Shown: positions 1 to 34,505 of the stretch, piece by piece
Position numbering within the stretch: the first letter of the stretch is position 1
Layout of the letters: each line of letters starts with the position of its first letter
Assembly: GCF_003050785.1 (NCBI RefSeq)
Contig: NZ_QAOH01000024.1
Location: 1-34,505 of the forward strand
Length of the DNA stretch: 34,505 nucleotides
Direction of reading: 5' to 3'
Origin: Celeribacter persicus
Lineage (GTDB): Bacteria > Pseudomonadota > Alphaproteobacteria > Rhodobacterales > Rhodobacteraceae
Position numbers and translations under genes: made by a program
The notes under the pieces: model-generated
The model's database searches: none
What the model was told of the DNA's origin: nothing
The model's input: only the letters and a program-made list of their open reading frames with translations

Positions 1-2
1 TC

Positions 3-1883
3 ATGATTATCCAAAGCGGAAACCTGAAAATGAATCACCAGAACAACAGCTTGAAGCCCCGAACTCAGCATAATGCTGACGCGGCATATTATGTTGGCTC
101 GTACTTGCAGCATTCCTTCCCGGTGCAACTCTATGAGCCCTTCACCGACAGCGAGGGCAATCTCTCCTCGCGCCCGGTGTTCCGGGACGGTCAGCCGGTC
201 GAGAGCCGCGAGGCCGTCGCCCGGCGGGACGAGATGCTCCAACAGCTCGGCTCGCTGCCGCCGGTTCCGGGCGCGCTCGACCAGATCGTGCAGCGTTTCG
301 GCACGGATGTGGTGGCGGAGGTCACGGGGCGGTCCCGCCGCATCGTGCGCAAGGGCGATGGCGCATTGGCCCGCCTGGCCGTCGAGAACCGCGCGCCCTC
401 CGCGAACCTTGCCGAGACTTCGGCTTTCATGGATGACCAGAAGCGCATCCTCATCTTCTCTGATGCCGGGGGCACGGGGCGCAGCTATCACGCGGACCTC
501 TCGGTGCGGAACCAGCGCCTGCGGGTGCACTACCTGCTGGAGCCGGGCTGGAAGGCCGATGCCGCCATTCAGGGGCTCGGGCGCACTAACCGCACCAATC
601 AGGCGCAACCGCCGCTCTTCCGGCCCATCGCCACGGATGTGAAGGCCGAGAAGCGGTTCCTCAGCACGATCGCCCGTCGTCTCGACACGCTGGGTGCGAT
701 CACGCGCGGGCAGCGCCAGACCGGCGGCCAAGGCCTGTTCCGGCCCGAGGACAATCTGGAATCCGCCTATGCCCGCGATGCCTTGCGCCAGCTCTATTTG
801 GCTGTAGTGCGTAGCAAGGTTGAGGGCTGCTCGCTGGAGAGGTTTGAATCCGCCACCGGCCTGAAGCTGATGGACGCGAACGGCATCAAGGACGACCTGC
901 CGCCGATCACCACCTTCCTCAACCGTCTGCTGGCGCTGACCATTGAGTTGCAGGGCATCCTGTTCTCGGCCTTTGAGCAGCTTCTGCAGGCCCGGATCGA
1001 CGGGGCGATTGCATCGGGCACCTATGACAAGGGGCTGGAGACGCTGCGCGCAGAGAGCTTTGTTGTCACCGACCGGCAGGTGATCCACACCCATCCCGGC
1101 ACCGGCGCGGAAACCCGGATCCTGACCCTGACCGAACGCAAGCGCAATCAGCCGGTCACGCTCGATGCAGCCTTGGCGGAACTGGATGATCCCCGCGCAA
1201 GATTGCTCATCAACGAGCGATCCGGACGGGCTGCTGTGCTGGTCCCGACCACCAGCGTCATGCTGGATGATGGTGAGATCGAAGGGCGCGTGCGGCTGAT
1301 CCGGCCGATGGAGGCGATGAACATGCCGGTGCGGGCGATGGGCGAGACCCACTGGGTCGAGGCCGAGCGCGCTGCCTTCGCCTCGGCCTGGCAGGCCGAG
1401 TTGGACGAAGTGCCGGAGTTCACCGACAGCATCCTGCATATGGTGACCGGGCTGCTGCTGCCGATCTGGAAGCGCCTGCCGCAGGACTCCTCCCGCGTCT
1501 ATCGGCTCCAGACCGACGAGGGCGAGCGCATCATCGGTCGCCGGGTCTCGCCCGCATGGGCGGCGAATGCCGCCACCAGCGGAGTTGCGACCAGCATCAC
1601 GCCGGACGAGGCCTATGCCGCGCTGATCGAGGGCCGGACGATCTTCGATCTCGCCGAAGGGCTCCAACTGCGCCGGTCCCGCGTCATGGCCGCGAACCGG
1701 ATCGAACTCACCGGCTTCACCGAGACCATGCGCGATCGGCTGCGAACCTATGGTCTCTTCAGGGAGATCATCTCCTGGAAACTCCGCTTCTTCGTGCCGG
1801 TGGGCACATCGGGGCCGGAGATCATCGGCAAACTGCTTGACCGCTTCCCGGTCGAGCGCATCTCCGAGCGGGGAGCTGCGTGA
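3..1883 (+). CDS. Strawberry-notch-type helicase, C-terminal part (N-terminally truncated)
   Basis: The protein matches the C-terminal helicase half of the large strawberry-notch/DEAD-like helicases carried by alphaproteobacterial plasmids and ICEs, whose full form is well over 1000 residues. Visible family blocks are the FPVQLYEP start of the conserved region near residue 39, the SDAGGTGRSYHA block near 153-164, and AIQGLGRTNRTNQ near 188-200, which resembles helicase motif VI. The ATP-binding motif I and DEAD-type motif II that should precede are absent, so ATPase activity is unlikely from this piece alone. The first ~35 residues (nt 3-110) are AT-richer and do not look like the family, suggesting a replacement junction. 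The start is uncertain: ATG at 3, ATG at 30, or none used. The gene ends in a TGATG overlap with the Toprim gene downstream. Family assignment is firm; whether this piece is functional is doubtful. Confidence 0.75.
   Translation: MIIQSGNLKMNHQNNSLKPRTQHNADAAYYVGSYLQHSFPVQLYEPFTDSEGNLSSRPVFRDGQPVESREAVARRDEMLQQLGSLPPVPGALDQIVQRFGTDVVAEVTGRSRRIVRKGDGALARLAVENRAPSANLAETSAFMDDQKRILIFSDAGGTGRSYHADLSVRNQRLRVHYLLEPGWKADAAIQGLGRTNRTNQAQPPLFRPIATDVKAEKRFLSTIARRLDTLGAITRGQRQTGGQGLFRPEDNLESAYARDALRQLYLAVVRSKVEGCSLERFESATGLKLMDANGIKDDLPPITTFLNRLLALTIELQGILFSAFEQLLQARIDGAIASGTYDKGLETLRAESFVVTDRQVIHTHPGTGAETRILTLTERKRNQPVTLDAALAELDDPRARLLINERSGRAAVLVPTTSVMLDDGEIEGRVRLIRPMEAMNMPVRAMGETHWVEAERAAFASAWQAELDEVPEFTDSILHMVTGLLLPIWKRLPQDSSRVYRLQTDEGERIIGRRVSPAWAANAATSGVATSITPDEAYAALIEGRTIFDLAEGLQLRRSRVMAANRIELTGFTETMRDRLRTYGLFREIISWKLRFFVPVGTSGPEIIGKLLDRFPVERISERGAA
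65..79. repeat. 15-bp perfect palindrome near the helicase truncation junction
   Basis: Arms TCAGCAT and ATGCTGA flank a single central A. It lies in the AT-richer stretch that replaces the expected helicase N-terminal coding sequence. It could be part of the end of a lost mobile element or chance; no further support is visible. Confidence 0.3.
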
Positions 1884-2929
1884 TGGCACGTCTCAACGCT
1901 TCCGAGCTGGCGCAGCGTCTTGGTCGCCAAGCCGAGGCGGTGTGCCGCCGCTATCTCTCGAATGGGCGCAAACAGGGCAATTACTGGCAGGTTGGGGATG
2001 TGCGAAACACGCCCGGTCGTTCGATGTTCGTTCGCCTGACCGGGCCGGAGTCCGGCAAGGGCGCGGCCGGCAAATGGACCGATGCGCAGAGCGGGGAACA
2101 TGGCGATCTGCTCGACGTGATCGGCGAAAGCCTCGGCCTCATCGATTTCGCGGATGTCGCCGAAGAAGCCCGCCGCTTCCTAAGCCTGCCGCATCCCGAA
2201 CTGGAGCCAAAGTCCCACCGATCCCGAACACCGCCAGCACCATCCGGATCGTCCGAAGCGGCCCGTCGCCTCTGGCGCATGACGCAGCCGCTCGCCGGCA
2301 GTCTCGCAGAGACGTACTTACGGCAACGCGGCATTGCGGATTTACGCGGAACCGCAAATCTGCGCTTCCATCCGACCTGCTACTGGCGACCCGAGGGCGA
2401 TGGGCCGACAGAAACCTGGCCCGCCATAATCGCCGCCGTCACCGATCTCGACGGCAGGATCACCGGCGCACATCGCACCTGGATTCAACGTGACGGTTCC
2501 GGGAAAGCGTCGGTCGATCCACCGAGAAAGGCGATGGGAGACCTGCTCGGAAACGCCGTCCGGTATGGCAAGGCGCAGGATGTCATGGCGGCAGGCGAGG
2601 GGATCGAAACCATTCTCTCGCTGCGCCAGGCATTGCCGATCATGCCGATGGTCTCCGCACTTTCAGCCGGGCATCTCTCCGCCATCCAGTTCTCCCCGCA
2701 TCTGCGCAGGCTCTACATCGTCCGCGACAACGATCCGGCAGGCGACGCCGCACGGGACAGTCTGGTGGACCGGGCCATCGAGGCCGGGATCGAGGCCATC
2801 ACGCTTTCCCCCATGCTGGGAGATTTCAACGACGATCTCGTCAGCTTCGGCCTGGAGGCGCTTCGGGCGCAGATTCGGGTGCAGATTGCCCCTGAGGACG
2901 TCAGCCGTTTCATGTCGTGCGCGCCATAG
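1883..2929 (+). CDS. Toprim domain protein (primase-like)
   Basis: A 348-residue protein starting at the ATG that overlaps the stop of the helicase gene (GTG at 1880 is an alternative). The N-terminal ~100 residues resemble the primase-like domain that precedes Toprim in alphaproteobacterial mobile elements. The C-terminal third carries a Toprim core: a glutamate in the AAGEGIET segment (residues ~235-242) and an acidic patch in IVRDNDPAGD (~280-289), the expected metal-binding positions. It probably synthesises or processes primers on element DNA during conjugative or vegetative replication. Translational coupling with the helicase fits a DNA-processing role. No zinc-binding motif was seen, so it is a primase-related protein rather than a full DnaG. 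Confidence 0.75.
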   Translation: MARLNASELAQRLGRQAEAVCRRYLSNGRKQGNYWQVGDVRNTPGRSMFVRLTGPESGKGAAGKWTDAQSGEHGDLLDVIGESLGLIDFADVAEEARRFLSLPHPELEPKSHRSRTPPAPSGSSEAARRLWRMTQPLAGSLAETYLRQRGIADLRGTANLRFHPTCYWRPEGDGPTETWPAIIAAVTDLDGRITGAHRTWIQRDGSGKASVDPPRKAMGDLLGNAVRYGKAQDVMAAGEGIETILSLRQALPIMPMVSALSAGHLSAIQFSPHLRRLYIVRDNDPAGDAARDSLVDRAIEAGIEAITLSPMLGDFNDDLVSFGLEALRAQIRVQIAPEDVSRFMSCAP

Positions 2930-3274
2930 CCAGAGAGGGCCGTGATCGAGGATAACCGATCCCGCCATGGGCAAGGGGTGTAGCACCTCGGCAAAAGACC
3001 CGCGCCTTGGCCTTCTTGAGAGGGCGAGCGGCCCACAAACGCTCCGGCCCGGCAATGGCGGCGCCCGACTGATTTCCGTCGGCGGCCCGCCACCCCACGC
3101 GACAGGTCGCGTGGGGACCCCGTCTCCCCCGCCTTTACAGCGCGAAACAAATCAGCCGGGCTTTGCCATCAAGGCCCTGAGCCAAAGGGCTCGGGCTGCC
3201 CGGCCGGAACGCCCGTGGGCTTGTCGTCGCCATGAAGGCCGCGACGGTCGCGGTCCAGCCGAAGGACTCATCCC
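2930..3274 (+). other. Non-coding stretch with two strong inverted repeats
   Basis: No convincing gene is present in these 345 bases. It contains an 11-bp perfect inverted repeat with a 2-nt spacer at 3093-3116 and a 7-bp perfect inverted repeat at 3239-3253 close to the DUF2493 start. It probably holds the leader and promoter of the DUF2493 gene, but no clear -35/-10 pair is recognisable. Confidence 0.5.
3093..3116. repeat. 11-bp perfect inverted repeat
   Basis: CCCCACGCGAC at 3093-3103 pairs perfectly with GTCGCGTGGGG at 3106-3116 across an AG spacer. A 2-nt spacer is too tight for a good RNA hairpin loop unless the innermost pairs open, so a protein-binding site is as likely as a terminator. 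No T-tract follows. Confidence 0.6.
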
Positions 3275-4201
3275 ATGTATGCCCATGACGAATACGAACC
3301 CGATCACGGCATGTCCCCGACCGGCCATGTCATCGAAGACCTCGAACTCTATGGCTACCGTCCCGCCGAGGACGAGGCCGATCCCCGGATCACACCCGAA
3401 GACGACGCGATCCGGGGCGCAGTCTCCGACATCTTCGACGCCCTGATCTCCACCATGGCCGACACGAGCCTCGATTCCGACCTCGACGAGATCCTGTGGT
3501 CCACCGTCAACACCTTCCATCGTGCCGTCGAGCGGACCGAACGCAAACTCGACGACAACGAGCAGGCGCAGAGGCGCCTTCAGCGGGAACAGGACGGCAG
3601 CGAGGTCAAATCCGTCCAGCTCGAAACCCTGATCGGTATCGGCCAGAGCCTGATCGAGCGCCGCGACAGCATGGAGACCTTCCGCGAGACCGCCGCCGAC
3701 CTCTACCTGCGCAGCACCGGCACGCCCTGGTCGCCGCGCTCCGGCTCACGGGTCAACCATCGCCAGATGACCTCGGCCATGATCGACAGCCGTGACTTCA
3801 TCGCCGCAAAACGCCGGGCCGACAACGAGGTGCTGCTGCCCGCCGGACCGAAGATTGCCTTCTCGGGCGGGGATACCACCGATCACCGGCTGATCTGGGA
3901 CAGGCTCGATCAGGTCCACGCCAAGCATCCCGACATGGTGCTCCTGCACGGTGGATCGCCGAAGGGTGCCGAACGTATCGCGGCCACCTGGGCCGACAAT
4001 CGCAAGGTACCGCAGATTGCCTTCAAGCCTGACTGGACCAAACACGCCAAGGCCGCGCCGTTCAAGCGCAACGACCGGATGCTCGATACCATGCCGATCG
4101 GGGTCATCGTCTTCCCGGGTACCGGCATTCAGGAAAACTTGGCCGACAAGGCCCGCAAGATGGGTATCCCGGTCTACCGCCTCGCGGAGGGCAGCGCGTG
4201 A
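3275..4201 (+). CDS. DUF2493 (SLOG-like) protein
   Basis: A 308-residue protein. Residues ~1-185 are an acidic, helical N-terminal region. Residues ~195-300 are a Rossmann-like DUF2493 domain: KIAFSGGD near 192-199, then LLHGGSPKGAERIA near 227-240 as the nucleotide-binding glycine segment, and GVIVFPGTG near 279-287. The family belongs to the SLOG superfamily, expected to bind nucleotides or nucleotide-derived ligands, and is a frequent passenger of alphaproteobacterial ICEs; its role there is not established. An AAGGA ribosome-binding site lies 8 nt before the ATG. The gene stands alone, with a hairpin leader before it and a terminator-like hairpin after it. Confidence 0.8.
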   Translation: MYAHDEYEPDHGMSPTGHVIEDLELYGYRPAEDEADPRITPEDDAIRGAVSDIFDALISTMADTSLDSDLDEILWSTVNTFHRAVERTERKLDDNEQAQRRLQREQDGSEVKSVQLETLIGIGQSLIERRDSMETFRETAADLYLRSTGTPWSPRSGSRVNHRQMTSAMIDSRDFIAAKRRADNEVLLPAGPKIAFSGGDTTDHRLIWDRLDQVHAKHPDMVLLHGGSPKGAERIAATWADNRKVPQIAFKPDWTKHAKAAPFKRNDRMLDTMPIGVIVFPGTGIQENLADKARKMGIPVYRLAEGSA

Positions 4202-4228
4202 GCGCTGCCAGCAATCCATCGACACCAT

Positions 4229-4256
4229 GCCCGGCAGAACTCTCGCCATGCCGGGC
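4229..4256 (+). terminator. Terminator-like hairpin after the DUF2493 gene
   Basis: GCCCGGCA (4229-4236) pairs perfectly with TGCCGGGC (4249-4256) across a 12-nt loop, followed by GATTTC. It lies 27 nt after the stop codon. The T-run is short, so termination may be weak. Confidence 0.45.
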
Positions 4257-4334
4257 GATTTCATGCTATGTTCGCCTTGCGCCATGGTGGTGGTGGAAGG
4301 CGCGACCGTTCCAAGTCAAATCGGAGACTCCACC

Positions 4335-4772
4335 ATGATCGTTCTCGGAATCCTTACATCTTTCGCGGCCATTGCGGGCCTGTGCTGGTTGGTGTTCAAC
4401 CTCGCGCTCTTCGCCCTGCCGTTTCTCGTCGGACTTCATACCGGCATTTGGGCCTATGGAACCGGCGCAGGCTGGTTCGGTGCAATCCTCGTCGGCGGCT
4501 TCGCCGCAGGGTTGACGCTTGCCATCGGTCAGGTGCTGATCATGCTCGTGCGCCCGCTCTGGGCGCGGTTTGTCATCGCGCTGATCTTCGTGGTGCCGGC
4601 GGTGCTCGCTGGCTTCCACGCAACCCTCGGGATCGCCAGGGCCATGATGCCCTCGGAGACCTGGCAGATGATCTTCGCCGTCATCGGCGCTGGCGCTGTA
4701 GGCGTTTCCGCCTTTCTCCGCATTGCCTGTTCGGCAGCCGAGCTTTCGGACAGCTCTCCCGTGAGCGCCTGA
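4335..4772 (+). CDS. Small inner-membrane protein, unknown function
   Basis: A 145-residue protein starting at ATG 4335 after GGAGACTCCACC. It is strongly hydrophobic, with about four predicted membrane segments: residues ~2-28, ~33-55, ~68-88 and ~104-126. The C-terminal tail is short and polar. I do not recognise the family and see no catalytic motif. Its place between DUF2493 and DUF736 genes in a mobile-element backbone suggests an accessory role, but that is only context. A longer upstream extension of the same frame exists but overlaps the DUF2493 gene and is less plausible than this start. Confidence 0.6.
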   Translation: MIVLGILTSFAAIAGLCWLVFNLALFALPFLVGLHTGIWAYGTGAGWFGAILVGGFAAGLTLAIGQVLIMLVRPLWARFVIALIFVVPAVLAGFHATLGIARAMMPSETWQMIFAVIGAGAVGVSAFLRIACSAAELSDSSPVSA

Positions 4773-5328
4773 CACTGCAGGCGATCCGATGAGGCGGGGC
4801 CTGATCAGTGCTGGACTGTCATCCTAATCGTCAGATTGCCGGTATGGGGCGGTGTGCGGATCGGCATGAGGCCCGCGTCGCGACCGGTGGCCGTGCGGTG
4901 GGAATGGCGGACCGTTCGAGCGGCAAATCGCACCTGCGATCGCGGGGAGGGACGCCGGGCGGGGCGCCTGGAGAGTGATGCGTATGGCCTGTCGCGGGTG
5001 AGCCAATTCGCCGGTGAAAAGCCGGTCAGGTTGAGGGGCATCCACGGTTGCCAGCGTCTCCGTTCTGACCCGTCCCATGTCCGCTCCATACGGCCCTTTC
5101 AATGGCCTGATCTGGCCGAAGACCGGCTGTGCCTCGACCGGCTTGGCGCAACAGCGCCGCCATAACTTTCTTCCCCTGGGCTGCGCCCATTCCGCGCGGA
5201 ACAAGAAAGTTCTGCCTGTGCTGTCCAGCCCCCAGCACGCCGGGGGTGCGCCGCCGGTCGTCTCCGGCCTGTCGATCGCCATCGGGCCGCAATGGTGCGG
5301 ACCCGGAAACGGAAAACGGAGACTTAAA
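4773..5328 (+). other. Long leader region, no gene, structured 3' half
   Basis: These 556 bases contain no open frame that looks like protein. The 3' half (5164-5300) is rich in inverted repeats: a 9-bp outer stem enclosing two hairpins at 5164-5211 and another hairpin at 5287-5300, just before the DUF736 start. It may encode a structured 5' leader or a small RNA. Confidence 0.45.
5164..5211 (+). ncRNA. Candidate structured leader (three-way-junction fold)
   Basis: AACTTTCTT (5164-5172) pairs perfectly with AAGAAAGTT (5203-5211). Inside lie a TGGGC/GCCCA hairpin (5177-5189) and the 10-bp palindrome TCCGCGCGGA (5191-5200). Together they draw a closed stem with two inner hairpins about 120 nt upstream of the DUF736 start. 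The fold was read by eye; no known riboswitch or RNA family was recognised. Confidence 0.35.
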
Positions 5329-5652
5329 ATGGCAACCATCGGCACCTTCAAGAAGACCGGCAACGAATTCACCGGCGAAATCGTCACCCTCAGCGTCCAG
5401 GTCCAGGGCGTGCGCATCGTTCCCGACACCCGCGCCACCGGCGAGAACGCCCCCAGCCACCGGGTCCTGGTCGGCCGCGCCGAGATCGGCGCCGCCTGGT
5501 CCAAGCGGTCCAATGAGGGCCGCGACTATCTGGGCCTCAAGCTGGACGATCCGAGCTTCACCGCCCCGATCTACGCCAACCTCTTCGACGACGAGGACGG
5601 CGAGAGCTACGCTCTGATCTGGTCCCGCCCCAACGGTCGCCGCGGCGAATAA
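5329..5652 (+). CDS. DUF736 family protein (copy 1)
   Basis: A 107-residue protein beginning MATIGTFK, the characteristic start of DUF736 proteins, with the conserved R-V-x-x-R-A-E-I-G-A-A-W core near residues 47-57 and a C-terminal ALIWSRP near 96-102. DUF736 proteins are small soluble proteins found almost only on alphaproteobacterial plasmids, ICEs and symbiosis islands; the biochemical role is unknown. A CGGAGA ribosome-binding site precedes the ATG. A second, divergent DUF736 gene lies at 10983-11318 in the transfer operon, so the element carries two paralogues. Confidence 0.85.
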   Translation: MATIGTFKKTGNEFTGEIVTLSVQVQGVRIVPDTRATGENAPSHRVLVGRAEIGAAWSKRSNEGRDYLGLKLDDPSFTAPIYANLFDDEDGESYALIWSRPNGRRGE

Positions 5653-5663
5653 CGCCGTCGCGA

Positions 5664-5687
5664 GGCCCCGGTCGAAAGGCCGGGGCC
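5664..5687 (+). terminator. Stable hairpin with GAAA tetraloop after DUF736
   Basis: GGCCCCGG (5664-5671) pairs with CCGGGGCC (5680-5687); the stem extends inward by a T-G and a C-G pair to close on GAAA (5674-5677). It starts 11 nt after the stop. No T-tract follows, so it may be a terminator or a 3'-end stabiliser. Confidence 0.45.
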
Positions 5688-5760
5688 GACCGCCAAGCCG
5701 GGCAACCGAATCGGTTCCCGAAATATGCGACGCCAAAGCGAAAACGCGATGTAAACACGT

Positions 5761-5804
5761 CAGAATTTTGGTGGTGAAATTCTGATAAGCGACTATAATA
5801 GTCG
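5761..5804 (+). promoter_or_regulatory. Promoter with overlapping palindromic operators for the XRE gene
   Basis: Two adjacent palindromes are visible. CAGAATTT (5761-5768) and AAATTCTG (5777-5784) are separated by 8 nt. CGACTAT (5790-5796), a central A, and ATAGTCG (5798-5804) form a 15-bp palindrome that contains a perfect TATAAT -10 hexamer at 5794-5799. A repressor bound here would block RNA polymerase. The most obvious candidate is the HTH protein encoded 43 nt downstream. Confidence 0.65.
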
Positions 5805-5846
5805 TAGTTCTGGCGTTTGCGCCGGGCCGGATGGGAGGTGATCTGC

Positions 5847-6095
5847 ATGATCACCGCCCGACAATCACGGGCCGCGCGGGCGCTTCTTGGCTGGACACAG
5901 GAGCAGCTGGCGGATGAGGCCCGGGTATCTTTGACCGCGCTCAAGCGCCTCGAGTCCGAAAGCGGGCTCGAGGTCTATGAGACCACGCGCGATCAGGTCC
6001 GACGGGCTTTCGAGGCGAATGGCATTCTGCTCCTGAACTCCGACCAGGGGATAGGAGTGATGCATGTTCAGGCGAAGGCTGCCTCGAAGGCCTGA
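5847..6095 (+). CDS. XRE-family HTH repressor (small)
   Basis: An 82-residue protein, with the HTH at residues ~7-32 (ARALLGWTQEQLADEARVS followed by ALKRLE). ATG 5847 was chosen because GGGAGGTGATC sits just before it; a TTG at 5817 would extend the frame without adding domain. Almost the whole protein is the DNA-binding domain plus a short dimerisation tail, as in controller-type repressors. The upstream palindrome over the -10 box suggests autoregulation. It directly precedes DUF2285 genes, an arrangement reminiscent of the HTH regulator QseC next to QseM in Mesorhizobium ICEs, though there the genes are divergent. Equivalence to QseC is inference. Confidence 0.75.
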   Translation: MITARQSRAARALLGWTQEQLADEARVSLTALKRLESESGLEVYETTRDQVRRAFEANGILLLNSDQGIGVMHVQAKAASKA

Positions 6096-6188
6096 CCTTT
6101 CCGGCAGGTTTTGCAGAGAGCCGGATTGCGCTATTGCCGTGCTCACAAAACTGTCAACTGGCTGTGCTAAGGATGTGCAGCAAACGCC

Positions 6189-6464
6189 GTGGGGATGCGC
6201 GTGACGATCAGCAGCTTGCAGGATGTACCGCCGCAGGGGGACGTGGTGACTGAGTATGACCGTCATCACATGGCGCAGTATATGCGTTTGCTCGATGCTG
6301 CAGGCGAGGGCGCGAGCTGGCAGGAGGCCGCGCAGATCATTCTAGGTCTCGATGCGCAGACAGAGCCAGAGCGGGTGCGTCTGGTCCATGACGCACATCT
6401 TGAACGCGCGCGTTGGTTGAGCTCGGAAGGGTATCGGCAGTTGGCGGCGGGGCGAACCGCCTGA
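6189..6464 (+). CDS. DUF2285 protein, QseM-like antiactivator candidate
   Basis: A 91-residue protein (GTG at 6189; ATG at 6195 also possible). Residues ~24-88, from YDRHHMAQYMRLLDA to RWLSSEGYRQLAAG, resemble stand-alone DUF2285 proteins. In the Mesorhizobium symbiosis ICE, the DUF2285 protein QseM binds and inhibits the excision activator FseA and the quorum-sensing activator TraR. The present gene lies 106 nt upstream of an FseA-like split gene, which supports an antiactivator role. A perfect 11-bp hairpin follows its stop. The DUF2285 call is fairly sure; QseM-like function is inference, and no TraR/TraI homologue is seen in this window. Confidence 0.65.
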   Translation: MGMRVTISSLQDVPPQGDVVTEYDRHHMAQYMRLLDAAGEGASWQEAAQIILGLDAQTEPERVRLVHDAHLERARWLSSEGYRQLAAGRTA

Positions 6465-6466
6465 GG

Positions 6467-6491
6467 AGGTGATGCGTGCCACGCATCACCT
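6467..6491 (+). terminator. Perfect 11-bp hairpin between the two DUF2285 genes
   Basis: AGGTGATGCGT (6467-6477) pairs perfectly with ACGCATCACCT (6481-6491) around the triloop GCC. It begins 3 nt after the stop of the QseM-like gene. There is no T-tract, so it could act as a terminator, an mRNA boundary, or a palindromic binding site controlling the FseA-like gene. Confidence 0.5.
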
Positions 6492-6570
6492 GATGCCTTG
6501 GGGCGGGCTTCCCAAGTGATTGATCTCTTGGAATCCTTTCTTGTGATCAACCCAGGGGAGAGGCGATGCC

Positions 6571-7345
6571 ATGCAACCTGATCGCTCGAATTGGCGTGAC
6601 CAGGCCGCCTACGACTATCTTGATGATCTGGCTGCGCCGGACCTCGGCTGGGAATGCCTGCGCCGCAATCCCGAATATCAGCATGACTACGCGAAGCTCG
6701 CAGGAGAACCCCCGGAGAGGGTTGATCTGATGGATCAGGTCGGCCGTCGATGGGGGTTGTGCTTTCCCGATCCGGCCCGGGCTGCCCGCCTCCGTTGCGG
6801 AGGTGTTCTGGTGTCCGGCGGTCGATACAGGTGTCGTGGTGCTCGTTGCCGCCCCCGAGGCACTGGCCGAAGAGTCAGACGCCCCCGGTAGTGAAATAGT
6901 CGCCCCGACGGGCAGGGCGTCCCCCATTGGCAAGCACCTGCGCCACAGGCTGCCGGACGGGACATACCTGCATCTCGTCGCTCCCCTGAAAGACCGTGGT
7001 CGGCTTGTCGCCACCGTTCCTCTCGGCCTCGAGGGTCTCGATCGCATCGAAGCAATCCAGCGGCTCCTGGCGGATCAGCATCGACGTCGATCCATCCCCC
7101 GCGACACCCGCCTGACCGCGCAGCAGAAAGCGCGCCTGCGGCGTGTCCTTCAAGCCTCCGACGCAGCCTTCCATGGCGCGACCCAGAAGCAGATCGCCGA
7201 GGTCTTGTTCCGTACCGGTCACCTGGACCGCGATGAATGGCAGGTGTCCTCGGCCCGTTTTGCCGTCTCCAGCCTCCTTCGCGAGGGACGTGACCTGATC
7301 GCAGGCGGCTATCGCAAGCTCCTGCGTCACCAGCGCCGCCTTTAG
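6571..7345 (+). CDS. FseA-like DUF6499/DUF2285 activator, two frames joined by +1 shift
   Basis: Frame 1 (6571-6891) starts at ATG after GGGGAGAGG and encodes a DUF6499 segment, NWRDQAAYDYLDDL to LRRNPEYQHDY (residues ~6-40), then DQVGRRWGLCFPDPARAA, after which the frame becomes basic nonsense. Frame +1 is open from 6731 to 7345 and carries the continuation (VFWCPAVDTGVVVLVAAP) and a C-terminal DUF2285 domain from RLTAQQKARLRR to IAGGYRKLLR. Joining them with one +1 slip gives exactly 258 codons including the stop (775 nt minus 1). The slip must lie between 6731 and about 6800, most likely in the C/G-rich run around 6765-6790. This is the layout of fseA in the Mesorhizobium symbiosis ICE, made by programmed +1 frameshifting, where FseA activates the excisionase gene. 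A simple inactivating frameshift is the alternative. Confidence 0.7.
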
Positions 7346-7482
7346 GTCGGGGATCCCGCGCCGCGGTGTGCGGATTTACCCCTGCCAACTCCCCACTGCA
7401 TCTGACCGGACGCGCTTCGCCATCGTGACCGTCATCAGCCGCTGTTTCGCGGCACTGGTCACACACAGTAGGGAGACGCCCG

Positions 7483-7764
7483 ATGTCCGCCATCTCAACC
7501 GAACTTCCCCCGCGCTATCTGCGCACCAAGGAAGCCGCCCAGTTCCTGAGCCTGTCGGCTCGGACGCTGGAGAAGCACCGGACCTATGGCACCGGTCCCG
7601 CCTACCACAAGCTGGGCGGACGCGTGGTCTATGCGATCGAGGACCTGCAGGCCTGGGTCGGACGCGGCGCTGTCACCTCGACTTCCGACCCGCGCGGGCA
7701 GGTGCTGCCAGCGAAACGCCACACGCTCCCCAACCTCCCGCAGCCCGGCCGCTTCGTGCGCTGA
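7483..7764 (+). CDS. AlpA/MerR-type HTH protein (possible excisionase or regulator)
   Basis: A 93-residue protein with a winged-HTH of the HTH_17/excisionase type: RYLRTKEAAQFLSLSARTLEKHR (residues 11-33, quoted in part only as motif positions) and a wing ending VYAIEDLQAWV (residues ~49-59). ATG 7483 follows TAGGGAGACGCCC. It sits 18 nt before repA and downstream of the FseA-like gene. In FseA-controlled ICEs the activated target is the recombination directionality factor RdfS, a protein of this same small HTH class, so this is a candidate. It could equally regulate repA. A GCCGC/GCGGC inverted repeat lies in the upstream gap at about 7439-7454. Confidence 0.7.
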   Translation: MSAISTELPPRYLRTKEAAQFLSLSARTLEKHRTYGTGPAYHKLGGRVVYAIEDLQAWVGRGAVTSTSDPRGQVLPAKRHTLPNLPQPGRFVR

Positions 7765-7782
7765 CGTGGGGGTGACACCTTC

Positions 7783-8958
7783 ATGACTGATGGACGCAGA
7801 CCCCGTTCCGAGCGTGGACAGCTCGATCTGTTCCGCGCGCTGCCCGGGGATTTCGCCCCAAGAGATGCGCAAGACCTCATGGCCTATCCCTTTTTCTCCC
7901 TCGCCAAATCCAAACGGGTCGCACCGATCGACTTTGCCGCTGGTAGCGTCAGCATCCGGGTCGAGGCGGTTCCCGATCACGGTATGGCCACAATCTGGGA
8001 TGCCGACATCCTGATCTGGGCGGCGAGCCAGATCGTCGAGGCGCGTGACGCGGGGCTGCGCACCTCCCGGCTGATGGCCGCCACCCCTTACGAGATCCTC
8101 ACCTATGTCGGTCGCGGAACCGGTGCGCGGGACTATCAGCGCCTGAAGGCGGCGTTGGATCGTCTCCAGTCGACGACGATCTCCACCTCGATCCGGCAGC
8201 CGGCGGAAGGACGTCGCCATCGCTTCTCCTGGATCAACGAATGGCAGGAGCGCAGCGACAGGGAGGGGCGCCCGGACGGCATCGAGTTGATCGTGCCCGA
8301 CTGGTTCTACCAGGCCGTGCTCGACAATGCACTCATCCTCACCATTGATCGGGCGTATTTCGACCTGACTGGCGGGCTCGACCGTTGGCTCTATCGCCTG
8401 GTGCGCAAGCATGGTGGCAGGCAACGTGAAGGTTGGCGTTTCGACTTCCATCATCTTCACCAGAAGTCCGGGGCGCTGTCCCCCTTCAAGCGCTTCGCCT
8501 TCGAGCTTCGCGACATCATCCGGCGGCAGCCGCTGCCGGGTTATACGCTCTTTCTCGAGACAGAGGTTGGTGGCCGCAAGCTGCTGGCTTTCGAGCCTGC
8601 TCCGGGCTGTGGAAAACCTGTGAATGGGCTCGTGCTATCGGGAACCCGGGCTATCGTGCTATCAGGAACCGAAGGCTCGTGCTATCAGGAACCCAAACAG
8701 GGGGTAACGCACGGAAGCAAAAGCGGAAATCGCCCCCTTAACTTAGAGTCTAACAAAGAGTCTAACTTTGAAGAGCGCGCGCGTGATGTGGAAAACCTCA
8801 TCCGTGCCACCGCAAAGAGCCTCAGCCAGGCCGGTAAGACGAAGGCAGCCGTCGCCCCATCGGTGCCGCGAACGGCTTCCGATCAGGGTGTCGCAGCAGC
8901 CTCCGATCATCCAGATACGCCCCGCCTTCCTCTCGAATTGCCGGGAGGTGGCGAATGA
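7783..8958 (+). CDS. repA: Replication initiator protein A
   Basis: A 391-residue protein of the replication initiator protein A family common on alphaproteobacterial plasmids and ICEs. The N-terminal ~270 residues form the conserved initiator region, including MAYPFFSLAKSKR (~29-41), the WDADILIWAASQI segment (~74-86) and DRWLYRLVRKHGGR (~203-216). The C-terminal ~110 residues are low in conservation and encode the repeated LSGT peptide because the DNA there carries three iteron-like repeats (8631-8694). It is expected to bind an origin and open it for replication, giving the element autonomous or transient replication. The ATG follows GGGGGTGA. Its stop overlaps parA by ATGA, so replication and partition genes are co-expressed. 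Confidence 0.85.
   Translation: MTDGRRPRSERGQLDLFRALPGDFAPRDAQDLMAYPFFSLAKSKRVAPIDFAAGSVSIRVEAVPDHGMATIWDADILIWAASQIVEARDAGLRTSRLMAATPYEILTYVGRGTGARDYQRLKAALDRLQSTTISTSIRQPAEGRRHRFSWINEWQERSDREGRPDGIELIVPDWFYQAVLDNALILTIDRAYFDLTGGLDRWLYRLVRKHGGRQREGWRFDFHHLHQKSGALSPFKRFAFELRDIIRRQPLPGYTLFLETEVGGRKLLAFEPAPGCGKPVNGLVLSGTRAIVLSGTEGSCYQEPKQGVTHGSKSGNRPLNLESNKESNFEERARDVENLIRATAKSLSQAGKTKAAVAPSVPRTASDQGVAAASDHPDTPRLPLELPGGGE
8608..8616 (+). promoter_or_regulatory. DnaA-box-like 9-mer beside the repA iterons
   Basis: TGTGGAAAA differs from the reverse-complement DnaA box TGTGGATAA at one position. It lies 14 nt before the first iteron-like repeat inside repA, a typical arrangement for an iteron origin. 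One mismatch in a 9-mer is weak evidence on its own. Confidence 0.35.
8631..8694 (+). repeat. Three iteron-like direct repeats inside repA (candidate oriV)
   Basis: CGTGCTATCRGGAACC occurs at 8631-8646, 8655-8670 and 8678-8693, start-to-start spacings of 24 and 23 bp, close to two helical turns. Copies 2 and 3 are identical and copy 1 differs by one base. An AT-richer segment with a doubled AGAGTCTAAC follows near 8744-8766. The layout resembles an iteron replication origin placed in the initiator gene. Confidence 0.7.
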
Positions 8959-9608
8959 TCGTCGCTCTGCTCAATCAGAAGGGTGGCGTCGGCAAGACGA
9001 CGCTGGCGCTCCATATTGCTGGCGAATTGGCGATACAGGGCAAGCGCGTCACCCTGATCGATGCCGACCCGCAAGGCTCCGCCCTGGACTGGTCGCAGCA
9101 ACGCGCCCGCGAAGGTCTGCCGCGGCTCTTCGGCACCCTCGGCCTGGCCCGTGACACCCTGCACCGCGAAGTCCCCGAACTTGCCCGCACAGTCGATCAT
9201 GTCGTTATTGATGGCCCACCGCGTGTTGCGGGGCTCATGCGCTCAGCGCTGCTCACCGCCGATCTGGTGCTGATCCCGGTACAGCCCTCGCCATTCGATG
9301 GCTGGGCCTCTGCCGAGATGCTGTCCCTCCTTGGGGAGGCCCGCATTTATCGGCCGGAACTTGTCGCCCGCTTCCTGCTCAACCGCTGCGGCGCGCGCAC
9401 CGTTATCGCCCGGGACACCGCCGAGGCGCTGGCGGATCACAATCCTCCTGTGCTTGCCAGCACGATTGGTCAGCGCGTCGTCTTTGCAGATGCGGCGCAA
9501 ACCGGTCGCCTCGCCAGTGACATCGACCGTCAATCGCCTGCTGCCCGAGAGATCGCGGCGCTGACGTCTGAGATCGGGCGCCTCGGTCTTGGGAAGGTGG
9601 CGGTATGA
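8955..9608 (+). CDS. parA: ParA-type partition ATPase
   Basis: A 217-residue ParA/MinD-type P-loop ATPase. The deviant Walker A motif KGGVGKTT occupies residues 9-16 (LNQKGGVGKTTLA), the ADPQGSALDW segment (36-45) and VVIDGPP near 78-84 are the A' and Walker B regions. Its size is that of the short ParA form without an N-terminal HTH, as found on small plasmids and ICEs, where it segregates or stabilises the element with a centromere-binding partner. The ATG overlaps the repA stop and follows GGGAGGTGG; its own stop overlaps the RHH gene next, the likely partner. Confidence 0.88.
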   Translation: MIVALLNQKGGVGKTTLALHIAGELAIQGKRVTLIDADPQGSALDWSQQRAREGLPRLFGTLGLARDTLHREVPELARTVDHVVIDGPPRVAGLMRSALLTADLVLIPVQPSPFDGWASAEMLSLLGEARIYRPELVARFLLNRCGARTVIARDTAEALADHNPPVLASTIGQRVVFADAAQTGRLASDIDRQSPAAREIAALTSEIGRLGLGKVAV

Positions 9609-9859
9609 CCGGGCGCAATGACAAGCGTGGTTTCGCCGCGCGGCCAGTCGATGCCGAGACCTGGATCAAGGCTGGCGAGGCGCCATCCGCACACGGTCGC
9701 GCGGCGGCGATCTATACGGCCCGGCTTACCATCGACATCACCCCGGACCTGCGCGGTCGCATCAAGGTCGCAGCTTTCAGCCGAGGCGTCACTGTCGCTG
9801 ACATGCTGCGCGAGTTGCTCGGGCGCGAATATCCGAAACCCGAAGGAGAACCTCAATGA
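9605..9859 (+). CDS. Small RHH-type partition protein (ParB-like partner)
   Basis: An 84-residue protein, ATGA-coupled to parA. The C-terminal half (residues ~40-75: YTARLTIDITPDLRGRIKV then AFSRGVTVADMLRELLGREY) fits a ribbon-helix-helix fold: a beta strand, a helix and the second helix with the conserved VTVADMLRELL. The N-terminal half is basic and probably disordered. Short RHH proteins next to short ParA proteins are usually centromere-binding partners that also repress their operon. It is not a classical ParB with HTH and CTPase domains. The role is inferred from position and fold. Confidence 0.65.
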   Translation: MTGRNDKRGFAARPVDAETWIKAGEAPSAHGRAAAIYTARLTIDITPDLRGRIKVAAFSRGVTVADMLRELLGREYPKPEGEPQ

Positions 9860-10377
9860 CCGGCTTTGTGATCCCCGGCGTGACCGGAGACGGATCGTTC
9901 GACGCCCATTCCGGCGGCGAGCTGACGCGCGTGGAACTGACCTGGGTGGAGAAGCGGATCGAGTTCTGGATCAGGTTCGGCCAGGAGGCCGGAACGCAGA
10001 TCCTCGACCGCAGCCGCCGCATCGTCTTCTTCCGTCCCGGCGCCGTGTTTGGCTTCGTCCGCTGGGCGGCGAATGACTATGGAACCGTCGTCTCGCGCAT
10101 CGACATCGTGCGCTCAATCGCGCCTGGGAGCGCCTGTCAGACGCTGCCCTTCGTGCGCCCCGGTGGCGAGATTTTGTTGAAGATCGAAGGCTGGCCCAAG
10201 GTCGAAGAGGTCCTGCGCCATGTCGATGCTATCGAGGGTCTCGGGATCGACCCTGCCGAGGTCGATCCCGACCACTGGCGCCATGTCGCCCACTGGATGA
10301 AGGCGGGCGAAGCGCCGCGCGCCTATACGGCGGAACGCCATGCCGCATGGCTCCGGCGCCGGGAGATCGGAAAATGA
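9856..10377 (+). CDS. DUF2840 family protein
   Basis: A 173-residue protein, ATGA-coupled to the RHH gene before it and overlapping the TraF gene after it. It matches DUF2840, seen almost only between parA and traF in conjugative elements of this type. Features include LTWVEKRIEFWIRFG (near residues 28-42), RIVFFRPGAVFGFVRWAANDYGT (split across 55-77) and a C-terminal AHWMKAGEAPRAY near 148-160. No catalytic residues, membrane segment or signal peptide is evident. Conserved linkage suggests a role in conjugation or element maintenance, but the function is unknown. Confidence 0.8.
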   Translation: MTGFVIPGVTGDGSFDAHSGGELTRVELTWVEKRIEFWIRFGQEAGTQILDRSRRIVFFRPGAVFGFVRWAANDYGTVVSRIDIVRSIAPGSACQTLPFVRPGGEILLKIEGWPKVEEVLRHVDAIEGLGIDPAEVDPDHWRHVAHWMKAGEAPRAYTAERHAAWLRRREIGK

Positions 10378-10916
10378 CCCGTGCCCGCTACATCAGGGCG
10401 ACGGTCGCGGCGCTCACCACCGTCATCGCCGGCAGCATTCCGGCTGCGCCACGGCTGGTCTGGAACGCCTCGGCCAGCGTGCCGATTGGTTTCTACACCA
10501 TCGCTCCGGTGGACCGGCTCGCGGTGCCAGATCTGGTCGCGGTCATGCCACCCGAACCCTTTGCAGGCTTCATGGTCGCGCGCGGCTATGTCGGTCGCGA
10601 TGTGCCGATCCTGAAGCACGTCATCGGGCTGCCGGGACAACGGGTCTGCCGTGACGGCGCCGCGATCACCGTCGATGGCAGACACCTGGGGGAGGCGCGA
10701 GAGCGCGACAGCCAGGGCCGCGATCTTCCCGTCTGGCAGGGCTGCCGCACCATCGTAGAGGGCGAGGTCTTCCTGATGAATCCGGCGGTCTCTGACAGCT
10801 TCGATGGCCGCTACTTCGGTCCGTTCCCCACCTCGGCAGTGATCGGCCGGGCCAGTCCACTGTTCACCGACGAGGGTGGCGATGGCCGCCTCGTCTGGCA
10901 CGCGCCGGATGGGTGA
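10374..10916 (+). CDS. traF: TraF-type S26 signal peptidase
   Basis: A 180-residue S26-family serine peptidase of the TraF/LepB type. The start is ATG 10374, ATGA-coupled to DUF2840; an earlier ATG at 10347 would overlap more. The N-terminus has one membrane segment (residues ~8-26). The catalytic serine is Ser35 in ASVPIGFY and the catalytic lysine is Lys81 in ILKHVIGLPG, followed by the GQRV substrate-pocket strand and a late VFLMNPAVSDSFDGRYFG segment. In RP4-type systems TraF processes and cyclises the pilin TrbC at the periplasmic face of the inner membrane. No trbC is present in this window, so its substrate must lie elsewhere if it is active. Confidence 0.85.
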   Translation: MTRARYIRATVAALTTVIAGSIPAAPRLVWNASASVPIGFYTIAPVDRLAVPDLVAVMPPEPFAGFMVARGYVGRDVPILKHVIGLPGQRVCRDGAAITVDGRHLGEARERDSQGRDLPVWQGCRTIVEGEVFLMNPAVSDSFDGRYFGPFPTSAVIGRASPLFTDEGGDGRLVWHAPDG

Positions 10917-10982
10917 CGGCGCGTCCATCGCGGGCGCGCAAGCGACCCGCCTCCCATTCACCGCATGAGGAAGGAGCCTCCA

Positions 10983-11318
10983 ATGCCACAGATCGGTCAA
11001 TTCACACGCACCCCATCCGGCTATTCCGGACAGCTTCGCACGCTCTCGCTCGACCTGGAACTGACCTTTGTTCCCACCGACAATGTCGATTCCGAGAAAG
11101 CTCCCGCTTATCGCATCCACCTCGGTGACGAGGAGGGTCCGGAGGTTGGCGCGGGCTGGAAACACATAGGCGAAACCGCAGGCGAGTTCGTTTCGGTCCT
11201 GCTCGATGATCCGGTTTTCCGGCATCCGATCCGCGCCCGCCTGTTCCAGTCGGATGAGGAGGGCAGGGCGTGGGGGCTGCACTGGACACGCCCGAAGAAG
11301 CACGATGAGCAGGACTGA
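10983..11318 (+). CDS. DUF736 family protein (copy 2)
   Basis: A 111-residue DUF736 protein beginning MPQIGQFTRTPSGYSG, with the conserved core EVGAGWKHIG near residues 57-66 and LHWTRPKK near 99-106. It starts after AGGAAGGAGCCTCCA, a strong ribosome-binding site, 66 nt after the TraF stop. It is only moderately similar to the copy at 5329-5652, so the two are long-diverged paralogues or separate acquisitions. In related elements this gene commonly lies between the TraF and lytic transglycosylase genes. The role is unknown. Confidence 0.85.
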   Translation: MPQIGQFTRTPSGYSGQLRTLSLDLELTFVPTDNVDSEKAPAYRIHLGDEEGPEVGAGWKHIGETAGEFVSVLLDDPVFRHPIRARLFQSDEEGRAWGLHWTRPKKHDEQD

Positions 11319-11320
11319 CC

Positions 11321-12085
11321 ATGATCATGTCCTGCACCCGTCCCGCCTCGGGGAGCGGTGGCATCTGCCACCGCATGCTCCTCCTTCTTCTTTCCGGCCT
11401 CCTCATCCCTGTCGTCGCCACCCAGCCGCTTATGGCGCAAACCGATGTGCCCGAACACGCAATCGCCGCGCATCCCTACGCCGCCCAGGTCACCGAGGCA
11501 TCGCAGCGCTTCGGCATTCCGACGACATGGATCATGGCCGTGATGCGGGCAGAGAGCGCGGGCGATCTGCGCGCGGTGTCTTCTGCTGGCGCGATGGGGC
11601 TGATGCAGGTCATGCCCGACACCTGGGCCGGGCTGCGCATCCGTCATGGCCTCGGCCATGATCCTTTCGAGCCGCGTGACAACATCCTCGCTGGCACGGC
11701 CTATCTGCGCGAGATGTGGGACCGCTATGGCAATGTCGCGGCGATGCTGGCGGCCTATAATGCCGGTCCCGCCCGCTACGACGAATACCGCTTGGCTGTT
11801 CGTCCTCTGCCCGCCGAGACACGCGCCTATGTCGCTGCGCTTGCGCCCGCTCTGCTTGGTGAGCGACCATCGGGCGGCACTGTTGCTGCAGCCCGGCCGC
11901 TCGATTGGCGTGAGGCGGCGATCTTCATCAGCCGCGACGACGGAACGTCTGCGACCGATCCTGTGTTGTCTCACCCGACGGTCGGCGCCGCCCCTTCACC
12001 CGTCCCGGCGGCGCAACAGGCGGGAATGGCCCCGCAGCCTGAGGGCCTCTTCGTCCGGCGGGAGACTGGTGAGGTCCGGCCATGA
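11321..12085 (+). CDS. Conjugation lytic transglycosylase (SLT domain)
   Basis: A 254-residue secreted transglycosylase starting 3 nt after the DUF736 stop. A signal peptide covers residues ~1-40 (hydrophobic core MLLLLLSGLLIPVVA, cleavage probably after LMAQ). The SLT domain spans ~52-175: catalytic Glu78 in MRAESAGD, then GAMGLMQVMPDTW near 90-102 and AAYNAGPARYDEY near 146-158, the standard three family blocks. It should open peptidoglycan locally in the periplasm so that the mating channel can be built, as VirB1 or TrbN do. The proline/alanine-rich C-terminus after ~185 may be a flexible tail. Confidence 0.87.
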   Translation: MIMSCTRPASGSGGICHRMLLLLLSGLLIPVVATQPLMAQTDVPEHAIAAHPYAAQVTEASQRFGIPTTWIMAVMRAESAGDLRAVSSAGAMGLMQVMPDTWAGLRIRHGLGHDPFEPRDNILAGTAYLREMWDRYGNVAAMLAAYNAGPARYDEYRLAVRPLPAETRAYVAALAPALLGERPSGGTVAAARPLDWREAAIFISRDDGTSATDPVLSHPTVGAAPSPVPAAQQAGMAPQPEGLFVRRETGEVRP

Positions 12086-12186
12086 CCCACGAGCTCACAC
12101 TTCGCGTTCCATCGTGCTCTGGCGTGCGTTTGAGGGGACGGCCGGTGGTGGCGGGCACCACGACCGAAGGATGGCAGGATAAAAGG

Positions 12187-12319
12187 GCGCACGGTGCGCG
12201 TCGGTTGGGCGGTTGTTTTTGTTCATGTTTTTACCGCGTTCCGCACCGTGTGGCGCGTGTTCGCACCGTGCGAGATGTGCCTAACACTCTGATCTTTTGC
12301 GTTGTTTCGCACTGTGCGG
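12187..12319. promoter_or_regulatory. Four copies of a CGCAC-N-GTGCG palindrome upstream of the relaxase
   Basis: Cores lie at 12188-12198 (CGCACGGTGCG), 12242-12252 (CGCACCGTGTG), 12262-12272 (CGCACCGTGCG) and 12308-12318 (CGCACTGTGCG). Three are perfect palindromes around the central base and one has a single change. The last ends 10 nt before the relaxase ATG. The segment is T-rich between sites and has no gene. Likely roles are a repressor operator array or binding sites in an oriT region. Confidence 0.7.
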
Positions 12320-12328
12320 GGATTTCTT

Positions 12329-14083
12329 ATGCCCGATGATCGCGAGTTCCGCATCCGCCCGGGGCGTATCCGTTCGACAAAGGCGCAGCAGGCCCGTTCC
12401 TTTGTCGCACAGGCCCTGGCTGCCGCGAAAAAGGCCGGTGGTGGTGTCTCGCGGGCCGGCCGCGTCAGCCCGGGCAATCGGTCCCGCTTCGGGCGCGGTC
12501 AGCGTGCCAGCATTCAGGCCAACCGCCTCATCACCGCCCGCACACGCGGCGCGGTGGTCAAGGCGCGTGTGGTCCGGCACAGTGGGAAACCCGCGCCTCT
12601 CGGAGCCCACCTCGATTACCTGCGCCGGGATGGTGTGACCCGGGACGGGGAGAAGGCCAGGCTCTTCGGGCCCGGAACGGAGGATGCCGATGGCCGGGCC
12701 TTTGCCGAGCGGTGTCGCGATGACCGTCATCATTTCCGGTTCATCGTCTCGCCCGACGACGCGCCGGACATGTCTGACCTGCAAACCTTTACCCGCGATC
12801 TCGTCGGGCGGATGGAACAGGATCTCGGCACGTCGCTTGACTGGGTCGGCGTCGATCACTGGAACACCGCCCATCCGCACGTCCATCTGATCGTTCGGGG
12901 TGTGCGCAACGACGGCCAGGATCTCGTAATCTCACGGGACTACATCAAGGAGGGGATGCGGGACAGGGCACGGGCTCTCGTCACCCAGGAACTGGGCCCG
13001 CGCAGCGATCTCGACATCCGCCGGACACTTGAACGCCAGTTCGGGGCGGAGCGTTGGACGCAGCTCGACCGTCAGTTGCTGCGGGACGCGGGGCGTTCGC
13101 GCATCCTCGACATGGCGCCGGATACGGATCGGCAGCCGGATGTGTTTCACGCGCTGAAGGTCGGGCGGTTGCGAAAGCTGGAAATCCTCGGCGTCGCCGA
13201 CCAGATCGGACAGTCGCAATGGCACATCAGGGACGATGCCGAAGTGGTCCTGCGCGAGATGGGGGAGCGTGGCGACATCATCAAGCGGATGCATCGTGCC
13301 CTGACGGACCGGGGGATCGAGCGCGGGTCCTCGAGTTACGTCCTTGCCGCGGAGAGCCTCGATGCTCCCGTCATCGGTCGTCTGGTCCAGCGGGGCCTCG
13401 ATGACGAGCTGAAGGGGACAGCCTATGCCGTCGTCGATGGTGTCGATGGCCGGAGCCACCATATCCGTCTGCCCCATCTCGACGCCGCCGGCGACAGTGC
13501 ACCAGGCTCGATCGTGGAACTCCGCACCTATGACGATGCGCGCGGCCAGCGTCGTGTCGCACTGGCGGTTCGGTCAGACCTGGACCTCGCTGCGCAGGTG
13601 ACCGCGCCCGGGGCGACCTGGCTCGACCGGCAGGCCATCGCGCGGGAACCGCTTGCGCTGTCGGACCAGGGCTTTGGTGCCGAGGTCCGGCAGGCTCTGG
13701 ACGCGCGCGCCGATCATCTGACCTCGGAGGGGCTGGCCGAGCAGCGGGGCGGCAGGGTCGTCTTTGCCCGGCGCCTGCTCGGAACCTTGCGCGACCGGGA
13801 GTTGCAGGCAGTTGGCGCGCAGCTCTCGGGAGAAACCGGGTTGCCGTTCGGCAAGGCGGGGGCGGGCGACTACGTCAGCGGCCTCTATCGCCAGCGTCTC
13901 GCACTCGCTTCGGGCCGCTTTGCCATGATCGAGGGCTATGGAGCTGACGGCGCGTTCGGCTTCCAACTCGTGCCCTGGTCCCCCTCCCTCGAAAAGCACC
14001 TCGGCCGGAATGTCGCCGGCGTCGCCCGCGGGGACGGCGGGGTCGATTGGGACTTCGGCCGCAAGCGCGGTCTTGGCCTCTGA
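12329..14083 (+). CDS. DUF3363 relaxase (VirD2-like)
   Basis: A 584-residue relaxase of the DUF3363/VirD2-like group found on alphaproteobacterial ICEs. ATG 12329 was preferred over an upstream TTG. Residues ~75-215 are the relaxase domain: HHFRFIVSP near 133-141, then the metal-binding three-histidine motif His182, His184 and His186 in AHPHVHLIVRG. Possible nucleophile tyrosines are in HLDYLRRDG near 93-101. The region after ~260 is the DUF3363 extension. It should nick oriT and lead the transferred strand to the coupling protein encoded next. The gene is preceded by the palindrome array at 12187-12319, a plausible site of autoregulation or oriT. Confidence 0.85.
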   Translation: MPDDREFRIRPGRIRSTKAQQARSFVAQALAAAKKAGGGVSRAGRVSPGNRSRFGRGQRASIQANRLITARTRGAVVKARVVRHSGKPAPLGAHLDYLRRDGVTRDGEKARLFGPGTEDADGRAFAERCRDDRHHFRFIVSPDDAPDMSDLQTFTRDLVGRMEQDLGTSLDWVGVDHWNTAHPHVHLIVRGVRNDGQDLVISRDYIKEGMRDRARALVTQELGPRSDLDIRRTLERQFGAERWTQLDRQLLRDAGRSRILDMAPDTDRQPDVFHALKVGRLRKLEILGVADQIGQSQWHIRDDAEVVLREMGERGDIIKRMHRALTDRGIERGSSSYVLAAESLDAPVIGRLVQRGLDDELKGTAYAVVDGVDGRSHHIRLPHLDAAGDSAPGSIVELRTYDDARGQRRVALAVRSDLDLAAQVTAPGATWLDRQAIAREPLALSDQGFGAEVRQALDARADHLTSEGLAEQRGGRVVFARRLLGTLRDRELQAVGAQLSGETGLPFGKAGAGDYVSGLYRQRLALASGRFAMIEGYGADGAFGFQLVPWSPSLEKHLGRNVAGVARGDGGVDWDFGRKRGLGL

Positions 14084-14110
14084 TCAAAACACAGGAAAGG
14101 AGCGACAGTC

Positions 14111-16096
14111 ATGTCCGCAACAAAAATCCTTTGGGGGCAGATCTCCATCGTCTTCCTCATCATTCTGGCCACCACCTGGGGCGCGACGCAATACGTGGCC
14201 GCGAGCCTCGGCTATCAGGCACAGCTGGGCCCGCCCTGGTTCGTGCTGTTCGGGACGCCCGTCTACTATCCTCCCGCCATCTTCTGGTGGTGGTATTTCT
14301 ATGAGGCCTACGCGCCACCGGTCTTTGCGACAGGTGGGATCATCGCCGCCTCGGGGGGCTTCATTGCTATCGGGGTGGCCATCGCTATGTCGGTCTGGCG
14401 CGCCCGCGAGGCCCGCAACGTCGCGACCTATGGATCTGCCCGATGGGCGGAGATGGGCGAGGTGAAGGCGGCCGGACTGCTTGACCCAGATGGTGTTGTC
14501 CTCGGTCGCTATGAGCGGCAATATCTGCGCCACGATGGGCCGGAGCATGTGCTCTGTTTTGCGCCGACACGATCCGGCAAGGGGGTAGGGCTCGTCGTGC
14601 CCTCGCTTCTCACTTGGCCCGGCTCGGCCATCGTTCATGACATCAAGGGCGAGAACTGGCAACTGACCGCCGGGTTCCGCGCTCTACACGGTCGGGTCCT
14701 GCTGTTCGATCCGACCAATCCGAACTCTTCGGCCTACAACCCCCTGCTGGAAGTCCGTCGTGGGGAGTGGGAGGTTCGCGATGTCCAGAACATCGCCGAC
14801 ATCCTCGTCGACCCCGAGGGGAGCCTGGAGAGGCGAAACCACTGGGAGAAGACCAGCCACAGCCTGCTCGTCGGGGCGATCCTGCATGTCCTTTATGCCG
14901 AGAAGGACAAGACGCTGGCCGGCGTCGCCAACTTCCTGTCCGACCCGCGGCGTCCCGTGGAGTCCACGCTCCGCGCGATGATGCGGACGCCGCACCTGGG
15001 CGAGGCGGGGCCGCATCCCGTGGTCGCCAGTGCCGCTCGCGAGTTGCTCAACAAGTCCGAGAATGAACGCTCGGGTGTGCTTTCGACGGCAATGTCTTTC
15101 CTTGGCCTCTATCGCGACCCTGTCGTCGCTCAGGTCACGCGCCGCTGCGACTGGCGGATCGGTGACATTGTCGGGGAAGTGCGTCCCGTCACGCTCTATC
15201 TCGTAGTGCCGCCATCTGACATCAATCGCACCAAGCCGCTCATCCGCCTGATCCTCAACCAGGTCGGCCGACGCCTGACCGAAGACCTGCAGGGCAAGGA
15301 TGATCGTCATCGGCTACTTCTGATGCTCGACGAGTTCCCGGCGCTCGGTCGCCTCGACTTCTTCGAGAGTGCGCTGGCCTTCATGGCGGGCTACGGGTTG
15401 AAGAGCTTCCTCATCGCCCAGTCGCTGAACCAGATCGAGAAGGCCTATGGTCCGAACAACTCGATCCTCGACAATTGCCACGTCCGGGTGAGTTTCGCGA
15501 CCAATGATGAGCGTACGGCCAAGCGGGTGTCCGACGCTCTCGGCACCGCCACCGAGATGAAGGCGATGAAGAACTATGCCGGGCATCGTCTGGCGCCCTG
15601 GCTCAGCCATCTCATGGTGTCCCGGTCGGAAACTGCGCGGGCGTTGCTCACCCCCGGAGAAATTATGCAGCTGCCGCCCTCAGACGAGATCGTCATGGTG
15701 GCTGGCACACCACCGATCCGGGCGACAAAAGCACGGTATTACGAAGATGCGCGGTTCACCGAGCGGGTCTTGCCGCCACCCGACTTAGTGGAAGTGGGCG
15801 TCTCGGGAGAGGATGACTGGAGCAGTCTGGCAGTCCCCACGCAAGAGGACGAGCCCGAGTGGCTTTCCGAGACAGCATCGGAGGACAACGATCCGACCGG
15901 CTCGGAGCGCCGTCTTCAGCCGGAGTTGGCGCAGCCTCAACCGGTCGACAGGCAGTCCCCCATTGAGAACGAGTTTGAATTCGACCCACCCGAGGATGAG
16001 GAGGATGGTGCCATCCGCAATCGCCGCATCATGCAGCAGATGCGCGGTGTCGCGCGGCAGGTCTCCCTCAATCCCGATGACGGCATGGAGCTTTGA
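14111..16096 (+). CDS. traG: TraG/VirD4-type coupling protein
   Basis: A 661-residue type IV coupling protein. Two N-terminal membrane segments occupy residues ~5-32 and ~72-95, anchoring it in the inner membrane. The Walker A motif APTRSGKGVG spans 151-160 with Lys157, and the Walker B LLLMLDEFPAL centres on Asp407-Glu408, followed by GYGLKSFLIAQSLNQI, the family's sensor helix. The acidic tail after ~560 (EDDWSSL to FDPPEDEEDG) is typical of substrate-recruiting C-termini. It should pump the relaxosome DNA into the mating channel. A GGAAAGGAG ribosome-binding site precedes the ATG. It is apparently intact. Confidence 0.9.
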   Translation: MSATKILWGQISIVFLIILATTWGATQYVAASLGYQAQLGPPWFVLFGTPVYYPPAIFWWWYFYEAYAPPVFATGGIIAASGGFIAIGVAIAMSVWRAREARNVATYGSARWAEMGEVKAAGLLDPDGVVLGRYERQYLRHDGPEHVLCFAPTRSGKGVGLVVPSLLTWPGSAIVHDIKGENWQLTAGFRALHGRVLLFDPTNPNSSAYNPLLEVRRGEWEVRDVQNIADILVDPEGSLERRNHWEKTSHSLLVGAILHVLYAEKDKTLAGVANFLSDPRRPVESTLRAMMRTPHLGEAGPHPVVASAARELLNKSENERSGVLSTAMSFLGLYRDPVVAQVTRRCDWRIGDIVGEVRPVTLYLVVPPSDINRTKPLIRLILNQVGRRLTEDLQGKDDRHRLLLMLDEFPALGRLDFFESALAFMAGYGLKSFLIAQSLNQIEKAYGPNNSILDNCHVRVSFATNDERTAKRVSDALGTATEMKAMKNYAGHRLAPWLSHLMVSRSETARALLTPGEIMQLPPSDEIVMVAGTPPIRATKARYYEDARFTERVLPPPDLVEVGVSGEDDWSSLAVPTQEDEPEWLSETASEDNDPTGSERRLQPELAQPQPVDRQSPIENEFEFDPPEDEEDGAIRNRRIMQQMRGVARQVSLNPDDGMEL

Positions 16097-16098
16097 TC

Positions 16099-16536
16099 AT
16101 GACCACCAGCCGCAAGAAGACGAAGATTTCGGTCTACCTCGATCCTGAGGTCATGAAGATGCTGGCAGACTTCGCCGCCCGGCGTGATCGATCCCAATCG
16201 ATGGTGGCCGAGGCCGCGATCGCATCCTTCCTCTCTCCGGATGACGCAGAGCGCCGCGACGCGGTTCTGGCCCGACGCCTGGATCAGATCGACAGGCGGA
16301 TCACCCGGCTGGAACGCGATGTCGGGATCTCCGTCGAAAGCCTGGCTGTGTTCATCCGTTTCTGGCTTGCGACAACACCGGCTCTGCCGGAACCCGCGGC
16401 CAAGGCGGCTCGGGCCAAGGCAGGGGAGCGCTACGAGGCGTTTATCTCGGCTCTCGGTCGGCGCCTCGCGCAGGGCCCGAAGCTGCGGCAGGAGGTGTCG
16501 GAGGATGTGGACGGCGGCGGGGCAGCAGGTGGCTGA
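16099..16536 (+). CDS. CopG-type RHH protein of the tra operon
   Basis: A 145-residue protein beginning 2 nt after the traG stop (ATG 16099; TTG 16093 is an alternative). An N-terminal ribbon-helix-helix is visible: TKISVYLDPEVMKMLADFAARRD (about residues 8-30) followed by SQSMVAEAAIASFL (~32-45). A helical region follows (RLDQIDRRITRLERDVGISVESLAVFIRFWL, about 60-90) that may mediate oligomerisation. In related elements a gene like this lies between traG and trbB and is thought to regulate transfer genes or to assist the relaxosome. Here trbB does not follow; foreign sequence begins soon after the stop. Confidence 0.75.
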   Translation: MTTSRKKTKISVYLDPEVMKMLADFAARRDRSQSMVAEAAIASFLSPDDAERRDAVLARRLDQIDRRITRLERDVGISVESLAVFIRFWLATTPALPEPAAKAARAKAGERYEAFISALGRRLAQGPKLRQEVSEDVDGGGAAGG

Positions 16537-16712
16537 AACGATGTCACCTGCCTCAGCCGCAAAGGTCGGGGCTGTAGAAGTGATCTTGATACCTGGGATG
16601 ACGGCTGCGGTCGATGCAGAAGCGTCACCGCACTCATCATCGGGCCGCGTTTCATCGATCGTCGCCAGTGAATCCCATTCTTTGTTGGCGAAAGTGCCCT
16701 CATGGCGCCTGA
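16537..16712 (+). other. Unassigned junction sequence after the tra genes
   Basis: No gene is supported here. The base composition stays high in GC but neither strand yields a protein I recognise. It separates the tra operon from a 5'-truncated UPF0149 gene and probably contains a recombination junction. Confidence 0.35.
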
Positions 16713-16940
16713 AACACGACTGAGGCCAAGGCCCTCCAGTCCCTGGTTGCGGCCTACAACACAATTTCCTCGGGACTGGGGGACACGCCTGAGACTTGGC
16801 GCCCGCGGCTGGCAGCGCACGGCAATGCGGCCGCTGCGCCCCACCTGTGGGCAGGTGGCTTCCTGCTCGGGACGAAGTTCGCGCCCAAGCTCTGGAAACC
16901 GGTATTGCAGGCAGCAGAGAGCGACCTGAGAGGACCGATC
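16713..16940 (+). pseudogene. UPF0149 (YecA/YgfB-type) gene, middle fragment before IS
   Basis: The frame reads EAKALQSLVAAYNTISSG, then PHLWAGGFLLGTKF and PKLWKPVLQAAESDL, matching the UPF0149 pattern of an RYN-like helix, a WxxGF block and a W-P-L block. There is no start: an in-frame TGA lies at 16710-16712 and the sequence upstream is unrelated, so the N-terminal part is lost. The frame runs into the IS110-type element at 16941 and resumes at 18330. Confidence 0.6.
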
Positions 16941-17028
16941 AGATGGAGTGGTTGCCGCCCTCCCCAGACGGCATCGCAATGTGCCAAGGTCGTGGTGTTC
17001 AACGCCACGCGAAGAGGAGGACGGCGAG

Positions 17029-18057
17029 ATGAAGGAGATGATGATTGGGATCGATCTGACAAAGGCAGTTTTCCAGGTCCACGGTGCCCTTCGGACAGGG
17101 GAGGTCCGTTTCCGCAAGAAGCTCACGCGCAAGCAGTTGTCAGAGTTCATGGCACAGCAGGCGCCCAGTCTGGTCATCTTCGAAGCGTGCGGCAGCGCAC
17201 ATTATTGGGCGCGCGAGATGGAGGGGCTTGGGCACGAGGTGAAGCTGATCGCGCCGCAATATGTGCGCCCCTTCGTCAAGCGCCAGAAGAATGATGCTGC
17301 CGATGCCGAGGCGATCGTCATCGCAGCCCGTCAGCCTGAGATGAGTTTTGTAGAGCCCAAGACAGTTCAGCAGCAGTCCCGCGCGGCGGTTTTTCGTGGC
17401 CGCGAGCGTCTGGTACATCAGCGGACCGCTGACGTGAACGCGTTGCGGGCGCTCCTGTATGAGCACGGCTATGTATTCCCCGCCGGGATACGCCATCTCA
17501 ATCGCATAGCAGCGCTTGTGGAGGATGAAGCTTCAAAGTTGCCAGCGCTGATCCGGGAGGAGAGCCAGGACCTGCTGACGCAGATTTCAGAGAAAACGGC
17601 GCGTATCATCGAGCGCACCATGAAACTCAAGACGCTGGCCGCCGCTTCAGACAGGGTGCGCCGGCTTCAGAGCATGCCAGGTGTGGGGCCGCTGACGGCT
17701 ATTGCGGTAGAAGCGTTTGGCCCAGACATGGCACAGTTCAAAGCTGGGCGCGGCTTTGCGGCTTGGTTGGGCCTTGTTCCCAAGCAGCATTCCTCTGGAG
17801 GCAAGGAGCGTTTGGGGCGGATGACCAAGGCCGGTCAAGCCGACATCCGACGCCTCCTGATCATTGGGGCAATGTCACGACTGAGCTGGCTTGGGCAGCG
17901 TACCATTACGGAGGGGAGCTGGCTGTCACGGATGTTGGCGCGCAAACCCAAGATGCTGGTTGCGATTGCGCTGGCTAACAAGATGGCCCGCCAGATATGG
18001 GCGATGCTGACGAAGAACGAAGATTACAGGGATCCGGCGCTGGCAGGCGCGGCATGA
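17029..18057 (+). CDS. IS110/IS1111-type transposase
   Basis: A 342-residue transposase starting MKEMMIGIDL after GAAGAGGAGG. The N-terminal DEDD (RuvC-like) domain shows Asp9 in GIDLTKAVFQVHG, Glu in FEACGSAHYW near 51, and KNDAADAEAI near 97-106. The C-terminal transposase_20 domain carries LQSMPGVGPLTAIAVEAFG (about 214-232), GRGFAAWLGLVPKQHSSGGK and a helical end. Both domains are complete, so the element may be active. IS110-family recombinases use RNA-guided target choice through a bridge RNA from the element's own non-coding end. It inserted into the UPF0149 gene. Confidence 0.9.
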   Translation: MKEMMIGIDLTKAVFQVHGALRTGEVRFRKKLTRKQLSEFMAQQAPSLVIFEACGSAHYWAREMEGLGHEVKLIAPQYVRPFVKRQKNDAADAEAIVIAARQPEMSFVEPKTVQQQSRAAVFRGRERLVHQRTADVNALRALLYEHGYVFPAGIRHLNRIAALVEDEASKLPALIREESQDLLTQISEKTARIIERTMKLKTLAAASDRVRRLQSMPGVGPLTAIAVEAFGPDMAQFKAGRGFAAWLGLVPKQHSSGGKERLGRMTKAGQADIRRLLIIGAMSRLSWLGQRTITEGSWLSRMLARKPKMLVAIALANKMARQIWAMLTKNEDYRDPALAGAA

Positions 18058-18313
18058 TGCTCATGTCGAACTGCTAGCGACGGTGCCGAGGGGAGTGTGA
18101 GAAGACGGCGACCTGAATGGGCAAAACGATCGAACAGATCCGGATCGGGAAAACCAGTCGTTCTCTGCGAGCAGAAAGCTCGGCGATTAGATTTGGACCC
18201 GATCCGCTGATCACCATCCCGGCCCGCGGCTTTTGAGAATGCCGCATCATGAAGGCCTGACAAAAGTGCGCACTCGATCACACGCCAACAGGGTCACAAA
18301 CTTCTTGCATTAC
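18058..18313 (+). ncRNA. Candidate bridge-RNA region of the IS1111-type element
   Basis: This 256-nt non-coding stretch lies between the transposase stop and the right subterminal repeat. In the IS1111 group the bridge RNA is encoded at this end. The stretch has no gene on either strand. Target- and donor-binding loops were not folded, so the call rests on position only. Confidence 0.4.
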
Positions 18314-18329
18314 GGGCGGCAACCACAAA

Positions 18330-18449
18330 AGAGAAATGGCCGACCCCCGCGCCAACCTTGATACCGCCACTGTCGCGAAGGTAGCCAGGGCTGTCGCCGC
18401 CATCCGCGCGCACTTCATGCCGCGCAGGGCAGAGTCCTTCCGCAGATAG
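18330..18449 (+). pseudogene. UPF0149 gene, C-terminal fragment after IS
   Basis: Reading resumes as REMADPRANLDTATVAKV and ends in AIRAHFMPRRAESFRR with TAG at 18447-18449. The phase continues that of 16713-16940 when 16941-18329 is removed. The terminal helix and basic end are usual for UPF0149 proteins. Without the lost N-terminus the gene would remain defective even after precise excision. Confidence 0.6.
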
Positions 18450-18460
18450 CGACCCGCTCG

Positions 18461-18734
18461 TCAAGCATGGCCTACAACGACCAACTCGTGTCGTTCACGG
18501 TTCTTCAAGTACGGCTTGACGAACTTTGGCGCGATCAGGCACACCTCATGGCCGATCGCGGCCAGTGAAGGGCCGTGCACCGCAACAATGCATCCGGGAT
18601 GCATCAGCATGAACGCCAGGAACTGCTTTCGCGACAGTTTATTGCGAAACACGATCTCGCCGTCTGCTGTCGCTCCGTGCAGTTGGAAGACCTGTTTCGC
18701 CAAGTCAACGCCGATGATTAGAGACTTCCTTCAT
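18461..18734 (-). pseudogene. IS110-type transposase remnant
   Basis: On the minus strand the N-terminus of a second IS110 transposase is readable: an ATG at 18732-18734 after AGGAGGAAAAGGCT, then, one frame off, IIGVDLAKQVFQLHGA and FRNKLSRKQFLAFM, and later IGHEVCLIAPKFVKPYLKNR. One extra base separates the start codon from the GVDLAK block, the EACGSAHHW block is deleted, and the KNDAADAEAI block and everything beyond are missing. It is a dead fragment and is clearly different from the intact element 130 bp away. Confidence 0.75.
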
Positions 18735-18890
18735 AGCCTTTTCCTCCTGATCCTTCATGGATCATTCTGACACAAGTACCGTCAGGAAGGGCTACCTAAC
18801 CCATCATCAGAGCCGTGCGCCCCACTTCCTGTCATCAGTGCACTCAAGAAACCGAAGGTTCTTGGCGGGAGCGAAAACGCGGCAGGCAGC
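18735..18890. other. Spacer between IS remnant and phasin gene
   Basis: It includes the 5' untranslated end of the IS110 remnant (to about 18780) and the 3' flank of the phasin-like gene. No gene or clear terminator was seen. Confidence 0.35.
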
Positions 18891-19187
18891 TTAGGCCTTT
18901 TGGGGAACGGCTGTTTGTACCAGATGGTCAAAGCTCTTGCGTGCCATATCTTGCCAGTATTGCGCGAGCAGGGCGGCAGCGGTGAGCGGCGTGTCTGCCT
19001 TAGCAAGTTCGTGCAGCATTCTAGCGTTATCCTCGGCAACTGAGGCAAGAAGATCGCAGCCTTCGCGCCACGCCTCGGGAGAGGCCTGAGCGGAACGCGT
19101 CATCAAGTCAACGAATTGGGCCGGAAACGCAACTGCCGCGGCAGCTTGAAAGGGCGCGGTTTGAGCTGTGGTCGGTTTCGTTGTCAT
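18891..19187 (-). CDS. Phasin-like granule protein
   Basis: A 98-residue, alanine-rich, helical protein. Residues ~18-95 (AFPAQFVDLMTRSAQ, then CDLLASVAEDNARMLHEL and YWQDMARKSFDHLVQ) have the amphipathic repeats and the AQYWQD-like block of short phasins, which coat polyhydroxyalkanoate granules. There is no signal peptide or membrane segment. It is divergent from phaC with 137 bp between the start codons; AGGAAG precedes the ATG on the minus strand. The shared region carries an FNR-like palindrome, so both genes may be induced together. Short phasins diverge fast, so the family call rests on composition and context as well as on sequence. Confidence 0.65.
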   Translation of the reverse strand: MTTKPTTAQTAPFQAAAAVAFPAQFVDLMTRSAQASPEAWREGCDLLASVAEDNARMLHELAKADTPLTAAALLAQYWQDMARKSFDHLVQTAVPQKA

Positions 19188-19256
19188 TTTTAGACTTCCT
19201 TTGCGAAGGATTGGGACCGGAGGTTACCATCTGTGCCTGCATTCCTACTTCGTCCA

Positions 19257-19270
19257 TTGACATTAGTCAA
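19257..19270. promoter_or_regulatory. FNR/Anr-type binding site in the phasin-phaC divergent promoter
   Basis: TTGACATTAGTCAA is a perfect palindrome (TTGAC-N4-GTCAA), close to the FNR-family consensus TTGAT-N4-ATCAA. It is centred 61 bp before the phaC ATG and 76 bp before the phasin ATG, so it could activate either gene from a class II position depending on the transcription start. It suggests induction under low oxygen. Confidence 0.6.
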
Positions 19271-19324
19271 CGACCGATGATTAAGCTTCCGCAGGCTTAT
19301 TTTCAACGATTGAGGAACCCTCAT

Positions 19325-21148
19325 ATGGCGCAGGATTCGAAGAATTCCGACCCACGCAAGCCTTCGGAAGCAGGCGCCGACAACAAGTCCTTCATGCGGT
19401 CGATGCGAAGGCTACCTTCAACTCAGGGCGAGAGTGAGCCGCTGGGGATCGAGGCATTTCAGGCCTATGATAAAATGCGCGAGGCTCTCTCCGGCCAGTT
19501 TACCGGCGGCGCGTCGCCCGGCTCGGCGGCAATGGCTTATTTCGACTGGGCCTTCCATCTGGCCTCTGCGCCTGGCAAGCGAATGGAGTTGGCCGTCAAA
19601 GCCGATCGCAAATGGAAACGGCTTTCGGCGTGGCTCTGGTCGTCGACATTTGATCCGCAAACACCACCGGCGATCGAGCCCCTTCCTGGCGATAACCGCT
19701 TCTCCGACGAGGCCTGGAGCAAGCCACCATTCAGTTGGATGGCTCAGGCTTTCCTTCTTGAGCAACAATGGCTTCACAACGTCACGCATGAAGTGCCGGG
19801 CATGACGAAGCACCACGAAGAGGTCGGCTCATTCGCGGCGAAACAGATGCTGGACGTGTTCGCTCCGTCAAGCAATCCCTTCACCAATCCGGAAGTTATC
19901 GCTCGCACCTGGGCCACAGGTGGCATGAATTTTGTCAAAGGCTTCCAGAACCTCATGGAGGACCAAGCGCGCAAGATGACCGACCGCCCCGCAGTAGGGA
20001 CAGAGGCCTTCTTGCCTGGTGAGACTGTCGCAGTTTCGCCGGGTAACGTCGTGTACCGCAACCATCTGATCGAGTTGATCCAATACAGCCCGACAACCGA
20101 TAAAGTGCACCCCGAACCAGTTCTGGTCGTTCCTGCCTGGATCATGAAATACTATATTCTCGACCTCTCCCCAGAAAATTCGCTGATCCGCTGGCTGGTG
20201 GCGCAGGGCCATACCGTCTTTGCGATTTCTTGGCGAAATCCAGATGTCTCCGACCGTGATCTGGAAATGGAAGACTATCTTGAGCTTGGGGTCATGGCCG
20301 CATTATCAAAAATCAATACTCTGGTTCCAAAGACCAAAGTGCATGGCGTGGGCTATTGTCTCGGCGGTACGCTGCTCTCGATCGCGGCGGCAGCGATGGG
20401 TGGGCAGGCTGACGACCGGCTCAGCTCGGTCACGCTGCTTGCGGCGCAGGTGGATTTTACAGAGCCTGGAGAACTGGCTCTTTTTATCGACCCGAGCCAA
20501 CTGCATTTTTTGGACAGCATGATGTGGAACCGCGGCTACCTCTCGGCGGACCAAATGTCTGGAGCGTTCCAGCTATTGCGCTCGAACGATCTGGTCTGGT
20601 CGCGCATGGTACGTGAGTACATGATGGGCGAACGCACACCGATGAATGACCTGATGGCCTGGAACGCGGACAGCACGCGCATGCCATACCGGATGCACTC
20701 GGAATATCTTCGCAAACTCTACCTGAACAATGAACTCTCCTCGGGCCGCTTCATTGCGGATGGACAGACGGTCCTCTTGCAGAACATTCAGGTACCGCTC
20801 TTCGCTGTCGGCACCGAGCGCGATCACGTGGCGCCTTGGAAATCGGTCTACAAGATCCACCAGTTCACCGACTGCGAAGTGACTTTCACGCTTACTTCAG
20901 GCGGACACAACGCCGGGATCGTCAGCCCACCGGACCATCCGCGTCGCCATTATCGTTTGGGGACTCACAAACACGGCATACCGCTGCTGTCGGCTGAAGA
21001 CTGGCAGGCCAAACATGAGCAGGTGAAAGGATCGTGGTGGTTAGTCTGGCAAAAATGGCTGGCTGCACATTCGAGCGCGATGGCTGCCCCACCAGCCATG
21101 GGCACGGCGCTTGCCAAAGCTCCCGGCACTTATGTGTTCCAGAAGTGA
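19325..21148 (+). CDS. phaC: Class I polyhydroxyalkanoate synthase
   Basis: A 607-residue PHA synthase. ATG 19325 was chosen because TGAGGAA lies just before it and the length fits class I enzymes; upstream starts would overlap the promoter region. The N-terminal domain runs to ~200. The alpha/beta-hydrolase core has the lipase-like box GYCLGG with catalytic Cys345, Asp500 in TERDHVAPW and His528 in SGGHNAGIV. PVLVVPAWIMKYYILDLSP (266-284) is the usual oxyanion-side block. It polymerises (R)-3-hydroxyacyl-CoA on the granule surface. No phaA or phaB is nearby, so the monomer may come from the MaoC-type hydratase fused in the next gene. The next gene starts 5 nt downstream. Confidence 0.92.
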   Translation: MAQDSKNSDPRKPSEAGADNKSFMRSMRRLPSTQGESEPLGIEAFQAYDKMREALSGQFTGGASPGSAAMAYFDWAFHLASAPGKRMELAVKADRKWKRLSAWLWSSTFDPQTPPAIEPLPGDNRFSDEAWSKPPFSWMAQAFLLEQQWLHNVTHEVPGMTKHHEEVGSFAAKQMLDVFAPSSNPFTNPEVIARTWATGGMNFVKGFQNLMEDQARKMTDRPAVGTEAFLPGETVAVSPGNVVYRNHLIELIQYSPTTDKVHPEPVLVVPAWIMKYYILDLSPENSLIRWLVAQGHTVFAISWRNPDVSDRDLEMEDYLELGVMAALSKINTLVPKTKVHGVGYCLGGTLLSIAAAAMGGQADDRLSSVTLLAAQVDFTEPGELALFIDPSQLHFLDSMMWNRGYLSADQMSGAFQLLRSNDLVWSRMVREYMMGERTPMNDLMAWNADSTRMPYRMHSEYLRKLYLNNELSSGRFIADGQTVLLQNIQVPLFAVGTERDHVAPWKSVYKIHQFTDCEVTFTLTSGGHNAGIVSPPDHPRRHYRLGTHKHGIPLLSAEDWQAKHEQVKGSWWLVWQKWLAAHSSAMAAPPAMGTALAKAPGTYVFQK

Positions 21149-21153
21149 CCATC

Positions 21154-22548
21154 ATGACCGATGCTTTGACCAACCGAACCTTCGATCAGTTGCAGCCCGG
21201 CGACCGGGCAGCCCTGACGCGTGCCGTGGGTGTTGACGACGTCGCGCTTTTTGCCGCGGTATCGGGGGACAACAATCCCGCGCATATGGATGCCGGTTTT
21301 GCCGCTCACGGCCCATTTGGCCATGTCGTCATTCACGGAATGTGGACCGCGGCGCTGGTGTCTGCCGTTCTGGGCACCCGCTTGCCGGGACCTGGCACCA
21401 TCTATCTGGGTCAACAAATCCGCTTTCTGAAACCAGTCTCACCGGGCGACACCATTACCGCCACCGTCGAGGTAATAGAGCTCATCACCGGTCAAAATCG
21501 GGTACGGCTTTCGACGATCTGCGCCAACCAACAGGGTGAAACCGTGCTTTCGGGCGAGGCACTCGTCATTGCCCCGACATCGCAGGTGATGTGGACGCCT
21601 GACAACATGCCGGAAGCGATGATCCGCTATAAGAGCCGCTATCAGAACTTTGTCGATGAGGCGCGGGGGCTGGCCGCCGTTTCGGCGGGAATCGTGCATC
21701 CCTGCTCCAAAGCGGCAATCCTTGGCGCGATTGAGGTACGAGATGAGGGGATTTTTGAGCCCTTGCTGATCGGCCCCGAACCAAAGATCCGTGCCGCCGC
21801 CGAGGCAGCGGGCGTGGCACTTGACGACATGGTGATCGAAGACACCCCGCACAGCCACGCCGCCGCTGCCCGTGCAGTCGAACTGGCGGCGGCCGGGCGC
21901 ATTTCGACTCTTGTCAAGGGCAGCCTGCATTCGGATGAGCTCTTGGCGGCTGTGGTCTCGAAAACCGGTGGTCTGCGTACCGAACGGCGGATAAGCCACG
22001 TCTACGGAATGGATGTGCCAGCCTATGGCAAGCCTGTGATCGTCACCGATGCCGCGATCAATATTGCGCCCACGCTGGAGCAGAAACGCGACATCTGCCA
22101 GAACGCAGTCGATCTTATGCATCTTCTCGGTTTGGAGCGACCCAAAGTTGCTGTGCTGGCCGCGGTTGAAACTGTAAACCCGGCTATGCCCGCGACGCTA
22201 GATGCAGCGGCCTTGACCGTGATGGCGGCACGCGGACAGATTACGGGGGCGATGGTCGATGGCCCGCTGGCTTTTGATAATGCCATCAGCCCTGAAGCGG
22301 CGGCTACGAAGGGCATCATCTCGCCGGTAGCGGGCGAGGCTGATATCTTGCTCGTTCCGGACCTTGAGGCCGGGAACATGCTGGCAAAGCAGTTGATCTA
22401 TTTTGCCGGAGCCACCGCTGCGGGCCTCGTGCTGGGCGCTCGGGTTCCCATCGTGCTGACAAGCCGCGCCGACCCGCTGTCGGCGCGCATTGCCTCGGCA
22501 GCGTTGGCCAAGCTCGCGGTAAGCCGCAAGACCGAAGTGGTCGCGTGA
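21154..22548 (+). CDS. MaoC enoyl-CoA hydratase fused to phosphate acetyl/butyryltransferase
   Basis: A 464-residue fusion. Residues ~5-140 are an (R)-specific MaoC-like hydratase with the Asp39/His44 catalytic pair in SGDNNPAHMD. Residues ~160-460 are a PTA/PTB phosphotransacylase (KAAILGAIEVRDEGIFEPLLIGP, about 188-210; RRISHVYGMDVPAYGKPVIVTDAAINIAPT across 275-304). The fusion could hydrate crotonyl-CoA-type substrates to (R)-3-hydroxyacyl-CoA for PhaC and convert acyl-CoA to acyl-phosphate for the kinase that follows. The same fusion is known beside ackA-like and fabI-like genes in other proteobacteria. Substrate chain length cannot be read from the sequence. It is coupled to the kinase by a TGATG overlap. 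Confidence 0.88.
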   Translation: MTDALTNRTFDQLQPGDRAALTRAVGVDDVALFAAVSGDNNPAHMDAGFAAHGPFGHVVIHGMWTAALVSAVLGTRLPGPGTIYLGQQIRFLKPVSPGDTITATVEVIELITGQNRVRLSTICANQQGETVLSGEALVIAPTSQVMWTPDNMPEAMIRYKSRYQNFVDEARGLAAVSAGIVHPCSKAAILGAIEVRDEGIFEPLLIGPEPKIRAAAEAAGVALDDMVIEDTPHSHAAAARAVELAAAGRISTLVKGSLHSDELLAAVVSKTGGLRTERRISHVYGMDVPAYGKPVIVTDAAINIAPTLEQKRDICQNAVDLMHLLGLERPKVAVLAAVETVNPAMPATLDAAALTVMAARGQITGAMVDGPLAFDNAISPEAAATKGIISPVAGEADILLVPDLEAGNMLAKQLIYFAGATAAGLVLGARVPIVLTSRADPLSARIASAALAKLAVSRKTEVVA

Positions 22549-23714
22549 TGGAGCGAGATCTGATCCTGACGTTCAATGCCGGATCATCGACTATCAAGTT
22601 GGGGTTCTTTGCACTGACGCAGACGGGACCCAGCCGGCTGGCAACTGGTGTGATCGATTTTCGTGATGAACCGTTCGAGCTCCGCCTGAAACGGAAGGGC
22701 GCGACCTTTTCGCAAGTGCTGAAAGCAGAGGTTGATGATTTGAGGGGAGTGCTTAATCATGCCTTTGGCTGGCTGGCGGGGCAATTCGATCTATCGCGTT
22801 TGGCGATGGTCGGGCACCGAGTGGTTCACGGCGGCGATATATTCACAAGCCCCACCCTCATCACCGACAAGGTGATTTCCCAGATCGACGACTTGGCTCG
22901 CCTGGCCCCGCTGCATCAGCCGCAAAGTCTGCGGTTGATCCAGGCGATGCGCGGTCTCTACCCAGGTCTGCCGCAGACCTCTTCCTTCGATACCGCTTTC
23001 CACGCGACACAGAAACCGCTGACCCGCCGTTTCGCGATTCCCCGCGCGCTGCATGATCAAGGCATCAAGCGCTACGGCTTCCACGGGCTCTCCTACAGTT
23101 TTATCGCGCGAGAGCTTGCTGAAATCGTGCCCGGCGCCAAGGCGGTGGTTGCCCATCTGGGCAGCGGTGCCAGCCTTTGCGCGATGGAAAATGGCATGAG
23201 CGTGGACAGCTCGATGGGCTTTTCCACCCTTGACGGAGTCCCAATGGCCACACGTTCAGGCGCTCTGGACCCGGGCGTGATTCTTTATCTGATGGGAGAG
23301 CTGGATTGGGATCTGAAACGCGTTGAAACAATGTTGTACCACGAAAGCGGGCTCCTTGGCGTTTCGGGTTTCGAAGCCGACAGCCGGGAGCTCATGACGA
23401 GTGCCCGCCCCGAGGCCGTCGAAGCAATCGATCTTTTTTGCCAGCGGATTGCGGGCGAGGTGGGACGGCTGACGACCAGTCTTGGCGGCATCGACGCATT
23501 GGTCTTCACTGCTGGGGTCGGCGAACACCAACCCGGCATCCGAGAAAACGTGGCGAACCGGTTGGCGTGGCTAGGGCTGGAGCTTGATCACCTGGCCAAT
23601 GTCAGAAACGCCCGTGAAATCAGTTCACAGAAAAGCCGGATCCGAGCCTTTGTCATCGCTACGGATGAAGAGAGCATCATCGCATCCGAGGCTGTCAGCT
23701 TGATGGGATTATGA
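22548..23714 (+). CDS. ackA: Acetate/butyrate-type acid kinase
   Basis: A 388-residue ASKHA-fold acid kinase. Family motifs are present: LTFNAGSSTIKLGF at 7-20 (adenosine-phosphate strand), VGHRVVHGG near 86-94, HLGSGASLC near 200-208, FHGLSY near 182-187 and FTAGVGEHQPGIRENV near 320-335. It makes ATP and a carboxylate from acyl-phosphate, or the reverse, in the cytoplasm. Downstream of a phosphotransacylase, it would give a substrate-level phosphorylation route when respiration is limited. It is somewhat shorter than housekeeping AckA (~400) and the partner is a PTB-like fusion, so butyrate or propionate kinase is equally possible. The stop overlaps the fabI-like start. Confidence 0.9.
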   Translation: MERDLILTFNAGSSTIKLGFFALTQTGPSRLATGVIDFRDEPFELRLKRKGATFSQVLKAEVDDLRGVLNHAFGWLAGQFDLSRLAMVGHRVVHGGDIFTSPTLITDKVISQIDDLARLAPLHQPQSLRLIQAMRGLYPGLPQTSSFDTAFHATQKPLTRRFAIPRALHDQGIKRYGFHGLSYSFIARELAEIVPGAKAVVAHLGSGASLCAMENGMSVDSSMGFSTLDGVPMATRSGALDPGVILYLMGELDWDLKRVETMLYHESGLLGVSGFEADSRELMTSARPEAVEAIDLFCQRIAGEVGRLTTSLGGIDALVFTAGVGEHQPGIRENVANRLAWLGLELDHLANVRNAREISSQKSRIRAFVIATDEESIIASEAVSLMGL

Positions 23715-24487
23715 TGAGTGGAGTGATTGATTTGAACGGCAAACGCGGGCTTGTCGTGGGTGTTGCGAATAGGGCAAGTATCGCTGCTGGCTGTGCGCAT
23801 GCTTTCCGCGCGGCTGGGGCAGAGCTTGCGCTGACCTATCTGAACGACAAAGCGCATCAATGGGTTGCGCCGGTCTCTGAAGAAGTAGACGCAAAACTAC
23901 TGCTGCCCTGCGATGTGCGCGAGCCCGGCCAATTGGAAGCCGTGTTCGATCGTATAGGTTCGGAATGGGGGCAGCTGGATTTTCTCCTTCATGCGATTGC
24001 TTTTGCCCCCCGCGAGGATCTGCATACCAGCGTGGTCAACTCCACGGCTGAGGGGTTTGCACTGGCCATAGACGTTTCCTGCCATTCTTTCCTGCGTATG
24101 ACGCGATTGGCCCGGCCTTTAATGAAGTCGGGTGGGTCGCTGATTACCGTCAGCTTCTATGGCGCTGACAGGGTGGTCGAGAATTACAATCTGATGGGAC
24201 CGGTCAAGGCCGCCCTTGAGGCTTCGGTTCGCTATGTCGCCGCCGATCTTGCAGAGGAAGGCATCCGTGCTTTTGCGCTCTCCGCCGGACCAGTAAAGAC
24301 GCGTGCCGCCTCGGGAATTGACCGCTTCGATGCGTTGTTGGATGAGGTGCGTGCGCGCACTCCTTCTGGCAAGCTGGTTGATATCGAGGAAATAGGCAGA
24401 CTCGCAGCCTTTCTAGCCAGTCCCGTCGCCGCACCGATGAGTGGCTCGGTCGTCTATGCCGACAACGGATATCACACCACGGCCTGA
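23711..24487 (+). CDS. fabI: FabI-type enoyl-ACP/CoA reductase
   Basis: A 258-residue short-chain dehydrogenase of the FabI class. It begins LNGKRGLVVGVANRASIA (8-25), the FabI-type glycine-rich NAD site; catalytic Tyr159 and Lys166 lie in NYNLMGPVK. The residue matching E. coli Tyr146 is Phe149, as in InhA. It would reduce a trans-2-enoyl thioester with NAD(P)H. Placed after phaC, the hydratase-phosphotransacylase fusion and the kinase, it may act as a reductant sink on crotonyl-type intermediates rather than in bulk lipid synthesis, which is inference. It is the last gene of the unit; ATG 23711 or 23714 overlaps the kinase stop. Confidence 0.87.
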   Translation: MMSGVIDLNGKRGLVVGVANRASIAAGCAHAFRAAGAELALTYLNDKAHQWVAPVSEEVDAKLLLPCDVREPGQLEAVFDRIGSEWGQLDFLLHAIAFAPREDLHTSVVNSTAEGFALAIDVSCHSFLRMTRLARPLMKSGGSLITVSFYGADRVVENYNLMGPVKAALEASVRYVAADLAEEGIRAFALSAGPVKTRAASGIDRFDALLDEVRARTPSGKLVDIEEIGRLAAFLASPVAAPMSGSVVYADNGYHTTA

Positions 24488-24708
24488 TATGGGCCGTCTT
24501 GGCAACACGAGAGGCAATTCGCTCAGCGAAGGTTCACGATAATCGTGGTGAAGCAGGGTTAACAGCTCGCAAATGCAAATCGTGCCGCAATGTGTTTGTC
24601 ACAAGGATCCTGATTCTGGCAAAAGCCCGGGCCAACGCCCGCAGGTAGCTGAACTTCGTGCCTGAAGAGCCGGCGACCGGTAGGAAGCCACGCTCCCACA
24701 ATACCATT
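24488..24708 (+). other. Intergenic, nothing recognised
   Basis: No gene is supported. It joins the fabI-like gene to the IS3 remnant and may contain further eroded transposon sequence. Confidence 0.35.
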
Positions 24709-24990
24709 TGCGCGGATCAGGGCACCGAGTTCGTGTCGCGCGACATGGCCCTCTGGGACTATTAGCGCGGCCTCGCTCTGGGCTTATCGCGCCCGAAATA
24801 GCTGACGGACACCGCTTTCATCAAAGCATTCAGCGGCCAGTTCCGGACGAAATGTCTGGACCAGCATTGATTCATAACCCGTGCAGATGCCGCCGAAAAG
24901 TTAAAGGCCTGGCGCATATACTACAATGAGGAACAGCCCCAGTCATGCTGACGAAATCCGGGGGCATCACCAGCCTGTCACCCTCTTCAA
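24709..24990 (+). pseudogene. IS3-family transposase (orfB) remnant
   Basis: In one plus-strand frame the C-terminal integrase core of an IS3 orfB is legible: ADQGTEFVSRDMALWDY, then LTDTAFIKAFSGQFRTKCLDQH, and AAEKLKAWRIYYNEEQPQS. The pieces match the DNG-EF and AFIEAFNG-FR-ECL blocks of rve_3, including the second Asp and the Glu position, where Glu is Lys here (AFIKAF). At least four in-frame stops interrupt it and no start or N-terminus exists. It is a decayed relic between the PHA cluster and the efflux cluster. Confidence 0.75.
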
Positions 24991-25009
24991 AATCCGATGG
25001 TGCCCCTCC

Positions 25010-25607
25010 CTAATCAAGTTTATTATTGTCGTTCAAAATACTCTGTAACAGAGAGGCGGAGACAGATCGAAGTTCATCGTCGGATATCGATCTGATCGGC
25101 TCGATCTCCAAGATATTCCGAGAAAGAATCGCGCCGAAAAGAAATGAGGTGGCGAACATCACCGCCATCTTCTCATGCTCACCGAATGTACGGGTGAGTA
25201 GTGCCACGAAGTTCTGCTCCAAGATCTCACGGATGATCTCCCTTGGTTCCGCGCTTGTGCAGGATCGCAGGACGATGTCCAACACCCTGCCTTCGTTCAC
25301 ATCGGTTGACGCGTCATCGGTGATGACGTTGCAGATTCTCTCGATGAGAGCACCGGAAGATATGGGTTCGTCGAACAAGTCATCGATCTTCATGACTGCG
25401 AGGATTGCCGCCCTGAACAACTCGGCTTTGGATCCGAAGGCTCGATTAACGTATGCGACATCCACGCCGGCCCACGCCGGCTCTCGCAGCAAGATCGCGG
25501 ACGCCGACTTCGGAGTAGGGAGATCGAGAAAACAGGACGACCGCCGCCTCCAGAACGCGTTGGCGTCCCGAGATCTGTCGAGGTTCAGAGTTCGAACTGC
25601 TGCGCAT
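25010..25607 (-). pseudogene. TetR-family regulator broken by a 10-bp tandem duplication
   Basis: The N-terminal HTH (RQRVLEAAVVLFSRSPYSE to VRDLAARAGV) is read in one frame from ATG 25607, and the rest (DVAYVNRAFGSKAELFRAA to the C-terminus) in another. CCACGCCGGC occurs twice in tandem at 25462-25471 and 25472-25481. Removing one copy restores AARAGVDVAYVNRAFGSK, a canonical TetR HTH, and gives 588 nt, 195 residues. The gene is divergent from the membrane-fusion gene that starts 125 bp away and was presumably its repressor. As it stands the frameshift falls in the DNA-binding helix, so the product should not bind DNA. Confidence 0.85.
25462..25481. repeat. 10-bp tandem duplication in tetR
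   Basis: CCACGCCGGC is repeated head to tail without spacer. The repeat length is not a multiple of three, so it shifts the tetR frame. Its GC-rich sequence suits replication slippage. Confidence 0.9.
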
Positions 25608-25632
25608 GTGCTCATTGCCCTCCCTAGCGGCG

Positions 25633-25652
25633 ATATCATCGACCGTTGACTT
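25633..25652. promoter_or_regulatory. Degenerate copy of the TetR operator before the efflux operon
   Basis: ATATCATCGACCGTTGACTT matches the 33031 operator at 14 of 20 positions and the 33942 operator at 14 of 20, counted by hand. The right arm TTGACTT is identical to that of 33031 and could be a -35 box for the operon on the plus strand. The left arm is eroded. A second inverted repeat, TTTGC/GCAAA at 25651-25672, overlaps it. Confidence 0.45.
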
Positions 25653-25731
25653 TGCAGTAATTGCTGCGCAAATAGACACAAAAGGCCATTTTGCCTAGCC
25701 TGAAATTTCTTCTCTTGCCCGGATCGCCGTC

Positions 25732-26799
25732 ATGAAAAAATCGAATAAGAAATACCTTCTTGCCGCCCTCGTAGCGCTTGCAGGTGCCGTTGGCTATCTT
25801 GTCTGGACTGAAATGCGCGATCCAGGTCTGCCGACTGGGCTCGCGGCGGCGAATGGCCGCATAGAAGCTACGGAGTTCGATATTTCTGCACTGACTGGCG
25901 GACGCATCGCAAGTATCCTGCCGGCTGAGGGCGATTTCGTCCATACAGGGGACGTTCTCGTGCAGATGGATGTGGTGCAGCTGAACGCCCAAAAACGCCA
26001 AGCGGAAGCACAGCTGCGCCGCGCTGAGATTGGTGTTGAAACCGCGAAGGCTCTCGTAGCACAGGCCGAAGCGCAGAAACGCGCGGCGGAGGCGGCCGTG
26101 AGTCAAGCCCAAGCCGTCGCGGATGCGACCGCCCTGCGTCTTGCCCGCTCGGAGCGGCTGGTCGAGAGCAATGCAGTGTCACAGCAGGTACTGGATGACG
26201 ACCGCTCGAATAATGCCCAAGCTCTCGCGGGCGTTGCCTCGGCTGAAGCAAGCTATGCCGCAGCCCAAGCCGGCGTGAGCAGCGCCCTCGCTCAGGTGGT
26301 AGATGCAGAGGCCGCCGTCGATGCGGCGAAAGCCTCCATCGATTCCATTCAGGCCTCGCTGAACGATGCCACGCTCAAGGCGCCGCGCGATGGCCGAATT
26401 CAATATCGCGTCACCCAGGAGGGTGAAATTGTAAGCTCTGGCGGACGTATCCTGAGTTTGGTCGACCTTGCCGATGTCTACATGACGGTCTTCCTCCCAA
26501 CCTCTCAGGTCGGCAGGGTTCAGGTCGGCTCCGAAGTTCGCCTTGTCATGGATGCGGCACCGGACATCGTGATCCCTGCAGCGGTCTCCTATGTGGCCGA
26601 TGTTGCGCAGTTTACACCCAAAACGGTCGAAACCGCGGATGAGCGCGAAAAGCTGATGTTCAGGGTGCGGGCACGCATCGATCCGGACCTTTTGGTTCAG
26701 CATATCGAATATGTAAAAACCGGTCTTCCCGGCATGGCCTATCTGCGGCTCGATCCAGATGCTGCATGGCCTGACTTCCTTGCAAATGTCGTGAAATGA
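25732..26799 (+). CDS. HlyD-type membrane-fusion protein (YhiI-like)
   Basis: A 355-residue periplasmic adaptor. One N-terminal membrane anchor covers ~8-25. A biotinyl-lipoyl half-motif follows ([22 protein letters not shown], about 41-62), then a long alanine/glutamine-rich helical hairpin (~75-205, coiled coil), the second lipoyl half ([20 protein letters not shown] near 220-239) and a beta-barrel domain. It links an inner-membrane ABC exporter to an outer-membrane channel such as TolC. It is ATGA-coupled to the RbbA-like gene. The order adaptor, double-NBD ABC protein, permease matches the yhiI-rbbA-yhhJ arrangement known from enterobacteria. The exported substrate cannot be told from the sequence. 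Confidence 0.87.
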
Positions 26800-29540
26800 A
26801 CGGGGTCGCCGCCGGGGTGTCCGGCCTGACACTGCGCTATGGCGCGGTTATAGCACTGAATGATGTGACCTTGGACATCCCGTCAGGCTGCATGGTCGGA
26901 CTGATCGGACCGGATGGGGTTGGCAAATCGAGCCTGCTCTCTCTGCTGGCTGGAGCGCGTGTCGTTCAGGAAGGCGATGTCAATGTCCTTGGCGGGGACA
27001 TGCGGAACCTCAAGCACCGAAACCGCATCTGCCCGCGCATCGCATATATGCCACAGGGGCTCGGCAAAAATCTTTACCCGACGCTTTCAGTCGAGGAGAA
27101 CCTGGATTTCTTCGGCAGCCTCTTCGGCCATGACAAAGCCGAGCGTGAGCGTCGTATTGTAGATCTGCTCGCCGCCACTGGCATGTCTCCTTTCCGTGAC
27201 CGCCCCGCGGCCAAGCTTTCGGGTGGTATGAAGCAAAAGTTGGGGCTGTGCTGTGCGCTGATTCACGATCCAGACTTTCTCATCCTCGACGAGCCGACGA
27301 CGGGCGTCGATCCGCTGTCGCGTCGTCAGTTTTGGGATCTGATTGATCGAATTCGCGGTGAACGGCCCGAAATGAGCGTGATCACCGCCACTGCTTATAT
27401 GGAGGAAGCGGCGCGCTTTGATTGGATTGTCGCGATGAACGCCGGTCGTGTTCTCGCATCTGGGACCAAACAGGAGCTTCTGGAACGCACCGGCGCGAGC
27501 GATCTCGATACAGCCTTCATCTCACTATTGCCCGAAGAGGATCGCGACGGAGATGCTACAGTAGTGATCCCGCCACGGGCAGATGAAATGACAGACGTCG
27601 CCATCGAAGCAGAGGGGCTGACCCAACGCTTCGGAGACTTCGTCGCTGTGGACAATGTCAGTTTCCGCATTTCTCGTGGCGAGATTTTTGGCTTTCTGGG
27701 ATCGAATGGCTGCGGCAAAACCACGACGATGAAGATGCTGACAGGCCTTCTGGAGCCAAGTGAGGGCCGCGCACGACTCTTTGGCCATGAGGTCGATGCC
27801 TCTGACCTGGGCGTACGGCGCAGGGTCGGCTTCATGTCGCAGGCCTTCTCCCTATATTCCGAATTGACGGTAAGGCAGAATCTTGAACTGCATGCCAAGC
27901 TCTTTGCCATGAAGCCCGAAAAAATACCTAGTCGTGTCGCGGAAATGATCGCGCGTTTCGACCTTGCGGATGTCATCAATAATCTGCCCGATGCGCTGCC
28001 GCTGGGTATTCGTCAGCGGTTGTCTCTGGCTGTTGCGATGATCCACGGACCCGAGATCCTGATTCTGGACGAGCCAACCTCGGGCGTGGATCCGGTGGCT
28101 CGCAACGCCTTCTGGAGGATTCTGGCGGAGTTGTCGCGACAGGATGGGGTGACAATTTTCGTCTCTACCCATTTCATGAACGAAGCGGAATGGTGCGACC
28201 GCATCAGTCTGATGCATGCCGGGAAGGTGCTGGTCTCGGACACCGCCGCCGAAATCACCCGCAACAAGGCCTGCGATACGCTGGAAGATGCATTTGTAGC
28301 CTATCTGCAAGACGCAATCGGTGAGACACCTGAAGTACTTGAGCCAATGGAGACTAACGCGATAGCGCCCGTTTCAGGGGCAGGCGGAGCTTCGGAGGCT
28401 GCAAGGCAGAAGGGGTTTAGCCTGCAGCGCCTGTTAAGTTATTCGAGGCTCGAAAGCTTGCAACTGCAGCGCGACCCTATTCGCCTCGCCATGGCTCTGG
28501 TTGGCACCCTGCTCTTGATGATCGTGATCGGACTGGGCATTAACATGGATGTCGAGGATCTGAGTTTTGCAGTCCTTGACAGAGACCAGACCACGACAAG
28601 CCGCTCGTACGTTGCCGACATTTCCGGTTCACGATATTTCATCGAACAGGATCCACTGTCCAGCTACGATGAACTGGATGCGAGGATGCGTTCGGGCGAT
28701 CTGTCGTTGGCAATTGAGATCCCGCCCGGCTTTGCCGCAGATATCGCCGCGGGACGAGATGTATCCGTGGGAGCCTGGTTCGATGGCGCCAACACCACCC
28801 GCGCCAATACCGTCCAAGGTTACGTACAAGGTATGCACTCTGCCTGGCTCAGCGCACAAGCCCGCCAAATCTACGGAGATGCCGCACTGACAGGCAATTT
28901 TGAACTGGTCACACGCTATCGATACAATCCGGACGTGCGAAGCCTTGATGCAATGGTCCCCGCGATCATCCCTCTTCTCTTGCTGATGATCCCCGCAATT
29001 CTGACCACCCTCTCCGTGGCGCGTGAGCGCGAGCTTGGCTCGATCATCAATTTCTATGTGACCCCAGTCACACGGCTAGAATTTCTGATCGGCAAACAGT
29101 TGCCTTATATCGCGCTCGCCATGCTGAACTTCCTGCTCATGATGGCCATAGCGGTTACGTTCTTCGCGGTGCCGTTCAACGGCGATTTCGTCGGCTTTGC
29201 ACTGGCAGCATTGATCTATGTCGTCGCGACCACGGCTCTCGGGCTTCTGGTCTCGGTGTTCATCGCGAGCCAGGTAGCGGCTTTGTTTGCGACCGCTATG
29301 CTGACCATGATCCCCGCGGTCAGCTATTCAGGCCTGATCGACCCGGTGTCTTCGCTGTCCGGATTTGGACGCGTCGTCGGAGAAATATATCCGACAACAT
29401 GGTTCGTCACCGCGGCGCGCGGCGCATTTTCCAAGGCCTTTGGCATGGCAGAATTGGCCGGTCCGATGCTGGCCATGGGAATTTCCGTTCCGGTCATTCT
29501 AGGGTTGGCAGCGTTTTTCCTGTCGAAGCAGGCGAAGTGA
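26796..29540 (+). CDS. RbbA-like ABC transporter, two ATPase domains plus ABC-2 permease
   Basis: A 914-residue fusion. NBD1: Walker [10 protein letters not shown] at 38-46, signature LSGGMKQK near 140, Walker [14 protein letters not shown] near 163. NBD2: Walker [10 protein letters not shown] near 303-311, an atypical signature (LPLGIRQR) in place of LSGGQ, and Walker [14 protein letters not shown] near 418. The C-terminal ABC-2 permease begins near 540, with one membrane segment (~563-583), a large external loop and about five more segments (~725-910). The degenerate second signature is usual in RbbA/YhiH proteins. It probably works as a drug or lipid-type exporter with the permease encoded next; ribosome association as in E. 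coli RbbA is not predictable from sequence. Confidence 0.88.
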
Positions 29541-29547
29541 GGGCGGG

Positions 29548-30660
29548 ATGAACCTGAAGAATACCTTTAACCTCGGCGTAAAAGAGCTTCGCGGGCTTTG
29601 GCGGGATCCGGTTATGCTGGCCCTCATTGTTTACGCGTTTTCACTTTCTGTCTGGACCACGGCGAACTCTTCCCCCGATGCTCTGAGCAATGCCGCCATC
29701 GCCATCGTCGACGAGGATCAGTCACACCTTTCCACCCGGATTTCCTCGGCCTTCTATCCGCCGTATTTCGTTTCTCCCCGAATGATCACTGCGGCCGAAA
29801 TGGATGACCGCATGGACCAGGGACTGGACACTTTCGCGGTGAACATCCCCCCCGATTTTGAGCGCGACGTGTTGGGAGGCAGAAGCCCTGCGATTCAGCT
29901 CAACGTCGACGCCACCCGTATGAGCCAAGCCTTTACCGGCGGTGGATATATTCAGCAAATCGTCTCCGCCGAAGTATCTGAATTCGTCTCTGGTCACCGC
30001 TCCGAAACGGAACTGCCGGTGGATCTGGCATTGCGCGCGCGTTACAATCCGTCCCTTGACCCGAAATGGTTCGGAGCGATTTCGAGCGTGATCCAGTCAA
30101 TTACGATGCTGTCGCTGGTGCTGACAGGATCCGCACTGATCCGCGAAAAGGAACATGGAACGGTTGAACACCTTTTGGTCATGCCAGTTACCGCAACCGA
30201 GATCATGGTCTCGAAAATCTGGTCTATGGGGTTGGTGGTGCTCTTGGGCTCTAGTTTCTCACTGCTTGTCGTTGTGCAGGCCTTGATGGATGTACCCGTA
30301 CAAGGCTCAGTTGCTCTTTTTCTCGCGGGTACGGCGTTGATGATCTTTGCGATGACCGGCCTAGGCATCTTCCTGGCCACCATTGCCGGATCAATGCCGC
30401 AATTTGCTTTGCTGCTGATGCTGGCGCTCCTGCCGCTGCAGGTGCTGTCGGGTGCAATGACGCCGAGAGAGTCGATGCCAGAGATTATTCAAAACCTTAT
30501 GCTTGCGGCACCGAATACCCATTTCATTATTCTGTCGCAGGGGATTCTATTTCGAGGGGCAGGGTTCGATGTCGTTTGGCCGCAGTTTTTGGCGCTCGCG
30601 CTGATTGGCTTTGTTCTGTTCCAGCTCGCCCTGGTCCGTTTTCGCGCTTTCCTTAGGTAG
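29548..30660 (+). CDS. ABC-2 type permease (YhhJ-like)
   Basis: A 370-residue ABC-2 permease starting 7 nt after the RbbA-like stop. It has one N-terminal membrane segment (~20-40), a periplasmic domain (~45-165) and about five C-terminal segments (~172-200, 220-248, 253-280, 286-305, 345-366), with the family's EKEHGTVEHLLVMPVT motif near 202-217 before the second segment. It should pair with the permease half of the preceding protein to form the channel. The order and spacing indicate one operon with the membrane-fusion protein. No truncation is seen. Confidence 0.88.
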   Translation: MNLKNTFNLGVKELRGLWRDPVMLALIVYAFSLSVWTTANSSPDALSNAAIAIVDEDQSHLSTRISSAFYPPYFVSPRMITAAEMDDRMDQGLDTFAVNIPPDFERDVLGGRSPAIQLNVDATRMSQAFTGGGYIQQIVSAEVSEFVSGHRSETELPVDLALRARYNPSLDPKWFGAISSVIQSITMLSLVLTGSALIREKEHGTVEHLLVMPVTATEIMVSKIWSMGLVVLLGSSFSLLVVVQALMDVPVQGSVALFLAGTALMIFAMTGLGIFLATIAGSMPQFALLLMLALLPLQVLSGAMTPRESMPEIIQNLMLAAPNTHFIILSQGILFRGAGFDVVWPQFLALALIGFVLFQLALVRFRAFLR

Positions 30661-30663
30661 GAC

Positions 30664-31743
30664 ATGGTTTTGCGGCAAGCTCTTTTCCTGATGTTTCTAT
30701 TGCTTGCGGGTTGTGCGTCGCGGCCTGGACCGGAAGTGTTGGTCCCGGATACGACGACCCTTCCGGACGGGGCTCGTAATATCAGGGTGCTTGCGATGAC
30801 TACCCGCGCGCAAGTGACAGACTATCCAGAAACCTTTGGGGGCAATCGCGCAGACAAAACAACTTTTCTAGAGTATATTGTCTCGGTTCCACCGAACCAT
30901 CAGCCTGGAAAGATCGAATGGCCAGATCTTGAAATCGACGCAGCGAGACATTTCGCAGTCCGAAATGACACAATCCTGAGCGCGGAAGCATTCTCCCGCA
31001 AAGCCTCACAGCGTCATGTCGGAGTGTATATTCACGGATTTAACACCAACTATCAGGAGGCGCTTTTCCGCGGTGTCCAACTCGCTGCTGATGCGCAGAT
31101 CGACGGAGAACCCATAGTATTTTCATGGCCATCCGAGGGGAGCGCGACAGCTTATCTGGCTGATCGCGATGCTTCCGATTTTTCGCGTGCAGCTTTGGCA
31201 GATCTTCTGACAATGTTGACAAAAGGGCGTAGCGTTTCAGATCCGCTACCCGTTTTGGCTCATAGTATGGGTGCCCGTATGACGATGGAAGCGCTGGTCC
31301 ATCTAAGCCTCGCCGGACGGAGCGATGTTCTGGATCGCACAGTTCTAGTACTCGCCGCGCCAGACATAGACATTGATCTATTCCGCAAGCAGATGGCGTC
31401 CATCGGAAAAACGAAACATCCCATTACTATTCTTGTTTCTTCAGACGATCGCGCGTTGAAAATTTCTGCACGACTCGCCGCCGATCGGACGCGACTTGGG
31501 GCCGTCGATGTTAACGATCCGGCAATTCAGCAACTCATAGTTGATACGGGAGTTCGTATTGTGGATGTTACCCAGATCGAATCCACCGACTCGACGCATA
31601 GTCGCTACATCGGATTGTTTTCAGGAGTATCTTCAGTCAACGTAAACGCTAATCCATTTGGAGGAGTGCGCCATGCCGGTGCCTTTGTTTTTAACAATGT
31701 CGGCGACGTATTTCAGGTGATAGGCGGAGCTTTAAGCGAGTAA
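30664..31743 (+). CDS. DUF900 alpha/beta-hydrolase lipoprotein
   Basis: A 359-residue putative lipoprotein. The signal peptide ends in the lipobox LLAGC with Cys17. The hydrolase core has VYIHGFNTNYQEA (near 121-133; oxyanion side), the nucleophile elbow LAHSMGAR with Ser201, and SSDDRAL near 259-265 as the likely acid. The final ~60 residues are distinctive (SVNVNANPFGGVRHAGAF). DUF900 enzymes are serine hydrolases of unknown substrate. The gene begins 3 nt after the permease stop, so it is co-transcribed with the ABC exporter; a membrane-anchored hydrolase might modify the exported substrate or an envelope ester. That link is inference. Confidence 0.78.
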   Translation: MVLRQALFLMFLLLAGCASRPGPEVLVPDTTTLPDGARNIRVLAMTTRAQVTDYPETFGGNRADKTTFLEYIVSVPPNHQPGKIEWPDLEIDAARHFAVRNDTILSAEAFSRKASQRHVGVYIHGFNTNYQEALFRGVQLAADAQIDGEPIVFSWPSEGSATAYLADRDASDFSRAALADLLTMLTKGRSVSDPLPVLAHSMGARMTMEALVHLSLAGRSDVLDRTVLVLAAPDIDIDLFRKQMASIGKTKHPITILVSSDDRALKISARLAADRTRLGAVDVNDPAIQQLIVDTGVRIVDVTQIESTDSTHSRYIGLFSGVSSVNVNANPFGGVRHAGAFVFNNVGDVFQVIGGALSE

Positions 31744-31808
31744 TACCAACTTTCAATAATTCTGACTCTCGGGCTTCCCAAAAGCCGATGAATCTGAATC
31801 TCTGTTGC

Positions 31809-32858
31809 GGCTTTGTTGCACAAATCGCCTGAAGGATTCATCTTATGAATCCAGCATGATAGCTGGGAGGCATGAGCAGTTGGTCCCCTACGAAGTACAA
31901 GACCAGGAACTGGCCTGCGTACAACACGGCGCTGAAGGAGCGCGGTTCGTTATCGATCTGGTTTGATCCTGAGATGTCTTGGTACGCGCATCGGACAGGC
32001 AAGCGCGGGCGTCAGCCTGAGTTCAGCGACGCGGCGATCCAGGTTTGCCTGACGATGAAGGTGCTTTTTGGCATGCCCCTTCGTCAGACGACCGGTTTTG
32101 TCGAAAGTCTGCTGCGTCTGGCAGGGCTCGACTGGAAAGTCCCGGACTTCAGCACTCTGTGCCGCCGACAGAAGACGTTGAATGCCTCCATCCCTTACCG
32201 CGGGGGAACTGAACCGCTGCATCTTCTGATCGATGCGACAGGGATCAAAGCCGAGGGCGAAGGGGAGTGGAACGCACGCAAGAATGGCGGGAGCAAGAAA
32301 CGCCTGTGGCGCAAGCTTCACCTTGGTATGGACGAGGAAACGCTGGAGATCCGCGCGGTCGGCGTCACGACCAGCAATGTCGGTGATGCACCTATGCTGC
32401 CTGACCTGCTGGAACAGATCCCACGCGACCTAGAAATTGCGACCGTCACCGCTGATGGCGCCTATGATACTCGAAGATGTCACAATGTGATCGCGGCTCG
32501 GGGAGCCGCCGCCATTATCCTTCCGCGTAAAAATGCCCAACCCTGGAAGCCAACCACAGCGGGCGCTATCGCGCGAAACGAAGCTGTGAGAGCCTGCAAA
32601 TATCTCGGATGAGCACTCTGGCGAAAGCTGACCGGATATCACCGCCGGAGCCGCGCAGAGACAAAGATGAACTGCGTCAAACTACTCGGCCAAGGCCTCA
32701 TGGCGAGGGACTTCGACCGGCAGGTCGCTGAGTTGCAGGTCCGGATCGCGGTGCTCAACCGCTACACGGCCCTCGGCATACCCGTAACTGAGCCCGTAGG
32801 ATAGGTATGTCTCGGGAAAGGGGACCTCCGTTCACACCCAAATTTGTGCAACAGTGCC
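31809..32858 (+). mobile_element. IS5-family element, 1050 bp
   Basis: Imperfect terminal inverted repeats flank a transposase gene: GGCTTTGTTGCACAAAT at 31809-31825 and, on the other strand, GGCACTGTTGCACAAAT at 32842-32858 (15 of 17 identical). No target-site duplication is visible: TTGC precedes and ACTC follows. The lack of duplication suggests that the two flanks were not contiguous before insertion, i.e. a deletion or rearrangement happened at the element. The transposase carries a stop codon, so the copy is probably inactive. Confidence 0.75.
31872..32804 (+). pseudogene. IS5-family transposase with in-frame stop before the catalytic Glu
   Basis: The frame is open from ATG 31872 to a TGA at 32610-32612 (246 residues) and, after that single stop, stays open and homologous to TAG 32802-32804 (310 residues in all). 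The DDE residues are Asp in LLIDATGIK (~120) and Asp in TADGAYDT (~197); the third lies beyond the stop in YHRRSRAETKMNCVK, an exact Y-2-R-3-E-6-K signature. Family members have Arg where the stop occurs (YLGRALW-type), so one CGA-to-TGA change explains it. The shortened product lacks the catalytic Glu. Confidence 0.82.
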
Positions 32859-32889
32859 ACTCAACGCTCTGAAAGCCGGATAGTGACCG

Positions 32890-33000
32890 GGCCGCGCTGG
32901 TGCGCACGAAAATGGGTGCCGATCCACTCTCGGCACGGTCTATGTGTTCCGAGCTAATCGTCCTGATCGGGAAAGGTTTCGCCTTTACTGATCACGCATT
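32890..33000 (+). pseudogene. IS66-type tnpB remnant
   Basis: Allowing one frame change, the strand reads KMGADPLS then GTVYVFRANRPDRERF, similar to the DPFSG-(H/T)-(V/L)-(F/Y)-VFR-x-RR-x-DR signature of IS66 TnpB proteins. It is about 30 residues long, frameshifted and without start or stop. The assignment rests on one motif only. Confidence 0.4.
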
Positions 33001-33030
33001 TGAAACGCACTTTGAGTTGATCTCGCCGAA

Positions 33031-33050
33031 AAGTCAACAAGCATTGACTT
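33031..33050. promoter_or_regulatory. Palindromic TetR operator overlapping the -35 box
   Basis: AAGTCAACAAGCATTGACTT has perfect 7-bp arms around 6 nt. TTGACT at 33044-33049 serves as a -35 hexamer and TATAGT at 33066-33071 as -10 (16-bp spacer), 48 nt before the tetR ATG. Overlap with the promoter suggests autorepression by the TetR protein downstream. The same site recurs at 33942. Confidence 0.7.
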
Positions 33051-33097
33051 ATGTCGGGATGCCGTTATAGTTTCAAGTAAACCTGAAAGGACTAATC

Positions 33098-33694
33098 ATG
33101 GGGAGCCGGCCGCCGCGCGGAGAAGGTGTTACACGCCGCAAGATTCTTGAAGCCGCGATAAAACGATTTGGCGAGCATTCTTACGAGGAAACCAGTCTTC
33201 GCGACATCGCTGGCGATGTTGGGGTTGACGTTGCCTATGCTCATCGATCCTTTGGATCTAAGAAAATGCTTTTTATTGAAGCGCTTGAAGCTTCATCAGA
33301 ACGGCTTGATCTAAGTGTTCTAGAGCCTGATAAGATTGCAATTTACTTGGTGGAACGGCTACTTGCAGAGCCTCGTGGCAGGGTCCTCCCTAATATTAGC
33401 GCATTTGATATCCTCATCCATTCCGTTCATAGTGCGCAGTTATCGCCTCTCCTTAAGGAGCGATTTGAAAGCCTGTTCCTTCGCCCGCTTTCCTCTAAAT
33501 TCGAAGGTGTTGCTGAGGAGAGAATCTACGTCGTCATTTCACTCCTACTAGGTTTTGGAATACTGCGTGATTTTCTAAAGCCCCCAACTGTTACCGCGTT
33601 AGGGCGTGATAAAGTCACTGCGATGTTGACCTGCCTAATTCACCAAATCCTGAGCGAGAGCCCTCTTTTGCAAAGAGGAAACAACCCCGATTGA
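33098..33694 (+). CDS. TetR-family regulator (intact)
   Basis: A 198-residue TetR protein with the HTH at ~12-58: TRRKILEAAIKRFGEHSYEE (quoted by segment) then SLRDIAGDVGV and DVAYAHRSFGSKKMLF. The ligand-binding C-terminal domain is helical and lacks a recognisable ligand signature. The recognition helix DVAYAHRSFGSK is close to DVAYVNRAFGSK of the broken TetR at 25010-25607, so the two are paralogues and may read similar sites. A GAAAGGA ribosome-binding site precedes the ATG. Base composition is clearly less GC-rich than the tra backbone, indicating a different origin. Likely targets are its own promoter and the site at 33942. Confidence 0.85.
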   Translation: MGSRPPRGEGVTRRKILEAAIKRFGEHSYEETSLRDIAGDVGVDVAYAHRSFGSKKMLFIEALEASSERLDLSVLEPDKIAIYLVERLLAEPRGRVLPNISAFDILIHSVHSAQLSPLLKERFESLFLRPLSSKFEGVAEERIYVVISLLLGFGILRDFLKPPTVTALGRDKVTAMLTCLIHQILSESPLLQRGNNPD

Positions 33695-33707
33695 GCGCAA
33701 CCTCTGT

Positions 33708-33893
33708 ATGGGCGTGTTGGATGCATTTTGGATTCGCGGTTGGCGAGTTCCACTTGCCGAATACATAGTGTTTGACCGACGCAAAAGGCCCTTGCTTGCC
33801 CCCTCCGGCGCTAAAAATACTTCTATCTCGATCGGGCCGAATGGCTATTCTCATGTGAAAAACGTCCGCTACGCAAACTATGGCTCGGATTGA
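33708..33893 (+). CDS. Small hypothetical ORF
   Basis: A 61-residue frame beginning 13 nt after the tetR stop, without a clear ribosome-binding site. It is rich in basic and aromatic residues (GVLDAFWIRGWRVPLAEY near the start) with no recognised domain or membrane segment. It may be a chance frame or a remnant. Confidence 0.25.
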   Translation: MGVLDAFWIRGWRVPLAEYIVFDRRKRPLLAPSGAKNTSISIGPNGYSHVKNVRYANYGSD

Positions 33894-33941
33894 AGCGAAT
33901 TTATTGCGATGACCTTGCAGTATTGGAAAGTTTAAGCTTGA

Positions 33942-33961
33942 AAGTCAACGAGTGTTGATTT
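33942..33961. promoter_or_regulatory. Second copy of the TetR operator
   Basis: AAGTCAACGAGTGTTGATTT matches the 33031 operator at 16 of 20 positions, keeping both AAGTCAA and TTGA-TT arms. It lies 37 nt before a GTG with a strong ribosome-binding site at 33998, so it once controlled a gene there. No convincing -10 box follows. Confidence 0.6.
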
Positions 33962-33997
33962 AGATTGAGAGTGCTAAGCTGCACCAAGGAAAGGAAG

Positions 33998-34168
33998 GTG
34001 GCAGTGCGGGGCGCGTTTGCGTTTATTGTTGGGTTCACAACTCCGTGATCGCTGTGGTGCTCAGCCTAAAAACTGGGGCGACAGTCAGCCCCATTGAGTT
34101 TGCCAATAAGCGGCGTGCAGGAAGTCTTGCCATTGATTGTTTCTCGGCAGCAAAGCCGCGGTAAAAAA
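33998..34168 (+). pseudogene. Broken small membrane-protein reading frame under the TetR site
   Basis: GTG 33998 follows AGGAAAGGAAGG and reads VAVRGAFAFIVGFTT before a TGA at 34046. In another frame the sense-like stretch SVIAVVLSLKTGATVSPIEF continues to about 34168. Joined, the two give a single hydrophobic segment typical of a membrane anchor, as at the start of a membrane-fusion or efflux protein. No family is recognised and the frameshift is by eye. Confidence 0.35.
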
Positions 34169-34220
34169 AGAGTCGCCGCGTCTCAACTTAAGTGTCGGCT
34201 GTTTATGCGGAGGCGGCTTC

Positions 34221-34410
34221 ATGATCGAACTGCGTCAACTACACTATTTGATTACTATCGCCGAATTTCGGAGTATACGTGCAGCTGCCGAAGCCCTGAA
34301 TATACAACAATCAACACTGAGTCGCACGATCCGCGCCATTGAGGATGATTTGGGTGCGATGCTATTTGAGAGGCACCATAACGGTGTCGAATTTACTGAA
34401 GCTGGGCAGG
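34221..34410 (+). pseudogene. LysR-family regulator, truncated by an IS end
   Basis: ATG 34221 follows GCGGAGGC. The encoded HTH is canonical LysR: IELRQLHYLITIAEFRS, then AAAEALNIQQSTLSRTIRAIE and LGAMLFERHHNGVEFTEAGQ, residues 2-63. The effector-binding domain (about 230 residues) is missing; the frame runs 5 codons into a mobile-element end starting TGTCAACGGC at 34411 and stops at 34427. An HTH-only product could at best act as a weak DNA binder. Confidence 0.85.
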
Positions 34411-34505
34411 TGTCAACGGCGGAGTAAAAACCTACCAAAGGGCGGCGCAAAAGTAGACCACTTGTGGGTTTAGCGTGACGGGCGCACAGAGCGCTGGCGG
34501 CCAGT
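34411..34505 (+). mobile_element. End of an IS21-like element (continues beyond the window)
   Basis: The sequence starts TGTCAACGGC and holds two imperfect direct repeats, GGCGGAGTAAAAACCTACCA at 34418-34437 and GGCGGCGCAAAAGTAGACCA at 34441-34460 (14 of 20 identical, 23 bp apart). TG-ended termini with multiple internal repeats are characteristic of IS21-family ends, which bind the IstA transposase. The transposase genes would lie to the right, outside the window. Confidence 0.65.

Follow-up and report, generated by a model that had tools for sequence, protein, structure and literature searches.

The regulatory switch that most resembles the locus described here is that of ICEMlSymR7A from Mesorhizobium japonicum R7A. 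Its activator FseA (msi172-msi171), consisting of a DUF6499 and a DUF2285 part, is a single frameshifted protein (PMC10359603), the stand-alone, acidic DUF2285 protein QseM is the antiactivator, and rdfS, traF and rlxS belong to the transfer genes; the same features are seen or predicted in the locus under study. Antiactivators of the QseM family are expected to bind the DUF6499 domain of FseA, and TraR as well, and to block activation. The +1 shift codon of FseA, UUU, is the fourth codon past a conserved Trp, which is itself followed by Gly (PMC5009743), and both a UGGGGG stretch at the slip site and a charge contrast between QseM and FseA have been pointed out (PMC10359603). In R7A, TraR controls fseA, which lies after traI2, and for the inferred ancestral ICE a divergent arrangement of qseC and qseM is described (PMC5882170). 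In contrast, the genes for an XRE-type regulator, QseM, FseA and RdfS are arranged in tandem in the window, i.e. the stretch of 34,505 nucleotides from Celeribacter persicus (contig NZ_QAOH01000024.1) analysed here, and this contig has no LuxR- or LuxI-type match. ICEAc of Azorhizobium caulinodans (rihR/rihF2/rihF1b/rihF1a) likewise combines an XRE gene with a two-part FseA-like gene, and traR is stated to be absent (PMC9601964). This module, apparently similar to that of the window, is needed for transfer, RihR is reported to regulate intC and not rihF1, and deletion of rihF2 had no effect on transfer (PMC9601964). From the locus numbers we infer that RihF2 is QseM-like and that the gene order of ICEAc agrees with that of the window. 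The two differ in that programmed frameshifting is stated to be absent from ICEAc, where the module lies beside intC (PMC9601964), while the window has a clear +1 site and no integrase among its 37 scanned ORFs.

On the basis of gene identities, a conserved +1 split, a conserved slip codon and selection on both frames, we consider it very probable that the locus is the regulatory module of a conjugative element of the ICEMlSymR7A-like family, whether ICE or plasmid, in which slippage at UUU C makes the activator and a QseM-like protein blocks it. The module is a further example of the well-described FseA/QseM switch family and no new type of system. The published set of 4709 FseA homologues, of which about 61% have a +1 site (PMC10359603), may include loci of the present clade; a search of the literature on DUF2285, DUF6499, FseA and QseM found none on this clade by title or opening of the abstract.

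The open frames listed in the initial annotation (6189–6464, 6571–6891 and a frame open from 6731 to 7345, all on the forward strand, as are all features below) were recovered at these positions. All three gave Pfam matches, in agreement with a stand-alone DUF2285 gene followed by a split DUF6499/DUF2285 gene. The first encodes a QseM-like putative antiactivator, with possible starts at ATG 6195 (6195–6464, 89 residues) and GTG 6189 (91 residues). Its only Pfam domain is PF10074 (DUF2285, now RovC_DNA-bd; E 2.9e-6), with no DUF6499, and its best match among solved structures (phmmer against PDB) is 7uqt, the 'Quorum sensing master protein' (E 5.4e-20). The second ORF matches PF20109 (DUF6499; E 2.5e-23) and contains the sequence GWECLRRN, which in the alignment corresponds to the AWEFLRRN-like motif expected of the N-terminus of the FseA family; the third matches PF10074 with an E-value of 1.1e-28. 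The proposed likeness to QseM and FseA is thus upheld by the 7uqt match of the small protein and by the presence of PF20109 and PF10074 in the split gene, and this identity of the module is supported by homologues, which also bear out the natural DUF6499–DUF2285 order after joining. The QseM-like protein (91-residue form) has a net charge of –4 and the FseA-like protein one of +11 over its last 92 residues, which agrees with the published contrast. With a profile built from 11 read-through proteins, RovC (PDB 6xz5) was matched at 2.7e-13 in two stretches, best in the DUF2285 part, and 7uqt at only 0.13; unlike the ICE regulators, RovC is reported to activate a type VI secretion system (PMC10359603). 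No NCBIfam model matched QseM, either FseA part, RdfS or RepA at an E-value of 0.001.

The region 6571–7345 comprises 775 nt and, if TTTC is read as one step, encodes 257 residues with no stop, as had been calculated earlier. The slip, originally placed between 6731 and about 6800, could be narrowed to TTT at 6763–6765, with C6766 skipped. This divides the fseA-like gene into a frame-0 part of 65 residues (6571–6765), which includes DUF6499 and whose ORF continues to 6891, and a +1-frame part of 192 residues plus stop (6767–7345), consisting of a middle region and DUF2285. The putative slip site itself (TGG GGG TTG TGC TTT C CCG, 6751–6769, supported by a census of homologues) lies in the context CGA TGG GGG TTG TGC TTT CCC GAT, with the conserved Trp at 6751–6753. 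It follows the published pattern, UGGGGG and then TTT four codons after Trp.

Relatives of the tail were collected by a pattern-based scan of one genome per species (84,980 species), which yielded 27 loci. One of these (L026) begins inside the tail; exactly one extra base separates head and tail in all 26 others, namely the near-identical L002, 23 other close relatives (L003–L025) and two distant loci (L027, L028). The check that had been suggested, i.e. alignment of homologues to see whether the split is kept, therefore came out in its favour, as 23 of 23 close relatives retain it. DUF6499 was also searched for in samples of 149 genomes of the family (11 positive), 385 of the class (25 positive) and 398 of the phylum (43 positive). 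The tallies include the window's own genome, there is slight overlap between the samples, and no more than 30 loci were taken per sample search. Copies of the window's locus (L001, L002, L031) and loci that had not been collected for this gene (L045–L055) were left out and two plasmid loci were added, giving a census of 99 sequences with 102 DUF6499 matches. These are matches and not independent events, since near-identical and some decayed copies are included. DUF2285 followed in the +1 frame in 75 matches, in frame 0 in nine and in the +2 frame in two, and was not found in 16. Doubtful rows were kept among these, including both +2 matches (L042, L088), which look decayed, a tail-frame stop (L085), a stop in the head (L038), weak frame-0 matches (L078, L109) and extra low-scoring second matches in some loci.

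TGGGG together with TTT at the fourth codon after Trp was present in 70 of the 75 +1 matches; TTT stood at this position in 73, adding L035 (TGG AGG), L069 and L083, which were read by eye. The exceptions are L073, with TTT one codon later, and L062, with TGT; in three more of the 75, T replaces C after TTT. The 71 +1 matches with a TGGGG site represent 57 distinct 33-mers, 53 of which have TTTC. Among the nine frame-0 matches, the seven with a readable Trp site (all except L078 and L109) have no TTT at this position. The comparison thus holds an internal control, the one-frame matches being without the slip codon that nearly all two-frame matches retain. The suggestion that codons near 6760–6795 would be conserved if the shift were programmed is borne out by the slip TTT, and these data support a +1 split that is conserved and looks programmed. 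As an alternative, a mutation or sequencing error in a formerly intact, single-frame fseA would account for the single-frame homologues (9 of 102 matches), but the +1 split at the same codon in all close relatives and in most matches of the class and phylum samples, the lack of TTT in the readable single-frame matches and selection on the tail frame make this explanation extremely improbable, and it was rejected on the conservation of the split.

Selection on the two frames is apparent from the variable columns at codon positions 1/2/3 when the window is compared with 22 close relatives (L025 was omitted because of an indel). In frame 0 the head has 9/6/34. The 126 nt that directly follow the slip have 20/18/35 if taken in frame +1 but 34/20/18 in frame 0, and for the remaining tail the +1 frame gives 32/22/104. 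By this pattern the protein sequence is preserved through the junction, unlike the frame-0 extension. As a selected product in its own right this extension was rejected, as it has no third-position bias in frame 0 and its length past DUF6499 varies among the +1 matches from 3 to 97 codons (237–255 in L069, L083 and L100). In a second alternative, the DUF6499 ORF and a separate DUF2285 protein would form a two-part activator with no frameshifting. The first ATG, GTG or TTG of the tail frame, GTG 6803, indeed opens an ORF of 180 residues, and such an arrangement has been supposed for rihF1b/rihF1a of ICEAc, whose two parts are needed together and for which frameshifting is stated to be absent (PMC9601964). 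However, the tail frame is conserved upstream of 6803, including the invariant residues F65 and P69 in the alignment, the slip codon remains TTT even though TTC is the commoner Phe codon in these genes (TTT elsewhere 104/403, 25.8%), and FseA of R7A is one frameshifted protein (PMC10359603); we regard separate translation as highly unlikely.

We propose that a single activator is made by slippage, as follows. Slippage, DNA binding, antiactivation and the target operon are carried over to this locus from the published work on R7A. Ribosomes starting at 6571 would mostly enter the short, unselected frame-0 extension, and a minority would slip +1 at UUU C to produce the FseA-like activator of 257 residues. 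Judging solely from the codons, tRNA-Phe would re-pair from UUU to UUC, perhaps aided by the upstream UGG GGG stretch. By binding to an inverted repeat that follows the fseA-like gene, the activator would switch on both the rdfS-like gene and the transfer operon. The acidic QseM-like DUF2285 protein would block the activator via the activator's DUF6499 domain, and control is probably also exerted by the XRE protein. If a fusion product were confirmed, transfer control by +1 frameshifting would be proven experimentally outside the rhizobia as well.

The DUF2285 gene and the split gene of the initial annotation stand as parts of the module, but an XRE-type HTH regulator of 82 residues (5847–6095; PF01381, E 6.4e-6, read from the longer start 5817) had been left out of it. 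This gene precedes the QseM gene in all 23 close relatives (L003–L025) and is a candidate QseC/RihR-like member of the module. In ten distant loci the XRE protein is 78–81% identical in local matches where QseM is 41–57% identical, and in seven other loci it is 46–70% identical; its evolution appears to be slower than that of the neighbouring genes. Directly 3' of the qseM stop, in the gap before fseA, lies a perfect palindrome of 25 nt (6467–6491) with arms of 12 bp and a spacer of 1 nt, AGGTGATGCGTG-C-CACGCATCACCT. The best inverted repeat upstream of fseA contains GATGC/GCATC in 31 of 65 distinct regions (22 close relatives and nine distant loci), and some repeats of distant loci are changed on both arms (GTGATGCG/CGCATCAC, GCGATGCC/GGCATCGC). 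The RNA of 6462–6500 is predicted to fold at –20.3 kcal/mol (z –4.3), and the palindrome may act as a hairpin, operator or terminator. It occurs once in the window, which gives no support to a role as a repeated operator.

Downstream of fseA, an RdfS-like HTH_17 gene of 93 residues (7483–7764; PF12728, E 8.6e-9) adjoins fseA in 23 of 23 close relatives and, by analogy, is likely to be the target of FseA. In the FseA family an FseA box of inverted hexamers 15–16 bp apart is expected before rdfS; a tentative one, TGCGGA-N15-TCCCCA, was located at 7369–7395, 23 nt after the fseA stop. Of 69 loci, 35 contain the motif, whose pattern was chosen after inspection of the sequences. Most of the 35 are close relatives, and with three exceptions the offset from the fseA stop is 20–24 nt; distant loci have a five-base match in other letters (GGGGA/TCCCC, GGCGA/TCGCC). 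Inverted repeats of at least 5/6 at offsets 18–29 were found in 15 of 64 loci and in 108 of 768 control windows (14%), a weak enrichment, and complementarity is 5/6 in the window and only 4/6 in most close relatives. The candidate ends 87 bases before the ATG of the rdfS-like gene (7396–7482 lie between), further from the start codon than the box of the published logo, whose near hexamer is 62–67 bases upstream (PMC10359603). As a site repeated through a regulon it was rejected, with five matches (at most three mismatches) against 5.6 expected, two of them being one place on both strands. The leader of the rdfS-like gene (7425–7483) can form a GCCGC-loop-GCGGC hairpin (fold z –1.6); similar hairpins with changed bases were seen by eye in L027, L029 and L041.

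The rdfS-like gene is followed (7783–16096) by genes for RepA, ParA, an RHH protein, DUF2840, a TraF-type S26 peptidase, DUF736, an SLT transglycosylase, an RlxS-like relaxase and a TraG-type coupling protein, identified with Pfam and NCBIfam; the RlxS model scored 583 bits, below its cut-off of 850. The order XRE-QseM-FseA-RdfS-RepA is kept in 23 of 23 close relatives. In distant loci the module is incomplete or its genes are separated; many of these loci gave no XRE match, and in L028 the RdfS-like gene is about 2 kb beyond fseA. The view that the switch sits in a different backbone was not borne out. The repA/parA backbone is an ordinary one, since, apart from the ICESyms and one other ICE, all surveyed Mesorhizobium ICEs are reported to carry a replication initiator and DUF2840 between rdfS and traF, as do distant elements including Tn4371 (PMC8627217); RepA, ParA and DUF2840 in this position distinguish the window from the ICESyms. 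The gene order of the window is also that of plasmid pCHQ1 of Sphingobium indicum UT26S (NC_014007), with strawberry-notch, XRE, DUF2285, split fseA, HTH, RepA, ParA, DUF2840, S26, relaxase and TraG genes and a +1 site; pCHQ1 differs in its distant sequence and in its trb genes after TraG, none of which were found among the scanned ORFs of the window.

Positions 1 to 34410 are 98.1% identical to an 85-kb contig (G138:C17) taken as Pseudodonghicola flavimaris IC7, and this match in another genus of the same family points to recent transfer of the element. The window seems to begin at the end of an inserted element, apparently within a strawberry-notch helicase gene; positions 1–94 match twice in the P. 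flavimaris contig (G138/G149 C17 48131–54319), with three tandem tyrosine-recombinase matches between the two copies. The inserted element presumably resembles a recombinase-in-trio element.

With respect to the input signal, the statement that no TraR or TraI is seen in the window is confirmed by profile searches, in which neither PF00765 (LuxI) nor PF03472 (LuxR) matched its contig; the 85-kb contig that carries the near-identical element had no PF03472 match either. The further suggestion that the input may differ is plausible in so far as no linked LuxR-type gene was found, but the host genome does have three PF00765 and three PF03472 matches, all outside the contigs of the window and of its second fseA copy. 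In 25 relatives, searched for the LuxR type only and with distances compared by hand, the contig of the best fseA match has no LuxR-type domain at a distance of up to 100 kb from it, which makes a TraR-independent input plausible; this linkage evidence is suggestive only, as some contigs are as short as about 7.9 kb. LuxR-type matches occur somewhere in 23 of the 25 genomes, the nearest on an fseA contig at about 124, 172 and 226 kb. As far as seen, the locus thus adds a compact version of the switch with no linked quorum-sensing regulator, and a group in which the input can be sought. A Rhodobacteraceae-centred clade might use the switch without quorum sensing, with the XRE protein and the palindrome setting the ratio of antiactivator to activator and entry occurring through an XRE switch and slippage. 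Transfer entry would then be independent of cell density, and ICEAc would be predicted to use a +1 site too, against its published description. We consider this unlikely, because in ICEAc RihR is reported to act on intC rather than on rihF1 and loss of rihF2 to be without effect (PMC9601964).

The same genome contains a second XRE/QseM/FseA/RdfS/RepA module (L041; G000:C4:312252-312431). It too is split by +1 at a TTT C site, and its DUF6499 part is about 40% identical to that of the window; cross-talk between the two antiactivators is possible. The remainder of the window (16948–33694) carries an IS110-type transposase, followed by cargo genes for a PhaC-type polymerase, a PTA/MaoC protein, acetate kinase, an enoyl-ACP reductase-like SDR, HlyD and ABC-2 exporter parts and a DUF900 hydrolase, as well as a DDE transposase and a TetR-type regulator.
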